A stretch of DNA of 64,000 nt from Streptomyces sp. NBC_01451 (GTDB taxonomy: Bacteria; Actinomycetota; Actinomycetes; Streptomycetales; Streptomycetaceae), in contig NZ_CP109479.1 in the NCBI RefSeq assembly GCF_036227485.1, positions 5,518,001 to 5,582,000 on the forward strand. The letters run 5' to 3'. Shown here piece after piece: positions 1 through 64,000 of the stretch. The notes under the pieces are model-generated. The model searched no databases. It was given only the letters and a program-made list of their open reading frames with translations, and was not told where the DNA came from. Both the position numbers and the translations under genes were made by a program. How positions within the stretch are numbered: position 1 is the first letter of the stretch; each line of letters opens with the position of its first letter.

Positions 1-941
1 GTGCCCACGTCATGGCCACGGGCTGTGAGCGGCACGATCAGGGCGGAGTGGATACCGGCCGCGAGGTAGGCGGCGACGTTGCCGGTGTGGGCGGCGGCGC
101 GGCCGATGTCCTGCTCGTCCATCAGGTTGTCGATCACCGGCCGTCCGTCCGCCAGACAGCGGACGACGGACGAGCCGGGCTGGTGGTCGACGTACTCGCC
201 GGGCCGCCCCAGGGGCCGCATCACCACCTCCAGCTCGGGCACCGCGGCCAGCGCCGCCCGGCGCAGCCGCAGGGATCCGTCGCGGGGCGCCCGGCTGGTG
301 CCGTGCTCGGGGAGGACCTTCACGGTGGCGGCGTCGGCGAGCTTCGCCACCAGGAACTCGGCCAGTTCCTGGCAGGTGGTGTCCATGTCCAGGGTGGTAC
401 CGACCCGGGTGGCGGCCTCGTCGAGCAGGGCGAGGCGCTCGCGGGCCCGCTCCAGCTCCCGCTGCTCCTGCCGGGCGGCCGAGATCTCCAGCACGATGCC
501 GACGATCCCCAGCGTCCGGCCGCCCTGCCTCAGCCGGTGGTAGGCGCCGTGCCAGTAGCGCCGTTCCAGCGGGGAGTCGGCCTGGGTGTGGCCGCTGGAG
601 ACCGTCTCGCGCGGGATGCCGTCCGCGATGACGGCCCGCAGCACGTCCTCACGGGCCTCGACCCCCGGGACGACCTCGGCGGCGGTACGGCCGAGGTGCT
701 CGGCGGCCGGTACGCCGTTCATGTGCGCCAGGGTGGCGTTGACGTACCGGAAGCGCAGCTCGGTGTCGAGGACGGCGATGGCGGCGGGCGTCCCGTCGAG
801 GATCTGCCCCAGCAGCTCGCGCACCCGCGCCGACCAGACGTGCCAGAACCCCGGACCACTTTCCGGCGCCTCCGCGCCCAGGTCCTCAACCTCGTCCTTG
901 CCCTCGCCCGCGCTCTCGTCGCCGGCCCGCTGCCGGTCCAC
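1..941 (-). CDS. PAS/GAF-domain sensor protein, 3' end outside window
   Basis: The reading frame runs off the left edge, leaving about 313 N-terminal residues. A charged leader is followed by a PAS-type domain (residues about 35-150, with an ILDGTPAAIAVLDTELRFRY segment) and then a GAF domain (about 170-310, ending in HSALIVPLTAHGHDVGT). PAS plus GAF at this position is common in Streptomyces PP2C/SpoIIE-type phosphatases and in sensor kinases, but the output domain lies outside the window, so the catalytic class is not known. The GTG at 941 is the first start after an in-frame stop four codons upstream. It is transcribed away from the secreted-protein genes on its right. Confidence 0.8.
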   Translation of the reverse strand, partial: MDRQRAGDESAGEGKDEVEDLGAEAPESGPGFWHVWSARVRELLGQILDGTPAAIAVLDTELRFRYVNATLAHMNGVPAAEHLGRTAAEVVPGVEAREDVLRAVIADGIPRETVSSGHTQADSPLERRYWHGAYHRLRQGGRTLGIVGIVLEISAARQEQRELERARERLALLDEAATRVGTTLDMDTTCQELAEFLVAKLADAATVKVLPEHGTSRAPRDGSLRLRRAALAAVPELEVVMRPLGRPGEYVDHQPGSSVVRCLADGRPVIDNLMDEQDIGRAAAHTGNVAAYLAAGIHSALIVPLTARGHDVG

Positions 942-1258
942 CTCAGCATCGGATCACGGGTGGGGGTCGAGCGCACGCGGAGATGCGGAGGAGCCCTCCG
1001 TTTGTGTGGGCGGTCCCTCCCCGGACTCTCCCCGGACCTTTCTCGCGCCGTCACTGTCCGTGATGATCCCGGCCCGTTGCCCCGAATTCAGGTGATCTAA
1101 ATCACCCGTAAAAATGACCGCCTTGGCCCGCTCGAAGGAGATTCGCCCGCCTAAATCCCGCCGGACAAAGGACAGTTGGCCATTTACGCTCACCTCCACA
1201 TACGCCACACATGGTGTTCACATGATCCGGTCGACCGCCGGAACGGGGGGAGTGGTAG
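942..1258. promoter_or_regulatory. Divergent intergenic region, sensor gene / LamG gene
   Basis: This 317-bp stretch separates divergent genes. Its right half (about 1080-1240) is clearly less GC-rich than the surrounding coding DNA, as expected for promoters. A G-rich ribosome binding site (GGGGGG at about 1245-1250) precedes the ATG at 1259. I see no convincing hairpin or operator. An 84-codon minus-strand frame crosses it but has no supporting features. Confidence 0.5.
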
Positions 1259-4171
1259 ATGACGATCAGTCGTGCCCGGAGACGGGTGAGAGCTCGGGCC
1301 GTGGCGCTGGTGCTCACACCGGCACTGATGGTGGGGGCGCTGTCCGGCGCCACCGTTTCGGAGGCCGCGACCACGGCGTCCGAAGCGGCGTCCGAGTCGG
1401 CGTCCTCGACCTCGTCCGGGACACCGTCCGAGACAGCGTCCGAACTGGCCCGCGAGACCGGTGAACCGGTCGAGGTCACCGCCGAACGGGACGTGTACGA
1501 GCGGGTGTTCGCGCAGCCCGAAGGGGGATTCCGCAGCGAGCTGTCCGCCGGCCCGCGCTGGGCGCCCCAGCCGGACGGTTCCTGGAAGGACATCGACACC
1601 GACCTGGAGTTCAAGCCGGACGGCTCGGTCGGCCCGCGCACCGCGCTGATCGACGTCGAGTTCTCCGGCGGCGGCACCGACCCGCTGGTCGCCGTCGAGG
1701 ACTCCGGACGCTCCGCCGCGCTCAGCTGGCCCGCCCCGCTGCCGACGCCGGTCCTGCTCGGCGACACCGCCGAGTACCGCTCCGTGCTGCCCGGTGTCGA
1801 CCTGCGCATGACCGCCGGCGCCGAGGGATTCCGGCAGATCCTCGTCGTACGCACCGAGGCCGCCGCCGACGATCCCGAGCTGGCGGAGATCGAACTGGCG
1901 CAGCACACCGACGGGCTGCGCATCGAGGAGAACGCGGCCGGCGGGATGTCCGTCGTCGACGCCGTGACCGGGGACTCCGTCTTCTCCGGCGGTACGCCGC
2001 TGATGTGGGACTCCGGGAGCGAGGCGGGCGCCAACGCCTCCGCCGACCCCGTCAAGGACGCCCTGCGCGAGGACCCCGCCGCGGCTCCCATGCCCGGCGA
2101 CAGCCACGCCCGGGTGGACCTGGACATCGACGCCGACTCCGTCACGCTGACCCCGGACCCGGCGTTCCTCGACGCCGTGGACGCGTCCTCGCTGCCGCTG
2201 TACATCGACCCGCCGCTGGCCGTCACCAAGCCCGACAAGTCGGCGTCCCGCTCCTTCTACACCTGGGCCAACTCCGCCTTCCCGTCCACGGAGTACGCCA
2301 ACTTCGACGACGACAAGGGCATCGGCCGCTGCCTGGGCGGCGGTTGCGGATCCCCGTACACGGGCCGGATGTACTTCGAGTACAACCTCGACGGCTGGGA
2401 GAACCGCAAGATCTACGACGCGACCTTCCATGTCTACGAGACCTGGGCCTACAACTGCACCCCGAGCTGGGTGAATCTGTACCTCGTCGACGCGGCGAAG
2501 CTCTCCAAGGCCACCAACTGGAACAACAAGCCCTCCGACGACAACCTGATGGGCGACCGCAAGGTGGCCTACGGGAACGAGGAGCACGGCTGCGAGAACG
2601 GTGACGTCGCCTTCAACGACAACCCCGACGAGACCAACGAGAACCTGACCGCCACCGTCAGGTCGAAGGCGGGCACCGGCTCCGCGATCGCCTTCTCGCT
2701 GCGCGCCGCCGACGAGGACGCGGCCGGCGGCTGGAAGCGGTTCAAGGGCGACTCCGGCACCCTCCAGATCTTCTACAACACCGTTCCCGGCAAGCCCGCC
2801 AGTGAGCGCACCACCAGCCCGACCACCAGCTGTGTCACCGGCGCCGGGCGCCCCTTCATCCGTGACGACACTCCGGTCCTGACGGTCAACGTCACCGACC
2901 CCGACCCGCACAACGTCCGCGCCCTGTACCGGGTCTGGGACATGCTGCCGAACGCGAACGACGTGCAGGTGTACGGCGACCTGTGGACCGCGTACAAGGC
3001 GGACGGCGTCATGGAGAAGGCCATCCCGGCCGGAAACCTCAAGCACGGGCACACCTACCACTGGCACGCCCAGGCCACCGACGGCATCGACGACAGCGCC
3101 TGGTCCGACTGGTGCGAGTTCAGCTACGACAACACGCGGCCCTCCACCAGGCCCAAGGTGACCCTGGAGACGGCCGGCGACATCCTGTCGGGCACCACAC
3201 CGACCTTCTCCTTCGCGCCCAACGGCTCGGTCGACCCCGCGTACGGCAACGACGTGGACCGTTACGTCTACGGTCTCAACACCGACACCCTGGCCGCCTC
3301 GGCCGACCCCGCCGCGCGCGGCGCCGCCGCCACCGGAGTGGGCGTGGCGGTACCGAAGTTCGGGCTCAACGTGCTCTCCGTCGCCAGCGTCGACGACGCC
3401 GGCAACGTCGGCCCGGTCGAGGACTACGTCTTCCAGTCGGGGCGCGCCTGTGACGACCCGCCCGCCGAGCAGTGCGCGGTGGCCTCGTACCGGCTGGACG
3501 AGACCAGCGGCACCACCGGAGCCGACTCCGCCTCCGGGGCGAGCGGCGACAAGGACCCGCTGACCGTCACCGGTGGCACCTGGGTGGCCGGCAGCAACTC
3601 CGCCGTCGCGACCGACCGGGCGATCCGGTTCGACGGCGTGGCGGGCGGTTTCGGCACCGCCACGAGCCTGGTGGACACCCGGCAGGGCTTCACCGTCATG
3701 GCCCGCGCCAAGGTCTCCGACGTGTCGGAGAACCGGGCGGTCATCAGCCAGACCGGCGCCAACGGCAACGGCTTCGCCCTGTACTGGTCCACCACCCTCG
3801 GGTGGGTGTTCGGACGCCACCGTGACGCCACCACCGGTACGGACGCGGCTCGCGCCAAGGCCTCCGCACCCGGAGCCTCCCCGGTCGGCAAGTGGGTTCA
3901 TCTGGCAGGGGTGTTCGACCCCTCGCAGAACTCGGTCACGCTCTACGTCAACGGCGTCGAGCAGGGCACCGACCAGGTGATCCCGTCCAACAGCGACGGC
4001 ACCACGTACGACCCCACCCGGGTCTGGCACGCCGACGGCGGCTTCCAGGTCGGCCGGGCCCGCTGGAGCGGCGCCTTCGCCAACCCGTTCAAGGGCGACA
4101 TCGACGACATCCGTGTCTACCCGACGGTGCTCGGCGCGCGGGACATCGACAAGGCCGCCAACACCGACTGA
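1259..4171 (+). CDS. Secreted LamG-like jellyroll-fold protein
   Basis: This 970-residue protein starts with a Sec signal peptide (Arg-rich start, hydrophobic core at about 14-32, Ala-rich cleavage region near 36) and a Ser/Thr/Glu-rich linker. The middle (about 310-510) carries a DNRLRE-like beta-rich region including a cysteine cluster CLGGGCG, followed by a fibronectin-like stretch. The last 230 residues form a concanavalin-like LamG domain (RLDETSGTTGADSASG to the DDIRVYPTVLGARDI end). Such domains usually bind carbohydrate or mediate adhesion; no catalytic residues are recognised. It is followed directly by the RHS protein gene, and the pairing suggests a shared cell-surface role. The ATG at 1259 is supported by the G-rich ribosome binding site. 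Confidence 0.85.
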   Translation: MTISRARRRVRARAVALVLTPALMVGALSGATVSEAATTASEAASESASSTSSGTPSETASELARETGEPVEVTAERDVYERVFAQPEGGFRSELSAGPRWAPQPDGSWKDIDTDLEFKPDGSVGPRTALIDVEFSGGGTDPLVAVEDSGRSAALSWPAPLPTPVLLGDTAEYRSVLPGVDLRMTAGAEGFRQILVVRTEAAADDPELAEIELAQHTDGLRIEENAAGGMSVVDAVTGDSVFSGGTPLMWDSGSEAGANASADPVKDALREDPAAAPMPGDSHARVDLDIDADSVTLTPDPAFLDAVDASSLPLYIDPPLAVTKPDKSASRSFYTWANSAFPSTEYANFDDDKGIGRCLGGGCGSPYTGRMYFEYNLDGWENRKIYDATFHVYETWAYNCTPSWVNLYLVDAAKLSKATNWNNKPSDDNLMGDRKVAYGNEEHGCENGDVAFNDNPDETNENLTATVRSKAGTGSAIAFSLRAADEDAAGGWKRFKGDSGTLQIFYNTVPGKPASERTTSPTTSCVTGAGRPFIRDDTPVLTVNVTDPDPHNVRALYRVWDMLPNANDVQVYGDLWTAYKADGVMEKAIPAGNLKHGHTYHWHAQATDGIDDSAWSDWCEFSYDNTRPSTRPKVTLETAGDILSGTTPTFSFAPNGSVDPAYGNDVDRYVYGLNTDTLAASADPAARGAAATGVGVAVPKFGLNVLSVASVDDAGNVGPVEDYVFQSGRACDDPPAEQCAVASYRLDETSGTTGADSASGASGDKDPLTVTGGTWVAGSNSAVATDRAIRFDGVAGGFGTATSLVDTRQGFTVMARAKVSDVSENRAVISQTGANGNGFALYWSTTLGWVFGRHRDATTGTDAARAKASAPGASPVGKWVHLAGVFDPSQNSVTLYVNGVEQGTDQVIPSNSDGTTYDPTRVWHADGGFQVGRARWSGAFANPFKGDIDDIRVYPTVLGARDIDKAANTD

Positions 4172-4210
4172 CCAGCTCTAACTCCCTGTTTCTGCAAGGG
4201 ACTTCTATAC

Positions 4211-4247
4211 GGCGCCCGCACGGCACGACCGGCCTGCGGGCGCCCCC
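4211..4247 (+). terminator. Terminator-like hairpin after the LamG gene
   Basis: A 10-bp perfect stem (GGCGCCCGCA at 4211-4220 paired with 4235-4244) is followed by CCCTTT. It lies between the LamG stop and the RHS start, so it may terminate or attenuate transcription between the two co-oriented genes. Confidence 0.6.
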
Positions 4248-4281
4248 TTTCACGCCTTCGCACCAAGAGAGAGGCCCTGCC

Positions 4282-7200
4282 ATGCGTGTTCGTACGGGGG
4301 CACCCCCCACTCCACCCGAGCCGAGAAGAAGACTCCGCACCGCCGGACGCGCCGTGGCCGCCGGTCTCGTCGGCGTGCTCGGCATCACCCTCCTCCAGGC
4401 GCCCGCGTGGGCCGAGGTGGACGAACAGGCGCGGGAGCAGCGCCGGCCCAAGACGCAGACCATGGAGTCCGTCCCGGTCGCGCCGATCCTCTGGGACAAG
4501 TCCGCCGTTCCCTCGGACGACGCGACGAAGGCGTCCCGCACGGCGACGCCCGAGGTGGTGTGGCCGACGGCCGGTACCGCCGTGGCCCAACTGCCCCTGG
4601 CCACCCTGAGGAAGCAGGCGCTGACCGGCCGACTCACCAGGTCGCAGGCATCAGTTGAGGGCGCGGCAGGCACCCTCCCGGTGCGTGTGTCCGCGCCCGC
4701 CTCGGTCCGCTCCGGGCTGGTCTCCGCCAGGGGTGCCGTCCGCTCCGAGGCCGCCCGGACCCTCACCTCCCGGGTCCCCGGCAAGGTCTCGGTACGGGTC
4801 CTGGACCGCGCGTCGGCGCGGCGGGCGGGCATGGACGGCCCGGTGCTGACCCTGACCCGGGCCGACAGCACCACCGTCGCCGCTTCGGCGGGCAAGGTCG
4901 CCGTAGAGGTCGACTACAAGAAGTTCGCGCGGGCCTACGGCGGCGACTGGGCCTCCCGGCTCCGCCTCGTGCAACTCCCGGCCTGTGCGCTCACCAACCC
5001 CTCCGCCGCCAACTGCGCCCCGGGCAAGGCGCTGCCGACGACCAACGACGCCAAGTCGGGCACGCTGACGGCGGAGGTGACCGTACCGGGAGCTTCCGGC
5101 GCTTCCGCTGTGAAGGGTGCCCGGGCAACGACCGCCGCAGCAGCGGTACTCGCGGTCTCGGCGGGCTCCTCCGGCCCCAACGGCAGCTTCGCGGCGACTC
5201 CGTTGACGCCTGCGGGCACCTGGCAGATGGCCGGCAACTCGGGCTCCTTCTCCTGGCAGTACCCCCTGCGGGTGCCACCGGCGGTCGCGGGCCCTTCCCC
5301 GCAGCTCAGCCTGTCGTACAACTCCGGGAGTGTGGACGGCCGTACGTCCTCCACCAGCGGTCAGACGAGCTGGGTGGGCGAGGGCTTCGACCTCTCCCAG
5401 GGCTACATCGAGCGCTCCTACCGCTCCTGCAAGGACGACGGCCACGACACGGAGGGTGAGGAGAAGTACGACCAGTGCTGGCACTCCGACAACGCCACCA
5501 TGTCGTTCGGCGGCCGCAACGGCGAGCTGGTCAAGAAGTCCGGCGCGGACTCCTCGAAGACTCTCGACGGCAACCCGGACATGAAGCTCGAAGGCACCTG
5601 GCGTCTGAAGACGGACGACGGGACGAAGATCGAGCGCTGGTCCGGCGGCTTCAACTCCGGTGACAGCAAGGAGTTCTGGCTCGTCACCACGACCGACGGC
5701 ACCCGCTACTACTTCGGCCGCAACAAGCGGACCGCCGACGACGGCGAGGGCGTCCAGGACTCCGCCTGGCAGACCCCCGTCTACGGCGACGACTCCGGCG
5801 AGCCCTGCCACGGCGACACCTTCAAGGAGTCGCGCTGCAACCAGACCTGGCGCTGGAACCTCGACTACGTCCTGGACACGCACGACAACTCGATGACCCT
5901 GTACTGGGAGAAGGAGACCAACCGCTACGGCGCCGACCGTGACGACGTCTCCGTCTCCTACGACCGGGGCGGCTACCTCAAGCGCATCGAGTACGGCGAG
6001 CGCAAGGGCACCGACCTGACGTCCGAGGCCCCGGCCCGCGTCGTCTTCGGCGTCGCCGAGCGCTGCAAGGCGGCTGCCGCCGACTGCGAGCCCGGCGACC
6101 TGAAGGAGGACACCGCGTCCTCCTGGCCGGACGTGCCCTTCGACCAGATCTGCAAGGACGAGGACTCCTGCGAGGAGCAGTGGTCGCCGTCGTTCTTCTC
6201 CCGCAAGCGCCTGACGTCGGTGACCACAGAGGTCCGCAAGTCCGGCGGAGGCTACGCACCCGTCGACACCTGGACCCTCGACCAGAGCTACCCCGACACG
6301 GGCGACGGCTCGACCGCCTCCCTCTGGCTCCAGTCGATCACCCACACCGGCAAGGCGAACGGCGCCACCAGCGAGGCCCTGAAGACGGTCTTCTACGGCG
6401 TCAAGAACGACAACCGCGTGTACGCCAACACCGACGGCCGCCTCCCGATGGGCAAGTGGCGTATCAGGGCGATCCGTTCGGAGACCGGCGGCGTCACCTC
6501 GGTGACGTACAAGGACACGGAGTGCAAGTCCGGCGAGACCCGCACCCCCTCGAACAACACCAAGCTCTGCTTCCCGTCCTTCTGGTCGGAGGAGGGCAGC
6601 ATCGGGGAGGACGAGGACTGGTTCCACAAGTACGTGGTGGACACGGTCGCCGAGGACGACGCGACCGTGCCCGGCGTCGACAAGACGACCAGGTACACCT
6701 ACTACGGCGGCGCGGCCTGGCGCTACGACGACAGCGAGATCACCAAGGCCAAGAAGAAGACCTGGTCGCAGTTCCGGGGCTTCCGCACGGTCCGCACGGT
6801 CACCGGTGACTCCACCACCAAGCAGCTGAGCGCCGAGAGCACCTTCCTGCGCGGCATGGACGGCGACCGCGCGAACGAGGACGGCGGCACGGAGGACGTC
6901 TGGACAACTGCCTCCGACGGCACCCGGGTTCAGGACGCCGACCGCCTCCAGAGCTACCTCCTCGAAACGCGCACCTACTCCTCGGTCCCGGCCGACACCG
7001 CCGCCGACCGGGCGGCCAAGGAGGTCACCGGCTCGGTCAACACGCCCTGGCTGTCGGCGGCCACGGCCACCGAAGGCTCGGACAAGGCCCAGCTGACCGG
7101 CACCGCGCGCGTGGACACCCGTACAGCACTGGACGGTTCGGCGGTCCGGCGCACGGCGATCGTCCACGACTACGACTCGTACGGCATGCTCAAGCAGTCC

Positions 7201-10200
7201 TCGGACCTCGGTGACATCGGCGCGGACAAGGCCAACGCCGACACGGGCGACGACTCCTGCACGCGCTACGAGTACGCCCGCAACGACGCGAAGACCCTCC
7301 TCACCCTGGTGAAGCGGGTCTCGACGGTCGCCGTCAACTGCGACACCACCGCGGCCCTCCCCGCCGACGCGATCTCCGACGTACGCACGGTGTACGACGC
7401 CCTGGCGTACGGCGCCGAGCCCACCCAGGGCGAGGTGACCTCGTCGCGCCGGGTCACCGGCTACGGCACGGACGGCACCCCGACGCTCCAGACGGTCAGC
7501 AGGACCGAGTACGACGTCCACGGCCGCGTGACGGCGGGCTACGACACCAAGGACAACAAGACCGTCACGTCCTACACCCCGGCCACGGGCGGCCCGGTCA
7601 CGGGCATGAAGGTGACGACACCGCCGGCGGCGAGCGGCGGCACCGGCCAGAGCACGTCGTCCGTCGTCGACCCGGCCTTCGGCCTGGTCACCAGCACGAT
7701 CGACGCCAACTCCCAGCGCACCGACCTGGCGTACGACGCGCTGGGCCGCCTCACCAGGGTCTGGCTCCCGGGCCACGCGAAGGCCACCGACACACCCGAC
7801 ACCGAGTACGTCTACGGCATCCGCGCGGACGGCCCGACCTACGTCACCACGAAGACCCTGCGCGCCAACGGCAACGTCACGGTCGCCCACGCGCTCTACG
7901 ACGGCCTGCTGCGCGAGCGCCAGACCCAGTCACCGACCCCGAACACGGGCCGGGTGCTCACTCTCACCGAGTACGACTCGCGCGGGCTGGCGATCGTGCA
8001 GCACGGCCCGTTCTACAACCTGAACGACCCGGACACGACACTCGTCGACTCGTCCGCGGCGGTGGGCGGGACCCCGCCGGCCACGGAGACGGTGTACGAC
8101 GGGTCGGGGCGGGCGACGGCGACGCTGTTCAAGGTCGCGGGGACGACGAAGTGGCGCGGCGACACCACCTACCACGGTGACCACACCACGACCATTCCCC
8201 CTCCCGGCAGCACACCCGGCACCACCTGGAACGACGCCCAGGGCCGCACCACGAAGCTCGTCGAGTACGAGTCGGCCGACACCACCGGCGTCGCACGCAC
8301 CACGAACTACGCCTACGACAAGGCCGGGCGCCTCGCCCAGGTCACCGACACGACCGGCAAGAACGTCTGGAAGTGGACGTACGACCTGCTGGGTCGCAAG
8401 AAGACCGCGGTCGACCCCGACAAGGGCACCACGTCGCTGACCTACGACGAGTTCGACCAGGTCAGGACCACGACGGACGCACTCGGCCAGACCCTCACGT
8501 ACAGCTACGACAACCTCGGCCGCACCACGAAGATCGCCAACGGTACGACGGTCCTCAACTCGTGGGTCTACGACACCGTTTCACCCAACGGCGTCGGCCG
8601 TCTCACCTCCACCAGCTCCTTCAGCGGGGGCAACGAGTACAAGTCGACCGTCGAGGCGTACGACGCGGGCGGGCGGCCGACGAAGACCACGGTCACCGTC
8701 CCCGCCGCCGAGACGGGCCTGGGCGGCTCCTACACCACCACCGCCGAGTACCGGACGGACGGCACACCGAAGTCGATGACCCTCCCGGCGGCGGCCAACC
8801 TCGCCTCCGAGAAGATCAGTTACGGCTTCAACCTCGCCGGGCAGCCGCTCTACTCCTACGGCACCACGGACTACGTCCGCGACACCACCTACTCCAACTT
8901 CGGTGAGCCGCTCCAGCTCACGCTCGGCACGAGCAGTTCCGCCAAGCAGACCTGGATCACCAACTTCTACGAGGAAGGCACGCGAAGGCTCGCCCGGACC
9001 CGCCTCGACCGTGAGTCCGTCACCACTCCCGACTCCGACCTCAACTACGTCTACGACGCCTCCGGCAACGTCACCAGGCTCGCCGACACGCCCGAGGGCA
9101 AGACGGCCGACATCCAGTGCTTCCAGTACGACTATCTGCGCAGGCTCACCGACGCGTGGACGCAGACGTCCTCGACGTGCGCGGAACCCACGGCTGGCAG
9201 CACGGTCGGCGGCCCGGCCCCGTACTGGCACGAATACGCCTACGACGCGGCCGGCAACCGCACCAAGGAGACCCGCAACCCCGTCAACCCGGCGGCCGGC
9301 GGCAACTCCGCCCTCCGCACCACCAGCACGTACACGCCCAACACGGCCGGCACCTTCCCCGTCCACGCCCTGCGCGGCACGGCGGTGAAGACGGAGACGC
9401 TGAACTCCTCGGGTGCGGTGACGGCGACCGCCGACACCACCGAGAGCTACGGCTACGACGCGGCCGGCAACACCGTCACCCGCACCAAGCAGGCCACCGC
9501 GCTCAGCGCCGCCGTCGACCAGGTGCTGCGCTACAACTCGCAGGGCAGGCTGGCCTCCACGTCCAAGGTGGGCGAGAAGGGCCAGGTAACCGGCCTGGCG
9601 GGCAAGTGCGTCGACGTCCAGGGCAGCGTCACGACGGCGGGCACCCCGGTCCAGATCCTCACCTGCGGGACCAGCGACGCGCAGAACTGGGAGCTGACCA
9701 GGGACGGACAGCTCAAGGCCCTGGGAGTCTGCGCCGAACCCGCGGGTTCCGCCCAGTCGGCGGCCGTCCAGATCCAGCCCTGCGACACGGCCGACCCCAA
9801 CCAGAAGTGGAGCGTCCGCGACGACGGAGGTCTGCGGCACAACGCCTCCGGCCGCTGCCTGGACATCCCGTCCTCGGCCACGGCCGACGGCACCGACCTG
9901 AAGCTCCTCGACTGCAACGGCACCGCCGCGCAGCGCTGGGTCTTCGCCAAGCACACGTCGTACGTGTACGACGCCTCGGGCAGCCGTCTGATCCGGCGCG
10001 AGTACGGCAAGTCCACGCTCTACCTGGGCGACACCGAACTCACCGTCGACACCAAGAACACCGCCGTTACCACGGACGACGTCAAGTCGGCGGTCCGCTA
10101 CTACACCTTCGGCGGCGCCCCCGTCGCCATCCGCACGTCGCCCACCCAGGTGCACTGGCTGGGCGGCGGCTACAACGGCACGACCGAGATCTCGGTCGAC

Positions 10201-11325
10201 GCGGCCACCCAGGCGGTGACCCAGCGCCGCACGACACCCTTCGGCCAGATCCGGGGCACCGCGGGAGCCATCCCCGGCCAGAAGGGCTTCGTCGGCGCGG
10301 TCAACGACCCGGGCTCCGGCCTGGTCCACATGGGCGCACGTCAGTACGACCCGGCCCTGGGACGGTTCCTCTCCGTCGACCCGGTGCTCGACCTGACCGA
10401 CCCCCAGCAGTTCAACGCCTACACCTACGGGCGCAACAACCCGATCGCCTTCCCCGACCCGACCGGCCTGTGGTGGGGCTGGTCCGACATCGGTCACGCG
10501 GCGCTCGACGTCGTGGGCCTGGTGCCGGTGTTCGGCGAGGCGGCCGACGTCATCAACGGCGCCTGGTACCTCGCCGAGGGCAACTACCTCGACGCGGGGC
10601 TGTCGTTCTCCTCGGCCATCCCGCTCGCCGGGTACGCGGCCACGGCGGCCAAGGGCGCGAAGTACGCGGACGAGGCGATCGACGCGGCCAGGGCCGTGGA
10701 CAAGACCGTCGACGCGGCGTCCGACGCCAAGGCGGCCACCAAGGCCGCCGACGAGGTCGTCCCGCCGCCGGCGCCCAAGCCGAAGGAGGCACCCAAGCCG
10801 GAGAAACCGGCGAAGGCCAAGGACGAAGCCGGTGACCGGGGTTCCGGAGCGTCGTCGAAGAAGACCACGCGCAAGGACGCCAACGACCAGCCCACGGTGG
10901 TCAAGGGACGCGACCAGAAGAACGTCGGCGTCAAGGACAAGGGCCCGGAAAGCGTGGAAACCGGCAAGCGCGCCGACGGCGACACGGTCTACGCCGGACA
11001 CGGCTATCACGGGCAGAACTCCCGCGACATGATGGTCCCGCAGGGAACCACCCTGCACTTCTACGTCCCGCACAACATGAAGTTGAACGACTCGGTGGGC
11101 AAGGCGGTCGAGCAGGGCGGTGCGGGTGCGCCCAGCCCGGTGGAGTCCTTCGGACCGGGCTCGATCCTGCCCGACTACATCATTGCCCCACCGACGAATC
11201 TCAACATCATGGGAGGGAGCAGGACGGTGACCGAGGCGACCAACATCAGCAAGGTGATCAGCCAGGGAATGGGCGACGTCCACATGGCGATCTGCCGTGA
11301 GTTCAACTCCCTGCACTTCGGCTGA
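4282..11325 (+). CDS. Secreted RHS/YD-repeat polymorphic-toxin-like protein with ricin lectin insert
   Basis: This 2347-residue protein has a Sec signal peptide (residues 1 to about 46), a beta-rich region beginning near 330 (PQLSLSYNSGS), and many YD repeats (for example YDALGRLTRV, YDNLGRTTKI) from about 1000 to 1950. A ricin-type beta-trefoil with three Q-x-W-like units is inserted at about 1769-1890. The RHS core signature (RQYDPALGRFLSVDP, then NNPIAFPDPTG) lies near 2015-2063. After it come a hydrophobic helix pair, a Pro/Lys-rich linker (about 2155-2195) and a unique 120-residue C-terminus starting near VYAGHGYHG. The RHS shell usually encapsulates a C-terminal toxin. The tip here resembles the putative adhesin/Stv-type module of polymorphic toxins by its GHG and PQGTTLHFY motifs, which is a recognition from memory. 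The ATG at 4282 was chosen because it begins the signal peptide and follows AGAGAGAGG. Confidence 0.88.
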   Translation: MRVRTGAPPTPPEPRRRLRTAGRAVAAGLVGVLGITLLQAPAWAEVDEQAREQRRPKTQTMESVPVAPILWDKSAVPSDDATKASRTATPEVVWPTAGTAVAQLPLATLRKQALTGRLTRSQASVEGAAGTLPVRVSAPASVRSGLVSARGAVRSEAARTLTSRVPGKVSVRVLDRASARRAGMDGPVLTLTRADSTTVAASAGKVAVEVDYKKFARAYGGDWASRLRLVQLPACALTNPSAANCAPGKALPTTNDAKSGTLTAEVTVPGASGASAVKGARATTAAAAVLAVSAGSSGPNGSFAATPLTPAGTWQMAGNSGSFSWQYPLRVPPAVAGPSPQLSLSYNSGSVDGRTSSTSGQTSWVGEGFDLSQGYIERSYRSCKDDGHDTEGEEKYDQCWHSDNATMSFGGRNGELVKKSGADSSKTLDGNPDMKLEGTWRLKTDDGTKIERWSGGFNSGDSKEFWLVTTTDGTRYYFGRNKRTADDGEGVQDSAWQTPVYGDDSGEPCHGDTFKESRCNQTWRWNLDYVLDTHDNSMTLYWEKETNRYGADRDDVSVSYDRGGYLKRIEYGERKGTDLTSEAPARVVFGVAERCKAAAADCEPGDLKEDTASSWPDVPFDQICKDEDSCEEQWSPSFFSRKRLTSVTTEVRKSGGGYAPVDTWTLDQSYPDTGDGSTASLWLQSITHTGKANGATSEALKTVFYGVKNDNRVYANTDGRLPMGKWRIRAIRSETGGVTSVTYKDTECKSGETRTPSNNTKLCFPSFWSEEGSIGEDEDWFHKYVVDTVAEDDATVPGVDKTTRYTYYGGAAWRYDDSEITKAKKKTWSQFRGFRTVRTVTGDSTTKQLSAESTFLRGMDGDRANEDGGTEDVWTTASDGTRVQDADRLQSYLLETRTYSSVPADTAADRAAKEVTGSVNTPWLSAATATEGSDKAQLTGTARVDTRTALDGSAVRRTAIVHDYDSYGMLKQSSDLGDIGADKANADTGDDSCTRYEYARNDAKTLLTLVKRVSTVAVNCDTTAALPADAISDVRTVYDALAYGAEPTQGEVTSSRRVTGYGTDGTPTLQTVSRTEYDVHGRVTAGYDTKDNKTVTSYTPATGGPVTGMKVTTPPAASGGTGQSTSSVVDPAFGLVTSTIDANSQRTDLAYDALGRLTRVWLPGHAKATDTPDTEYVYGIRADGPTYVTTKTLRANGNVTVAHALYDGLLRERQTQSPTPNTGRVLTLTEYDSRGLAIVQHGPFYNLNDPDTTLVDSSAAVGGTPPATETVYDGSGRATATLFKVAGTTKWRGDTTYHGDHTTTIPPPGSTPGTTWNDAQGRTTKLVEYESADTTGVARTTNYAYDKAGRLAQVTDTTGKNVWKWTYDLLGRKKTAVDPDKGTTSLTYDEFDQVRTTTDALGQTLTYSYDNLGRTTKIANGTTVLNSWVYDTVSPNGVGRLTSTSSFSGGNEYKSTVEAYDAGGRPTKTTVTVPAAETGLGGSYTTTAEYRTDGTPKSMTLPAAANLASEKISYGFNLAGQPLYSYGTTDYVRDTTYSNFGEPLQLTLGTSSSAKQTWITNFYEEGTRRLARTRLDRESVTTPDSDLNYVYDASGNVTRLADTPEGKTADIQCFQYDYLRRLTDAWTQTSSTCAEPTAGSTVGGPAPYWHEYAYDAAGNRTKETRNPVNPAAGGNSALRTTSTYTPNTAGTFPVHALRGTAVKTETLNSSGAVTATADTTESYGYDAAGNTVTRTKQATALSAAVDQVLRYNSQGRLASTSKVGEKGQVTGLAGKCVDVQGSVTTAGTPVQILTCGTSDAQNWELTRDGQLKALGVCAEPAGSAQSAAVQIQPCDTADPNQKWSVRDDGGLRHNASGRCLDIPSSATADGTDLKLLDCNGTAAQRWVFAKHTSYVYDASGSRLIRREYGKSTLYLGDTELTVDTKNTAVTTDDVKSAVRYYTFGGAPVAIRTSPTQVHWLGGGYNGTTEISVDAATQAVTQRRTTPFGQIRGTAGAIPGQKGFVGAVNDPGSGLVHMGARQYDPALGRFLSVDPVLDLTDPQQFNAYTYGRNNPIAFPDPTGLWWGWSDIGHAALDVVGLVPVFGEAADVINGAWYLAEGNYLDAGLSFSSAIPLAGYAATAAKGAKYADEAIDAARAVDKTVDAASDAKAATKAADEVVPPPAPKPKEAPKPEKPAKAKDEAGDRGSGASSKKTTRKDANDQPTVVKGRDQKNVGVKDKGPESVETGKRADGDTVYAGHGYHGQNSRDMMVPQGTTLHFYVPHNMKLNDSVGKAVEQGGAGAPSPVESFGPGSILPDYIIAPPTNLNIMGGSRTVTEATNISKVISQGMGDVHMAICREFNSLHFG

Positions 11326-11349
11326 CGACCGAGCGACCAGAACACGGGC

Positions 11350-11397
11350 GCGGCCGGTCACCTCCGGATCCACGGACATCCGGAGGTGACCGGCCGC
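11350..11397 (+). terminator. 20-bp perfect hairpin after the RHS gene
   Basis: A perfect 20-bp inverted repeat (11350-11369 with 11378-11397, 8-nt loop) follows the RHS stop codon. It lacks a T-run but is very stable, so it is likely a terminator or mRNA-end stabiliser between the RHS gene and the small gene at 11428. Confidence 0.7.
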
Positions 11398-11427
11398 CCC
11401 CCGTTCCAGAACGGACGAGAACCGAGA

Positions 11428-11847
11428 ATGCCGTACTACCCGGACTTCAGCCTCTACGACTACGACTACTACTCCCCGCCGGAGGGCAGCACCATCGGCT
11501 GGCTGATGAAAGGGCACGAGTACCAGCGGGGCGACGTGGAGATCGAGGACCTGGAGAACCTCGCGGACCTGGGATACCTGCTGGAGGAACAGAGCCGCGG
11601 TTACCACTACTGCACGTTCTGCGGAAAGGCGGAGCTCCAGTACGCGTGGTCCGAGCGATTCGACTCCAAGTACTCCCTGGGAAGCGCGGAGATCAGAGTG
11701 AGGTCGGCCGACGGGACGCTCTACATCGCGCCGAACCTGATCACCCACTACATCCTGGACCACGGCTACCTGCCGCCTGCCGAGTTCCTGGAAGCCGTCC
11801 GCGCGGACGTGCGACGACGCTGGCCCGAGGGGCCGGAACGACCGTGA
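11428..11847 (+). CDS. Small CxxC protein, DUF7919-like; candidate immunity protein
   Basis: This 139-residue cytoplasmic protein starts MPYYPDFSLYDYDYY. It contains a CTFCGK knuckle near residue 61, the segment EIRVRSADGTLYIAPNLITH, and a following H-x-x-x-D-H-G-Y. This pattern resembles the DUF7919 family as I recall it, and the CxxC plus histidines could bind zinc. Its place directly after an RHS toxin-like gene is the classic position of an immunity gene, but that role is inferred from position only. ATG 11428 follows a GGACGAGAACCGAG ribosome binding site; an earlier in-frame start at 11386 lies inside the hairpin and is unlikely. Confidence 0.75.
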   Translation: MPYYPDFSLYDYDYYSPPEGSTIGWLMKGHEYQRGDVEIEDLENLADLGYLLEEQSRGYHYCTFCGKAELQYAWSERFDSKYSLGSAEIRVRSADGTLYIAPNLITHYILDHGYLPPAEFLEAVRADVRRRWPEGPERP

Positions 11848-12510
11848 TCGCGTACTCGCCGTCCTGGTGCGCGAACACCGTCCTCGGGCCTGTTGGGCCG
11901 GGCACCGCATGACGACGTCGGACGCCGCCATGAACTCCGGCACCCGGGCGAGGGCCTGAGTCCCGCCGGACGGCACCACCCTCGCGGGCCGGCATGACCT
12001 TGCGGGGGCGCCGGCTCCCCTCGCCGAAGGGCTCTTTCGGTCCGCGGTCGGCGTTCGCGGACATCGAGTCGTGGTTCGTCCAGGCGCTCGCGCTCGTCGA
12101 GTCGGACGATCACGAGCAGCTCTGCGACGTGTACGAACACACCGCCCCGCATCCTGGCCCTGCTGCCCCCGCCACGCCTCGTTGCTGGTTCCCTTTCGCA
12201 CATTCGGTGTGCCTGATCCCGGCTCCGCCGGAGCGGCGCCCTCTTCGGCGAATCGAAAGGCGCCGAAGTTCCACCCAAGATCGACAGGAACAAAACCTTC
12301 CACATCCCGTCGAAATCGGACCACTTCCGCTCTACAACCCTTGATCTGACCCAGAAGTCTCTGTGCGTGAACCGTGAGGTTCTACGGTGTTCGCGGGTTT
12401 GCCGTGACTGTTGCCGGGCAAGCGTCCGCCGTTCCGCCGCCGACTGCTGCGCCGCTGTTCCGGAGGCGCGGGCGGTCGTAGGCGGGCGGGCTTTCCGATG
12501 GGGGAATCAG
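11848..12510 (+). pseudogene. Intergenic stretch with decayed coding fragments
   Basis: No intact gene is supported here. Two short segments show strong Streptomyces third-position GC bias without a complete frame. Near 12029-12150, a frame reads FADIESWFVQALALVESDDH and then degenerates. Near 12241-12345, a different frame reads GALFGESKGAEVPPKID followed by NKTFHIPSKSDHF. They look like remnants of one or two small genes, possibly old toxin or immunity cassettes given the RHS neighbour. The family could not be named. Confidence 0.35.
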
Positions 12511-13803
12511 GTGTCGATGCAGGGCGCGGACAGTGGGCCGCCGGCGCGCGGGCGGGTCGTGGGCGGGACGCGGAAAGGGGGCCCGCAGGCGATCCCGTCA
12601 CCGCGACAGCCCCTCCCGCTCGCCACGGCCGAGCAGTCGCGCGGGCCCACCGGGGCGACGACCAGCAAGCCCGGCAGGACGACGGAAAAGCCCGCCCGGA
12701 CCACGGCGAAGCACGCCGCCCTCCCGGGGCGCGGCGACCGTCGGCTCTACGCCATCGACGGGCTCCGTCTGCTCGCCGCGCTCGTCGTGGCCTTCCACCA
12801 CTACGCCGGAACCTGGAGGGTGGACCGGCCGGGCAACGCGATCTGGGGCAGGCCGGTGTCCGACATCATGCCGACCTGGTTCCGGTTCTCCGCGTACGGC
12901 TGGATCGGCGTCGAAGTCTTCTTCGTGATCAGCGGGTTCGTGATCTGCATGTCGTGCTGGGGGCGCACCCCGCGCCAGTTCTTCACCTCCCGCGTGATCC
13001 GGCTCTACCCGGCCTACTGGTTCGCCATCCTCTTCACCTCGGCCGCCCTGATCGCCATGCCCGGTGTGTGGCAGCGGCACCGGGCGCGTGACGTCCTGCT
13101 CAACTTCACGATGCTGCAGTCCGGTTCGTTCGTCTCGAACGTCGACAGCGTGTACTGGACCCTCTGGTCGGAGCTGCGCTTCTACCTGCTCTTCATGGCC
13201 GTCGTCGTGGCCGGGCTGACGTACCGCAGGGTCGTGGTGTTCTGCTGCCTGTGGGGCGCCGCCGCGATGATCGCGCCGGCCGCGGGATTCCGCCCGGCGA
13301 CGCTGATCATCAACCCCGAGGGTGCCTGGTACTTCATCGCGGGCCTCGCCCTCTACCTCATGTACCGCTTCGGCCAGGACCTGCTGCTCTGGGGCATCCT
13401 CGGCATGTCCTGGCTGATGGGACAGCGGGAACTCGGGCACCGCATCGACACGGTCGAACGGGTCTCCAGCTGGCGCGGCAGCGTGCTGATCTTCACCGTG
13501 TTCCTGCTCGTCATGGTCGCCGTCTCGCTCGGCCACACCGACCGCATCCGCTGGAAGTGGCTGGTCACGGCAGGTGCGTTGACGTACCCCTTCTATCTGA
13601 CGCACTACCTCGTCGGTACGACGGTCATCAACCGCCTGCACGACGCCATGGACCCCCGGCTCCTGGTCGTGTCCGTGATCGCCGGCTTCCTCGTACTGAG
13701 CTGGCTGGTGCACAAGTTCGTGGAAGCGCCCCTCGCGCGGCTGCTGAAGCGGGGCCTGGACACGTCGTTCGCGCGGCTGCGCAACGCCTCGTCCATGTCC
13801 TGA
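12511..13803 (+). CDS. Acyltransferase 3 family membrane protein
   Basis: This 430-residue protein begins with a Lys/Arg/Thr-rich cytoplasmic stretch of about 70 residues. It continues with the acyltransferase-3 signature RLYAIDGLRLLAALVVAFHH, which holds the catalytic-type histidine pair, and about ten transmembrane helices (for example GWIGVEVFFVISGFVICM and YWFAILFTSAALIAMP). The family O-acylates sugars or lipids at the membrane, for example cell-wall polymers or antibiotics; the substrate is unknown. The frame is open upstream to 12211. GTG 12511 was chosen because GGGGA at about 12501 lies at suitable distance; ATG 12517 is an alternative. The gene is monocistronic, ending at a strong terminator. 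Confidence 0.85.
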   Translation: MSMQGADSGPPARGRVVGGTRKGGPQAIPSPRQPLPLATAEQSRGPTGATTSKPGRTTEKPARTTAKHAALPGRGDRRLYAIDGLRLLAALVVAFHHYAGTWRVDRPGNAIWGRPVSDIMPTWFRFSAYGWIGVEVFFVISGFVICMSCWGRTPRQFFTSRVIRLYPAYWFAILFTSAALIAMPGVWQRHRARDVLLNFTMLQSGSFVSNVDSVYWTLWSELRFYLLFMAVVVAGLTYRRVVVFCCLWGAAAMIAPAAGFRPATLIINPEGAWYFIAGLALYLMYRFGQDLLLWGILGMSWLMGQRELGHRIDTVERVSSWRGSVLIFTVFLLVMVAVSLGHTDRIRWKWLVTAGALTYPFYLTHYLVGTTVINRLHDAMDPRLLVVSVIAGFLVLSWLVHKFVEAPLARLLKRGLDTSFARLRNASSMS

Positions 13804-13827
13804 CCGGCCGGCCGCTCCCACTGCCGG

Positions 13828-13857
13828 AACCCCGGGCCACCCTCCTGGCTCGGGGTT
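13828..13857 (+). terminator. Terminator after the acyltransferase gene
   Basis: An 11-bp stem with one G-T wobble (AACCCCGGGCC at 13828-13838 with 13847-13857, 8-nt loop) ends in TTT and starts 25 bp after the stop codon. Confidence 0.75.
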
Positions 13858-13983
13858 TCCTTCTTCCGCCGGACGGTTCAACCAGGTCGACCTGTTGCAT
13901 CTGCTCCATCTGTTCAATCTGCATGCGCATCAAGGGCGTTGACCCGCTCCGGGCACACCAGCAGAATGAGCCCCCGCGCGTCT

Positions 13984-13999
13984 TTGAGAGCGCTCTCAA
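13984..13999. promoter_or_regulatory. LacI-family operator-like palindrome
   Basis: TTGAGAGCGCTCTCAA is a perfect 16-bp palindrome with a central CG step. The GAGAGCGCTCTC core is the form bound by LacI-family sugar repressors in Streptomyces (compare CebR sites). It ends 17 bp before the ATG of the Tat-exported hydrolase-like gene, so a bound repressor would block that gene. No LacI gene is present in the window. Confidence 0.75.
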
Positions 14000-14016
14000 T
14001 CCAGCAGAGGAGACCC

Positions 14017-15462
14017 ATGAACGGCAGGTCCGACAGAGAAGGCGCACCAGGCGTACCCGACGTACCCGGCGCGCCGGGCCCCGCGCTCAGCCGCCGCACG
14101 CTCATCGGGGCCGCCGGCCTCGGTGCCGCAGCGCTCACCGCGGCGGGCTCGGGAATCGCGGGCGCCGCCGGCTCATCGACCGGCTACGGGACCTCCGCCC
14201 AGCGCCGCGCCCACTCCTTCCTGGCCGCCGCCATGGACGCCTACCCCGATCACGGCGAGGTCCGCCTCACCCAGAGCTACACGGACCAGGCGGGCCTGTT
14301 CAGCACGGCGTTCACCTACGACAACGCCCTCGTGATCCTCGCCCACCTCGCCGCACGCACCGAGACGGGCCGCCGTCGGGCCGTCGCCCTCGGGGACGCC
14401 CTGCTGTACGCGCAGGCGCACGACCCGGTGTACGACGACGGCAGGCTCCGGCAGGCCTACAACGTCGGACCGTACGTCTTCTACGACGGGGTCGCCCAGC
14501 CCGACGGGTTCGTGCGGGCCGACGGCACCGCCAACGTCGGCACCCAGTTCGGGTTCACCGGTACCGCCGTGGGAGACATGGCCTGGGCCGGTATCGCGCT
14601 CGCCGCGCTGGCCCGCCGGACCGGGAAGCGCCGCTTCCTCGACGGTGCCGTGCGGATCGGCACCTGGATCGAGGTGAACGCCAGTACCCAACAGCCCCTC
14701 GGCGGCTACAAGTTCGGGGTCGACGGCGCGAACGCGAAACTGCCGTTCAGCTCGACCGAGCACAACACCGACCTGGTCGGCCTCTTCGGACAGCTCGCCC
14801 TGCTCACCGGGGACCCGGTGTGGCGCCAACGGCGGTCGAGGGCGCGGGCGTTCGTCGAGAAGATGTGGGAGTCGACCGCAGGAACCGGCACCGGATTCTT
14901 CTACACGGGCACCAATGACGGAGTGACCGTCAACAGGTCCCCGATCCCCGAGGACACCCAGACCTGGACCCACCTCGCCCTCAACTCCCGTCGCTACTCC
15001 GGTTCGTTGGACTGGGCCGCCACCGAACTGGCCGTCCTGGACCGGGCGGACCGCACCAACAGCACGGTGCCCGCCGGGCAGTCGTACGAGGGAGTCACCT
15101 TCAGCTCCGCGAGCCTGGTGGCCGACGAGGACACCCCCATCGCCGCGTTCCAGCCCAAGCCGGACCGCAACGGCGTCTGGTTCGAGGGGACCGCGCACCT
15201 CGCCCTCGCCCTCCGGGACCGCGCCGGGCACGGCGACGAGGCGCGCGCCCACCGGCTGATCGCCTCCATCGAGCGGGCCCAGGAACTCCTCGGCACCGGC
15301 CAGACCATCGGCGGCCTGGCCGTGCCCGAGCGCGCCGGGGTCGTCTCGGCGAGCAGTCCCCTCGACACCGGATTCGGCTTCGGCTACTACCCGTACCGCC
15401 ACACGGGCGCGACCGCCTGGTACCTGCTGGCGGCGGCCCGTGCGAACCCCCTGCGCGCCTGA
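14017..15462 (+). CDS. Tat-exported six-hairpin-type glycosidase-like protein
   Basis: This 481-residue protein carries a twin-arginine signal (SRRTLIGAAGLGAAAL, residues about 26-41). The mature part has repeated helical hairpins with aromatic and acidic loops (FTYDNALVILAHLAAR, GWIEVNAS-like and GVWFEGTAHLALALRD segments), as in (alpha/alpha)6-barrel glycoside hydrolases and lyases. No family or catalytic pair can be assigned with confidence. The LacI-type palindrome just upstream supports regulation by a sugar, so extracellular polysaccharide breakdown is a reasonable inference. ATG 14017 follows GAGGAG. It converges on the gene ending at 15478 with a 15-bp gap. Confidence 0.78.
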   Translation: MNGRSDREGAPGVPDVPGAPGPALSRRTLIGAAGLGAAALTAAGSGIAGAAGSSTGYGTSAQRRAHSFLAAAMDAYPDHGEVRLTQSYTDQAGLFSTAFTYDNALVILAHLAARTETGRRRAVALGDALLYAQAHDPVYDDGRLRQAYNVGPYVFYDGVAQPDGFVRADGTANVGTQFGFTGTAVGDMAWAGIALAALARRTGKRRFLDGAVRIGTWIEVNASTQQPLGGYKFGVDGANAKLPFSSTEHNTDLVGLFGQLALLTGDPVWRQRRSRARAFVEKMWESTAGTGTGFFYTGTNDGVTVNRSPIPEDTQTWTHLALNSRRYSGSLDWAATELAVLDRADRTNSTVPAGQSYEGVTFSSASLVADEDTPIAAFQPKPDRNGVWFEGTAHLALALRDRAGHGDEARAHRLIASIERAQELLGTGQTIGGLAVPERAGVVSASSPLDTGFGFGYYPYRHTGATAWYLLAAARANPLRA

Positions 15463-15477
15463 CGCCCCCGGGACGTC

Positions 15478-16971
15478 CTATGTGAACGCGCCCTGGAACA
15501 AAGGAGTTTCGCCCCGCGCCGCCCCTCGCATCCGCAGCGCGTAACTCACCAGGGCGTGGTTCAGCATGTACAGCCGGTGCTCCTCCTGGCCGCCTTCCGA
15601 CAACCGGTCGACGACCCAGGCCAGGGGAGCGGCACCGCCGTACGCCTCCCGGGGCTCGAAGAGGAGATCCGAGGCACCGATCTCCGCCAGCACGTTCAGC
15701 GTGTACGCGAACGGGTACGGGCGGTTGACCCGGTCGTCGTCCGTGCGGTCGAGGTCGGGGAAGCCGTCCACCAGGCGGTTCAGCGTGCCCGGACCGATCA
15801 GGTCCATACGGCCCGTCAGCATCGCCGTCTGGATGATGTACGCGTACGAGATGCCGTTGAGGAAGTAGTTCGCCCCGGGATCGATGTGCTCCCACTGGCC
15901 CACGATGTCCTCGACCAGGGCGTCCAGGTCCGGGACCTGCTCGTCCAGACGGCCGAGGTTGTGCAGGGCGACGATGTAGTAGAGGCCCATGTGGGTGCGC
16001 TCGACCGGGGTGATCCGGGCCAGCAGCTCCTTCGCCTGCGCCAGCCGGTCCCGGCCGTACGTCAGGTACTCCTCCGAACGGCCGGTCAGGGCAATGGCGT
16101 TGAGCATGGTCAGGAGCGGATAGATCTCCGTGAAGCTCTCCGACATGGGCTGCGGGAACGCCGGCGGCAGGTTCAGCTCGTCCGCCCTGTCGAGGTGGTC
16201 GAGCACCTCCTCGATGTGATCCCGGCCGCCGTCGCGAATGAGTCGCCCGTGCCCGAGCAGCGCCACCACCGACAGCAGCATCGCCCCGCCGCGCCCCCGG
16301 AAGAAGGGTGCCGGGATCTGCTCCAGCAGTTCCAGCGCCTCCCGGACGTGGTTGCGCCGCCCGATCACCAGCCGGTCCCCGAGCCCGAGTTGGCCGATGG
16401 CGAGAAACACGGCGGTGGACGCGGACAGCTTCTCGTAGTGGCCGTGCCGGCCGGCGTTCTCGTCCTTGATCCGGTCCGGCTCGATCGTGTCGACGACGGC
16501 CAGCATCTCCGCCGGAAAGTCGATGCCCGCCGCCGAGTTGACCAACAGGCTTCTGTCCAGGCCGAGTTTGGCGACGGCGTCCATCAGGATGCAGCCGGCC
16601 ATGATCCGGAAGTACGGGTTCTCCTCCGCCCGAACGGCGTCGAGAACCGGACCCAGCCGCTCTTCGAGGTCGGCGCGGCGCAGCGGGCGGTCCGGATCCA
16701 CGACGTCCAGGACGAGGTCCGCGAGCAGCCGCGAGAACCGGGTGTACGCGCCGCGCTCGACGCCCTTCGCGGCCAGCAGCCCGAACGCCTGCCGGATCCG
16801 GGCGGCGCCCTGGGGGTCGTACGGGATCGGGTACTGGCCGAGACCTATTCCGCGCACCATCCGGCTCCACGGGGTGGCCATCACGCGTGTCTCGTTCGAC
16901 AGGTGGCGCAGGCCGTGCACGGGAACGGCGAACGGGGACGGGGGAGTTGGTGCCAGGGGAGAGGTCGTCAT
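15478..16971 (-). CDS. Uncharacterised all-helical protein, partner of the acyltransferase-kinase
   Basis: This 497-residue protein is soluble, with no signal peptide, no membrane segments and no recognised nucleotide or metal site. After a Pro-rich start (SPLAPTPPSPF) it is built from repeating amphipathic helices with conserved-looking patches (LRHLSNETRVMATPWSRM, GLYYIVALHNLGRL, NYFLNGISYAYIIQ), suggesting an alpha/alpha toroid or TPR-like solenoid. I do not recognise the family. It lies 23 bp downstream of the large acyltransferase-kinase gene on the same strand, so the two are almost certainly co-transcribed and may act on one product. ATG 16971 follows AGGAGG; an in-frame extension to 17088 would overlap the upstream gene. 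Confidence 0.8.
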   Translation of the reverse strand: MTTSPLAPTPPSPFAVPVHGLRHLSNETRVMATPWSRMVRGIGLGQYPIPYDPQGAARIRQAFGLLAAKGVERGAYTRFSRLLADLVLDVVDPDRPLRRADLEERLGPVLDAVRAEENPYFRIMAGCILMDAVAKLGLDRSLLVNSAAGIDFPAEMLAVVDTIEPDRIKDENAGRHGHYEKLSASTAVFLAIGQLGLGDRLVIGRRNHVREALELLEQIPAPFFRGRGGAMLLSVVALLGHGRLIRDGGRDHIEEVLDHLDRADELNLPPAFPQPMSESFTEIYPLLTMLNAIALTGRSEEYLTYGRDRLAQAKELLARITPVERTHMGLYYIVALHNLGRLDEQVPDLDALVEDIVGQWEHIDPGANYFLNGISYAYIIQTAMLTGRMDLIGPGTLNRLVDGFPDLDRTDDDRVNRPYPFAYTLNVLAEIGASDLLFEPREAYGGAAPLAWVVDRLSEGGQEEHRLYMLNHALVSYALRMRGAARGETPLFQGAFT

Positions 16972-16994
16972 GAGAGGTGCCTCCTGTCGGTCGG

Positions 16995-19900
16995 TCAGTT
17001 GCCCGGGCGGTACGGCAGCGGCGGCACCCGGAGTCCCAGGAACTCGGTCCGCGTGCCCTCCAGCATTTCCAGGGCCCAGTTCAGCCACTTGACGCCCTCG
17101 CAGTAGATGGCGACCGGGCGGCGCTGGGTCTGGAAGCTGTCGAGGAGGGTGCCGTCCAGTTCCTGCTGGAAGTGGAAGGGCGGCATCGCCGTGAAGTGCT
17201 GGCCCATCATGAAGACGAACCGGATCAGCCAGTACGGGTCGTCCCTCAGGAACGGCGAGCCGGGGTCGTCCAGGCCGAGCGCCGCCGTCATCACGGGCGC
17301 GAACCAGTCCTCCATGCCGTCGGGGGAGCCGGGGTCGACCGAGCCCCCGGTCGCGACCACATCCCTTACGCGGTAGGCCCGTTGGTACGGGTTGCCGTCG
17401 TGGAACGCGATGTCGACGCGCGGCGCGGCCCCTTCCTCGCCGGCCTCCACGTTCATCGTGAACTGCTCGAAGTGGATCTCGTCGTAGTGGCCGATGGAGT
17501 TGTGCCAGGGCTTGTTGTCGTACATCGCGTCGTCGCGCGTGTCCCGGCCCTCACCCTTGAAGCCGATCGCGCGCGGGTCTAGGAACCTGATGCCCAGCGC
17601 CTCGGCGGTGATCGCGTCGAGAGCCGCCCGCACCTGCCCCTCGTCCGCCCCGGACTCGATCAACCGCTGCGCGTGCAGCAGGGGTTCACTGTTCGTGAGC
17701 TTGATGTTCTCGGTGTTCGTGTCGCCCATGACGAGCGAGTGGAAGGCCGGTTCGAGGATCTCCAGGAATTCGGGGGCCGCCCGGAAACGCTTCAGCAGGG
17801 CACCGGAGTTGAGGTAGGAGACGCCGTTGACGACGATCCGTTCGGTGTCCAGGAGCGCGGAGCCGAAGGTGCGCGGTGCCGTTCGGCGGCACAGGGCGAG
17901 CCGGTCCTCGATCTTCCGGAAGTAGGAGATGTCCAGCGTCTCGCCGGGCGCCGCGACCCGTCCGACGCTGTGCACGTCCTCGTACAGCACCCGGATGATC
18001 TGCTCGTAGAGACGGGCGACCACGGCCGGCGGCGGAGTGTGCCGTTCCACGAACCGGCTGACCTCGTCCCCGGCCACGTAGCTCATCTCGTAGATGACCT
18101 CGCGCCCGACCTCGCGCCCGCCCGCGCGAGCCGAATCACCGGCCGAATCACCGGCCGAATCACCGGCCGGGTCACCGGCCGGGTCATGGGCCGGACCGCC
18201 GACCGGGACCTCGCGTTCCCGTACGTCGTACACCTCGGGGAAGTAGTCGCGCACCGGGGCGGGCAGGGACTGGAGGAACTCGGCCTGCTTGGCGGCCTTC
18301 GCGAACGGCGGGAGCATCACTCCGTCGCCGTCCGGGTGCCAGTGGGCGGTCGTCAGGGCCTCGCTGAGGATCTTGCGGACCGTGATCCGTTCCTCGCCCG
18401 CCTTCCTGACGAAGATCGTCATGGACTCGCTGCCGCCCTTGCCGAAGCCGACGATCGCCTCGTCGATGTGGGTGTAGGCGTAGACCGTGCTGGAGAGGAG
18501 GCGGCGGCTGCGGGCGTTGTGCAGGACGCGCTCGTTCTCCTCGGTGAGCGCGAGGACACAGGCGGACTCGAAGTCGTCCAGGGCCGGGTTGAGCCGCCTC
18601 TTCCAGGACTCGGCGGGCTCCGTGATCCGGACGAGACGGGCGTCGTACCGCCCGGTGTCGAGACCGTCGTGACCGGCCGCCGGGTCCGAACCCAGCGCGA
18701 GAACCTGGCAGTTGCCGTTGAGATGAACCCGGCGCACCCCGCCGTCCAGGGCGCCGGACAGCAGGACGGCCCGGGTCGCGTCCTGGAGGTCCCTGCGGGA
18801 CTGCACCGGCACACCCTCCGGCGAGACCAGGGGAATCTCGGCCTCGGTGAGCCGCTCCAGCATCCGCTCCACAGCCTCCCGGCGCGGACGCGCCTCGCGC
18901 TGCCCGACCTGCCCGACCTGCTCGTACTGCTCGAACAGGACGACCGCGTCGGCCGGTGGCAGCGAACCGGCAACGGCGAGCGCGACCAGCCAGCCGAGCG
19001 GGTCGCCGCCTTCGAGATAGTGGTCGCTCTGTGCGAACAGGGCGGGCCGGTGCTGCACCAACGCGTCGAACAGCAGGTACTGGTAGACGACCCGGTGACC
19101 GATCCGGGGAATCGTGTCGTCGCCGAGCGAGTCCAACTGGTCCAGCCGGTCGAGATGCAGGCCTTCGAGCATGCGGTTGTAGGTCTGCAGCGCCGTCGGC
19201 TGGGTGTCGAGGAGCAGCCGGGTCCGACGGGCCATGGTCTCCGCGTCGACGCCCCCGAGCCCGTCGAAGTGGAAGACGACCACCTCGGGGCGGGCGGTGT
19301 CGACCGTCCGCGTGCCGGTGTTCCCGGCGCGGTCGAGCACCTTCAGCTCGACGGTGGCCCGGCCCAGTAGCGCGGGATCCTCCTGCGCCGCCGTGGTGAT
19401 CCGCTTCTTCAGCCGCGCCTTGACGGCCAGTTCGCCCCGGCCGACGGCGAGGTGCTCCCGGTGGTTCCGGGTGTGCTGGAAGGTTTCGAGGAACGCGTAG
19501 AACGCCGCCGACCCCTCCCGCGAGGGGCTCAGCATCTCCGCGGTGATGACCCGGCCGAGGGAGCGCGAGAAGTAGTCGTCGCAGAACTCGCTCCGGTCGG
19601 CGAGCCGGAAGAGCTCGCGCAGAATGTCGTATGGCGCCTGGTGCGTTTCCCGTGCTTCCCGCGCTTCCAGCGGCTGCTCGTCCGCCGCGTAGAGCCGCTC
19701 CAGCGACGCCATGAGCGCGTCCATGACGGTGACGGCCCGGAGGAACGTCTCGGTGTCCTCCTCGCTGCCTGTGTACGCCATCACCGGAGCGGCGAAGTCG
19801 TTGTCCCGCAGGAGCTGTACGGACTTGGCGCCCGGGCCCAGTTCCAGGACCACGTCCGTGTCGAGGCCGCCGAGGATCTCGCAGGTGTCCCGGGACGCCA

Positions 19901-20918
19901 TGACCTGGTCCGTCATGGCCAGCACACCGCGCCGGACGCCGGCCGCGGTGGTGAGGAGGGACGCGTCGTGGTTCGACACCACGGGGACGCGGGGCTCCTC
20001 GAAGCGGATGCGGTTGACGTCGAGGAATCGTTCCAGCGCGTGCCGGGCGGGGCGCATCCGGGAGGAGTGGGCCAGAAAGACGGTCGGGTCCTTCAGCTCC
20101 TCGGTGGCGATGTGCGGATGCGCGGCCATGAACCGGTCGAAGCCCGCCTTGACGCCGGTACGGACGTACAGATTGGCCTGTGTCGGCGAGTACGCCTTGT
20201 GCAGCTCGACGTCCCGGGCCGGATACGAGCCGCGGATCTCGTCCAGCACGGTGGCGAGCGCGTCGGGGGTCGGGGCCCGCAGGGCCAGGACGTGGGAGGG
20301 CTCCGGGACGAGGGGCGTACGGCGGACGGACTCGGGGAGGTACCGGGCGATGGCGCGGGCGAAGGGCTCGTCGTACGAGGGCGCGGCCGTGTCGGCCGGG
20401 TCGGTACCGGCGGCCAGCAGCATCAGCGGGGTGAACGCCTGGGCGATCTTGACGCCGTCGAACACCGACAGGGAACCGCTCGCCACGGCCGCCGCCAGGA
20501 TGCCGAAGCTCTCGCCGGTGTAGGCGACGAGGCCGACGGGGGTGCCGTTCTCGTCGATCCGGTCCCGCAGGAAGGCGTCCAGGGCCAGGCTGTGCACCAG
20601 CAGGGCCGCGCCGATGAAACCCTGTCGCTCGATCGGCTCGCCGGGCAGGTTCTCGGCGGTCGGCAGCAGCCGTTCCGGCCGGCCGGGCACGCCCAGTGCG
20701 CGGGCGGCCTCCTCGTACAGGGCGGTGATCTCGGGGACGCCCGAGTCGAGCAGGGTCCGGCCGAGGTTCCGGTAGGCGGCGCGGCTGCCGAGGCCGGGGA
20801 AGAAGCCGGCGACGCGGATGCGGTCCTTGGTGCGGAGGTCGTCGACGGGGGCGAGGCGGTCGGGGGCGGTCGCGGTGGTGGCCGGGTTCGGGACGGTGTG
20901 GGTCAGGGACCGGGGCAC
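16995..20918 (-). CDS. Multidomain acyltransferase / pseudo-acyltransferase / APH-like kinase
   Basis: This 1307-residue protein shows three parts. Residues about 35-400 form a FabD/PKS-type acyltransferase: FPGLGS (40-45), nucleophile motif GESFG (Ser137), a candidate catalytic His284 in LAHSSRM, and ELGPG (359-363). The Arg that binds a malonyl carboxylate in FabD appears replaced (KIAQAF, 158-162). Residues about 545-745 follow the same pattern (FDGLGG, then GGDPLG at 637-642, then IPLVSPEGVPV), but the GHSLG serine is proline, so this copy looks catalytically dead. Residues about 825-1200 resemble choline/aminoglycoside kinases: Lys849 in ITVRKI, GDTNTENI (Asp1066, Asn1071) and FLDPR (Asp1114). 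GTG 20918 follows GAGAAGG. An acylated and phosphorylated small molecule is a reasonable guess, but the substrate is unknown. Confidence 0.8.
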   Translation of the reverse strand: MPRSLTHTVPNPATTATAPDRLAPVDDLRTKDRIRVAGFFPGLGSRAAYRNLGRTLLDSGVPEITALYEEAARALGVPGRPERLLPTAENLPGEPIERQGFIGAALLVHSLALDAFLRDRIDENGTPVGLVAYTGESFGILAAAVASGSLSVFDGVKIAQAFTPLMLLAAGTDPADTAAPSYDEPFARAIARYLPESVRRTPLVPEPSHVLALRAPTPDALATVLDEIRGSYPARDVELHKAYSPTQANLYVRTGVKAGFDRFMAAHPHIATEELKDPTVFLAHSSRMRPARHALERFLDVNRIRFEEPRVPVVSNHDASLLTTAAGVRRGVLAMTDQVMASRDTCEILGGLDTDVVLELGPGAKSVQLLRDNDFAAPVMAYTGSEEDTETFLRAVTVMDALMASLERLYAADEQPLEAREARETHQAPYDILRELFRLADRSEFCDDYFSRSLGRVITAEMLSPSREGSAAFYAFLETFQHTRNHREHLAVGRGELAVKARLKKRITTAAQEDPALLGRATVELKVLDRAGNTGTRTVDTARPEVVVFHFDGLGGVDAETMARRTRLLLDTQPTALQTYNRMLEGLHLDRLDQLDSLGDDTIPRIGHRVVYQYLLFDALVQHRPALFAQSDHYLEGGDPLGWLVALAVAGSLPPADAVVLFEQYEQVGQVGQREARPRREAVERMLERLTEAEIPLVSPEGVPVQSRRDLQDATRAVLLSGALDGGVRRVHLNGNCQVLALGSDPAAGHDGLDTGRYDARLVRITEPAESWKRRLNPALDDFESACVLALTEENERVLHNARSRRLLSSTVYAYTHIDEAIVGFGKGGSESMTIFVRKAGEERITVRKILSEALTTAHWHPDGDGVMLPPFAKAAKQAEFLQSLPAPVRDYFPEVYDVREREVPVGGPAHDPAGDPAGDSAGDSAGDSARAGGREVGREVIYEMSYVAGDEVSRFVERHTPPPAVVARLYEQIIRVLYEDVHSVGRVAAPGETLDISYFRKIEDRLALCRRTAPRTFGSALLDTERIVVNGVSYLNSGALLKRFRAAPEFLEILEPAFHSLVMGDTNTENIKLTNSEPLLHAQRLIESGADEGQVRAALDAITAEALGIRFLDPRAIGFKGEGRDTRDDAMYDNKPWHNSIGHYDEIHFEQFTMNVEAGEEGAAPRVDIAFHDGNPYQRAYRVRDVVATGGSVDPGSPDGMEDWFAPVMTAALGLDDPGSPFLRDDPYWLIRFVFMMGQHFTAMPPFHFQQELDGTLLDSFQTQRRPVAIYCEGVKWLNWALEMLEGTRTEFLGLRVPPLPYRPGN
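18131..18190. repeat. 12-bp tandem repeat inside the acyltransferase-kinase gene
   Basis: Five consecutive 12-bp units (CCGAATCACCGG three times, then two CCGGGTCA variants) encode an Ala-Gly-Asp-Ser/Pro repeat at residues about 910-930. It lies in a loop of the kinase N-lobe, so copy-number change would only alter linker length. Confidence 0.85.
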
Positions 20919-20992
20919 GAGTATCGCCTTCTCTGGTCGGGCGTCGGTCGCGCGCTCGCCTTTGGGCGCGGAGGCAGCCGGAAAGCACGAAA

Positions 20993-21007
20993 GGAAAAGC
21001 GTTTTCC
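20993..21007. promoter_or_regulatory. Inverted repeat in the 5' leader of the acyltransferase-kinase operon
   Basis: GGAAAAgcgTTTTCC forms a 6-bp inverted repeat with a 3-bp spacer, 75 bp before the GTG start. It may be an operator or leader hairpin; no binding protein is suggested by the sequence alone. Confidence 0.35.
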
Positions 21008-21093
21008 GGGAATGCGGCCGACGGATCACATCGGCTCACCAGAGAAATTCTGTCCACCCTCGCAACGGGTTTCAACGACTTCGGGTACAGGCT

Positions 21094-21142
21094 TCTATAT
21101 GTCTTTTCAGTGTCTTTTCAGGGTGTGTCAGTGAAATGTCAG
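21094..21142 (-). promoter_or_regulatory. SARP-type direct-repeat promoter of the acyltransferase-kinase operon
   Basis: Read on the minus strand, four units beginning CTGA follow each other: CTGACATTTCA, CTGACACACC, CTGAAAAGACA and CTGAAAAGACA, at 11, 10 and 11 bp spacing. A TATAGA element (21099-21094) follows. Direct repeats at one helical turn next to a -10 element are the known layout of SARP binding sites. The spacing to the -10 element is a little short for the classic case. An AfsR-like SARP is encoded at 30987-33587. Confidence 0.55.
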
Positions 21143-21183
21143 AGAGTGTTAAGTGCGCTGGTCGTGGTCGTGCACGAAAGAAA

Positions 21184-21220
21184 GCAGGGTCGGGAAACCG
21201 TAAAGGTTTCCCGACCCTGC
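21184..21220 (-). terminator. Strong terminator after the MFS gene
   Basis: A perfect 16-bp stem (21184-21199 with 21205-21220, loop GTAAA) is followed on the minus strand by a T-rich TTTCTTTC. It lies 40 bp past the MFS stop and insulates the acyltransferase-kinase operon from MFS transcription. CTTTT on the other side could make it bidirectional. Confidence 0.9.
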
Positions 21221-21260
21221 CTTTTCTGGGGGTTGTTTCTGGCGTGCGCGAAACGGATTC

Positions 21261-22469
21261 CTACTGAACGCCGGCTTCCACATTCTCCGCCCGTCGGGCA
21301 ACGCCCGGCGAGGCGGCCCGCGCCACCGAGGTGCCGCCGCCCAGCGAACCCGCCACCGCGACACCGAGTCCGGCGAGGGCGAGCGCGGCGCCGACCCAGA
21401 GCGGGGAGACGAAGCCGTACCCGGCGGCGAGGGTGAGGCCGCCGATCCAGGCGCCGAGCGCGTTGCCGACGTTGAAGGCGGCGATGTTGGCGCCGGAGGC
21501 CATGGTGGGCGCGTCCGAGGCGTACTTCATGGCGCGGGCCTGGAGGCCGGGCGCCGCGGCGAGGCCGATGGCGCCCATCAGCAGCAGGGCGACGATCGTC
21601 GCGATCTTGTTCTCGGCGGTGAGGGCGAAGAGGGCCATGACGACGGCGAGGCCGGCCATGGCGCCGATCAGGGTGTTGTTCAGGGACTTGTCGGCAGCCT
21701 TGCCGCCGAAGAAGTTGCCGACGAACGTGCCGACGCCGAACAGGACGAGCAGCCACGGCACCGCACTGTCGGAGAAGCCGCTGACCTCGGTGAGCGTGAA
21801 GGCGATGTAGGTGTAGCCGCCGATGACACCGCCGAAGGCGAGGATGCTCAGCGTGATGGAGACCCACACCTGACCGCGCCGGAACACGGCGAGCTCGGTG
21901 CGCAGGTCGGTCGGCGCGGACGCGGTGCTCTGCGGGACCAGGGCCTGGATACCGGCCAGGGTGACGAAGCCCAGGATCGTGATCGCCCAGAACGTGGAGC
22001 GCCAGCCGAGCTGCTGGCCCAGGAAGGTGCCGAGCGGCACGCCGAGCACGTTGGCGGCGGTCAGTCCACCGAACATGAGGGCGATGGCGCTGCCCTTCTT
22101 GTTCTCGGCGACCATGTCGGACGCGACGACGGCGCCGACGCTGAAGAAGGCGCCGTGGCACAGGGCGGCGACGACCCGGCCGACCATGAGCAGCGAGTAG
22201 GTCGGGGCGACGGCGGAGAGCAGGTTGCCGACGATGAACAGGGTCATCAGTCCGACGAGGACCTTCTTGCGGTCGAAGCGGGCGATCGCGGCGGTGAGCC
22301 CGAGGGCGCCGATCGCGACGCTCAGCGCGTAGCCGGAGACCAGGTACCCGGCCACGGACTCGGAGACGTCGAAGTCGTCTGCCACCTCGGGCAGCAGTCC
22401 TACGATCCCGAACTCCGTGAGGCCGATACCGAAGCCTCCCAGAGCCAGGGCGATAAGCCCGATAGGCAT
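21261..22469 (-). CDS. MFS drug/metabolite exporter (DHA1, AraJ/Cmx type)
   Basis: This 402-residue protein has twelve predicted membrane helices with the DHA1 pattern: an N-terminal GIGLTEFGIVGLLPEVADDF helix, the loop motif RFDRKK between helices 2 and 3, and the motif C-like GVPLGTFLGQQLGWR in helix 5. Such proton antiporters export drugs, arabinose-like sugars or secondary metabolites. ATG 22469 follows GGAGG. It is divergent from an ArsR-family gene with an operator-like palindrome between them, so it is probably controlled by that regulator. Confidence 0.88.
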   Translation of the reverse strand: MPIGLIALALGGFGIGLTEFGIVGLLPEVADDFDVSESVAGYLVSGYALSVAIGALGLTAAIARFDRKKVLVGLMTLFIVGNLLSAVAPTYSLLMVGRVVAALCHGAFFSVGAVVASDMVAENKKGSAIALMFGGLTAANVLGVPLGTFLGQQLGWRSTFWAITILGFVTLAGIQALVPQSTASAPTDLRTELAVFRRGQVWVSITLSILAFGGVIGGYTYIAFTLTEVSGFSDSAVPWLLVLFGVGTFVGNFFGGKAADKSLNNTLIGAMAGLAVVMALFALTAENKIATIVALLLMGAIGLAAAPGLQARAMKYASDAPTMASGANIAAFNVGNALGAWIGGLTLAAGYGFVSPLWVGAALALAGLGVAVAGSLGGGTSVARAASPGVARRAENVEAGVQ

Positions 22470-22662
22470 GAGAAAACCCTCCGTTGCGATGAATGGCTGC
22501 GCTGTATGACGAAGCGCCAACGCATCGAAGTATCGCAGAACCTCGATATGAACTGTCAACCCCGCCCGGTGGAGGCTTCGTCGCTGGTGGGGGGCGTGCG
22601 GCGACCGCCGGAAGGGTCCCGTCGCAGGTCAGAGCGCACCCGCCGTTCAGGTGACGTATCGC

Positions 22663-22679
22663 TTATCATCGATGGATAA
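22663..22679. promoter_or_regulatory. Operator-like inverted repeat between the MFS and ArsR genes
   Basis: TTATCatcgatgGATAA has 5-bp arms around an ATCGATG centre. It lies 42 bp before the ArsR-family ATG in the divergent promoter region, an expected place for an autoregulatory ArsR operator acting on both genes. Confidence 0.5.
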
Positions 22680-22720
22680 TCGCTGACCCGCACCAGTCCT
22701 ACGCCCGGCTCGGAAGGCTC

Positions 22721-23137
22721 ATGACGACTCACGACCTGCCCACGACGGGCGACCTCACCTCGCTGCTGGAGCCCCTCAAGGCGCTCGCCAACCCGGTGCG
22801 CCTCCAGGTGCTTCAGTGGCTGCGCGACCCCGAGGACCACTTCCCGGTCAACCCGGAGGTCACCGATCCGCGCAGGGTCGGTGTCTGCGTCAGCCATATC
22901 CAGGCCAAGACCGGGCTCGCCCAGTCCACCGTCTCCGCCTACATGGCCACGCTCGAACGCGCGGGTCTCGTCCGCTCGACGCGCGTCGGCAAGTGGACCC
23001 ACTACCGGCGCGACGAGGAACGCATCGCCTGGCTCGTCGAGGAACTGCGCGGCGGCGTCGGAAACGGCACCGGGAACGATGCCGGGAGCGGTGCCGGAAA
23101 CACCGAGGGCCTCAGCCTGCTGGAGACCGTCTCCTAG
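22721..23137 (+). CDS. ArsR/SmtB-family transcriptional regulator
   Basis: This 138-residue protein has a winged helix-turn-helix with the family segment LLEPLKALANPVRLQVLQWL (residues 14-33), the recognition helix in TGLAQSTVSAYMATLERAGL, and the wing VGKWTHYRRD. Its single cysteine in VGVCVSHI does not form the classical CVC metal site, so the inducer may be an organic molecule. A Gly/Asn-rich tail follows. ATG 22721 follows GGAAGG. Its stop overlaps the convergent receptor gene by 4 bp. Control of the divergent exporter is inferred from the arrangement. Confidence 0.85.
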   Translation: MTTHDLPTTGDLTSLLEPLKALANPVRLQVLQWLRDPEDHFPVNPEVTDPRRVGVCVSHIQAKTGLAQSTVSAYMATLERAGLVRSTRVGKWTHYRRDEERIAWLVEELRGGVGNGTGNDAGSGAGNTEGLSLLETVS

Positions 23138-23856
23138 CCCGCTCCCTCCACGGTTTCCTCCACGGCTTCCTCCGCCGTGTCCTGCGGCTTTTCCTCCCCC
23201 GCTTTCCCGGCCTCGTTCTCGACCGGTTCCTTCGCCACTTCCTTCACCGCATCCGGCGGCACCGTCGTGCGCAGTCGGGGCAGTATCCCCGGGGCCGCCA
23301 GGCCGGACAGGATCAGGCGCCACAGCGCCCCTATCCGCGTGGGCAGGTCCTGCCGGTTGCTGTACGCCTGGGACATCACCTGCAGGCCGGTGAACGACCC
23401 GACGACCGTCGACGCGACCTCGGCGATGTCCGTGCCGGGCAGGAGCTCGCCCTGTTCGTCGGCCTTGCGGAGGAGATCCTCGATCACCTTGATCGCCTGG
23501 TTGTACGGGGTCTGCGCGGGCGGCGCGAAGGATGACTGCTCCACCGCCAGCCGTACGCTCGCCCGCAGCACCGTGTCGTACTGGAGCCGCTGGGCGAATC
23601 CCAGGGTCAGGTCTATGACCGCCTGGAGTTTCATCGGCTGGTCCGGCACCACCAGGGCCTCGCCCTGCGCCTCCAGCAGCGCGGTGGCGATCGCCTCCTT
23701 GGAGGGGAAGTGGTGGTAGAGGGCGCCCCGGGTGAGGCCGGCTCTCGCGAGGATCTCGTTGGTGCTGGCCGCGTCGTACCCGCGCTCGCCGAACACGCCT
23801 GCGGCGGCCTCCAGGATCGAGCGTTTCGACCTGATGCCTCGCTCCTGCTGGGCCAT
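23134..23856 (-). CDS. TetR-family gamma-butyrolactone receptor homologue (ScbR/ArpA type)
   Basis: This 240-residue protein has an N-terminal TetR helix-turn-helix (ERGYDAASTNEILARAGLTR, then GALYHHFPSKEA, residues about 24-56). The ligand domain closely follows the ScbR/ArpA pattern (MKLQAVIDLTLGFAQRLQYD, VGSFTGLQVMSQAYSNRQDL). Family members bind ARE palindromes and release them on binding gamma-butyrolactone or related signals. An ARE-like site lies before its own start, implying autoregulation. Unusually, about 35 acidic, Glu-rich residues (EVAKEPVENEAGKAGEEKP) extend the C-terminus. Whether it is a true receptor or a pseudo-receptor cannot be told from sequence. Confidence 0.9.
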   Translation of the reverse strand: MAQQERGIRSKRSILEAAAGVFGERGYDAASTNEILARAGLTRGALYHHFPSKEAIATALLEAQGEALVVPDQPMKLQAVIDLTLGFAQRLQYDTVLRASVRLAVEQSSFAPPAQTPYNQAIKVIEDLLRKADEQGELLPGTDIAEVASTVVGSFTGLQVMSQAYSNRQDLPTRIGALWRLILSGLAAPGILPRLRTTVPPDAVKEVAKEPVENEAGKAGEEKPQDTAEEAVEETVEGAG

Positions 23857-23884
23857 CCCCGGTCCTCGCATCTCCCGCTCGGAA

Positions 23885-23911
23885 AAAATACAAACCGGTC
23901 TGCATTGTATG
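23885..23911. promoter_or_regulatory. ARE-like site before the receptor gene
   Basis: ATACAAACCGGTCTGCATTGTAT lies within this interval, a near-palindrome around ACCGGT with the ACANAC-type half sites of gamma-butyrolactone receptor boxes. It is about 30 bp upstream of the receptor ATG, suggesting autorepression. Confidence 0.6.
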
Positions 23912-23992
23912 CGGCCGGATTGCACGGGGAAATTCCGCAGCCCGTTTCGAGTCACGGCGGTGAGGACGGCAAGTGCCCATGTGGCGACGGCT

Positions 23993-24718
23993 TCAGGGGT
24001 GTCCGAGGCGGAATCCGACCCCGCGCACCGTGACGATCCAGTTGCTGGAGCCGAGTTTGCCCCGAAGGCTGCTGACATGTGTGTCGATGGTGCGTCCGCG
24101 GTGTGACCAGTCGTCGTCCCAGACCTGGCTCATCAACTGACGCCGGGACAGGGTGGTGTCGGGCTGGGAGGCGAGCAGGTGGAGCAGGTCGAACTCCTTG
24201 GGCGTCAGGTACACCCGCCTTCCCTCCAGCAGGAGTTCGCGTATCCGCGCGTCGATGCGCAGCGGCCCGTACGTGATGACCTGCTGGGGCGTCGGCGCCT
24301 GCCGCGGTCTCGCCCGGCGCATCACCGCCTCCATGCGGGCCAGCAACTCCCGGAACCGGTAGGGCTTCACGAGGTAGTCGTCCGAGCCCGCCTGAAGTCC
24401 GAGTACGCAGTCCAGTTCGGCCCCGCGCGTGGTCACGGTGATGATCGGGACGTCGCCGGCCGCCCGGATCCGGCGACACACCTCCAGGCCGTCCAGGTCG
24501 GGCAGGTCGAGGTCGAGCAGGACCAGGTCGACGCTGTGGTGGGCCTGGAGCGCGAGGGCGGCGGTGGGAACGCTCCTGGCCAGATGGCCGTGCCGGCACA
24601 GTTCCTGCACCAGGCTGTCCGCGGCCTGCGCCTCGTGCTCCACGACGAGCACCCTCAACGCGTCCGTTTCCTGCTGCTCCTGGTGCGGCCTGGCTGAATC
24701 CACGACCTGCTGATTCAT
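23993..24718 (-). CDS. Atypical OmpR/PhoB-type orphan response regulator
   Basis: This 241-residue protein has a receiver domain (residues about 21-135) and a winged-helix DNA-binding domain (about 150-240, with VYLTPKEFDLLHLLASQPDT). The phosphoacceptor Asp69 (LLDLDLPDLDG) and the VKPYRFREL lysine are present. The acidic metal pocket reads VVEHEA (27-29), with His where an acidic residue is usual, so phosphorylation may be impaired. No histidine kinase gene is adjacent. JadR1-like atypical regulators are found in comparable positions in gamma-butyrolactone-controlled antibiotic loci. ATG 24718 follows AGGAGGG. Confidence 0.88.
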   Translation of the reverse strand: MNQQVVDSARPHQEQQETDALRVLVVEHEAQAADSLVQELCRHGHLARSVPTAALALQAHHSVDLVLLDLDLPDLDGLEVCRRIRAAGDVPIITVTTRGAELDCVLGLQAGSDDYLVKPYRFRELLARMEAVMRRARPRQAPTPQQVITYGPLRIDARIRELLLEGRRVYLTPKEFDLLHLLASQPDTTLSRRQLMSQVWDDDWSHRGRTIDTHVSSLRGKLGSSNWIVTVRGVGFRLGHP

Positions 24719-24776
24719 CTCTGCCCTCCTGAGGCACGCCACGGCGAACTGGTGAGCGGGTACCGCCAAGGACGGT

Positions 24777-24800
24777 AACAGGCAACTCGGTCTGTTTGTC
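24777..24800. promoter_or_regulatory. Possible ARE before the response regulator gene
   Basis: The stretch contains ACAGGC and, seven bases later, TCTGTTTGT, giving weak dyad symmetry like gamma-butyrolactone receptor boxes. It lies about 60 bp upstream of the response regulator ATG. The match is weaker than the sites at 23885 and 25018. Confidence 0.4.
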
Positions 24801-25017
24801 AACGCGTTATGGATGGCCTGTGCAGTCGTCGGGTTGTCGACACGGATGTCAGACCTGTGCAGCTGATAAGTCCGTAATCTTGAGGTTTATTGCTGTTCGG
24901 CCTTGCGGAATGCTGACTTCCGTCTCTGTTCCGGGTGGGGACGCGTATGAGAAGTGAACGTAACTGGCGCGTAAACCAAGCGCGTCGGCATGTCTTTAGT
25001 AAGGTTTTACTCTGTAA

Positions 25018-25035
25018 ACAGACCGGCCTGTCTGT
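25018..25035. promoter_or_regulatory. ARE palindrome before the afsA-like gene
   Basis: ACAGACCGGCCTGTCTGT has perfect 6-bp arms (ACAGAC/GTCTGT) around a GGCC centre, the classic form of a gamma-butyrolactone receptor box. It lies 91 bp before the AfsA-like start. A second small dyad (CCTGTC at 25097-25102, GACAGG at 25111-25116) overlaps the ribosome binding site. The rest of the 24719-25126 gap is AT-richer promoter DNA. Confidence 0.75.
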
Positions 25036-25126
25036 ATCTTGGTGACTGCACAGCGTTCATCAGGGATGGGGGTCCTGACGCGCGGTCCGGCTTGCCCCTG
25101 TCCACAAACAGACAGGAGTGCCGAGG

Positions 25127-26191
25127 ATGCCGAGTCCGACCCGAGTGCCCGGGACCGACACCGCCTCGCCGACCGGTTCACTGCTGACCACCACGGTTCC
25201 CCGCGGCTATGTCCACCGTGCCGCCGTGGCCGAGGTGTTCCTCACCGGCTGGGAGGCCGCCCCGACCGCGCCGGCCGCCCTCGCCTCCGCCGCGTCCCCC
25301 GCCGCATCTCCCACCGGGTCCGACTCCTTCGTCGTCCGCGCCCAACTGCCTCGCGGCCACGCGCTGTTCGCGCCGGCCCACGGCCACCAGGACCCGCTCC
25401 TCCTGCTGGAGTCGATCAGGCAGGCCGGCACCCTGCTGTCCCACGCCGAGTACGGCGTCCCGTTCGGCCACCAGTTCCTGATGTGGGGCCTGTCCTTCGC
25501 CGCGACCCCAGCCGCCCTCACCGCCGGCGCCACCCCGACCGACGTCGAACTGCACACGGTGTGCCACGACATCGTGCGCCGGGGCCGGACCATCTCGGGC
25601 ATGCGTTACGACGTCTCCGTCCGGCGCGACGGAGTGCCGGTGGCCACCGGCGGAGCGAGCTTCGGCGTCACCAGCCCCGCCGTCCACCGCCGGCTGCGCG
25701 AAGGCCGCCCCACCACGGTGGACCGTGCCCTGCCGGCCCCGGTCGACCCGGCCGACGTGGGCCACACGGACCCGGGCAACGTCCTGCTCGCCGCCCCGGC
25801 ACGGACCGGCGGGGCGAACGGCAGGGTGAGCGGCGGCGTGAGGGGCGGGGCGAACCGGTGGGCGAACAGATGGGAGCTCCGGGTGGACACCGACCACCCC
25901 ATCCTCTTCGACCACCCCGTCGACCACGTCCCCGGCATGCTGCTGATCGAGGCGGCCCGACAGGCGGCCCGCGCCGCGACCGGCCGTCCCGACGCGCTTC
26001 TCCTCGGCCTCGAAAGCCGCTTCACCCGGTACGCCGAACTCGACGCCCCCTGCTGGATCGAGGCCCGCGTCGCCCGCCCCGGCGCCGTCGGCCCCGGCCG
26101 GGCCCAGGACCTCCGGGTCCACGTCCTCGCCACCCAGCAGGGCGAACGCGTCTTCGCCGCCGACCTGGTCCTGCGCGACCCAGCCGCCTGA
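25127..26191 (+). CDS. AfsA/ScbA-type gamma-butyrolactone biosynthesis protein
   Basis: This 354-residue protein contains two AfsA hotdog repeats: residues about 20-195 (VPRGYVHRAAVAEVFLTGWE, ESIRQAGTLLSHAEYGVPFG) and about 225-350 (DHPILFDHPVDHVPGMLLIE). AfsA enzymes join a beta-keto acyl-ACP to dihydroxyacetone phosphate, the key step of A-factor-type signal synthesis. The ARE palindrome upstream and the receptor gene 1.3 kb away fit a complete signal and receptor pair. ATG 25127 follows ACAGGAG at good spacing; the in-frame GTG 25118 is too close to it. A Gly/Arg-rich linker (about 228-250) with GGANG-type repeats separates the halves. Confidence 0.92.
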   Translation: MPSPTRVPGTDTASPTGSLLTTTVPRGYVHRAAVAEVFLTGWEAAPTAPAALASAASPAASPTGSDSFVVRAQLPRGHALFAPAHGHQDPLLLLESIRQAGTLLSHAEYGVPFGHQFLMWGLSFAATPAALTAGATPTDVELHTVCHDIVRRGRTISGMRYDVSVRRDGVPVATGGASFGVTSPAVHRRLREGRPTTVDRALPAPVDPADVGHTDPGNVLLAAPARTGGANGRVSGGVRGGANRWANRWELRVDTDHPILFDHPVDHVPGMLLIEAARQAARAATGRPDALLLGLESRFTRYAELDAPCWIEARVARPGAVGPGRAQDLRVHVLATQQGERVFAADLVLRDPAA

Positions 26192-26247
26192 ACTGAACGG
26201 GCCCGCCCGAAGTACCAGGAAGGCCGGGGACGTGCGGAACGCGCAGA

Positions 26248-26280
26248 AGGTGCGCCGCGCGGTCGACGCGCGGCGCACCT
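26248..26280. terminator. Bidirectional terminator, afsA-like / FAD dehydrogenase
   Basis: A perfect 14-bp stem (26248-26261 with 26267-26280, loop GTCGA) lies between two convergent genes. Confidence 0.8.
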
Positions 26281-26337
26281 CCCGAAGCCTCGCCCGGCCG
26301 ACCGACCGACCGGGTCCGGCGGCCGAACCGTGGATCG

Positions 26338-28119
26338 TCAGGCGGTGGCCGCAGCCGCCGCCTTGCCCGCCTGCCGTCCCGAGAACAGGCACCCGCCGAG
26401 GAACGTGCCCTCCAGCGACCGGTACCCGTGGACCCCGCCGCCCCCGAAGCCCGCGACCTCACCGGCCGCGTACAGACCGGGAACCGGGGTGCCGGTGGCG
26501 TCGAGGACGCGGCCCGACAGGTCGGTCTGGAGGCCGCCGAGCGTCTTGCGGGTGAGGATGTTGAGGCGGACGGCGATCAGCGGTCCGGCGGAGGAGTCCA
26601 GGATCTTGTGGGCCGACGCCGTACGGCTGAGGACGTCCCCTGGGTAGGACAGGGCGTTGCGGATGCCCATGACCTGGGCGTCCTTGCTGTACGCGTTGTC
26701 GATCTCGCGGTCCCGTGCCTCTATCTGGCGCTGGAGCGTGGCCAGGTCGATCAGGCTGGTGCCGGTCAGCTTGTTCATGCCCCGGACCAGCTCGGAGAGC
26801 GTCGTGGACACGACGAAGTCCTCGCCGTACTTCTTGAACCGCTCCAGCGGCTCCGGGGTCTGCCAGATGCGCGAGAGCAGCATCCAGATGTCCTTGTTGG
26901 TGAGATCGGGGTTCTGTTCGGATCCGGAGAGCGCGAACTCCTTCGCGAGGATCTTCTGGGTCGTCACGAACCAGGAGTAGTCGTAGCCGGTGTCGGTGAT
27001 CGACTTGAGGGTGTGGAGGGTGTCGTAACCCGGCATGTCGGGTGCGGAGAACCTCTTGCCCGTCGCGTCGAACCACATCGACGACGGGCCGGGCAGAATG
27101 CGGATGCCGTGGTTGGCCCAGATCGGGTCGTAGTTCTTCAGACCCTCCGTGTAGTGCCACATCCGGTCCGGGTTGACGATCCGGCCGCCCGCCTTCTCGG
27201 TGATCCCGAGCATCCGCCCGTCCACGTGCGCGGGCACGCCCGTGATCATCGACTTGGGCGGGGTGCCGAGCCGGGCCGGCCAGTTCTGCCGTACGAGGTC
27301 GTGGTTGGCGCCGATACCGCCGGACGTCACGATCACCACCTCGGCGCTCAGCTCGAAGCTTCCGACCACCGTGCGCGAACTTGCCTTGCCCCGCGCGGCG
27401 GTGCTGGCTTCGAGGACCGCGCCGCGTACGCCGGTGACGGTGCCGTTCGTCCGGATCAGCTCGTCCACGCGATGGCGGTGCTTGAACGTCACGAGCCCGT
27501 TCGCGACCGCCGCCCGCACCTTCTTCTCGAACGGTTCCACCACGGCGGGGCCCGTGCCCCAGGTGACGTGGAAGCGCGGTACGGAGTTGCCGTGGCCGTC
27601 CGCGAGGCCGCCGCCGCGCTCCGCCCAGCCGACCATCGGGAACCACTGCATGCCCAGGTCGGCCAGCCAGGCCCGCTTCTCGCCGGACGCGAAGTCGACA
27701 TACGCCTGGGCCCACTTGTAGCCCCAGTGGTCCTGGCCGAGCGGGTCGTCGATGTCCCGGTCGAAGCCGGCCGCGCCCTGCCAGTCCTGCCAGGCCAGGT
27801 CCTTCGAGTCCTTGACGCCCATCAGACGCTGCTCGGCGGAGTCGACGAAGAACAGCCCGCCGAAGGACCAGAAGGCCTGACCGCCGAGGTTGGACTCGGG
27901 CTCCTGGTCGAGCAGCAGCACCTTGCGGCCCGCAGCCGCGAGTTCGACCGTGGCGACCAGCCCGGCCAGCCCGTGCCCCACGACGATCGCGTCGGCCGAC
28001 GTGGCCGCCGCCGATGCCGCGAACACCGTGCCCGTCTGGGTGAGGGCGGTCGCGGCGACCGCGCCGCCGGCCAGCGTCAGCGCCCGGCGGCGGCTGACCG
28101 GGTCAGTCAAGTGCTCCAT
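26338..28119 (-). CDS. FAD-binding dehydrogenase with Tat signal
   Basis: This 593-residue flavoprotein belongs to the fumarate reductase/3-ketosteroid-delta-1-dehydrogenase superfamily. It starts with a twin-arginine-type leader (SRRRALTLAGGAVAATAL), then the dinucleotide fold ADAIVVGHGLAGLVATVELA with an acidic LLDQEPE end. The C-terminal FAD motif is GLYAAGEVAGFGGGGVHGYR. The leader suggests export or a periplasmic flavoprotein. The substrate is unknown; steroid-like ring desaturation is one possibility. It faces the afsA-like gene and is divergent from a PucR regulator, which may control it. A direct role in signal synthesis is not indicated. Confidence 0.85.
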   Translation of the reverse strand: MEHLTDPVSRRRALTLAGGAVAATALTQTGTVFAASAAATSADAIVVGHGLAGLVATVELAAAGRKVLLLDQEPESNLGGQAFWSFGGLFFVDSAEQRLMGVKDSKDLAWQDWQGAAGFDRDIDDPLGQDHWGYKWAQAYVDFASGEKRAWLADLGMQWFPMVGWAERGGGLADGHGNSVPRFHVTWGTGPAVVEPFEKKVRAAVANGLVTFKHRHRVDELIRTNGTVTGVRGAVLEASTAARGKASSRTVVGSFELSAEVVIVTSGGIGANHDLVRQNWPARLGTPPKSMITGVPAHVDGRMLGITEKAGGRIVNPDRMWHYTEGLKNYDPIWANHGIRILPGPSSMWFDATGKRFSAPDMPGYDTLHTLKSITDTGYDYSWFVTTQKILAKEFALSGSEQNPDLTNKDIWMLLSRIWQTPEPLERFKKYGEDFVVSTTLSELVRGMNKLTGTSLIDLATLQRQIEARDREIDNAYSKDAQVMGIRNALSYPGDVLSRTASAHKILDSSAGPLIAVRLNILTRKTLGGLQTDLSGRVLDATGTPVPGLYAAGEVAGFGGGGVHGYRSLEGTFLGGCLFSGRQAGKAAAAATA

Positions 28120-28379
28120 GGGGGTGCCTTCCGGGAGAGTCGTACGGCGAGTGCGGGTGCGGGTGCGGGTGCAGACGGGGATGACGGGGGTTCAGGTGCG
28201 CGTGCAGGGGCGGGTGGGGCGTCCGTGCGTAGGGTGTGTTTGTGGCGAGCCTGAGGGTTACCGTCGGTAGCGCTCAGGGAATCAGGTCGGCACGACAGCG
28301 CGGTAGTAGCCGGGAGCCAACGCCTCCGCCCCTCTGTTGTCTCCCGGCGACACCGCACCGACGCGGAAGGGAGGGGCCC
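28120..28379. promoter_or_regulatory. Divergent promoter region, FAD dehydrogenase / PucR
   Basis: The 260-bp gap holds a short tandem GTGCGG repeat at about 28151-28172 and otherwise no clear palindrome. It must contain both promoters. Confidence 0.4.
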
Positions 28380-29732
28380 ATGACGGTCCTCACCGACGCC
28401 GGCGACTTCACGGAGCGGCCCGATCAGCCCGAACGGCCAGATCAGCCAGATCGTGAGGCCGTCGCCGACGTGCTGCGCGCCATGGCGGCCGACGCGGACG
28501 TCCAGGACGAACTCGTGCACGCGGCCCGCAGGCACTCTCCCGAGGTGGCCCGGCTCGCCGAGGCGGAAACCCACTGGCACGTCACCGCCATGATCAACGC
28601 GGCAGGCGCGTGGCTGGGAGACCCCGGCGGCCCCGCTCCCCGTGCGCCCGGTGCGCCCGGTGCCGGGGACGACGGCGAACAGGGCGTCGACGCCCAGGAC
28701 TTCGCCGCCGCACTGATGCTCGGCGCCGACCGGGCCGGCCAGGGCGTGCCGATGACCGCCGTACTGCGCGGAGTCCAGGCCGCCCATACCCGCGCCGTCG
28801 AGATCACCGTCGACCGCTGCCGCGCGGCCGGGGTGCCCGACGCCGCGCTGCTCACCGCCGTGCTGCGGCTCAAGGAGTACGGCGACGCCCTGCAACGGAA
28901 CGTCGTCCACGGGTACCGCACCGCCGAGTGGGACACCCCGCGCGCGCTGGGCGAGACCCGGGCGCGCCTGCTGCACCGGCTGCTCGTCGAGGGCGAACCG
29001 GCGCCCACCGCAGAGGAGTTGGCGCGTGCCGGACTGCGCCACAACGCCGTACGCCACCTCCTGGTCGCCGATCCGGGGGGTGACCCCGCCCGCACCCGGC
29101 GCCTGGCCCACCGCCTCGCCGCCCTGCGCGGCTGCCTCTTCGGCATGCTCGACGGACGGCTCGTGGGTCTGTACCCACGCCTGCCGGCGGGCGAGACGAT
29201 CGGGTACGGGGATGTGGAGGGGGAAGAGGAGGAGGGCGCCGGCGCAGGGAACGGCGGTGCGCTCGTCGTGGTCTCACCGGCCGTGCCCCTGGACGACCTC
29301 CGGGCCGCGTACGGCCTCTGCGTCCGCGCCCTGGACCTCGACGCAGGCGCGGCACCGGGACCGTACGGCCGCCACGGCGTGTACGAACTCACCGAACTGG
29401 CCGCCGAGATCGCCCTCGCCGACCAGCCGCTCCTGGGTGCCTGGCTCAGCGCCCGGCTCCTGGCGAACCTCGACCCCCGGGACGATTTCCACCGTCAGAT
29501 CGCGTTCACCGCACTGACGTTCCTCGACCACGGCCGCCGCCTGGACCGGACGGCGGCTACCCTGTTCACCCACCCCAACACCGTTCGCTACCGCCTCGCC
29601 CGCCTCCAGCAGCTCACCGGCGAGTCCCTGACGGACGATCTGCCGGGCAGCGCGTCCGGGCCGTCCGGCACCCTGCACTGGTGGTGGGCGCTGCGGATCT
29701 GGCTGGGGTCAGGCGTCGACGGAAGACCGTAG
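28380..29732 (+). CDS. PucR-family transcriptional regulator
   Basis: This 450-residue protein has a C-terminal PucR helix-turn-helix (TLFTHPNTVRYRLARLQQLT, near residues 398-417), the family hallmark, and a helical sensory N-terminal half (DRAGQGVPMTAVLRGVQAAH). PucR-like proteins with this layout regulate purine or amino-acid catabolism and other metabolic genes. An acidic low-complexity insert (EEEEGAGAG) occurs near residue 280. ATG 28380 follows GGAAGGGAGGGG. Control of the divergent FAD dehydrogenase is inferred from the divergent arrangement. Confidence 0.87.
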   Translation: MTVLTDAGDFTERPDQPERPDQPDREAVADVLRAMAADADVQDELVHAARRHSPEVARLAEAETHWHVTAMINAAGAWLGDPGGPAPRAPGAPGAGDDGEQGVDAQDFAAALMLGADRAGQGVPMTAVLRGVQAAHTRAVEITVDRCRAAGVPDAALLTAVLRLKEYGDALQRNVVHGYRTAEWDTPRALGETRARLLHRLLVEGEPAPTAEELARAGLRHNAVRHLLVADPGGDPARTRRLAHRLAALRGCLFGMLDGRLVGLYPRLPAGETIGYGDVEGEEEEGAGAGNGGALVVVSPAVPLDDLRAAYGLCVRALDLDAGAAPGPYGRHGVYELTELAAEIALADQPLLGAWLSARLLANLDPRDDFHRQIAFTALTFLDHGRRLDRTAATLFTHPNTVRYRLARLQQLTGESLTDDLPGSASGPSGTLHWWWALRIWLGSGVDGRP

Positions 29733-29780
29733 GGCGTTATGGATAAGAGACGTACTCAATGCGCACTTAATACATCCTTA

Positions 29781-29790
29781 CTGTAAACAG
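29781..29790. promoter_or_regulatory. CTGTAAACAG element before the glycosyltransferase gene
   Basis: The dyad CTGTaaACAG also occurs at 25012-25021, where it overlaps the ARE palindrome before the afsA-like gene. Here it sits in an AT-rich promoter-like stretch (29736-29806). It may be a half ARE; the evidence is only this shared 10-mer. Confidence 0.3.
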
Positions 29791-29851
29791 ATAGCATCCG
29801 ACCGCGATGGTGTACGTCGGCGGCCGGGACGAGGTGGGTCTGGTGGGTGGC

Positions 29852-30739
29852 ATGACGGTGGAGCCGCGCATCGCGGTGGCCGTGGTGACCATGGGAAACC
29901 GGCCCGCCGCGCTGAACGCGCTGCTGGAGTCGATCGCCAAGCAGGACCTCGCCCCCGACCGCATCGTGCTCGTCGGCAACGGCTGTCCACTGCCCGAACT
30001 CCCCGGCCTCTCCGGCGAGGTGACGACCATCGAGGTCGACGAGAACCTCGGCTGTCCGGGCGGCCGCAACGTGGCACTGGCCCGGCTGCGGGAGTTCGGC
30101 GACATCGACGTCGTGGTCGACCTCGACGACGACGGCCTGCTCATCGACCCCGATGTGCTCACCCGCGTACGGGACCTGTACGCCGCCGACCCCCGGCTCG
30201 GCATCGTCGGCTTCCGGATCGCCGACGAGAACGGCGTGACCCAGCGGCGGCACGTCCCCCGGCCCGGCGCGGGCGACCCGATGCTCGGCGGATACGTCAC
30301 CCAGTTCCTCGGCGGCGGCCACGCCCTGCGCATGGCGATGCTCGACGAGACCGGCGACTGGCCCGCCGCCTTCTTCTTCGCCCACGAGGAGACCGACCTC
30401 GCCTGGCGGGCCGTCGACGCCGGCTGGAAGATCCTCTACGAACCGCGTCTCCTGCTGCGCCACCCCAGCACCTCGCCCGCCCGGCACGCCATCTACCACC
30501 GGGTCACCGCCCGCAACCGGGTCTGGCTGGTCCGCCGCCGGCTCCCGATCCCGCTGATCCCGGTGCACCTCGGCGTCTGGATCGCGATCACCGTCCTGCG
30601 CGGCGGCTCCACGCGCGAGCTGAAGGCCTGGTTCGGCGGCTTCCTGGAGGGCCTGCGCGAGCCGGCCGGTGAACGCCGCCCGATGCGGTGGCGAACGGTG
30701 TGGACACTGACCCGGCTGGGCCGCCCACCCGTGCTGTGA
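29852..30739 (+). CDS. Family-2 glycosyltransferase
   Basis: This 295-residue GT-A enzyme opens with RIAVAVVTMGNRPAALNALL. It has the nucleotide-sugar region ENLGCPGGRNVALARLREFG, the metal-binding motif VVDLDDDG, and the acceptor-side FFAHEETDLAWRAVDAGW, where the ED-type pair holds the catalytic base. It is probably cytoplasmic and acts in polysaccharide or metabolite glycosylation. ATG 29852 begins the conserved core; an in-frame ATG at 29807 would add 15 residues not typical of relatives. It ends at a strong terminator and is therefore likely monocistronic. Confidence 0.87.
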   Translation: MTVEPRIAVAVVTMGNRPAALNALLESIAKQDLAPDRIVLVGNGCPLPELPGLSGEVTTIEVDENLGCPGGRNVALARLREFGDIDVVVDLDDDGLLIDPDVLTRVRDLYAADPRLGIVGFRIADENGVTQRRHVPRPGAGDPMLGGYVTQFLGGGHALRMAMLDETGDWPAAFFFAHEETDLAWRAVDAGWKILYEPRLLLRHPSTSPARHAIYHRVTARNRVWLVRRRLPIPLIPVHLGVWIAITVLRGGSTRELKAWFGGFLEGLREPAGERRPMRWRTVWTLTRLGRPPVL

Positions 30740-30784
30740 CCTTGTGACCTGGGGAAACAGGTCTGCGACACGCTGAACGCGAGA

Positions 30785-30824
30785 CGAGGGCCCTGGTCGT
30801 CACCTCTAACGACCTGGGCCCTCG
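30785..30824 (+). terminator. Terminator after the glycosyltransferase gene
   Basis: A 16-bp stem with one mismatch (30785-30800 with 30809-30824, 8-nt loop) lies 46 bp after the stop codon. Confidence 0.8.
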
Positions 30825-30986
30825 CGCGTACCCGGACCCGGCCGCGACGGCGACACTCCCCCGAGCTGCGCGTCATACGCGCGCACCCTCGGACCGGCTC
30901 CGTTGAGGTGATCACATCAGGCCACGCCAACAGATCGCTAACATGGGGGGTCCGGTGGGCGGACGACAGGGCAGTGGGGCGAGAAC

Positions 30987-33587
30987 ATGCGGTGCGGTCT
31001 GCGGTTCGGGCTGCTGGGCGCGCCCGTCCTGTACGGCAGCGACGCCCCCAACGGCCTTGCCGGGGACGGAATCCAGCCGATCGGCAGTATCAAGGTACGG
31101 ACGCTGCTCGCCGCCCTGCTCCTCGAACCCGGCCGGGTCGTCCCGGTCGAGGCGCTCAAGGACGCGCTGTGGGGCGGGGCGCCGCCGGTGTCCGCGCAGG
31201 CCTCGCTGCACAACCACGTGGCCCGGCTGCGCCGGCTCCTGGACGATCCGGGACGGCTGCGCGCCGTACCGCCCGGCTATCTCCTGCGGGTCGGCCCGGG
31301 CGAGCTGGACGTGCACGTCTTCCAGGCACACGTCGAACGGGCGCGGGCCGCCCACGCCAACCAGGACTGGCAGCGCGTCCTCGGAGAGTGCGCGTCCGCC
31401 CTCGCCCTGTGGCGCGGCGCCCCGCTGACCGGCCTCCCGCCCGAGACCGTCGGATACGCGCTCACCCAGCGCCTCGCGGAGGCCCGCCTCCTCCTGCTGG
31501 AGTGGCGCTACGACGCCGAGCTGTCCGTCGGCGGCCCCCGACTCCCCTCCCTGATCCCGGAGTTGACGGCCCTGACGGCCGAACACCCACTCCGCGAGTC
31601 CTACCACCGCCAACTGATGCTCACCCTCCACCGCACCGGCCGCCGAGCCGAATCCCTCGCCGTCCACCGCGACCTGCGCAACCGCCTCCTGGACGAACTG
31701 GGCGTCGAACCGGGCCCAGCGGTACGAGCGGCACACGTGGAGGTACTGCGGCTTCCAGGGGGACCCGTGGGACCGGCAACGCCTGGAGGACCGGTGGGTC
31801 CGGCGGGCCGGCGGTGGCCGGGACTTCCGGCGGGCCGGGCGGGCCGACGGGCCCCGGTGGGCTGCGCACGTTCGGGCGGCGAGGGAGACTCGGCAGACCT
31901 GGAAGGGCGGGGAGAGCCGGCGAACCGGGAGCGGCCGGGAGACCCGGCCGGTCCGGGAGCCTCGCCAGGTCCTGCGGGTCCGGGAGATCCCGGGCTCTCG
32001 GCGCGTCCGGCAGATCGAGAGCGGCCGGGAGGCCCGGCGAGCCCGGGTGACCAGGAGGACCCGGCAGCACCGGGTCCGCTCACCGTCGCCACAGGCCCAG
32101 AGCACCGGGGAGACCCAGAGGGGCCGGGAAGCTCAAGGGGCCTGGGTAGTCCGGCGGTTACGGATCATCCGAGGGTTCCGGGCGACCTCGCGGTTCCCTA
32201 CGTCCCCGCACAGCCGACCTCGGGTTCGGCCCCCCGACCGGCTCCTGCCCCCGCACGCCGACCGGGGTCGGAGTCACCGCGCCCCGATCCTGCCCCCGAG
32301 CCGACGGCACGCTCCTCGTCGGCGTCACCGTTCCCCGAGCCGACGCCGCTCCCTGAGTCGGAGTCACCGCTTCCCGGGCCTGGACCGCACCCCGCAGCGA
32401 CGCCACGATCCGGGTCGGCCTCACCACGCTCCGCCCCCGCGCCGACGGCACGGCCCGCCTCGGCATCGCAAGGCTCCGGGCCGGGGCACCGTCCCACGGT
32501 GGCACCCGTGCCCGCCCGTGTGCCTCGGCCTGCCCAACTTCCGCCGCCCCCGGCCCACTTCACCGGCCGCACAGCCGTCGCGGACAACCTGTGCCGGACC
32601 CTGGCCCCAAAGCCGCACGCCCGGCCCGACAGCACGGCTGCCGCTCCAGTCGTCGTGATCCACGGCATGCCCGGGGTGGGCAAGAGCGCCCTGGCGCTGC
32701 ACGTCGCCCACACCCTCCGGGAGCGCTTCCCGGACGGGCAGCTGCACGTCGACCTGCACGGCAGCCGCACCTCCGACGCACCCCCGCTCACCGCCGCCCA
32801 GGCCCTCACCGCCCTGTTGCGCGACCTCGGTGCCGATTCTCTCCGCATCCCCGAACACCCGGACGGAGCAGCCGCGTTACTGCGTTCCCTTCTCGCGCCG
32901 ACCCGCACCCTGATGGTCCTGGACGACGCCGAGGGCGCCGCGCAGATACGGCAGTTGCTCCCGGCGGGCCCCGGCTGCGCGGTGATCGTCACCAGCCGGT
33001 CCCCGCTGACCGCCCTCGACGGCGCCGACCGTTTCCCCCTCACCCCCCTGACCGGCGGGGAGAGTGCCGAGCTGCTGCGCACGGCGTCCGGACGGGACGG
33101 CCTCGACGCCGCCCACCCCCTCGTCGAACTCACCGGACGCCTCCCGCTCGCCCTGCGCGTGGTCGCCGCCAGGCTCGCCGCCCGCCGGGTCCTCACGCCG
33201 GACGCGCTCGCCGCTCAACTGGCCGCCACGGACAGCAGGTTGCCGCATTTGGAGTACGACGACCTGAGCGTCCGCCGCTCCCTGGCTGACGCCCACGACG
33301 CGCTGCGCACCTCCGCCCGCGAGACCGACCGCGACGCGGCCCTCGCCCTGCGCCGCATCGGCGCCCTGGACCTCCCCACGTACGACGTCCCGCTCCTCGC
33401 CCGTCTCACCGAGACCGACGAACTCCGTGCCGGGGCAGCCCTGGACCGCCTCGTCGACGTGGCCCTCCTGGAGGAGACCGCGTACGGCCACTACGCGCCC
33501 CACGGCCTGGTCAGGGACTACGCCCGTGAACTGGCCGCAACCGCAACCGATGCGGCCGGCGGCGACACGGCCGTCGGCCAGGGTTGA
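30987..33587 (+). CDS. AfsR/SARP-family regulator with NB-ARC ATPase domain
   Basis: This 866-residue protein has a SARP winged-helix DNA-binding domain (residues 1 to about 95, LRFGLLGAPVLY, LEPGRVVPVEALKDALWGG), a bacterial transcriptional activation domain (about 97-245), and an unusually long Gly/Pro-rich linker (about 250-520). An NB-ARC ATPase (P-loop GMPGVGKSAL near 558, TLMVLDDAE Walker B) follows. No TPR region follows, so it is shorter than AfsR. SARPs activate antibiotic pathways by binding heptamer direct repeats, and a matching array lies before the acyltransferase-kinase operon. It ends 6 bp from the convergent polymerase gene. Confidence 0.9.
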   Translation: MRCGLRFGLLGAPVLYGSDAPNGLAGDGIQPIGSIKVRTLLAALLLEPGRVVPVEALKDALWGGAPPVSAQASLHNHVARLRRLLDDPGRLRAVPPGYLLRVGPGELDVHVFQAHVERARAAHANQDWQRVLGECASALALWRGAPLTGLPPETVGYALTQRLAEARLLLLEWRYDAELSVGGPRLPSLIPELTALTAEHPLRESYHRQLMLTLHRTGRRAESLAVHRDLRNRLLDELGVEPGPAVRAAHVEVLRLPGGPVGPATPGGPVGPAGRRWPGLPAGRAGRRAPVGCARSGGEGDSADLEGRGEPANRERPGDPAGPGASPGPAGPGDPGLSARPADRERPGGPASPGDQEDPAAPGPLTVATGPEHRGDPEGPGSSRGLGSPAVTDHPRVPGDLAVPYVPAQPTSGSAPRPAPAPARRPGSESPRPDPAPEPTARSSSASPFPEPTPLPESESPLPGPGPHPAATPRSGSASPRSAPAPTARPASASQGSGPGHRPTVAPVPARVPRPAQLPPPPAHFTGRTAVADNLCRTLAPKPHARPDSTAAAPVVVIHGMPGVGKSALALHVAHTLRERFPDGQLHVDLHGSRTSDAPPLTAAQALTALLRDLGADSLRIPEHPDGAAALLRSLLAPTRTLMVLDDAEGAAQIRQLLPAGPGCAVIVTSRSPLTALDGADRFPLTPLTGGESAELLRTASGRDGLDAAHPLVELTGRLPLALRVVAARLAARRVLTPDALAAQLAATDSRLPHLEYDDLSVRRSLADAHDALRTSARETDRDAALALRRIGALDLPTYDVPLLARLTETDELRAGAALDRLVDVALLEETAYGHYAPHGLVRDYARELAATATDAAGGDTAVGQG

Positions 33588-33593
33588 CGCGCG

Positions 33594-35336
33594 TCACTTG
33601 GCGTCGGCATAGCACTCCACGACCGCCGTACTGAACGGAAACCGCACCGGCGTCTCGCCGAACGTCAGCCGCCCCGCCAGTTCCGCCGCCTCCCGGATCG
33701 CCGCCACGACCGTCCCGGCCTCCTCCTCGGGACAGTGCACGATCACCTCGTCGTGCTGGAAGAAGACCAGCTCGGCCGCCATCCCCGCACAGGTCCGGCG
33801 CAGTGCGGCGAGCAGCAGCAGGGTCCAGTCGGCGGCGCTGCCCTGGACGACGAAGTTGCGCGCGAAGCGGCCCCGGGCACGGGAGTTGGAGGAGGCGTAC
33901 CCCGGCACCCACTCCTGCGCCGCCGTACCTCCCATGCCTCCCGCGCCCCCGCCGGGGTCGGTGCCCTCGTCCTCCGGGAGCGGGATGCCGGCCTCCTCCA
34001 CCGAGTCGTCGTTGGCCCGCACCGCCGGGGGACACGTACGCCCCAGCCAGGTCCGCACGAGCCGCCCCTCCTCTCCCGCGCGTGCCGCCTCGTCGACGTA
34101 CGCCACCGCCTTCGGGAACCGGCGTCTGAGCGCGGCGAGGTTCTTGAGGCCGTCCCCGGAGGTCTGTCCGTACACCGCGCCCAGCACGGCGAGCTTGGCC
34201 TGCTCCCGGTCGCCGGAGAACGCGCGGTCGGAGACGGACTGGTAGAGGTCGGTCTCCCGTCCCGCGACCTCCATCAGCCCGGGGTCGCGCGAGATGGCGG
34301 CGAGGACGCGCGGTTCCATCTGGTCGGCGTCGGCGACGACGAGCCGCCACCCGGGGTCGGCGACCACGGCCCGCCGGATCACCTTGGGGATCTGCAGCCC
34401 GCCCCCGCCGTTGGTGACCCAGCGCCCGGTGACCGTCCCGCCCGCGAGGAACTCGGGCCTGAACCGCCCGTCCCGCACCCAGTCCTGGAGCCAGGACCAG
34501 CCGTGCGCGACCCAGATCCGGTACAGCTTCTTGTACTCGACGAGGGGCTTCACCGCCGGATGGTCGATGCTCTCGATCTCCCATCTCCGCGTGGACCTCA
34601 CCTTGATGCCGGCCTGCGCGAAGGCCTTGACGACATCGGCGGGCAGATCGGGCCGCACCCGGCGCCCGAACGCCGCCGACACCTCGTCCGCCAGCTCGGC
34701 GAGCCGCCGGGGCTCGCCACCGCCCGGGAACCGCTCGCCCAGCAGCTCGTGGAGCAGGTCGCGATGGACGTCCGCGCGCCATGGCAGCCCCGCCGCGTTC
34801 ATCTCGGCGGCCACCAGCATCCCCGCCGACTCGGCGGCCGTCAGCAGCCGCATCCGGTCCGGGTGCGCGGTCGCGTCGTGCCGCCGCTGCTGGTCGGCGT
34901 ACACCTCCAGCAGGTCCGCCAGCGGCACGTGCACCGGCCCCGGCTCGAAGAGCGGCGACTGCGCGCCGGGTTCGGCGGACCGCTGCGGCGGATCGGGCGG
35001 TACGGGACCGCCGCGCAGCCTCGCGAGGGCCGCCGCCGCGGACCGGGGCTCGCCGAGCCGCCCCTCGTGGCCGAGCAGGAGCGTCTCGGCGTCCTCGATG
35101 TCGTAGCACCGCTCGACTCGCACCCCCGTGGCGAGCAGTCGCGGATAGACCTCGGGGGTGGACCGCCACACCCAGCGCGTGACGTCCGGCCGGTCACGGA
35201 CGGCCGCGCCGGGATCCGCCTCCCGCCGCACCGGCCCGGCGGGCAGCCCGTCCGGACCGAGGGGGGCGACCTCCACGCCACCGTCCTCGGCCGGAGCGAG
35301 CGCCCACCGCTCGACCGTCTCCGCCACGACTGCCAT
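33594..35336 (-). CDS. Actinobacterial family-A DNA polymerase (PolA-like, no 5'-3' exonuclease domain)
   Basis: This 580-residue protein carries family-A polymerase motifs: motif A VVADADQMEPRVLAAI, motif B-like region AKLAVLGAVYGQTSGDGL, and motif C FFQHDEVIVHC with the HDE triad. The N-terminal 150 residues correspond to a 3'-5' exonuclease-type fold in related annotations, but I cannot see a full DEDD set, so proofreading is doubtful. It lacks a 5'-3' exonuclease domain. It is an accessory polymerase rather than the main PolA and may act in repair. ATG 35336 is preferred to a TTG at 35366. A Gly-rich insertion (GGGAGGMGG) occurs between motifs B and C. Confidence 0.87.
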   Translation of the reverse strand: MAVVAETVERWALAPAEDGGVEVAPLGPDGLPAGPVRREADPGAAVRDRPDVTRWVWRSTPEVYPRLLATGVRVERCYDIEDAETLLLGHEGRLGEPRSAAAALARLRGGPVPPDPPQRSAEPGAQSPLFEPGPVHVPLADLLEVYADQQRRHDATAHPDRMRLLTAAESAGMLVAAEMNAAGLPWRADVHRDLLHELLGERFPGGGEPRRLAELADEVSAAFGRRVRPDLPADVVKAFAQAGIKVRSTRRWEIESIDHPAVKPLVEYKKLYRIWVAHGWSWLQDWVRDGRFRPEFLAGGTVTGRWVTNGGGGLQIPKVIRRAVVADPGWRLVVADADQMEPRVLAAISRDPGLMEVAGRETDLYQSVSDRAFSGDREQAKLAVLGAVYGQTSGDGLKNLAALRRRFPKAVAYVDEAARAGEEGRLVRTWLGRTCPPAVRANDDSVEEAGIPLPEDEGTDPGGGAGGMGGTAAQEWVPGYASSNSRARGRFARNFVVQGSAADWTLLLLAALRRTCAGMAAELVFFQHDEVIVHCPEEEAGTVVAAIREAAELAGRLTFGETPVRFPFSTAVVECYADAK

Positions 35337-35384
35337 GCAAGCGAGTGTGGCAGGAGGGTCTGACAACGCCTGTGACCAGCGCTT

Positions 35385-36131
35385 TCAGCCCGTCTCCTCG
35401 CCCTTCCCCGCGAAGTCCGCCTTGATCTTGGCGAGGGCCGCGACGACGTACTCCTCCGTCGCAGCCTTGGTGAGACCGACGCCGGACAGCACTCCCTCAC
35501 CGTTCTCGAACTCCAGCAGCGCGAGCAGGATGTGCTCGGTGCCGACGTAGTTGTGCCCCAGGCGCAGGGCCTCGCGGAAGGTGAGTTCGAGGGATTTCTT
35601 CGCGCCGGCGTCGAAGGGGATGAGGGCGGGGTCGTTCTCGCCGCGCGGCGGGAGGCCGGCGGTCGCGGCCTCCCGCACGCTGTCCAGGGAGACGCCCTGC
35701 GCGGTGATGGCCTTCGCCCCGAGGCTCTCCGGGTCGGCGAGGAGGCCGAGGATCAGGTGCTCGGTGCCGATCTGGTCGTTGCCGGCCGCCTTGGCCCCTT
35801 CCTGGGAGAGGACCACCACGTTCCTGGCCCGTGGCGTGAAGCGGCTGAAGCCCTGGCTCGGGTCGAGGTCCGACTCGCCCTTCGGCACGAACCGCTTCTG
35901 CGCGGCCTGCCGGGTGACGCCCATGCTCCTGCCGATGTCGGTCCAGGAGGCACCGGAACGCCGTGCCTGGTCGACGAAGTGGCCGATCAGATGGTCGGCC
36001 ACCTCGCCGAGGTGATCAGCGGCGATCACCGCGTCCTGGAGCTGATCGAGGGCGTCGGTGTGCACCTTCTTGATGGCCTCGATGAGGTCGTCGAGACGTA
36101 CGGAGGCCCGGACGGGCTGATTGGTCGTCAT
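35385..36131 (-). CDS. Clp N-terminal-domain protein with N-terminal helix-turn-helix
   Basis: This 248-residue protein has a coiled N-terminal helix, a helix-turn-helix-like segment (ASWTDIGRSMGVTRQAAQKR, residues about 61-80), and a duplicated Clp_N repeat domain (FTPRARNVVVLSQEGAKAAG and LRLGHNYVGTEHILLALLEF). It has no AAA+ ATPase. Clp_N modules bind substrates or adaptors, and the helix-turn-helix suggests DNA binding. Palindromic sites lie just before its start, consistent with autoregulation. It is divergent from the DUF2786 gene. Its role as a regulator of protein quality control is an inference. Confidence 0.85.
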   Translation of the reverse strand: MTTNQPVRASVRLDDLIEAIKKVHTDALDQLQDAVIAADHLGEVADHLIGHFVDQARRSGASWTDIGRSMGVTRQAAQKRFVPKGESDLDPSQGFSRFTPRARNVVVLSQEGAKAAGNDQIGTEHLILGLLADPESLGAKAITAQGVSLDSVREAATAGLPPRGENDPALIPFDAGAKKSLELTFREALRLGHNYVGTEHILLALLEFENGEGVLSGVGLTKAATEEYVVAALAKIKADFAGKGEETG

Positions 36132-36132
36132 G

Positions 36133-36179
36133 TGTCAACCGTAGGTTGTCAGCAAGGGGGTGTCAACCCGAAGTTGACA
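36133..36179. promoter_or_regulatory. Operator-like repeats between Clp_N and DUF2786 genes
   Basis: TGTCAACC occurs twice (36133-36140 and 36161-36168). The second copy is part of a perfect inverted repeat, TGTCAACccgaaGTTGACA (36161-36179), and the first of CAACCgtaGGTTG (36136-36148). They lie directly before the Clp_N ATG and 32 bp before the DUF2786 GTG, so one protein could control both genes. Confidence 0.65.
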
Positions 36180-36210
36180 GTGGGTGTCGGCGGCATGAAA
36201 CGATCGACGG

Positions 36211-37404
36211 GTGACCAGCAGCAAGCCCTCTCCGCCCGGCACCGTCGAGCGAGCCTTCCAGGCCGCCCTGTACGCGGACACGGACACCTCGCTCGACACG
36301 GGAGCGTCCCTGCTCGCCGCCGACCCGGCCGCGGACGCCGAACTCGCCCGGCGCGGCGAGGAGTTCGTGGCGTCCGCATGGCGCCGGGGCTGGCAGCCGG
36401 CCGACGTCGTACGCCTGGTCCGGCGCGAGCTGGACGACGTGCACGTACGCCTGGTGTCGGCCCTGATCACCGCCCAGGTGCCGAACGACCGGGTCCGGGA
36501 CCGCCGCTGGACGGAACAGCTGGCCGACCTCGCCGCAGCCCCCGCCCCACCCCGCACGGACCGCTTCACGCACGCGACGACGGTCCTGGAGCTGTACCGC
36601 CTGCTGCTGACCCTGCCGACACTGGAACCCCTGGACGAACAGCGGGCAGGGCCGGGGGAGGGCGCGCGCCGGGGGCACCCGGAGTCCCGCATGCTGCCCC
36701 GTATCCGCGCGCTGCTGGCCAAGGCGGAGGCCACCGGGTTCCCCGAGGAGGCCGAGGCGCTGAGCGCGAAGGCCCAGGAACTGATGGCCCGGCACAGCAT
36801 CGACGAGGCCCTGCTCGCGGCCGGCGCCCCGGCGGGCGACGTCCCGCGCGCGTGCCGCCTCGGTGTGGACGCCCCGTACGAGGAGGCCAAGGCGGTTCTC
36901 CTGCACGCCGTGGCCGAGGCGAACCGCTGCCGGGCGGTGTGGAACGAGGCGCTGGGCTTCTCCACGGTGGTGGGCTTCGAACCCGACCTGGAGGCGGTGG
37001 AACTCCTCTACACGTCCCTGCTGGTGCAGGCCACGACGGCGATGACGAAGGCGGAGGCCGCGCAGCGGGCGAAGGGCCGCAACCGGACGAAGACCTTCCG
37101 CCAGTCCTTCCTGGCCGCCTACGCCCACAAGACGGGCACCCGCCTGGCAGCGGCGGCGGCAGCGGAGACGGCCGACGCGGCGGCGGCAACGCAGACCACC
37201 GCCCCCCTCCTCCCGGTCCTGGCCACCCGTGACCTGGCCGTCACCGCCCACCTGGACCAGATGTTCCCGACGACCACGACGACCCGCCTGCGAGGCGTGA
37301 CCGACGAGGCGGGCTGGACGGAGGGCACGGCGGCGGCGGACCGGGCGGCACTGCACGCCCGCCCGCGCCTGCCGGGACAGAACGCCTGGCGCACCCCGCC
37401 ATGA
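36211..37404 (+). CDS. DUF2786-domain protein
   Basis: This 397-residue protein contains a DUF2786 motif in the middle (RIRALLAKAEATGFPEEAEA, then LSAKAQELMARHSIDEALL, residues about 167-208), a helical segment found in phage- and plasmid-linked proteins and in many Streptomyces chromosomal ones. The N-terminal half is helical and acidic; the C-terminal part (about 215-340) resembles the second domain of the family with a conserved RNRTKTFRQSFLAAYAHKTG. No catalytic function is established. The GTG start at 36211 is directly beside the operator repeats. Confidence 0.8.
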   Translation: MTSSKPSPPGTVERAFQAALYADTDTSLDTGASLLAADPAADAELARRGEEFVASAWRRGWQPADVVRLVRRELDDVHVRLVSALITAQVPNDRVRDRRWTEQLADLAAAPAPPRTDRFTHATTVLELYRLLLTLPTLEPLDEQRAGPGEGARRGHPESRMLPRIRALLAKAEATGFPEEAEALSAKAQELMARHSIDEALLAAGAPAGDVPRACRLGVDAPYEEAKAVLLHAVAEANRCRAVWNEALGFSTVVGFEPDLEAVELLYTSLLVQATTAMTKAEAAQRAKGRNRTKTFRQSFLAAYAHKTGTRLAAAAAAETADAAAATQTTAPLLPVLATRDLAVTAHLDQMFPTTTTTRLRGVTDEAGWTEGTAAADRAALHARPRLPGQNAWRTPP

Positions 37405-37423
37405 ACGCGCGCCGCGCCTCGGC

Positions 37424-37963
37424 TCAGGACCCCAGGCCCGCCGTGGGCAGCCCCGACGGGAGCTGACCGCCCTGCGACTTGGTGTACGTCTCGGTGCCGA
37501 GGCTGCTCGACCAGGTGATCTTCATCGACGTCCTGTCGACGGAGTCGACCATCCCCCCGGTCCTTTCCTTGGTCCCGTCCGAGCAGGTGAGGTGGACCAT
37601 CTGCATCCCCGCCTCCTTGCCCGCCGTACCGCTGCACACGGTCCCCCCGGTGGCGAACAACCCGGCCTTCGTCCCGGTGATCACCAGCGCCACGGCACTG
37701 CCCTTGCTGGTGGTCAGCCAGCTGCCCACCAGCGCACTGTCCGTGGTGGTCGAACCGCTGCTGCCGTCACCGCCGCCCGCGTCGGAGGCGGAGGGGGACG
37801 GTGCGGAGGGCGAGGCCGACGAGTCCGTACCGCCACTCGCCGACCCGTCGTCGGACCCCCCGTCGCCGCTGCACCCGGCAAGCAGGAGCACCGCAACCAC
37901 CCCGGCCGCCGAGGCCGCACCAGCCCTGCGCGCCAACGCGCGCGCGTACGTCACCGAATTCAC
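37424..37963 (-). CDS. Secreted lipoprotein
   Basis: This 179-residue protein has a lipoprotein signal (ARALARRAG followed by VVAVLLLAGC, lipidated Cys near residue 31). A Gly/Ser/Asp-rich linker of about 40 residues and a small beta-rich domain follow, with GSWLTTSKGSAVALVITGTK and two cysteines (TVCSGTAG, HLTCSDGT) that could form a disulfide. The domain is like small serine-rich Streptomyces lipoproteins of unknown function. GTG 37963 was chosen because GGGAG precedes it and it places the signal peptide at the N-terminus. Confidence 0.8.
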   Translation of the reverse strand: MNSVTYARALARRAGAASAAGVVAVLLLAGCSGDGGSDDGSASGGTDSSASPSAPSPSASDAGGGDGSSGSTTTDSALVGSWLTTSKGSAVALVITGTKAGLFATGGTVCSGTAGKEAGMQMVHLTCSDGTKERTGGMVDSVDRTSMKITWSSSLGTETYTKSQGGQLPSGLPTAGLGS

Positions 37964-38029
37964 CGGGAAGCTCCCAACCAGTAGCCGCCGGCAATAGCCG
38001 TAACGACCGCACGACACGACCGCAGCAAG

Positions 38030-38335
38030 CTACCAGGACGACTTGCGAACGCCTGGGAGGAACCCTGCATGCGCCTGTGAACGCAGGCCGACCCGGGACA
38101 GTCCGAACGCCCGGAAGTACCCGCGGGGCCGCCCGTCCACCTGGTCCCGGTTGCGCACGCGCGTGGCGCTCGCGTCACGAGGCTGCCGTTCCAGTTCCCG
38201 CCGGGCCGCCGCCCGTTCCGCGTCCGTCGAAGCCGGCCGCCGGACGATCTCCTTCAGCTCGGCCCGCCGCTGGGCGTACCGGGCGACGATCTCCTGCCGC
38301 TTCTCGTTCTTCGCGATCTTGCTCTTCTTCGCCAT
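38030..38335 (-). CDS. rpsN: Ribosomal protein S14, zinc-independent paralogue
   Basis: This 101-residue protein begins [20 protein letters not shown] and contains the S14 core [20 protein letters not shown] and [11 protein letters not shown]. It lacks the CxxC...CxxC zinc motif of the housekeeping short S14. It replaces the zinc form under zinc starvation. It follows rpmB by 39 bp in a probable operon under the Zur-type box at 38645. Confidence 0.95.
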
Positions 38336-38374
38336 GTCGCTGCCGCCTCTGTCCTCTCTGTCCCGTCCGGCCCG

Positions 38375-38611
38375 TCAGACCTTGACCCCGCGGGCCCGGA
38401 TCCGGGCCACCGCCGCCTCGACGCCGATCGTGTCGACGGTCTTGATCCCCTTCGCGCTCAGCCGCAGCCGGACGTGCCTGCCCTCGCTCGGCAGCCAGTA
38501 CCGCTTGGACTGGATGTTGGGGTTGAAGCGACGGGACGTACGCCGGTGGGAGTGGCTGATGTTGTTGCCGAAGCCCGGCTGGGCGCCGGACAGCATGCAG
38601 TGGGCGGACAA
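38375..38611 (-). CDS. rpmB: Ribosomal protein L28, zinc-independent paralogue
   Basis: This 78-residue protein contains the L28 signature [20 protein letters not shown] and ends in [10 protein letters not shown]. Only one cysteine (Cys5) is present, so it lacks the zinc-binding pairs of the other form. It is the first gene of the minus-strand operon with rpsN, directly behind the shared Zur-type operator. Confidence 0.95.
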
Positions 38612-38644
38612 GGTGACGCACCTCTCTCGGTCAAGCTATGCAAA

Positions 38645-38659
38645 TGGAAGTCGTTTTCA
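38645..38659. promoter_or_regulatory. Zur-type box between divergent ribosomal operons
   Basis: TGGAAGTCGTTTTCA matches the Streptomyces Zur pattern (TGaAAacgatttTCA) with a few changes. It lies in a 61-bp gap between rpmB (minus) and rpmG (plus), 14 bp before the rpmG ATG, so a bound repressor would shut off both operons in zinc-replete cells. Confidence 0.8.
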
Positions 38660-38672
38660 GTAAGATACCAGC

Positions 38673-38837
38673 ATGGCTCGCAACGAACTCCGGCCGGTCG
38701 TCAAACTCCGGTCCACGGCCGGGACCGGCTTCACCTACGTCACCCGCAAGAACCGCCGCAACGACCCGGACCGCATGACCCTGCGCAAGTACGACCCGGT
38801 CGCCGGCCGTCACGTCGACTTCCGAGAGGAGCGCTGA
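38673..38837 (+). CDS. rpmG: Ribosomal protein L33, zinc-independent paralogue
   Basis: This 54-residue protein starts [19 protein letters not shown] and contains the L33 segments [16 protein letters not shown] and LRKYDP. It lacks all cysteines of the zinc-binding form. It is 9 bp before rpmE2 and the first gene of the plus-strand zinc-starvation operon. Confidence 0.95.
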
Positions 38838-38846
38838 TCAGCCGCC

Positions 38847-39095
38847 ATGCGTAAGGGAATCCACCCGGCGTACGGGCCCGTCGTCTTCCGTGACCGGGCC
38901 GCGAACCACGCCTTCCTCACCCAGTCCACGATGACCAGCGAGAAGACGGTCGACTGGGAGGACGGCAACACCTACCCCGTCGTCGACGTCGAGATCTCGA
39001 ACGTCAGCCACCCCTTCTACACCGGCACGGCCCGCGTCCTGGACACGGCCGGCCGGGTGGAGCGCTTCGAGCGCCGGTACGGCAAGAAGGACTGA
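38847..39095 (+). CDS. rpmE2: Ribosomal protein L31, type B (zinc-independent)
   Basis: This 82-residue protein starts [18 protein letters not shown] and contains the type-B hallmark [20 protein letters not shown] and [13 protein letters not shown]. It has no cysteine ligands, unlike the type A protein. It substitutes for zinc L31 when zinc is scarce. It lies between rpmG and a CobW-like gene. Confidence 0.95.
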
Positions 39096-39105
39096 GGAAA
39101 CACAC

Positions 39106-40344
39106 GTGCAGGTGCATGAGCACGGGTCCTCCGGGGCTCACGAACTCTCCGTGGCGATCGTCGGCGGACTGCACGCCGACGCCCGCAAGGCCGCCGTCGC
39201 GCGGCTGCTCGCCGACGTGCCCGGCAGCGTCGTACTCCACCACGACCTCGCCACGGCCGTCGCCGGGACGGTCGTGCGGACCGTCAGCGACACCAGCGGC
39301 ATCCTCTCCGCGGGCGAGGCGCCCCTGGTCAACGACTGCGCGTGCTGCGCCCTGCGCGAGGACCTCGTCCCGGAGCTGCGGCGGCTCGCGGAGGCCGGGC
39401 GGACCCGGCTGGCGATCGTCGAGCTGTGGGACTCCGTCGAGCCCAAGGCGATGGCCGAGGTGGTGACGGCCGGCGGCCTCACGGTCACCGGCGTCATCAC
39501 CGCCGTCGACCCGGCACTGCTGCTGCCGTACCTCGGCAACGGCGACGACCTGGCCGAGCGCGGCCTCGCCGCCGCGGCCACCGACCAGCGCACGGTCGCG
39601 GACACCTTCGCACGCCAGCTGGAGTACGCCACCGTCCTCGCCCTCGTCGACTCCCCGGACGCCGACGACGAGGACCGCGAGCTGCTCGCGCAGCTCCACC
39701 CGACAGCCCGCCAGGTCCCCGTCACGGGCGGCCACCCAGGGGACTTGGCGGGCGCGCCCGACGCGGCCGACCCGGCCTGCGGGTCCGGCAGGGAAGCGGC
39801 GCCGCTCTCGGCCCTCGCCTCCGCCGCCCTCGCCGGATTCGACGTCGAGGCCGCCGCCGCGGCTCAGCACCCGGCGTGCGCGCTGCTGCCCGCGGAGGCC
39901 GACGCGCACGGCGTGTCCACCCTCGTGTGGCACCGCCGCCGCCCCTTCCACCCGGAGCGGCTGTACGAGGCCCTGGAGGACCTGACCTGCGCCGCCGCGC
40001 GCAGCCGGGGCCGGTTCTGGCTCGCCGACCACCCCGACACGCTGCTCCACTGGGACGCGGCGGGCGGCGCGCTGTGCGTGGAGAGCGCGGGTCCCTGGCT
40101 CGCCTCCCTCCCGGACGCGGCCTGGGACATGGTCGAGCCCGTGCGCCGGGCCGCCGCCGCCCTCGACTGGCACCCCGAGCACGGCGACTGCTGCCAGCAC
40201 CTGGTGTTCACGTCCCCCGGCCTCGACCGCGACGGACTCGAACAGCTCCTGGAGTCCTGCCTGCTCACCGACGCGGAGTACGCCGGCGGGCGCACCGCCT
40301 GGAAGCGCCTGCCGCCCGCCTTCGACACCCTCCTGGAGGTCTGA
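39106..40344 (+). CDS. CobW/COG0523-like protein with degenerate GTPase motifs
   Basis: This 412-residue protein keeps the COG0523 metal motif [12 protein letters not shown] (CxCC-type, residues about 77-88) and a CobW C-terminal domain ([40 protein letters not shown]). In zinc-regulated operons such proteins are seen as zinc chaperones. The P-loop, however, reads [15 protein letters not shown], without the GK[ST] residues, and the NKxD-type segment reads VDSPDADD, so GTP hydrolysis is unlikely. It overlaps neither neighbour and starts with GTG 10 bp after rpmE2. Confidence 0.88.
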
Positions 40345-40351
40345 CCCCGAC

Positions 40352-40585
40352 ATGGCCCGCAAGATCGAACGCAAGCCCCTCAAGGCCCGCCCCAACCCGC
40401 TGGACGCGGCGAAGATCACGTACATCGACTACAAGGACACGGATCTGCTGCGGAAGTTCATCTCCGACCGCGGCAAGATCCGCAGCCGCCGGGTCACCCG
40501 CGTCTCGGCCCAGCAGCAGCGGCTGCTCGCCCGCGCGATCAAGAACGCCAGGGAGATGGCACTGCTGCCGTACGTGTCCCGGTAG
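40352..40585 (+). CDS. rpsR: Ribosomal protein S18, zinc-independent paralogue
   Basis: This 77-residue protein contains the S18 core [20 protein letters not shown] and [19 protein letters not shown]. No cysteines are present. It is last in the plus-strand zinc-starvation operon, 7 bp after the CobW-like gene, and ends before a strong terminator. Confidence 0.95.
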
Positions 40586-40641
40586 CCGCCGCGCCCCGCG
40601 CGACCTGCGCGATCTGTTCGCGCGCCCCCGCCGCCGCCCCA

Positions 40642-40685
40642 CCCGCACCCCCGTCTCCGTACGCCCCGGGAGACGGGGGTGCGGG
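40642..40685 (+). terminator. Terminator after rpsR
   Basis: A perfect 17-bp stem (40642-40658 with 40669-40685, 10-nt loop) lies in the first part of the 307-bp gap after rpsR. The rest of the gap holds promoter motifs for the DUF397 gene. Confidence 0.85.
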
Positions 40686-40746
40686 CGTGCGGGGGAACGC
40701 GCGGGGGCGCGCGTGCGTCAAGGTGAGTAGTGGCGCGAACACCTGG

Positions 40747-40788
40747 CGTGCACGTGCATCTGACCGTGCGTATGCCCTTGCATACGCC
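40747..40788 (+). promoter_or_regulatory. Conserved promoter motif before the DUF397 gene
   Basis: GCGTGCACGTGCATCTG (40747-40763) and GCCCTTGCATACGCC (40774-40788) are both repeated in inverse orientation before the ATPase gene (41885-41915). They include the palindrome TGCACGTGCA. The WhiJ-like regulator next door is a plausible binder. Confidence 0.65.
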
Positions 40789-40892
40789 TGTGCATCCGCC
40801 CATGCGTCTGCACGTGAACAGAGTTATGATCCGGCAGAGTTGACCACCGCACCAATGGCCTCACCAGCCAGTGCACCACCAGGGAGCGACCT

Positions 40893-41171
40893 GTGGACCA
40901 CGACGTGTACGGCGTTGGCGCAGCCGATGAGTCCGGCGTGTACAACGGCATGGCCGCCGCGCGGCTGGACGGGGTCGCCGCCTGGCAGAAGAGCCGGCAC
41001 AGCAACTCGCAGGGCTCCTGCGTCGAGTTCGCGCGGCTGCCCGGCGGCGAGGTGGCGGTACGCAACTCGCGCTTCCCCGACGGTCCGGCGCTCGTCTACA
41101 CGCGCGCCGAGATCGAGGCGATGCTCCTGGGCATCAAGGACGGCGAGTTCGACCACCTGACCGCGAGCTGA
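40893..41171 (+). CDS. DUF397-domain small protein
   Basis: This 92-residue protein carries the DUF397 signature: AAWQKSRHSNSQGSCVEFAR (residues 29-48), GEVAVRNSRFPDGPALVYTR, and EIEAMLLGIKDGEFDHL. In Streptomyces DUF397 proteins usually pair with XRE/DUF5753 (WhiJ-like) regulators and ATPases of the same locus and act in developmental switching. GTG 40893 follows AGGGAG. Confidence 0.9.
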   Translation: MDHDVYGVGAADESGVYNGMAAARLDGVAAWQKSRHSNSQGSCVEFARLPGGEVAVRNSRFPDGPALVYTRAEIEAMLLGIKDGEFDHLTAS

Positions 41172-41288
41172 CCGCCCCGCGGCCGTCTCCGCTCCGGAGG
41201 CCCCGGAGTCGGGACAAGCAGGGCGTAACAGCCGTGACACGGGCCGTGACGCGCGTAGAAAAGTGGCCCGAAGAAACTCCGCCGTGCC

Positions 41289-41798
41289 TCACTCGGCGGA
41301 GTGCAGCCCGAACAGTGCCCAGACGACCTTGCCGCCCAGCGCGCCCGAGAGCGGGTGCCAGCCCCAGCTGTCGCTGAACGAGTCGACGAGGAACAGACCC
41401 CGGCCCGACTCGGCCGAGAAGTCCTCCGAGAACTCCTCGGTGTCGTACGCCACCGGACTCTCCCTGCTGGGGTCGCGCACCGCGCACACCAGCCGCTCGG
41501 TCCAGCGCATCAGGTGCAGCCGGACGGGCGGCTCCTGGGGCGAGGTGTGCGGGGGGTCCGTGGGCAGCGCGTGCCGAAGAGCGTTGGTGACCAGCTCGGA
41601 GACGACCAGGCAGACGTCGTCCAGACGGTCGCCGATGTCCCACTGGGTGAGTGTTCTGCGACTGAACTGCCGTGCCTCGCGCACCGCTTCGTAGCGGGCG
41701 GGCAGCGCGCACGACGCCGCGTTGGACACGGCCGAGGGATCCAGTGGCGGAAGTCCCTGCCTTAAAGGCTCGAGCATGGTCGATCCATTCATCCCCAT
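41289..41798 (-). CDS. HATPase_c_2 anti-sigma/regulatory ATP-binding protein
   Basis: This 169-residue protein has the GHKL ATP-binding fold: N-box VCLVVSELVTNALRHALP (residues about 65-82), VRLHLMRWTERLVCAVRDPS, and the G-box ESGRGLFLVDSFSDSWGW. It resembles RsbW-like regulators of sigma factors or developmental pathways. ATG 41798 follows GGGAG. It is divergent from the XRE gene at 42109, and its promoter shares motifs with that of DUF397. Confidence 0.87.
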   Translation of the reverse strand: MGMNGSTMLEPLRQGLPPLDPSAVSNAASCALPARYEAVREARQFSRRTLTQWDIGDRLDDVCLVVSELVTNALRHALPTDPPHTSPQEPPVRLHLMRWTERLVCAVRDPSRESPVAYDTEEFSEDFSAESGRGLFLVDSFSDSWGWHPLSGALGGKVVWALFGLHSAE

Positions 41799-41884
41799 GC
41801 GAGGCACTCCCGGGAGATCGCGGTCGTTGCGATGCAGTCCTTGCGATGCAGCGGTGGCGCGAGACCATGGTTTCCGATGCGTAC

Positions 41885-41915
41885 GGCGGATGCAAGGGCA
41901 GATGCACGTGCACGC
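41885..41915 (-). promoter_or_regulatory. Conserved promoter motif before the ATPase gene
   Basis: This is the reverse complement of the motif at 40747-40788: GCGTGCACGTGCATCTG (on the minus strand, 41915-41899) followed directly by CCCTTGCATCCGCC. The version before DUF397 has 11 extra bases between the two halves, about one helical turn. Confidence 0.65.
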
Positions 41916-42108
41916 GCCTGAATTGGACCCACCCGTACCGCTTCTTGGTCATTTTTTCCGCCAACTTTTCACCTCTGGCTGGTCTTCCCCTTGCCTCTAC
42001 CTGTGCGTACGCTCTGACGTCTTCCCATTTGAGTAACCGGACGAGTACTGCTCGGAGTGTTTTAGTGGCAGACTGCGGCCCCTGGAGAGGTTGGGGAGGG
42101 TGACGAAC

Positions 42109-42969
42109 GTGAGCGCGGGAGAGCCGGGATCGGTGGTGCGACGCATGTTGCTCGGATCACACCTGAGGCGACTGCGTGAGGCGCGGGGCATCACGCGAGA
42201 GGCGGCGGGTTACTCGATCCGTGCCTCCGAATCGAAAATCAGCCGTATGGAGCTGGGCCGGGTGAGCTTCAAGACACGCGACGTCGAGGACCTGCTGACG
42301 TTGTACGGCGTCAACGACGAGGCCGAGCGCAACGCGCTCCTCTCGCTCGCCAGGGAGGCCAACGTCGCGGGCTGGTGGCACAGTTACTCCGATGTGCTGC
42401 CCAACTGGTTCCCCACCTACGTGGGCCTGGAGGGCGCGGCATCGCTGATCCGCGCCTACGAGGTGCAGTTCGTGCACGGTCTGCTGCAGACGGCGGCCTA
42501 CGCGCGTGCGGTCGTCGAACGCGGCATGAAGGGCGCGAGCCCCGCCGACATCGAGCGCCGTGTCGCCCTGCGCATGGAGCGGCAGAAGTACCTCCTGTCC
42601 ACCGGCGGCCCGGAGTTCCACGTCGTCCTGGACGAGGCCGCGCTGCGCCGCCCGTACGGCGACCGCGAGGTGATGCGCGGCCAGCTCCAGCATCTGATCG
42701 AGATCTCCGAGCGCCCCAACGTACGGCTCCAGATCATGCCGTTCGGCTTCGGCGGGCACTCCGGCGAGAGCGGCGCGTTCACGATCCTGAGCTTCCCGGA
42801 GTCCGACCTGTCCGACGTGATCTTCCTCGAGCAGCTCACCAGCGCGCTGTACCTGGACAAGGCGGAGGACGTCACGCAGTACGAGAAGGCGATGAAGGAG
42901 CTGCAGCAGGACAGCCCCGGCCCGGACGAGAGCCGGGACCTGCTGAGGGGCCTGTTGCAGCTCTCCTGA
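42109..42969 (+). CDS. XRE/DUF5753 (WhiJ-like) helix-turn-helix regulator
   Basis: This 286-residue protein has an N-terminal XRE helix-turn-helix (HLRRLREARGITREAAGYSI, residues about 18-37, with ESKISRMELGR) and the DUF5753 domain (AREANVAGWWHSYSDVLPNW, LQIMPFGFGGHSGESGAFTI, VTQYEKAMKEL). These proteins control sporulation and secondary metabolism together with DUF397 proteins. GTG 42109 was chosen because GGGGAGG lies 9 bp upstream; the in-frame GTG at 42100 is too close. Confidence 0.9.
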   Translation: MSAGEPGSVVRRMLLGSHLRRLREARGITREAAGYSIRASESKISRMELGRVSFKTRDVEDLLTLYGVNDEAERNALLSLAREANVAGWWHSYSDVLPNWFPTYVGLEGAASLIRAYEVQFVHGLLQTAAYARAVVERGMKGASPADIERRVALRMERQKYLLSTGGPEFHVVLDEAALRRPYGDREVMRGQLQHLIEISERPNVRLQIMPFGFGGHSGESGAFTILSFPESDLSDVIFLEQLTSALYLDKAEDVTQYEKAMKELQQDSPGPDESRDLLRGLLQLS

Positions 42970-43063
42970 CCTGGGTCCCTGATCAACCCCCAACTCCCTT
43001 TGGACGCACGTACGATGACGTGTGATCAGACCGTGATACGGGATTGAGGGATTGAGGGATCGC

Positions 43064-44533
43064 ATGTCGTCGCTTGAGTACTACTTCACCGACCTCGCGC
43101 AGCAGTACATCGGCGGTGAGTGGCGCCCGGGTACCGGCTCCTGGGACATCATCGACTTCAATCCGTACGACGGCGAGAAGCTCGCGTCGATCACGATCGC
43201 CACGGTGGACGAGGTCGACGAGGCGTACCGGGCCGCCGCCGCGGCCCAGAAGGACTGGGCCGCGACCAGTCCGTACGCCCGCCGCACGGTCTTCGAGAAG
43301 GCCCTGCGCATCATCGAGGACCGTGAACAGGAGATCGCCGCGGCGATCATCGCCGAACTCGGCGGCACGCACCTCAAGGCCGGCTTCGAACTGCACCTCG
43401 CCAAGGAGTTCCTGCGCGAGTCGATCCGCCTGGCACTGGCCCCCGAGGGGCAGATCGTCCCGTCGCCGGTCGAGGGCAAGGAGAACCGCGTCTACCGCGT
43501 CCCGGTGGGTGTGGTGGGCGTGATCAGCCCCTTCAACTTCCCCTTCCTGCTCTCCCTGAAGTCGGTCGCCCCGGCGCTGGCCCTGGGCAACGGCGTCGTC
43601 CTCAAGCCGCACCAGGACACCCCGGTCGTCGGCGGCTCCCTGGTCGCGAAGATCTTCGAGGACGCGGGCCTGCCGCCCGGCCTCCTGAACGTCGTCATCA
43701 CGGACATAGCCGAGATCGGCGACGCGTTCCTCGAACACCCGGTCCCGAAGGTCATCTCCTTCACCGGCTCCGACGCCGTCGGCCGCCACGTCGCCGCCGT
43801 CTGCGCGCCCCTCTTCAAGAACGTGGTCCTCGAACTCGGCGGCAACAGCGCCCTGGTGGTCCTGGACGACGCGGACATCGACTACGCGGTCGACGCCGCG
43901 GTCTTCAGCCGGTACGTCCACCAGGGCCAGGTCTGCATGGCCGCCAACCGTGTCCTGGTGGACCGTTCGATCGCCGCCGAGTTCACCGAGAAGTTCGTGG
44001 CCAAGGTGAGGTCCCTGAAGGTCGGCGACCCGAACGACCCCGCGACGGTCATCGGCCCGGTGATCAACTCCTCCCAGGCGGAGGCGATTTCGGGTGTCGT
44101 ACGACGAGCACTGGAGGAGGGCGCGACGGCGCTGCTCCACGGCACGACGACGGACAACCTGGTCGAGCCCTCGGTCCTGACCGATCTCCCCGCCGACTCG
44201 CCCATCCTCAAGCAGGAGATCTTCGGCCCGGTGGCCCTCCTCGTCCCCTTCGACGGCGAGGAGGAGGCGGTCCGCCTCGTCAACAACACGCCGTACGGCC
44301 TCAGTGGCGCCGTCCACACGGCCGACGTGGAACGCGGTGTCGCCTTCGCCAAGCGGATCGACACGGGCATGTTCCACGTCAACGACGGCACGGTCCACGA
44401 CGAGCCCCTGGTCGCCTTCGGCGGCGAGAAGTCCTCCGGCATCGGCCGCCTGAACGGCGACGCGACGGTGGAGGCCTTCACGACCCAGAAGTGGATCTCG
44501 GTGCAGCACGGGCGGAGCTTCTTCCCGTTCTGA
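43064..44533 (+). CDS. Aldehyde dehydrogenase family protein
   Basis: This 489-residue enzyme has the NAD(P)-aldehyde dehydrogenase fold with catalytic Cys291 (QGQVCMAANR), general base Glu257 (VVLELGGNSALVVLDDADID) and the SPFNFPFLLSLKSVAPALA substrate tunnel segment. It oxidises an aldehyde to the acid; related proteins act on aromatic aldehydes, such as vanillin or benzaldehyde, but the substrate is not clear here. ATG 43064 follows GAGGG. It stands alone after the WhiJ-like gene and before a terminator. Confidence 0.92.
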   Translation: MSSLEYYFTDLAQQYIGGEWRPGTGSWDIIDFNPYDGEKLASITIATVDEVDEAYRAAAAAQKDWAATSPYARRTVFEKALRIIEDREQEIAAAIIAELGGTHLKAGFELHLAKEFLRESIRLALAPEGQIVPSPVEGKENRVYRVPVGVVGVISPFNFPFLLSLKSVAPALALGNGVVLKPHQDTPVVGGSLVAKIFEDAGLPPGLLNVVITDIAEIGDAFLEHPVPKVISFTGSDAVGRHVAAVCAPLFKNVVLELGGNSALVVLDDADIDYAVDAAVFSRYVHQGQVCMAANRVLVDRSIAAEFTEKFVAKVRSLKVGDPNDPATVIGPVINSSQAEAISGVVRRALEEGATALLHGTTTDNLVEPSVLTDLPADSPILKQEIFGPVALLVPFDGEEEAVRLVNNTPYGLSGAVHTADVERGVAFAKRIDTGMFHVNDGTVHDEPLVAFGGEKSSGIGRLNGDATVEAFTTQKWISVQHGRSFFPF

Positions 44534-44589
44534 GCACGTCCCGTCCCAGGGGCGTCGTGGAACGTCGTGGAAGCTTTTGGGTGACCCGA

Positions 44590-44622
44590 GGGGCTTGCGG
44601 ACAGAACCTGACCGCAAGCCCC
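44590..44622 (+). terminator. Terminator after the aldehyde dehydrogenase gene
   Basis: A perfect 11-bp stem (GGGGCTTGCGG at 44590-44600 with 44612-44622, 11-nt loop) lies 57 bp after the stop codon. Confidence 0.75.
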
Positions 44623-44681
44623 CGTAACTTCGTCGGTGTCAGGCAGGAACGCCCGCACGACCCGATGAAAGGCGGCCCACC

Positions 44682-45221
44682 ATGGTCACTCACGTCCCCT
44701 CCGAAGCACCCGGCGACGAGCTCGGAGCGCTTCTCTCCTTCATCGAGGAGCAGCGCGGCGGCATCCGGCGGGCCCTGCTGGGGCTGACCGACGAGCAGGC
44801 CGCCTCCCGCCCCAGCGCCAGCGAGCTGTCCCTCTCCGGGCTGCTCAAGCATGTCGCCGAGGTCGAGCAGGGCTGGATCGCGCGGGCCAAGGGGGAGGCG
44901 CCGGCCGTCAAGCGGGACGAGTCGAACTGGCACGAGTGTTTCGCCCTCGTCGAGGGGGAGACCGTCGCCTCGCAGCTCGCGTACTGGGAGAAGGTCGCCG
45001 CCGAGACCGAGGCGTTCCTGCGGTCCGTGCCGAGCCTCGACGACACCTTCGCGCTGCCGCCGGACCCCTGGTTCCCGCCGGAGGGCCGGGTCTCGATGCG
45101 CTGGCTGGCGCTGCACCTGATCCGCGAGACCGCCCGGCACGCCGGTCACGCCGACATCATCCGCGAGTCCCTCGACGGCGCCACCGCCTTCGAGCTGGTG
45201 GCCCGGGAGCGGGCCGCTTGA
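44682..45221 (+). CDS. DinB/DUF664-family protein
   Basis: This 179-residue protein is a four-helix-bundle DinB-like protein: SFIEEQRGGIRRALLGLTDE, LLKHVAEVEQGWI with a metal-type His, and LALHLIRETARHAGHADIIR with the final HxxxH-like pair. Members bind a metal ion and in some actinobacteria act as mycothiol-dependent transferases. The substrate is unknown. ATG 44682 was chosen; GAAAGGCGG lies upstream. Confidence 0.87.
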   Translation: MVTHVPSEAPGDELGALLSFIEEQRGGIRRALLGLTDEQAASRPSASELSLSGLLKHVAEVEQGWIARAKGEAPAVKRDESNWHECFALVEGETVASQLAYWEKVAAETEAFLRSVPSLDDTFALPPDPWFPPEGRVSMRWLALHLIRETARHAGHADIIRESLDGATAFELVARERAA

Positions 45222-45245
45222 CGCCAGGGCCCTAGTGTGGCCCGC

Positions 45246-45887
45246 ATGTCAGCGATCCGTCTCCTCGTGCTCGGCGCGGTCCGTCAGCACGGGCGGGCCC
45301 ACGGCTACCAGGTGCGCAACGACCTGGAGTACTGGGGCGCGCACGAGTGGTCCAACGCCAAGCCCGGCTCGATCTACCACGCGCTCAAGCAGATGGCCAA
45401 GCAGGGGCTGCTGCACGCGCACGAGATCGCGCCCTCCACGGCCGGCGGCCCGCCCCGCACGGAGTACGAGATCACCGGCGAGGGCACCGAGGAGTTCCTG
45501 AAGCTGCTGCGCGAGGCCCTGACCTCGTACGACCAGAAGATGGACGTCAAGTCCGCGGCCATCGGCTTCATCGTCGACCTGCCGCGCGAGGAGGCGGTGA
45601 CCCTCCTCAGGGAACGCACCCGGCGCATCGGCGAGTGGCGCTCCTCGGTCACCGAGCACTACGTCCCTGAGGACGGCCCCGGACAGCTCGGCCACATCGG
45701 CGAGATCATGAACCTGTGGCTCCACACGGCCGACGCCGAGGCCGAGTGGACGCTGGGTCTGATCGCCCGGATCGAGGGCGGGGCGTACACCTTCGCGGGG
45801 GAGGGCGAACCGTTCGTCGGCGTCCTGGCCGAGGGCGAGGAGAACCCGTACGCGACGGGGGACAGGCATCCCGGGGACTGGCGATAG
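45246..45887 (+). CDS. PadR-family transcriptional regulator
   Basis: This 213-residue protein has a PadR winged helix (SAIRLLVLGAVRQHGRAHGY, SIYHALKQMAKQGLLHAHEI) and a helical C-terminal dimerisation domain (REEAVTLLRERTRRIGEWRS, NLWLHTADAEAEWTLGLIAR). PadR proteins commonly repress neighbouring drug exporters. It lies just upstream of an ABC exporter, with a repeat-rich operator between them. ATG 45246 matches the usual start of the family; the ribosome binding site is weak. Confidence 0.88.
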   Translation: MSAIRLLVLGAVRQHGRAHGYQVRNDLEYWGAHEWSNAKPGSIYHALKQMAKQGLLHAHEIAPSTAGGPPRTEYEITGEGTEEFLKLLREALTSYDQKMDVKSAAIGFIVDLPREEAVTLLRERTRRIGEWRSSVTEHYVPEDGPGQLGHIGEIMNLWLHTADAEAEWTLGLIARIEGGAYTFAGEGEPFVGVLAEGEENPYATGDRHPGDWR

Positions 45888-45897
45888 TCCCGCACTG

Positions 45898-45954
45898 ATC
45901 AAGTTTGACCAATGCTCCTCGGGGGATTACCTTCGAGAGGTAATCAAGTTTGAC
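45898..45954. promoter_or_regulatory. Repeat-rich operator between padR-like and ABC exporter genes
   Basis: ATCAAGTTTGAC occurs twice (45898-45909 and 45943-45954, 45 bp apart). Between them is a perfect 7-bp inverted repeat, ATTACCTtcgagAGGTAAT (45926-45944), which could be a PadR operator or a hairpin. The second direct repeat ends 17 bp before the GTG of the ATPase gene. Confidence 0.65.
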
Positions 45955-45971
45955 TAGCCAGGGGGGATTCT

Positions 45972-46928
45972 GTGGCCGACACGGCGATCACCGTCGAAGG
46001 CGCACACAAGAAGTACGGCGGCAGAGAGGCACTGTCCGGACTCGACCTGCTGGTCGCCCGAGGCACGGTGCACGGCGTGCTCGGGCCGAACGGCGCGGGC
46101 AAGACGACCCTGGTCCGCATCCTGTGCACGCTGCTCAGGCCCGACGGCGGCCGCGTCGAGGTGGCCGGGCACGACGTGCTGACCGAGGCCCGGGAGGTCC
46201 GGTTCCGTATCGGTCTGCTCGGCCAGCACGCGGCGCTCGACGAGGAGCTGAGCGGCCGGCAGAACCTGGAGATGTTCGGCCGCCTCCACCACCTGGGCGC
46301 CCGCCACGCGCGCGTGCGGGCCGGCGAGCTCCTCGCCCGCTTCGGGCTCGCGGACACCGGCCGCAAGGCGGTCAAGCACTACAGCGGCGGAATGCGCCGC
46401 CGCCTGGACCTCGCCGCCTCCCTCATCACCGACCCGGAGGTGCTGTTCCTGGACGAACCGACGACCGGCCTCGACCCGCGCGGCCGCACCGAGGTGTGGA
46501 CCGCGGTCCGCTCCCTCGTCGGCGGCGGTACGACGGTGCTGCTCACCACCCAGTACCTGGAGGAGGCCGACCAGCTCGCCGACCGCGTCTCGGTCGTCGA
46601 CCGGGGACGGGTCGTCGCCGACGGCACACCGGACGAGCTGAAGGCCGCCACGGGCGGCGACCGCATCGACGTCGTCCTGCGCGACGCCGGCCAACTGGGC
46701 GCTGCCGTCGCCCTGTTGCCCGTACCCGCCGCGGGCGTCTCCGTGGACCCCGACCGTCGGCTGCTGAGCGCCCCGGTCACCGACCGCATGGCGGCGCTCT
46801 CCGGGGTCGTACGGGCCCTGGAGGCGGCCGGGATCGAGGCCGAGGACATCGCCCTGCGGCGCCCGACGCTGGACGAGGTGTTCCTGGACCTCACCGGGGG
46901 CGACGAGCGGACCAAGGAGGCCGTGTGA
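45972..46928 (+). CDS. ABC exporter ATP-binding protein (DrrA type)
   Basis: This 318-residue protein has a Walker [11 protein letters not shown] (residues about 38-47), the Q-loop region [15 protein letters not shown], the signature [17 protein letters not shown], Walker [14 protein letters not shown], and a C-terminal [16 protein letters not shown] tail typical of the DrrA/daunorubicin family. It energises export of drugs or metabolites. The GTG start at 45972 follows a G-rich ribosome binding site. Its stop codon overlaps the permease start (GTGA). Confidence 0.93.
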
Positions 46929-47731
46929 CGACGTACGGGACACACGAGATATACAGGGCGACCGGTGGGCCGGGCACGCGCGCGTTGGCCGACTGCTGGA
47001 CCATGACCCGCCGCGAACTCGCCCACTGGGCACGGCAGCCGGTCCAGGTGCTGGTCGGACTGGTGTTCCCGGTGATGCTGCTGCTGATGTTCGGCTATCT
47101 GATCGGCGGCGGCCGGGAGGTGAGCGGGAACTACGTCGACTACCTGGTCCCCGGCATGCTCGCGCTCACCATGGCCTTCGGCCTGGAGGGCACGATGCTC
47201 GCCGTCACCCAGGACCTCAACAAGGGCGTCATCGACCGCTTCCGTTCCATGCCCATGGCCAACGGCGCGGTCCTGGTGGGCCGTTCCGCCGCCGACATGC
47301 TCCAGTCGGCCCTGGGGCTCGCCGTGATGCTCGCGGTGGGATACGCCATCGGCTGGCGTGCCCACGGGGGCGTGACGGCCCTCCTGGGGGCCGTGGGCCT
47401 GCTCCTGCTGTTCCGCTTCGCCATGCTGTGGATCGGCATCCAGCTGGCCATGGTGGCCGGGAAGCCGGAGCTGGTGCAGGCGGTCCAGATCCTGGTCTGG
47501 CCGGTCGGCTTCCTGTCCAACGTCATCGCCACCCCCGGGTCCATGCCGGACTGGCTGGGCACGGCCGTCCAGTGGAACCCGATGTCCCGGACGGCCACCG
47601 CGGTACGCGATCTGTTCGGCAACCCCGGCGGCGAACCGGGCCACCTCTGGGCGGCCGTCGCCTGGCCGCTGGCCCTGCTGGCGGTCTTCTTCCCGCTGGC
47701 GGTACGGAGGTTCGGCCGCCTGAGCCGGTAA
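46925..47731 (+). CDS. ABC exporter permease (DrrB type)
   Basis: This 268-residue membrane protein has about six helices. It contains the ABC-2 family segments [40 protein letters not shown] and [20 protein letters not shown]. It starts in the GTGA overlap with the ATPase gene, so the pair is translationally coupled, and it ends 22 bp from the convergent glutamate decarboxylase gene. Confidence 0.92.
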
Positions 47732-47752
47732 CTCCCTCCCGTCGGGCGGCCG

Positions 47753-49180
47753 TCAGTGGTGGAAGCCGGTGGCCGCGTCCTTGTCGTGCGTCAAGGGGCG
47801 CGGCTGCCGGCGCAGTTCGGGCAGCAGCCGCCCCAGGTCCTCCAGGAACAGCTCGGCGAGGTCCGCGGAGAACCCGTTGCGGCACACGACCCGCAGGACG
47901 GACAGGTCCTGCCGGTTCTCCGGGAAGGTGTACGCGGGTACCAGCCAGCCCCGCTCGCGCAGCCGCCGCGAGACGTCGAAGACGTCGTACGCGGTCACGT
48001 CCGCGCCGGTCGTGAAGGCGAACACGGGCAGCTCGTCGCCCCGGGTCAGGAGCCGGAAGTCGCCCAGCTCCTCGATCCGCCCGGCGAGCGAGCGTGCCAC
48101 GTCCCGCGTGGACTGCTGCACGGCCCGGTAGCCGTCGCGGCCCAGCCGCAGGAACGTGTAGTACTGCGCGACCACCTGGGCCCCGGGGCGCGAGAAGTTG
48201 AGCGCGAACGTCGGCATGTCGCCGCCCAGGTAGTTGACGCGGAAGACCAGCTCCTCGGGGAGCGCCTCCTTGTCCCGCCACAGCGCCCAGCCGACGCCCG
48301 GGTAGACCAGCCCGTACTTGTGCCCCGAGGTGTTGATCGAGGCCACGCGGGGCAGCCGGAAGTCCCACACCAGGTCCTCGTCCAGGAAGGGCGCCACCAT
48401 GGCCCCTGACGCCCCGTCGACGTGCACGGGGATGTCGAGCCCGGTCCGCTCCTGAAGGGCGTCCAGGGCCGCGCACAGCTCCGCGACGGGCTCGTACGAC
48501 CCGTCGAAGGTCGACCCGAGGATCCCGACGACCCCGATGGTGTTCTCGTCGCACAGGTCGGCCGCCGCCTGCGGATCGAGATGGAACCGGTCGCCCTCCA
48601 TGGGCACCTGACGCGCCTCCACCTCCCAGAAGTTGCAGAACTTCTCCCAGCAGACCTGCACGTTGACGCCCATGACGAGGTTCGGCCGGGCGTCCCGCCC
48701 CGGATACCGGTCGGCGTTGCGCCCGGCCCACCGCCGCTTCAGCGCCATCCCGGCCAGCATGCACGCCTCACTCGAACCGGTGGTCGAACAGCCCACGGCG
48801 GCGGCCGGATCGGGCGCGTTCCACAGGTCGGCGAGCATCGCCACGCAGCGCCGCTCCAGCTCGGCCGTGCGCGGGTACTCGTCCTTGTCGATCATGTTCT
48901 TGTCCTGGCACTCACCCATCAGGACACCGGCCTGCGGCTCCATCCAGGTGGTGACGAAGGTGGCCAGGTTGAGCCGGGAGTTGCCGTCGAGCATCAGTTC
49001 GTCGTGCACGAGCTGGTACGCCGTCGACGGCGGCAGCGGGGAGTCCGCCAGCCGGTGCGTGGGCGGAGCCTCGGTCATCCCGCCGACCGGATTCGCCTCC
49101 CCGTAGAAGGGGTTGACGGCGAGCCTGCGCCCGGTCCCCTTGTCGTCGGGTGTTTCGCTGTCCCCGCGGTGCAGTGGCAT
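47753..49180 (-). CDS. gadB: Glutamate decarboxylase (PLP-dependent)
   Basis: This 475-residue enzyme is a full-length class II decarboxylase: STTGSSEACMLAGMALKRRW, HVDGASGAMVAPFLDEDLVW, and the PLP lysine Lys288 in SINTSGHKYGLVYPG. It converts glutamate to GABA and consumes a proton. ATG 49180 lies beside the tipA promoter; the two genes are divergent with a 88-bp gap. Confidence 0.95.
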   Translation of the reverse strand: MPLHRGDSETPDDKGTGRRLAVNPFYGEANPVGGMTEAPPTHRLADSPLPPSTAYQLVHDELMLDGNSRLNLATFVTTWMEPQAGVLMGECQDKNMIDKDEYPRTAELERRCVAMLADLWNAPDPAAAVGCSTTGSSEACMLAGMALKRRWAGRNADRYPGRDARPNLVMGVNVQVCWEKFCNFWEVEARQVPMEGDRFHLDPQAAADLCDENTIGVVGILGSTFDGSYEPVAELCAALDALQERTGLDIPVHVDGASGAMVAPFLDEDLVWDFRLPRVASINTSGHKYGLVYPGVGWALWRDKEALPEELVFRVNYLGGDMPTFALNFSRPGAQVVAQYYTFLRLGRDGYRAVQQSTRDVARSLAGRIEELGDFRLLTRGDELPVFAFTTGADVTAYDVFDVSRRLRERGWLVPAYTFPENRQDLSVLRVVCRNGFSADLAELFLEDLGRLLPELRRQPRPLTHDKDAATGFHH

Positions 49181-49210
49181 GCGTACGACGGTATGCCCGG
49201 GTCACGGGGC

Positions 49211-49241
49211 TTGCACCTCACGCGGGGTGAGGAAGCAGTGT
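49211..49241 (+). promoter_or_regulatory. tipA-type MerR-family promoter
   Basis: TTGCAC (-35, 49211-49216) and CAGTGT (-10, 49236-49241) are 19 bp apart, the stretched spacing of MerR promoters. The inverted repeat CCTCACgcgggGTGAGG (49216-49232) fills the spacer. It resembles the known tipA promoter, activated by TipAL with thiostrepton. Confidence 0.85.
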
Positions 49242-49268
49242 GGAACGCGTACGGAGAAGGGAGCGGAA

Positions 49269-50030
49269 GTGGGCTACAGCGTGGGACAGGTCGCCGGTTT
49301 CGCCGGCGTCACGGTGCGCACCCTGCACCACTACGACGAGATCGGCCTCCTGGTGCCGGGCGGACGCAGTCACGCGGGCCACCGGCGCTACGACGACGCC
49401 GACCTCGACCGGCTGCAGCAGATCCTGTTCTACCGGGAGCTCGGCTTCCCGCTCGAAGAGGTCGCCGCCCTGCTGGACGACCCGAAGGCGGACCCGCGCG
49501 CGCAGCTGCGCCGTCAGCACGAGCTGCTGACCGCCCGGATCGAACGGCTCCAGCAGATGGCGGCGGCCGTGGAGCACGCCATGGAGGCACGCAGAATGGG
49601 CATCAACCTCACGCCCGAGGAGAAGTTCGAGGTCTTCGGCGACAAGGACCCGGAGGCATACGCGGAGGAGGCCGAGCGCCGCTGGGGCGGCACGGAGACG
49701 TACGCGGAGTCGCAGCGCCGCGCGGCCACTTACACGAAGGACGACTGGCAGCGCATGCAGGCCGAGGTGGCCTCCTGGGGCGAGCGCTACGACGCCCTGA
49801 TGGCCGCCGGCGAGCCCCCGTCCGGCGAGGCGGCCACGGCCATGGCCGAGGAACACCGGCAGCACATCACCAAGTGGTTCTACGAATGCACGTACGAGAT
49901 CCATCTCGGCCTCGCCGACACGTACGTCTCCGACGAGCGCTTCAAGGAGTTCTACGACTCCATGCGACCGGGCCTCGCCGAACACCTCAGGGAGGCGATC
50001 ACGGCGAACGCGGCCCGGCACACCTCATAG
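49269..50030 (+). CDS. tipA: TipA-type MerR regulator with TipAS drug-binding domain
   Basis: This 253-residue TipAL homologue has a MerR DNA-binding domain (YSVGQVAGFAGVTVRTLHHY, residues 3-22), a dimerisation helix (DPRAQLRRQHELLTARIERL), and a C-terminal TipAS antibiotic-binding domain (FEVFGDKDPEAYAEEAERRW, QHITKWFYECTYEIHLGLAD). TipAL binds thiopeptide antibiotics such as thiostrepton and activates its own promoter. GTG 49269 follows AGAAGGGAG. Confidence 0.93.
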   Translation: MGYSVGQVAGFAGVTVRTLHHYDEIGLLVPGGRSHAGHRRYDDADLDRLQQILFYRELGFPLEEVAALLDDPKADPRAQLRRQHELLTARIERLQQMAAAVEHAMEARRMGINLTPEEKFEVFGDKDPEAYAEEAERRWGGTETYAESQRRAATYTKDDWQRMQAEVASWGERYDALMAAGEPPSGEAATAMAEEHRQHITKWFYECTYEIHLGLADTYVSDERFKEFYDSMRPGLAEHLREAITANAARHTS

Positions 50031-50062
50031 CGCGTACCTCGTAGAGGCGGCCTGGTCCGGGA

Positions 50063-50428
50063 TCACTCCCGGGCCAGGACCACCGCGGTCCCGTACGCGC
50101 ACACCTCCGTGCCCACGTCCGCGGCCTCGGTCACGTCGAAGCGGAACGCGAGCACGCCGTTGGCGCCACGCGCGCGTGCCTGCTCGACAAGGCGGTCCAT
50201 GGCCTGGTTGCGGGTCTCGACGAGAGTCTTCGTCAGCCCCTTCAGTTCGCCGCCGATCATCGACTTCAGCCCGGCCCCGATCTGGCTGCCGAGGTGCCGC
50301 GACCGCACGGTCAGCCCGAAGACCTCACCGATGACCTGCTCGACCCGGTAGCCGGGGATGTCGTTCGTCGTCACGACCAGGACGTCGGACTGAGGTCCCT
50401 GGCCGCCGCCGTATTCTTCGATGCCCAT
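50063..50428 (-). CDS. YbjQ/UPF0145 family protein
   Basis: This 121-residue protein contains DVLVVTTNDIPGYRVEQVIG, VFGLTVRSRHLGSQIGAGLK, and ARGANGVLAFRFDVTEAADV, the signature of the pentameric YbjQ family with unknown function. ATG 50428 was chosen; the longer frame has no family match. Confidence 0.88.
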   Translation of the reverse strand: MGIEEYGGGQGPQSDVLVVTTNDIPGYRVEQVIGEVFGLTVRSRHLGSQIGAGLKSMIGGELKGLTKTLVETRNQAMDRLVEQARARGANGVLAFRFDVTEAADVGTEVCAYGTAVVLARE

Positions 50429-50577
50429 AACCTCACAGGGTGGCCCCAGTTCCCGCACAGCGCACCCCGGAGTGGCGCATGGAAACTGAGGGAACCCGGA
50501 GGGGGCACTTCGCGTTGATAGCTTTGGCCCCACTCTTCTCCGCACTCATCTCTGCCAAGCCTCAGGAGCCCGGAACA

Positions 50578-51471
50578 GTGACGACGCTTGCCCTCGGACC
50601 GAGCTGGCTGGATCCGGACTACCTGTTGGACCAGTTCGGCATCTGGGGCCTGCTCCTGATCGTGTTCGCCGAGTCCGGTCTGCTCATCGGCTTCTTCCTG
50701 CCGGGCGACTCGCTGCTGTTCACGGCGGGCCTGCTGATCACCGCGGGCACCCTGGACTTCCCCCTGTGGGGGGCGGTCGCCCTCATCTGCCTCGCCGCGA
50801 TCCTCGGCGACCAGGCGGGCTACATGTTCGGCAAGAAGGTCGGCCCGTCGCTCTTCAACCGACCGGACTCCCGCCTCTTCAAGCAGGAGAACGTCACCAA
50901 GGCCCACGAGTTCTTCGAGAAGTACGGCCCGAAGTCCCTGGTCCTCGCCCGCTTCGTGCCCATCGTGCGCACGTTCACGCCGATCATCGCCGGCGTCAGC
51001 GGGATGAAGTACCGCTCGTTCCTGACCTTCAACGTGATCGGCGGCGTCCTCTGGGGCGCGGGCGTCACCCTGCTCGGCTCCTGGCTCGGCAACATCGACT
51101 TCGTCAAGAAGAACATCGAACCGATCCTGCTGCTGATCGTCCTCATCTCGGTCGTCCCGATCATCATCGAGTTCGCCCGGGCCCGCGGCAAGGCCAAGAA
51201 GAACCCGCCCCAGCAGCCCGAGTCCCCGGCCCAGCAGCAGTACCCGCCGGCCCCGATGGACGACGCGACAACCCAGCTCCGCCGCGTCCCCCCGGCCCAG
51301 CAGCACGACGACCAGGGCTACGGGCAGCAGCAGTACGGCCAGAACCAGGGCTACGACCAGAACCAGTACTACGACCCGCAGCCCTACGCCCAGCAGTACC
51401 CGCAGGGCTACCAGCAGGACCAGCAGCAGTACCCGTACAACAACCAGAACAACGGCTACCCCCAGAACTGA
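50578..51471 (+). CDS. DedA/SNARE-associated family membrane protein with Gln/Tyr-rich tail
   Basis: This 297-residue protein has the DedA domain (residues about 10-200): LLIGFFLPGDSLLFTAGLLI, GDQAGYMFGKKVGPSLFNRP, and RFVPIVRTFTPIIAGVSGMK with the conserved Arg. DedA proteins act as lipid scramblases or transporters. The last 75 residues are a Gln/Tyr/Pro/Asn-rich low-complexity tail (GYGQQQYGQNQGYDQNQYYD), probably cytoplasmic. GTG 50578 follows AGGAG and removes an unusual N-terminal extension. Confidence 0.9.
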   Translation: MTTLALGPSWLDPDYLLDQFGIWGLLLIVFAESGLLIGFFLPGDSLLFTAGLLITAGTLDFPLWGAVALICLAAILGDQAGYMFGKKVGPSLFNRPDSRLFKQENVTKAHEFFEKYGPKSLVLARFVPIVRTFTPIIAGVSGMKYRSFLTFNVIGGVLWGAGVTLLGSWLGNIDFVKKNIEPILLLIVLISVVPIIIEFARARGKAKKNPPQQPESPAQQQYPPAPMDDATTQLRRVPPAQQHDDQGYGQQQYGQNQGYDQNQYYDPQPYAQQYPQGYQQDQQQYPYNNQNNGYPQN

Positions 51472-51487
51472 CGGCTGGGCCACCCAC

Positions 51488-51519
51488 CTGGGGGCGCGGG
51501 GACTGCGCGATCAACCACG
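51488..51519. repeat. Degenerate Streptomyces intergenic repeat
   Basis: CTGGGGGCGCGGGGACTGCG, followed by CGATCAACCACG, resembles half of the palindromic element GGGGCGCGGGGAACTGCGCGACCAGCC-type known from many Streptomyces intergenic regions. It is in the convergent gap after dedA. Similar copies are at 55799 and 62020. Confidence 0.6.
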
Positions 51520-51593
51520 ACGAACCTGCGCTCGCGGTAAGCCGGAACCCCCGAACTCCTGGGCGTCCAACGCCAAGCGTACGTACCCGGAAC

Positions 51594-53300
51594 TCAAAAC
51601 CCCCGCGTCCGCTTGGCAGCCCGCCGACCCCCGGCGGAGCCGGTGGGCACCCTCAAGAACAACCGCGAGATCTCCGACCCGAGATTCACCCCGATGGCGA
51701 TGGCCATGGCCAGCGCCGCGGCCTTCGACAGCGAGACCAGCCCCGCGTCCATGTCGTTCTGCGCGATCGACAACAGCCCGAAATACGTCGGCGAACCGGG
51801 CAGCAGGGGCCCGATCGCCGCGGTGGTGTACGGCAGGGCCGACGCGTACCGGTACCGCGACAGCAACTGCCCGAACAGCCCGACCAGCCCCGCCGCGACG
51901 GCCGTCGAGGCCACCGGCGAGAAGTCCCCGGTGTAGTACATCGCGCCGTACACGCTCCACGCCACACCCCCGTTGAGCGTCACGATGAGCACGGTGGAAC
52001 GTTCCTGCTGGAGCATGACCGCGAAGGTCAGCGACAGCAGCATGGACGCGCTGATCTGCCACAGTGGCCGCTCCACGCTCCCCAGCGCCGCGTCAGGGTT
52101 GAGCTCGGCGCCCAGTTTCACGCCGAAGTACAGGATCAGCAGCACCCCGACGACGATGCCCACGAAGAAGTACATGACCTCCAGCAGGCGCGCGGACGCG
52201 GTGATGTAGAACCCGGTCAGCCCGTCCTGCACCCCGGCCACCAGCGCCCGCCCGGGCAGCAGCGCGAACAGCCCACCGGTGACCACGGCGGACGCCTTCA
52301 CGTCCACGTGCGCGGCCGTCAGCGCGATCCCTATCGCGGCCGGCGGCATCGCCGCCACCGTGAACTGGTAGAACTCCGGCAGCCCGCGCCCCGCGCACAG
52401 CCACGCCAGCCGGTCGCCCAGCATCGCGCCGAGCGCCGCCGCCACGAACACGACCATGTCACCGCCGACGAGCACGGAGGCGGCGCCCGCGAGCAGCCCG
52501 GCGGCCACGGTGAGCGCCCAGCCGGGGTACGGGTGCCGGTTCCGCCGGATCTCCGCGAGGCGCCTGTAGGCCTCTTCCAGAGTCGTGGCGGTCTCGGAGT
52601 CGCTCAGGTCGTCCACAAGCCGGTAGACGGCCGCCAGGCGCGTGTAGTCGGTGCCCCGGCGCCGGACCGTCCGTGACGCCGTCACCGGATCCTCGACGAG
52701 CGAGGGCTGGTACGTGATCGACAGCAGGGTGAAGGTGACGGTCGGCTCGCAGCGGTCGAGGCCGTAGGACCGGCAGACGGCGAACATGGCCGCCTCCACG
52801 TCCTCGGCGCCCTCGCCGCCCGCGAGCAGCAGCTCGCCGATACGCAGGCTCATGTCCAGCACGCGCGGGACGGCCGGTCCGTCCTCCTCGGCCGCCTTCT
52901 GCAGCCGTTCCGGCGCGGGCCGTTCGGCCACCGGCATCCGCAGCATCGTGCGCATCCGGTCCTGCCAGGGCACGTCCTTGGTGAGACTCACCACAGGGAT
53001 GCCCAGGGGCGGCGTGAACGCGGGCGCCCGGTAGGTGAGCGGGGTGCTGAAGGCCGAGGCCGGTCCCCCGGCGTCGCCGCCGGGCGGCTGCGGAACGTCG
53101 AGCCCGTCCGGCAGGGCGAACTCGGAGGTCGTCTCGGCCTCACCGGCGACGGGCTTCGGCGGGGCCGTCCCCTCCGGGAGCGAGAACTCGGAGGTGGTGG
53201 ACGACTCACTGTCGCCGCCCGCCGAGGCCGCACCCCCGCGGGGAACCGCGTAGACGCCCCTGGCCTCGTCGGATGCCGGCTTGCGGTCCTCGTCCGTCAC
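51594..53300 (-). CDS. Threonine/serine exporter family protein (ThrE)
   Basis: This 568-residue protein has a long disordered N-terminal region (residues about 1-110, with repeated TTSEF[SA]LP) and both ThrE modules fused: the N-terminal domain (LLLAGGEGAEDVEAAMFAVC, GLLAGAASVLVGGDMVVFVA) and the C-terminal domain (VTLNGGVAWSVYGAMYYTGD, GPLLPGSPTYFGLLSIAQND). About ten membrane helices are predicted. Family members export threonine or serine. GTG 53300 was chosen. Confidence 0.88.
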   Translation of the reverse strand: MTDEDRKPASDEARGVYAVPRGGAASAGGDSESSTTSEFSLPEGTAPPKPVAGEAETTSEFALPDGLDVPQPPGGDAGGPASAFSTPLTYRAPAFTPPLGIPVVSLTKDVPWQDRMRTMLRMPVAERPAPERLQKAAEEDGPAVPRVLDMSLRIGELLLAGGEGAEDVEAAMFAVCRSYGLDRCEPTVTFTLLSITYQPSLVEDPVTASRTVRRRGTDYTRLAAVYRLVDDLSDSETATTLEEAYRRLAEIRRNRHPYPGWALTVAAGLLAGAASVLVGGDMVVFVAAALGAMLGDRLAWLCAGRGLPEFYQFTVAAMPPAAIGIALTAAHVDVKASAVVTGGLFALLPGRALVAGVQDGLTGFYITASARLLEVMYFFVGIVVGVLLILYFGVKLGAELNPDAALGSVERPLWQISASMLLSLTFAVMLQQERSTVLIVTLNGGVAWSVYGAMYYTGDFSPVASTAVAAGLVGLFGQLLSRYRYASALPYTTAAIGPLLPGSPTYFGLLSIAQNDMDAGLVSLSKAAALAMAIAIGVNLGSEISRLFLRVPTGSAGGRRAAKRTRGF

Positions 53301-53361
53301 TCCGTGTCGCTCCCTGCGCGTGCCCCTCCGGTACGCCTCTCAGTATGCGCACAGACACACG

Positions 53362-53393
53362 AACGGGCCGCACGCGCACGCGTGCGGCCCGTT
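53362..53393 (-). terminator. Terminator of ppa
   Basis: A near-perfect 14-bp stem (53362-53375 with 53380-53393) lies 25 bp past the ppa stop codon, before the exporter gene. Confidence 0.75.
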
Positions 53394-53417
53394 GAGCATC
53401 ACGGGGTCCAGGAGACC

Positions 53418-53909
53418 TCAGTGGCCGCCCTGCTCCTTGAGGCGCTTGTACGACCGCTCGATCTCGGCCTCGGCGTCCGCACGGCCCACCCAGTTGGCGC
53501 CCTCGACGGACTTGCCGGGCTCCAGGTCCTTGTAGACCTCGAAGAAGTGCTGGATCTCCAGCCGGTCGAACTCCGACACGTGGTGGATGTCCCGCAGGTG
53601 CTCCACGCGCGGGTCGTGCGCGGGCACGCACAGCAGCTTGTCGTCGCCGCCGGCCTCGTCCGTCATCCGGAACATGCCGATCGTGCGGCACTGGATGAGG
53701 CAGCCGGGGAACGTCGGCTCGTCCAGGATGACCAGCGCGTCCAGCGGGTCGCCGTCCTCGCCGAGGGTGTTCTCGACGAAGCCGTAGTCGGCCGGGTAAC
53801 TGGTCGAGGTGAAGAGGCGACGGTCCAGACGGATCCGACCGGTCTCGTGGTCCACCTCGTACTTGTTCCGTGAACCCTTCGGAATCTCGATCGTGACGTC
53901 GAACTCCAC
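53418..53909 (-). CDS. ppa: Inorganic pyrophosphatase, family I
   Basis: This 163-residue enzyme contains [40 protein letters not shown] (the D-x-D-P-x-D metal motif) and [20 protein letters not shown]. It hydrolyses pyrophosphate in the cytoplasm. GTG 53909 is preferred because GGAGGAG lies just before it. An ATG at 53924 would place that Shine-Dalgarno sequence inside the coding region. Confidence 0.95.
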
Positions 53910-53988
53910 CGGTGGCTCCTCCATGATCAGCACATAGTTCTGGTGGTTAAGTGTCCCTCACGCAGGTGTGTGATCGCGAAAGGGGCTG

Positions 53989-55758
53989 GTGGTCGTGCCA
54001 GAGCTGAGGCCTTGGCGGGCCGCGAGGCCGCGGATGGCGCGGTTCGCGCGCACCGTACGACCCCGTCTCACCCGGGCCACCGCAACGGTGAAACCCCAGC
54101 TCGGACGGGCCGGAGCCGCGGTGAAACCGCAACTCGAACGAGTGACGGCGACGATCAGGCCGCGACTCGAACGAGCCAGGCGAACCACAGCCGCCGTGAA
54201 ACCGCGGGTCGCGCGGATCACACGGGCGGTGGCCCCGAAGCTTGCCGGTCTCCCGGGGCCGGGCACCCTGAGGACGCTGCCGCTGTCACTGCCGAAGACC
54301 CTTCGGACCTGGCAGTACACCGCGGGCGCCGCCACCGCCGGACTGGCGTTGACCGCCGGCGTGGTGACCGCGGCCGGCCCCTGGGACTCCTCCGGCCAGC
54401 GTACGGCCGAGCGGGACTGGGCCGCCGTCCAGGAGCGATCTGGTGGCACAGATCACGAACGTAATTCCGGTACGTCCGACAGCTCCGCCACCTCGGGTAC
54501 GTCGGCCGGGGCGCCCGCACCCGCCCCGAGCGCCCCCTCCGTGCTGACGGGCCTCGGCAGCGCCACCGGCGCCGTCCGGGCGGCGCCCGGCGGAAGGGCC
54601 CTCGCGGCCGTCCTGGACCCGCTCCTGAAGAACCCCGCGCTCGGCACCCGCCGGACGGCGGCCGTCGTCGACGTGGCCACCGGGAAGCGCCTGTACGGCC
54701 TGGGCGCCGACGAGGCGCTCGTCCCCGCCTCGACCACGAAGATCGCCACGGCCGTCGCCGCGCTCTCCGCGATGGGCGCCGACCACCGCCTCACCACCCG
54801 GACCGCCCTGGAGCCCGACACCAACGAACTCGTCCTGGTCGGCGGCGGCGACCCCACCCTGACGGCCCGTGAGGACGCGGAGGGCTGGGCGAGCCTGCGC
54901 GGCCTGGCCGACTCGACGGCCGCCGCCCTCACGAAGCGCGGCGTACGCAAGGTGACGCTGTCGTACGACACCACGCTCTACGCGGGCCCGGAAATCCACC
55001 CGATCGGGGCCGACAATGGCGGCAACCTCGCCCCGGTCACCGCCCTGATGGCCGACGAGGCCCGCACGAACGACTCGACCAGTGGAACGGCCGACCGCAG
55101 CACCGAGCCGGCGGCGGACGCCGCCCGCACCTTCGCGACCCTGCTGGCGAAGCACGGCATCAAGACCACCTCACCCGGCCCGTCCAAGGCCACGGGCCGC
55201 GCGACCACCCTCGCGAAGGTGTCCTCGCCGCCGCTCTCCGCCCTCGTCGAGCGCATGCTGACCAACAGCGACAACGACCTCGCCGAGGCCCTCGCCCGCC
55301 AGACCGCGCTCGCCACGGGCGTCCGGCCCGACTTCGCGGGCGGCGCCCGGGCCATCCGCACCCAGCTGGCCAAGCTCGGACTGCCCATGTCCGGCGCCCG
55401 ATTCGCGGACGGCAGCGGCCTGAACCGTGCCGACCTCCTCACGCCGAACCTCCTCACGGCCCTCCTGGCCAAGGCCGGCGACCCGTCCCACCCCGAGCTC
55501 CGCGCGGCCCTCACGGGCCTCCCGGTGGCGGGCTTCACGGGCACCCTGAGCACCCGTTACACGGACGGCGCGGCAGGTGTCGTACGGGCCAAGACAGGGA
55601 CCCTGACCGGCGTGAACGCCCTGGCGGGCACGGTCGTCGACCGCGACGGCCGCCTGCTGGCCTTCGCCTTCCTGGCCTCCGACACCACCAGCAGGACGGA
55701 GGCCCAGGCGGCCCTGGACCGCGTGGCGACGGCGCTCGCGGCCTGCGGCTGCGGGTAG
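53989..55758 (+). CDS. dacB: D-Ala-D-Ala carboxypeptidase/endopeptidase (S13, DacB) with basic repeat N-terminus
   Basis: This 589-residue penicillin-binding protein has the S13 active site Ser248-x-x-Lys251 (ASTTKI), SDN (427-429) and KTG (535-537). A cytoplasmic N-terminal region of about 100 residues carries five or six 11-residue basic repeats (such as VKPQLERVTAT), and a membrane segment lies at about 108-130, followed by a Ser/Ala-rich linker. It trims cell-wall peptides outside the membrane. GTG 53989 follows AAGGGG; GTG 53995 is also possible. Confidence 0.92.
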   Translation: MVVPELRPWRAARPRMARFARTVRPRLTRATATVKPQLGRAGAAVKPQLERVTATIRPRLERARRTTAAVKPRVARITRAVAPKLAGLPGPGTLRTLPLSLPKTLRTWQYTAGAATAGLALTAGVVTAAGPWDSSGQRTAERDWAAVQERSGGTDHERNSGTSDSSATSGTSAGAPAPAPSAPSVLTGLGSATGAVRAAPGGRALAAVLDPLLKNPALGTRRTAAVVDVATGKRLYGLGADEALVPASTTKIATAVAALSAMGADHRLTTRTALEPDTNELVLVGGGDPTLTAREDAEGWASLRGLADSTAAALTKRGVRKVTLSYDTTLYAGPEIHPIGADNGGNLAPVTALMADEARTNDSTSGTADRSTEPAADAARTFATLLAKHGIKTTSPGPSKATGRATTLAKVSSPPLSALVERMLTNSDNDLAEALARQTALATGVRPDFAGGARAIRTQLAKLGLPMSGARFADGSGLNRADLLTPNLLTALLAKAGDPSHPELRAALTGLPVAGFTGTLSTRYTDGAAGVVRAKTGTLTGVNALAGTVVDRDGRLLAFAFLASDTTSRTEAQAALDRVATALAACGCG

Positions 55759-55798
55759 CTCCGCCGGACGGGCGGTTCTTCGTCCGCGGGCCCGGTGG

Positions 55799-55837
55799 GG
55801 GCTGGTCGCGCAGTTCCCCGTGCCCCTGGGGGGCGCT
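55799..55837. repeat. Streptomyces intergenic repeat, half copy
   Basis: GGGGCTGGTCGCGCAGTTCC and the following CCGTGCCCCTGGGGGGCGC form an arm of the widespread Streptomyces palindrome (GGCTGGTCGCGCAGTTCCCC). Its second arm is not intact. It lies in the 215-bp gap between dacB and the DUF2342 gene. Confidence 0.7.
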
Positions 55838-55973
55838 GCTGCGGGCAAGCGTTCCGCAGGGCGACGGGGGAGGGTGGACACAGCCCGCGACGCCGGGTGC
55901 GGTCCGAAGGGACCTCGCCTCTGCCGACTTCGCCGCCCTGCCCCCAGCTGAGTCGCTCACGTACGGTTGACGC

Positions 55974-57107
55974 ATGACGAGCATCGGTGGTGCTGCATCT
56001 GCTGGGATGGTCGACTGGAATCTCGCGGTGGCGACCGCGACCCGACTGGTACGGCCGGGCCCAGAGGTGAGCCGTGACGAGGCCCGGGCCATCGTCGGGG
56101 AGCTGCGCCGGCACGCGAAGGCCTCGGAGGAGCACGTCCGGGGCTTCACCCGGATGGGAGGCGACGCCGCCCACGACACCCCCGTACTCGTCGTCGACCG
56201 CCCCGGCTGGGTACGGGCGAACGTCGCCGGGTTCCGTGAGGTGCTCAGGCCCCTGCTGGACAAGATGGGGGAGCGGCGCGGGAGTTCACCGGGCGGGGCC
56301 GTCCTCGGCGCGGTCGGCGGCAAGGTCACCGGCGTCGAACTGGGCATGCTGCTGTCGTTCCTGTCGTCCCGTGTCCTCGGGCAGTACGAGACCTTCGCCC
56401 CGGCCACCCGCGAACTCCCGGCGGGCGCGAACGGCGGCGGCCGGCTGCTCCTCGTCGCGCCGAACATCGTCCACGTGGAGCGCGAACTCGACGTACAGCC
56501 CCACGACTTCAGGCTCTGGGTGTGTCTGCACGAGGAGACGCACCGCACCCAGTTCACGGGCGTGCCCTGGCTGCGCGACCACCTGGAGGGCGAAATCCAG
56601 TCGTTCTTGGGAGAGACGGAAGTCGACCCCATGACGTTCCTGGAGCGCATCAGGGAGGCCGCGCAGTCCCTCGCCGGCGGCAGGCCCGAGGGCGAGGAGG
56701 ACGACGGCGGGCGTTCCCTGGTGGAACTGGTGCAGACGCCGGCCCAGCGGGAGATCCTCGGCCGGCTCACCGCGGTCATGTCCCTCCTGGAGGGGCACGC
56801 CGACTTCGTGATGGACGGGGTGGGCCCCGCGGTGGTGCCCTCCGTCGCCGAGATCCGGGAGAAATTCCAGCAACGCCGGGCCAAGGGTGCCTCACGGCTG
56901 GACCTCGCGCTGCGCAAGCTGCTCGGCCTGGACGCCAAACTCAAGCAGTACCGGGACGGCGAACGGTTCGTCAGCGCCGTCGTCGACCAGGTCGGCATGG
57001 ACGGCTTCAACCGCGTGTGGACCTCTCCGAACACCCTTCCTACGAAGGCGGAGATCGCCAAACCGGCGGACTGGGTCGCGCGGGTGCACCGCAGGGCGGA
57101 CCAGTGA
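55974..57107 (+). CDS. DUF2342 zinc-dependent metalloprotease-like protein
   Basis: This 377-residue protein has HEETH (residues 186-190) in LWVCLHEETHRTQFTGVPWL, a gluzincin-like motif, and a downstream glutamate in LEGHADFVMDGVGP. The family is annotated as a putative hydrolase or as 'coenzyme F420 biosynthesis-associated'. It is helical and probably cytoplasmic. The substrate is unknown. It lies between dacB and tilS in a conserved order. Confidence 0.85.
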   Translation: MTSIGGAASAGMVDWNLAVATATRLVRPGPEVSRDEARAIVGELRRHAKASEEHVRGFTRMGGDAAHDTPVLVVDRPGWVRANVAGFREVLRPLLDKMGERRGSSPGGAVLGAVGGKVTGVELGMLLSFLSSRVLGQYETFAPATRELPAGANGGGRLLLVAPNIVHVERELDVQPHDFRLWVCLHEETHRTQFTGVPWLRDHLEGEIQSFLGETEVDPMTFLERIREAAQSLAGGRPEGEEDDGGRSLVELVQTPAQREILGRLTAVMSLLEGHADFVMDGVGPAVVPSVAEIREKFQQRRAKGASRLDLALRKLLGLDAKLKQYRDGERFVSAVVDQVGMDGFNRVWTSPNTLPTKAEIAKPADWVARVHRRADQ

Positions 57108-57297
57108 GCCCCCGGGGCACGTGGTGAACGAATCCGGCCGACGGCAGGTGAACGCCCCTTCAATCACCCGTCCGAGGGACCGTGAGGCATGGGTAGGCGT
57201 GCAATGCTCGGGGAACGCCCCGTTTCTGTCACCATCTACACACTCTGAGTGACCGAAGTCGGCTCACCCCCCGAAAACTTCATGAAGGGAACCGGAC

Positions 57298-58341
57298 ATG
57301 GGTCCCCATCCTGCGGTCGCGGCGATACGCCTGGCGGTTCGCCGCGCTCTCCACGACGTCCTGACTGCGAACACCCGTCCCAACAGCCTCCTCCCCGGCC
57401 CCACCACCCCCGGCGAGTCCGCCCCGCTCGTCCTCGTGGCGTGTTCCGGCGGCGCCGATTCCATGGCGCTCGCCTCCGCTCTCGCGTTCGAAGCGCCCAA
57501 ACTCGGTGTGCGCGCCGGCGGCGTCACCGTCGACCACGGTCTGCAGCCCGGCTCCGACCTCCGCGCCGACGAGGTCGTCCTGCGCCTGACCGAACTCGGC
57601 CTGGCCCCGGTCGAGTCGATCGCCGTGGCCGTCGGCCGTGAGGGCGGCCCCGAGGCCGCCGCGCGCGACGCCCGGTACGCCGCCCTGGACGCCGCGGCGG
57701 AGCGCCACGGCGCCACCGCGGTCCTCCTCGGCCACACCCGCGACGACCAGGCCGAGACCGTGCTGCTGGGCCTCGCCCGTGGCTCCGGCATCCGCTCCCT
57801 GTCCGGGATGGCGGCCGTCTCCGGGCGGCCCGGGGCTCCCGACCGGTACCGCCGGCCCTTCCTCCAGCTCGACCGGCAGACCGCCCGCAAGGCGTGCATG
57901 GTCCAGTCCCTCCCGGTCTGGGACGACCCGCACAACGCAGACCCCGCCTACACCCGGTCCCGGCTGCGCCACGAAGGGCTGCCCGCCCTGGAGAAGGCCC
58001 TCGGCAAGGGCGTCGTCGAGGCCCTCGCCCGCACGGCCCAGCTCTCCCGCGACGACGCCGACGCCCTCGACACCTGGGCCCGCCAGGCCGAGGCCTCCGT
58101 ACGGGACACGGCGGGCCTCCTGGAGTGCGCCAAGCTGTACGCCCTGCCGCCCGCCGTACGCCGCCGCATCCTGCGCAGTGCCGCCATCGAGGCGGGCGCT
58201 CCGGCCGGTTCGCTGTTCGCCCGCCACATCGAGGAAGTCGACCGGCTGATCACCGGCTGGCGAGGTCAGGGAGCCATCAATCTCCCCGGCCGGGTCGTCG
58301 CCCAGCGGCAGGGTGGCAGACTGGTGATTCGGCAAGGCTGA
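57298..58341 (+). CDS. tilS: tRNA(Ile)-lysidine synthetase
   Basis: This 347-residue enzyme has the PP-loop motif SGGADS (50-55) in [20 protein letters not shown] and the segments DHGLQPGS and [20 protein letters not shown], which bind ATP and the tRNA anticodon base. It converts C34 of tRNA-Ile to lysidine so that it reads AUA. The C-terminal region is shortened, as in other Streptomyces forms. ATG 57298 follows GAAGGGAACCGG. Confidence 0.94.
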
Positions 58342-58407
58342 ATCTCACCCCCCTTCGGGGCGGGGCAGGGGTCGGCGGGCCGGGCGAATGGCGACGGGCG
58401 ACCGAAA

Positions 58408-58971
58408 GTGATGCGGGTGGACGCGAAAGACATGGGTGCCGACCTCAAGTCGGTACTCATCACCAAGGAAGAGATCGACGCGAAGCTGGTCGAACTGGCC
58501 GCGAAGATCGACGCGGAGTACGCGGGCAAGGACCTGCTGATCGTCGGTGTGCTCAAGGGCGCGGTGATGGTCATGGCCGACCTGGCCCGGGCGCTGTCCA
58601 CCCCCCTCACCATGGACTGGATGGCCGTGTCGTCGTACGGCGCGGGCACCCAGTCCTCCGGTGTGGTGCGGATCCTCAAGGACCTCGACACCGACATCAA
58701 GGGCAAGCACGTCCTCATCGTCGAGGACATCATCGACTCCGGGCTGACGCTGTCCTGGCTGATCTCCAACCTCGGCTCCCGCGAGCCCGAGTCGCTGAAG
58801 ATCTGCACCCTGCTGCGCAAGCCGGAGGCCGCGAAGGTCGCCATCGACGTGGAGTGGGTCGGCTTCGACATCCCCAACGAGTTCGTGATCGGCTACGGCC
58901 TCGACTACGCGGAGAAGTACCGGAACCTTCCGTTCGTCGGTACGCTCGCGCCCCACGTCTACGGCGGCTGA
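58408..58971 (+). CDS. hpt: Hypoxanthine phosphoribosyltransferase
   Basis: This 187-residue type I PRTase carries [18 protein letters not shown] (the PRPP-binding loop) and [20 protein letters not shown], plus [20 protein letters not shown] (the flexible loop). It salvages hypoxanthine and guanine to nucleotides. The start may be GTG 58408 or the adjacent ATG 58411. It lies between tilS and ftsH, a conserved order in bacteria. Confidence 0.95.
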
Positions 58972-59184
58972 GTCCCGAGGCCGCTGAGCCAAAGGGCGAG
59001 TCCTGTGGGGCGTCCGGGAACCCGGGCGGCCTTCCCGCCGTTGGAGCAGGCGTGGACGGTATTGACAGCCAGCCCGTGCGCCTTCGGGTGACAATGCTGG
59101 GGTACCGTCCGAAGAGCAGTTCTTAGAACAGTCTTTGTCAAACTCACTATGGCAGGAGGGACGGGGCGGCACCGCTCCGTATGG

Positions 59185-61221
59185 ATGGACGTGAAGCGAT
59201 ACTTCCGTGGGCCGGTCATGTGGATCGTGCTGGCCGTCCTTGCCGTGGTCGTGTTGATGCAGGTCGTCGGCTCGTCCGGCGGCTACAAGACGGTGGACAC
59301 AGGCCAGGTCGTCCAGGCGATCAACGACAACAAGGTCGAGCAGGCCAAGATCACCACCGGTGACGAGCAGGTCATCAAGGTCCAGCTCAAGGACGGCCAG
59401 AAGGTCGAGGGCAGCTCGAAGATCCAGGCGAGCTACATCGGCGATCAGGGCGTCAACCTGGCGAACACTCTCCAGGACAAATACCAGAACAAGCAGATTC
59501 CGGACGGCTACACGGTCTCTCCGACCAAGCAGAACGCTTTCGTCGGCATTCTGCTGTCGCTGCTCCCCTTCGTCCTCATCGTCGTCGTGTTCCTGTTCCT
59601 GATGAACCAGATGCAGGGCGGCGGCTCCCGGGTCATGCAGTTCGGGAAGTCCAAGGCCAAGCTCATCACCAAGGACACCCCGAAGACGACGTTCGCCGAC
59701 GTGGCGGGCGCGGACGAGGCGGTCGAGGAACTCCACGAGATCAAGGAGTTCCTGCAGGAGCCGGCCAAGTTCCAGGCCGTCGGCGCCAAGATCCCCAAGG
59801 GTGTGCTCCTCTACGGGCCTCCCGGTACGGGCAAGACGCTGCTCGCGCGTGCCGTCGCGGGCGAGGCGGGCGTTCCGTTCTACTCGATCTCGGGTTCCGA
59901 CTTCGTCGAGATGTTCGTCGGTGTCGGTGCCTCCCGGGTCCGTGACCTCTTCGAGCAGGCCAAGGCGAACGCCCCGGCGATCGTCTTCGTCGACGAGATC
60001 GACGCGGTCGGCCGCCATCGCGGCGCCGGCCTCGGCGGCGGTCACGACGAGCGCGAGCAGACGCTCAACCAGCTGCTCGTCGAGATGGACGGATTCGACG
60101 TCAAGGGCGGTGTGATTCTCATCGCCGCCACCAACCGTCCCGACATCCTCGACCCGGCGCTGCTGCGTCCCGGCCGTTTCGACCGCCAGATCGCGGTCGA
60201 CCGCCCGGACATGCTGGGCCGTCTGGAGATCCTGAAGGTTCACCAGAAGGGCAAGCCGGTCGCTCCGGACGTCGATCTGTCGGCGGTCGCCCGTCGCACG
60301 CCGGGCTTCACCGGCGCGGACCTGAGCAACGTCCTCAACGAGGCCGCGCTGCTCACCGCCCGCAGCGACAAGAAGCTGGTCGACAACGAGTCCCTCGACG
60401 AGGCCATCGACCGCGTCGTGGCGGGCCCGCAGAAGCGGACCCGGATCATGTCGGAGAAGGAAAAGAAGATCACCGCGTACCACGAGGGCGGCCACGCCCT
60501 GGTCGCGGCGGCCTCCCCGAACTCCGACCCGGTCCACAAGATCACGATCTTGTCGCGCGGCCGGGCCCTCGGTTACACGATGGTGCTCCCGGACGAGGAC
60601 AAGTACTCCACCACCCGCAACGAGATGCTCGACCAGCTGGCCTACATGCTGGGCGGCCGGGCGGCGGAGGAACTGGTCTTCCACGACCCGACGACGGGCG
60701 CTGCGAACGACATCGAGAAGGCCACGGCAACGGCCCGCGCGATGGTCACGCAGTACGGCATGACCGAGCGCCTCGGCGCGATCAAGTTCGGCGGCGACAA
60801 CACCGAGCCCTTCCTGGGCCGGGAGATGTCGCACCCGCGCGACTACTCGGAAGAGGTCGCCGCGCTCGTCGACGAAGAGGTCAAGAAGCTCATCGAGAAC
60901 GCGCACAACGAGGCCTGGGAGATCCTGGTCGAGAACCGCGACGTCCTCGACGCCCTCGTGCTGGAACTGCTGGAGAAGGAGACGCTGAGCAAGGAGCAGA
61001 TCGCCGAGATCTTCGCTCCCATCATCAAGCGCCCGGCCCGCCCCGCGTGGACCGGATCCTCCCGCCGTACGCCGTCCACCCGCCCGCCGGTGCTCTCCCC
61101 CAAGGAGCTGTCGCTGACGAACGGGACCAACGGTTCGGCGCCGGCGATCACCGCCAAGGCGACAGCCACCGAGTCCGTCCCCGCGACGGATCCGGTGCCG
61201 GAGGACCGCACCGAGAGCTGA
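59185..61221 (+). CDS. ftsH: ATP-dependent zinc metalloprotease FtsH
   Basis: This 678-residue membrane protease has two N-terminal transmembrane helices (about 9-26 and 122-145), the AAA+ Walker A GPPGTGKT (211-218), Walker [12 protein letters not shown], the second region of homology [20 protein letters not shown], and zinc site HEGGH (433-437). It degrades misfolded membrane and some regulatory proteins. ATG 59185 is the usual start; an in-frame ATG at 59149 would add 12 residues. A disordered Thr/Pro-rich tail ends it. Confidence 0.95.
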
Positions 61222-61264
61222 TCCCGGCTCTCCCGCCCCTCCCGCTCAGCGGGGCCCGGAATGG

Positions 61265-61304
61265 ATGCCGCGCTCCCCAGGATCTAGCCTGGGGGGCGCG
61301 GCAT
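61265..61304 (+). terminator. Terminator after ftsH
   Basis: A 17-bp stem with one mismatch (61265-61281 with 61288-61304) is followed by TTTCGG, in the gap before folE. Confidence 0.85.
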
Positions 61305-61369
61305 TTCGGTATGTCCGCATGTGCGACGCGTGGTCCACACGCGTGACAGGGACAGGAACGAGGCACCAG

Positions 61370-61975
61370 ATGACCGACCCCGTGACGCTGGACGGCGAGG
61401 GCGTGATCGGCGATTTCGACGAGAAGCGGGTGGAGAGCGCCGTACGCGAACTCCTGATCGCCGTCGGTGAGGACCCGGACCGCGAAGGGCTGAGGGAGAC
61501 GCCGGGGCGGGTGGCGCGGGCGTACCGGGAGATATTCGCGGGGTTGTGGCAGCGTCCCGAGGACGTGCTGACGACGACGTTCGACCTGGGGCACGACGAG
61601 ATGGTGCTGGTCAAGGACATCGAGGTCCTGAGCAGCTGTGAGCATCATCTGGTGCCGTTCGTCGGGGTCGCCCACGTCGGCTACATCCCGTCCACCGACG
61701 GCAAGATCACCGGGCTGTCGAAGCTGGCCCGGCTCGTGGACGTCTACGCCCGACGGCCGCAGGTGCAGGAACGGCTCACCACGCAGGTCGCCGACTCCCT
61801 GATGAAGATCCTGGAGCCGCGCGGGGTGATCGTCGTCGTCGAGTGCGAGCACATGTGCATGTCGATGCGAGGTGTCCGGAAGCCGGGTGCGAAGACCATC
61901 ACGTCGGCGGTGCGCGGCCAGCTGCGGGATCCGGCCACCCGTAACGAGGCGATGAGTCTGATCATGGCCCGCTGA
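61370..61975 (+). CDS. folE: GTP cyclohydrolase I
   Basis: This 201-residue enzyme contains the zinc and catalytic segments [20 protein letters not shown] and [20 protein letters not shown] with the Cys/His ligands. It converts GTP to dihydroneopterin triphosphate, the first folate step. ATG 61370 follows AGGAACGAGG. The folate genes folB and folK lie close by on the opposite strand. Confidence 0.96.
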
Positions 61976-62019
61976 GCGCTCCGCGGGCAGGCCGGTGGAG
62001 CGGCTGCGGGCTCGTCGTG

Positions 62020-62081
62020 GCTGGTCGTGCCCGCGCGGCGGTAGCCGCAGATCAAGCAGAGCCCCGCGCCCCTTCGGGACG
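62020..62081. repeat. Degenerate Streptomyces intergenic repeat
   Basis: GCTGGTCGTGCCCGCGCGGC at the left and GCCCCGCGCCCCTTCGGGAC at the right resemble arms of the widespread Streptomyces palindromic intergenic repeat seen at 51488 and 55799. Changes have broken the pairing. Confidence 0.45.
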
Positions 62082-62098
62082 TCCCTCGCCCGGCCTGC

Positions 62099-62584
62099 TT
62101 ACGCGGCCGGGGCCGTGCTCGCGTTGTTGTCGTCGTCCTCCGGGAGTTTGCAGACCCGTTCCAGGAAGAAGGCCGCGGCGATGACGGCGATGCCCGCCAC
62201 GACCGAGAAACCGGCGTAGACGGCCTGGTCGCGGCGGGCCGGGATGTCCAGGGACTCCAGGAGGAAGGCGCCCGTGCCGCCGTACATCCCGGCGACCAGG
62301 GCGGCCACCAGGGCGCTGGCCTGGCCGAAGACGACCGCGCGGGCGGCCATCAGGGGGTCGACGCCCTTGGCGCCGGGGCGCCGGTCGCGCTGGGCCTTGA
62401 GGCGGGCGCGGAGGGAGAGGGCCGTGGCCAGCAGGACCACGGCGATCAGGGCGAGGACGACGGGGGCGGCCAGCGGGACGCTGGGAAGCGTCCCCACCGA
62501 GTTCCACAGCCTGGCGCCCGCCCAGGAGAGCACTCCGGCGACGACGAACACGCCGGCCAGCATCTTGACGCGCAGCTCTCTCAC
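62099..62584 (-). CDS. DUF3180 membrane protein
   Basis: This 161-residue protein has four predicted membrane helices (VKMLAGVFVVAGVLSWAGAR, APVVLALIAVVLLATALSLR, ASALVAALVAGMYGGTGAFL, AVYAGFSVVAGIAVIAAAFF) and a basic central loop (RARLKAQRDRRPGAKGVDPL). DUF3180 proteins are found in actinobacterial folate clusters; their function is not known. It lies 59 bp downstream of folK on the same strand. Confidence 0.9.
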   Translation of the reverse strand: MRELRVKMLAGVFVVAGVLSWAGARLWNSVGTLPSVPLAAPVVLALIAVVLLATALSLRARLKAQRDRRPGAKGVDPLMAARAVVFGQASALVAALVAGMYGGTGAFLLESLDIPARRDQAVYAGFSVVAGIAVIAAAFFLERVCKLPEDDDNNASTAPAA

Positions 62585-62643
62585 GGTGCCCCTTCAGCTC
62601 CCCGGACCGGACCGCCGACCCGCGGTCGTCATGACCTTAACGG

Positions 62644-63255
62644 CTATTCCGGCAGCTGGAGTTCCAGGTCGGCGCGGGGCGCGACACCTTCCAGGGCGAC
62701 GGCTTCCAGGAGCGTCGCCACCGGGCCGCGGCCGGGCAGCTGGGCCTCGGGGTCCACGTCGTGCCAGGGGGCGAGGACGAAGGCCCGCTCGTGGGCGCGC
62801 GGGTGGGGGAGGGTGAGGGACGGGTCGTCGGAGACCTCGTCGGCGTACGCGACGATGTCGACGTCGATGGTGCGCGGGCCCCAGCGTTCCTCGCGGACGC
62901 GGTGGAAGGCGTCCTCGACCGCGTGGGCGCGCTCCAGGAGGGAGGACGGCGGCAGTGTCGTCTTCAGGACGACCACGGCGTTGAAGTACGACGGCTGGCT
63001 GCCCGCCGGGACGCCCCAGGGCTCCGTCTCGTAGACCGGGGAGACCGCCTTGATCCGGACGCCCGGGGTGTCCTCCAGGGCGTCGATGGCACCCTGGAGG
63101 GTCTCCAGGCGGTTGCCCAGGTTCGAGCCGAGGGAGATGACGGCGCGTTTCGGGTTGTGCAGCGTGGTGTCTGCGGCGTCCACCTGCCGCACCACGGAGG
63201 CGGGCACCGGCTGGACGGTCGGGTCGCTGTGACTCTCGGTGAACGAGGCGGTCAT
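62644..63255 (-). CDS. folK: HPPK, 2-amino-4-hydroxy-6-hydroxymethyldihydropteridine pyrophosphokinase
   Basis: This 203-residue enzyme contains AVISLGSNLGNRLETLQGAI, SPVYETEPWGVPAGSQPSYF, and the WGPRTIDVDIVAY metal motif (RTIDVDI). It transfers pyrophosphate to the pterin in folate synthesis. The start codon overlaps the folB stop (ATGA), so it is translationally coupled. About 45 residues precede the core, typical of Streptomyces. Confidence 0.95.
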   Translation of the reverse strand: MTASFTESHSDPTVQPVPASVVRQVDAADTTLHNPKRAVISLGSNLGNRLETLQGAIDALEDTPGVRIKAVSPVYETEPWGVPAGSQPSYFNAVVVLKTTLPPSSLLERAHAVEDAFHRVREERWGPRTIDVDIVAYADEVSDDPSLTLPHPRAHERAFVLAPWHDVDPEAQLPGRGPVATLLEAVALEGVAPRADLELQLPE

Positions 63256-63611
63256 ACTCGGCTCCGGGTGATGGTGATGGTCACGTCGTCGAAGGGGACC
63301 GTGATCGGCGCGCCCGGTTTGTGGACGCACACCTCGACCTCCTGGACCCCCTGGTGCTTCAGACAGACCTGCGCGATGCGTTCGGCGAGCGTCTCTATGA
63401 GGTCGACGGGCTCGCCCTCGACGACGGCCACGACCTCCTCCGCCACGATGCCGTAGTGCACGGTTTTCGCCAGGTCGTCGTCGGCCGCGGCCGGACGGGT
63501 GTCCAGGCCCAGGGAGAGGTCCACGACGAAGGTCTGGCCCTTCTCCCGCTCCTCCGGGAACACACCGTGGTGTCCCCGGGCCCTCAGGCCGCGCAGCGCG
63601 ACACGATCCAC
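63252..63611 (-). CDS. folB: Dihydroneopterin aldolase
   Basis: This 119-residue enzyme contains VALRGLRARGHHGVFPEERE and VHYGIVAEEVVAVVEGEPVD, and ends in ITVPFDDVTITITRSRV. It cleaves dihydroneopterin to the hydroxymethyl pterin used by FolK. GTG 63611 was preferred because AGGAG lies 9 bp before it; GTG 63620 is also in frame. Confidence 0.94.
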   Translation of the reverse strand: MDRVALRGLRARGHHGVFPEEREKGQTFVVDLSLGLDTRPAAADDDLAKTVHYGIVAEEVVAVVEGEPVDLIETLAERIAQVCLKHQGVQEVEVCVHKPGAPITVPFDDVTITITRSRV

Positions 63612-63830
63612 GCGAATCACTCCTGCAATCGTCGTTGGCGGCCGCTTCGGACCGGGTGCGGTCGACCCGGGCAGCCACTTCCGAATCTACCCGCGGGCAC
63701 TGACAGTGCCCGCCCCGCGAGGGGCCGGTCCACATGATGACCAGGAGGGTTCATCGAGCGTTTCCCCGTGGGAACACGGCTACTCACGGGCTGGTAGCCG
63801 CACTTACCCCGTGTTCGTGATTCCAACCAC

Positions 63831-63886
63831 GTTCGGCCGCGTTCAGCCGCGTTCGGCCCAGGAGACGGATGCCCAGGAGACGGATG
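63831..63886. repeat. Tandem repeats before the NTF2-like gene end
   Basis: Three 10-bp GTTCGGCCGC-type units (63831-63860) are followed by an exact duplication of CCCAGGAGACGGATG (63857-63871 and 63872-63886), ending at the stop codon of the truncated gene. Confidence 0.85.
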
Positions 63887-64000
63887 TCAGGAGGAGGTGT
63901 CGTCGGCCTCTGCGTCGTTCTCGTCACCCTCGTCGGTCTCGGAGAGGACCGGTGAGGCGTGGTGCGCCCAGATCTTCCAGCCGAGGGGGGTGCGCCGGAA
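63887..64000 (-). CDS. NTF2-like family protein, 5' part outside window
   Basis: Only the last 37 codons are present (FRRTPLGWKIWAHHASPVLS, then an acidic ETDEGDENDAEADDTSS tail). The end is like the SnoaL/NTF2-like proteins found in Streptomyces folate clusters. The family is inferred from this short segment and position; the start lies beyond the right edge. Confidence 0.55.
   Translation of the reverse strand, partial: FRRTPLGWKIWAHHASPVLSETDEGDENDAEADDTSS

Follow-up and report, generated by a model that had tools for sequence, protein, structure and literature searches.

CORE, a 1307-residue protein of Streptomyces sp. NBC_01451, and NB, the product of the gene directly downstream, stand an even chance of forming an undescribed and self-contained machine in which acyl transfer and phosphorylation are coupled on a single polypeptide. 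As read from sequence, this machine would have NB as its dedicated partner, would make an exported signal or antibiotic, and would have spread across phyla and into fungi, where its two proteins are fused. We hold with slightly less than even confidence that a compact small-molecule pathway, built on acyl transfer and phosphorylation and spread horizontally, has CORE and NB at its enzymatic centre. All coordinates refer to the window, the whole 64,000-nucleotide stretch of DNA analysed, where the two genes are:

16995..20918, minus strand: CORE, an open frame with a GTG start encoding an acyltransferase (AT), pseudo-AT and kinase-like fusion of 1307 aa
15478..16971, minus strand: NB, a 497-aa repeat protein and conserved partner, with no Pfam family

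The start of CORE falls at the same place in close homologues, and the ATG of NB lies 23 nt past the CORE stop, with AGGAGG just 5' of NB. A database search with CORE returned 178 matches, and coverage of CORE is at least 92% in 116 of the 120 matches listed. The named loci come from many genera, and the family extends across several bacterial phyla and into fungi. Its presence is sporadic, with a full-length copy in 4 of 296 genomes of the class (its own genome counted) and, among relatives, in 1 of 41, namely its own genome. No Pfam model matches CORE at E ≤ 10, and no Pfam or NCBIfam model above its cut-off covers it, in keeping with the sequence-only reading that the architecture belongs to no standard family. 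The searches made found no description of CORE or CORE-NB in the literature.

Many of the matches are named ACP S-malonyltransferase, and CORE might accordingly be taken for an ordinary FabD, a simple malonyltransferase, or for a gene-calling error. Such an explanation is hardly credible; it is already contradicted by the near-complete coverage of CORE among the matches listed, by the range of genera, and by the missing malonyl-binding Arg and the low fabD score described below.

The three regions of CORE

The sequence-only reading divided CORE into a FabD-type acyltransferase, a second acyltransferase-like region and an APH/choline-kinase-like domain. This three-part architecture, with its intact and its missing catalytic residues, is borne out by profile comparisons and alignment. 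The regions and key residues, all on the minus strand, are:

19719..20831: AT1, FabD-type acyltransferase, residues 30-400
20508-20510: Ser137 of AT1
20067-20069: His284 of AT1
18549..19301: pseudo-AT, residues 540-790, weak acyltransferase signal
18993-19007: pseudo-AT elbow GDPLG, lacking Ser, residues 638-642
16998..18521: kinase-like domain, residues 800-1307 (start approximate), with GxGGSESMT and remote APH homology
18372-18374: K849 of the kinase-like domain
17721-17723: D1066 of the kinase-like domain
17706-17708: N1071 of the kinase-like domain
17577-17579: D1114 of the kinase-like domain

In a 66-row alignment, all 59 ungapped rows keep Ser137 of AT1 (in TGESFG), and the count is likewise 59 of 59 for His284 (in FLAHSSRM); the catalytic pair stands as first numbered. 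Residues 30-400, for which Pfam gives nothing at the threshold above, match the acyltransferase superfamily in profile-profile comparison. Against an alignment of 18 FabD/PKS-type acyltransferase sequences (18 used of 30 loci fetched), the probability is 98.4 and the E-value 5e-15 over 272 columns; the best PDB match is a FabD (E 9e-10). AT1 resembles FabD (TIGR00128) and the acyltransferase domains of PKSs in fold family, nucleophile Ser and catalytic His, but it carries GESFG where they have GHSxG and Phe where they have Arg, and it is fused to the pseudo-AT and kinase-like parts. The FabD Arg that aligns with Phe162 of AT1 binds the malonyl carboxylate; this position is Phe in 58 and Leu in 1 of 59 ungapped rows. 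Because this Arg is replaced by Phe, ACP S-malonyltransferase is probably a misnomer for the CORE family, many of whose database entries are labelled as a housekeeping malonyltransferase even though the malonyl-binding residue is missing. The NCBIfam fabD model itself scores 31.8 bits against CORE (1e-7), far under its cut-off of 260.9.

Since AT1 is nearest to FabD and the PKS acyltransferases, it could act in trans on a polyketide or fatty-acid synthase encoded elsewhere, as its loader or as an editing hydrolase, with the kinase part regulatory or inactive. This seems quite improbable. Only one PKS model matches CORE, its best stretch being residues 30-164, and the Pfam and NCBIfam models give no match to a ketosynthase or ACP within the protein. 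Among the best 12 clusters of small open reading frames (20-140 residues) within 2.5 kb of CORE, no conserved one was recognised, nor was a carrier protein or a precursor peptide of the class V lanthipeptide or thioamitide type; the larger clusters, judged by eye, look like conserved promoter DNA or like antisense or frame shadows cast by known genes. The kinase catalytic positions are moreover invariant, unlike those of a decayed domain, and the kinase part occurs with NB where AT is missing from the stretch examined. Cluster mining by ketosynthases or carrier proteins would probably miss the CORE locus.

The second region was read as acyltransferase-like, a pseudo-acyltransferase, and a weak signal agrees with this. 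Profile-profile comparison with acyltransferases gives an HH probability of 6-10% and E-values of 0.003-0.006, in register at the nucleophile elbow, and the scores of 27.9 and 28.2 exceed the shuffle maxima of 22.2 and 19.2 (50 shuffles per target). The position of the nucleophile Ser is occupied by another residue in the 59 rows tallied out of 60 ungapped ones.

In the third region, all 64 ungapped rows agree on each of K849, D1066, N1071 and D1114, which follow the order Lys, Asp, Asn, Asp of the APH superfamily; we take them to be the catalytic positions of APH-type kinases. The loop Asp and Asn at APH spacing, the following Asp, the G-rich loop and the Lys liken this region to the APH family (PF01636), from which it differs in having neither a Pfam match nor a clear direct profile match. 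The catalytic loop of CORE reads MGD, and the position of the APH catalytic-loop His is Met, Val or Ile across the family. The Pfam APH model has no match in CORE or its C-terminal domain at E ≤ 10, and comparison of this domain with PDB sequences found no kinase. Set directly against Streptomyces APH proteins with hhalign, the region scores 21.8 (22 of 30 APH rows used), where the best of the 28 shuffles scored out of 30 reaches 22.2. A second run again gives 21.8, where 40 shuffles reach at most 21.2; with Pfam-bounded APH rows (26 of 30 loci fetched) the score is 10.5. An EcKL identity was also considered and rejected, the profile comparison being negative (6 rows used of 25 loci).

A capsule-type kinase family does align, with a probability of 96.0 and an E-value of 3.9e-9 over 204 columns for three bridge sequences, and a score of 74.4, where the highest of 40 shuffles is 25.1. 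The bridge alignment holds three of seven fetched loci, the others (L146, L148, L149 and L150) having failed the motif filter. Two of three scanned proteins of this family pass the Pfam APH cut-off, only one of those two being a bridge row, and the bridge rows match the Streptomyces APH alignment with an E-value of 0.04. Linked through this bridging family, residues from about 800 to 1307 look like a remote APH-superfamily kinase. Of the APH/choline-kinase-like domain first proposed, the invariant residues and the bridge homology stand, whereas a Pfam match is absent and the direct APH comparison is marginal to negative. The capsule-type NTP-transferase/kinase proteins align with CORE by their kinase half but differ in having a nucleotidyltransferase-like half (two of three scanned) where CORE has an AT half, and in the HGD catalytic loop of the three bridge rows. 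They are annotated as capsular biosynthesis, as aminoglycoside phosphotransferase family or as hypothetical protein.

The partner protein NB and fused forms

CORE is not a singleton, and the survey of homologue neighbourhoods that had been proposed adds NB, a second protein that accompanies it, to the one gene first noticed. NB is present in 51 of 55 loci, and in 46 it lies on the same strand no more than 350 nt downstream of CORE. These loci are the window and 54 named ones; L086-L088 were left out of 58, their kinase regions being identical in the tree to those of L002, L004 and L012. Two identities were tried for NB and rejected, namely a LanC toroid (score 14.6 versus a maximum of 15.2 in 30 shuffles; 9 rows used of 16) and a GH88 alpha/alpha toroid (score 11.3; two of two rows, without shuffles).

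In the fungal homologues, CORE and NB form one protein, with identities of 44% over 1283 columns in the CORE part and 46% over 474 in the NB part. The fungal kinase parts group with Acetobacteraceae in a kinase tree from which rows L016, L028, L043, L054 and L055 were excluded for stops or length. This fusion is a natural test for which parts must work together. Two Omnitrophota open reading frames (L029, L041) match CORE and, twice over, NB. In cyanobacteria, as in some proteobacteria, the stretch examined contains kinase and NB but no AT, so that the kinase-NB unit may be able to do without acyl transfer.

Of the loci that carry AT as well as kinase, most join the two in a single chain, and at an Actinoplanes locus (L036) they are joined without the pseudo-AT. 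Their joining in one chain suggests consecutive steps, as would suit an acyl-activation route in which the kinase activates the substrate, as an acyl phosphate or a phosphorylated hydroxyacid, AT1 or NB closes a lactone, ester or amide, and the phosphate leaves and does not appear in the product. We judge this route unlikely, given that AT and kinase are split into two open reading frames at four actinobacterial loci (L028, L030, L031 and L051) and that kinase-only loci exist.

Genomic neighbourhood and the proposed pathway

Upstream of CORE, the window contains:

21181..21223: 19-nt inverted repeat (95%) with a 5-nt loop, between the MFS gene and CORE, a possible terminator
21261..22469, minus strand: Cmx/CmrA-like MFS efflux transporter, below model cut-off; ATG at 22469 read from sequence
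22524..22547, minus strand: near-palindrome ATCGAGGTTCTGCGATACTTCGAT, closely following a TTGACA box 5' of the MFS gene
22721..23137, plus strand: ArsR-type winged-helix regulator, divergent from the MFS gene
23134..24078, minus strand: TetR-family regulator (TetR_N, TetR_C_45; Pfam)
23993..24802, minus strand: response regulator with a winged-helix output domain (Pfam)
25118..26191, plus strand: AfsA-type (A-factor biosynthesis hotdog) protein (Pfam)

The best models for the MFS pump are chloramphenicol-efflux families, all under cut-off. A Cmx-like MFS gene lies near CORE in 27 of the 55 loci; the other 28 lack one in the stretch examined, some of these stretches being short, and L002, L003, L019 and L020 have an MFS gene of another type. 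The near-palindrome at 22524..22547 is a possible operator; elements like it were found at 8 of the 10 Streptomycetaceae loci inspected besides the window. Where the window has an ArsR-type gene, LysR- or MarR-type genes lie near CORE in some other lineages, and at four enterobacterial loci (L024, L026, L034 and L043) the unit is LysR-MFS-CORE-NB.

The nearest pump models, the ArsR-, LysR- or MarR-type genes close by, the operator-like element at the MFS promoter and the enterobacterial unit would all suit resistance or detoxification, with CORE-NB acylating and phosphorylating a toxic compound and the MFS pump exporting the compound or its conjugate. This, too, is an improbable reading. CORE and NB together comprise about 1,800 residues, which is large for a drug-modifying enzyme, the pump is missing from many loci in the stretch examined, and in Streptomycetaceae the nearby AfsA, TetR and response-regulator genes fit a locus for biosynthesis.

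In the preferred small-molecule pathway, AT1 would take a non-carboxylated acyl group from acyl-CoA or acyl-ACP and load it onto Ser137, with His284 as base; a small polar acceptor would then receive the group on a hydroxyl or amine. With ATP as donor, the kinase would phosphorylate either this acceptor or the acylated product, the pseudo-AT would have a structural role, and NB would hold the complex or an intermediate, or add a third activity. The product would leave through the MFS pump under a local regulator. For an exported small molecule, the combined acyl-transfer and phosphorylation role first suggested for CORE agrees with the neighbourhood; the kinase activity of CORE is predicted from motifs and remote homology. 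Should a pump and two proteins make up the pathway, it would be easy to express in a laboratory host, and secreted molecules of a new class might result.

The AfsA, TetR and response-regulator genes 2-5 kb upstream of CORE recall the butyrolactone (AfsA/TetR-type) clusters of Streptomyces. Butyrolactone-type genes regulate clusters of many kinds and do not define the CORE locus; they were not found in most other CORE lineages examined, but occur at several other Streptomycetaceae CORE loci. Among the 55 loci, tblastn matches, some of them weak, were obtained for AfsA in 11, for the response regulator in 15 and for TetR in 14.

Gene layout and the partner protein

Acyl transfer and phosphorylation appear to be joined in a single chain in CORE, a fusion protein composed of an acyltransferase region (AT1, residues 30-400), a second region termed pseudo-AT (540-790) and a kinase-like part (approximately 800-1307). 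The start site of CORE matches the position where its close homologues begin, and its gene is followed directly by that of NB, a 497-aa repeat protein. The features of this part of the window are:

16995-20918, minus strand: CORE gene, an open frame with a GTG start encoding 1307 aa
15478-16971, minus strand: NB gene, starting at 16971, 23 nt past the CORE stop, with AGGAGG in front
21181-21223: inverted repeat between the MFS and CORE genes
21261-22469, minus strand: gene for a Cmx-like MFS efflux transporter, upstream of CORE
22524-22547: near-palindromic element at the MFS promoter
Upstream of CORE, divergent: gene for an ArsR-type regulator
Upstream of CORE: genes for a TetR regulator, a response regulator and an AfsA-type protein

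Pfam searches with 33 NB members gave no match better than E 0.07, and searches of PDB sequences with NB gave none beyond one at E 0.5. The protein repeats internally with a period near 44-50 residues, its off-diagonal self-comparison reaching E 4e-9 against 0.4-0.8 in the four printed shuffles. A LanC- or GH88-like identity was negative at the sensitivity of the profile comparison used. Across 55 loci (54 named plus the window, three duplicates excluded), NB is present in 51, and in 46 it lies on the same strand, no more than 350 nt from the kinase end. The arrangement differs in L029, L034, L036, L043 and L049, where NB is duplicated, broken, upstream or 3 kb away. The neighbour search of the 55 loci did not find NB in L023 (contig end), L035, L045 or L054; a short NB-like piece in L054 was detected by a different search.

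Domain make-up of CORE

A single-sequence search with AT1 returned no Pfam match at E<=10, and its NCBIfam matches (malonate decarboxylase epsilon, 2.5e-8; fabD, 1e-7; and a PKS model, 2.8e-6, with its best stretch at residues 30-164) all fall far below the cut-offs. A 66-sequence profile matched a FabD structure at 9e-10 in the PDB search; 18 FabD-/PKS-type acyltransferases, aligned with the profile of residues 25-400, gave a probability of 98.4 over 272 columns. Ser137, Glu136 and His284 are invariant in all 59 ungapped rows, and the site aligned to the malonyl-binding Arg of FabD is occupied by Phe (58 rows) or Leu (one). This replacement would make a neutral acyl donor more likely than malonyl.

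When residues 540-790 were compared with AT1 of the same family, the nucleophile elbow was aligned (E 0.005, score 27.9), and an alternative alignment, whose query range overlaps the first in part, lies further along AT1 (score 27.1, E 0.006), against at most 22.2 in 50 shuffles. With the 18 acyltransferase rows as target, the elbow was aligned once more (score 28.2, E 0.003), above the highest of 50 shuffles (19.2). Because the HH probabilities of these matches are just 6-10%, this region is considered only a probable second acyltransferase-like part. Its nucleophile position is other than Ser in the 59 rows tallied (of 60 ungapped). In a natural variant from Actinoplanes (L036, 9806-12520), with NB upstream, AT1 and the kinase part are joined but a stretch of about residues 438-791 is missing, so the pseudo-AT region is dispensable.

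No kinase was found in the third region by Pfam or PDB sequence searches, and its direct comparison with APH proteins was marginal or negative. The stretch LDPRAIGF...DDAMYDNKPWHNSIGHYD is presumably like that of capsule-type kinases. A search with a consensus of this motif retrieved eight plasmid records and two genomes; seven loci were kept, and the three past the motif filter served as bridge rows linking the CORE kinase part to APH. Set against 33 rows of the CORE kinase part, they gave 204 columns at a probability of 96.0 (E 3.9e-9, score 74.4), against a maximum of 25.1 in forty shuffles and 14-17 for AT1, pseudo-AT and NB. Two of three capsule-type proteins scanned, only one of them a bridge row, passed the Pfam APH cut-off of 23.2 bits (24.2 and 28.1; the third, 15.8). 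The bridge rows reached only E 0.04 with a Streptomyces APH alignment, which counts against the APH reading; the thinness of this last link slightly lowers confidence in the proposed mechanism. Among 64 ungapped rows, K849, D1066, N1071 and D1114 of CORE are invariant (64/64), and the APH His position holds Met (54), Val (7) or Ile (3). The sequence-only reading had placed an APH/choline-kinase-like domain here; the region is accepted as a remote APH-superfamily kinase, its activity being predicted from sequence.

The libraries and literature searched yielded no described family or system that combines the parts of CORE-NB; the single domains come from known superfamilies.

Fused, split and reduced forms

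Three database proteins (P0116-P0118) carry CORE and NB in a single chain. Two are named Xylariaceae and Trichoderma, and the third was assigned to fungi by likeness; in P0116, identity is 44% over 1283 columns for CORE and 46% over 474 for NB. A 62-row tree of the kinase domain, its root placed for drawing only, clusters the three with five Acetobacteraceae rows (support 100/100), suggesting that the fungal genes may have come from bacteria. The Xylariaceae and Trichoderma records lie a short tree distance apart. Spread of the fusion gene between fungi is suggested as well.

Two Omnitrophota ORFs (L029, L041) combine a CORE match with a double NB match. CORE is split near residues 700-729 in four actinobacterial loci, and its frame breaks at one place, residues 837/843 inside the kinase N-lobe, in four Acetobacteraceae loci (L037-L040). 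The kinase part also occurs in cyanobacteria and some proteobacteria, mostly with a diverged NB and with no AT in the stretch examined. From these shapes we infer that AT, kinase and NB work together in one process, with kinase plus NB as its smallest form.

Additional N-terminal sequence also occurs. Giant ORFs, the largest of 3224 aa, carry a long additional segment ahead of CORE/NB in the Omnitrophota loci L029, L041 and L042, and P0062, L030, L031 and L051 begin with about 290-350 additional residues, which in P0062 and L031 had no Pfam match at E<=0.1.

Gene surroundings and a proposed pathway

The family is sporadic, with a full-length copy in 4 of 296 class genomes, the genome of the window among them. 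By tblastn at E<=1e-6, with some matches below 40% identity and some locus stretches short, the 55 loci contain matches to the Cmx-like MFS (27), ArsR-like regulator (18), response regulator (15), TetR (14), AfsA (11), LysR (6) and MarR (6). Four enterobacterial loci share the gene order LysR, MFS, CORE, NB. The MFS gene of the window is preceded by a TTGACA box with an ATCGA...TTCGAT element after it; of 10 other Streptomycetaceae loci examined, 8 share this arrangement, and the element was not seen in L002 and L005. The element occurs once in the window, and its pattern was derived from the window site itself, so the shuffle control is not independent. The divergent ArsR-type regulator may use the near-palindrome at 22524-22547 as its operator.

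A pump and local regulator, plus butyrolactone-type genes in several Streptomycetaceae, would suit a small exported product. That CORE and NB form a two-protein pathway combining acyl transfer and phosphorylation is the most likely reading, tentatively held; competing readings are that the pair is a detoxification system, or that the phosphate serves as a leaving group.

In L044 (9800-18737), a kinase-NB pair is followed by a 2Fe-2S protein, a molybdopterin hydroxylase, a zinc alcohol dehydrogenase and Polyketide_cyc2 and Amidohydro_2 proteins, and gene order is similar in Nostoc loci. The L044 neighbours are a possible clue to the kinase substrate.

Elsewhere in the window, the plus strand at 3892-11325 encodes a 2477-aa RHS-repeat protein that has an internal ricin-B-type lectin domain and, at its C-terminus, a Stv domain. 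It resembles a polymorphic secreted protein; the 153-aa DUF7919 protein encoded after it (11386-11847, plus strand) is a possible partner.
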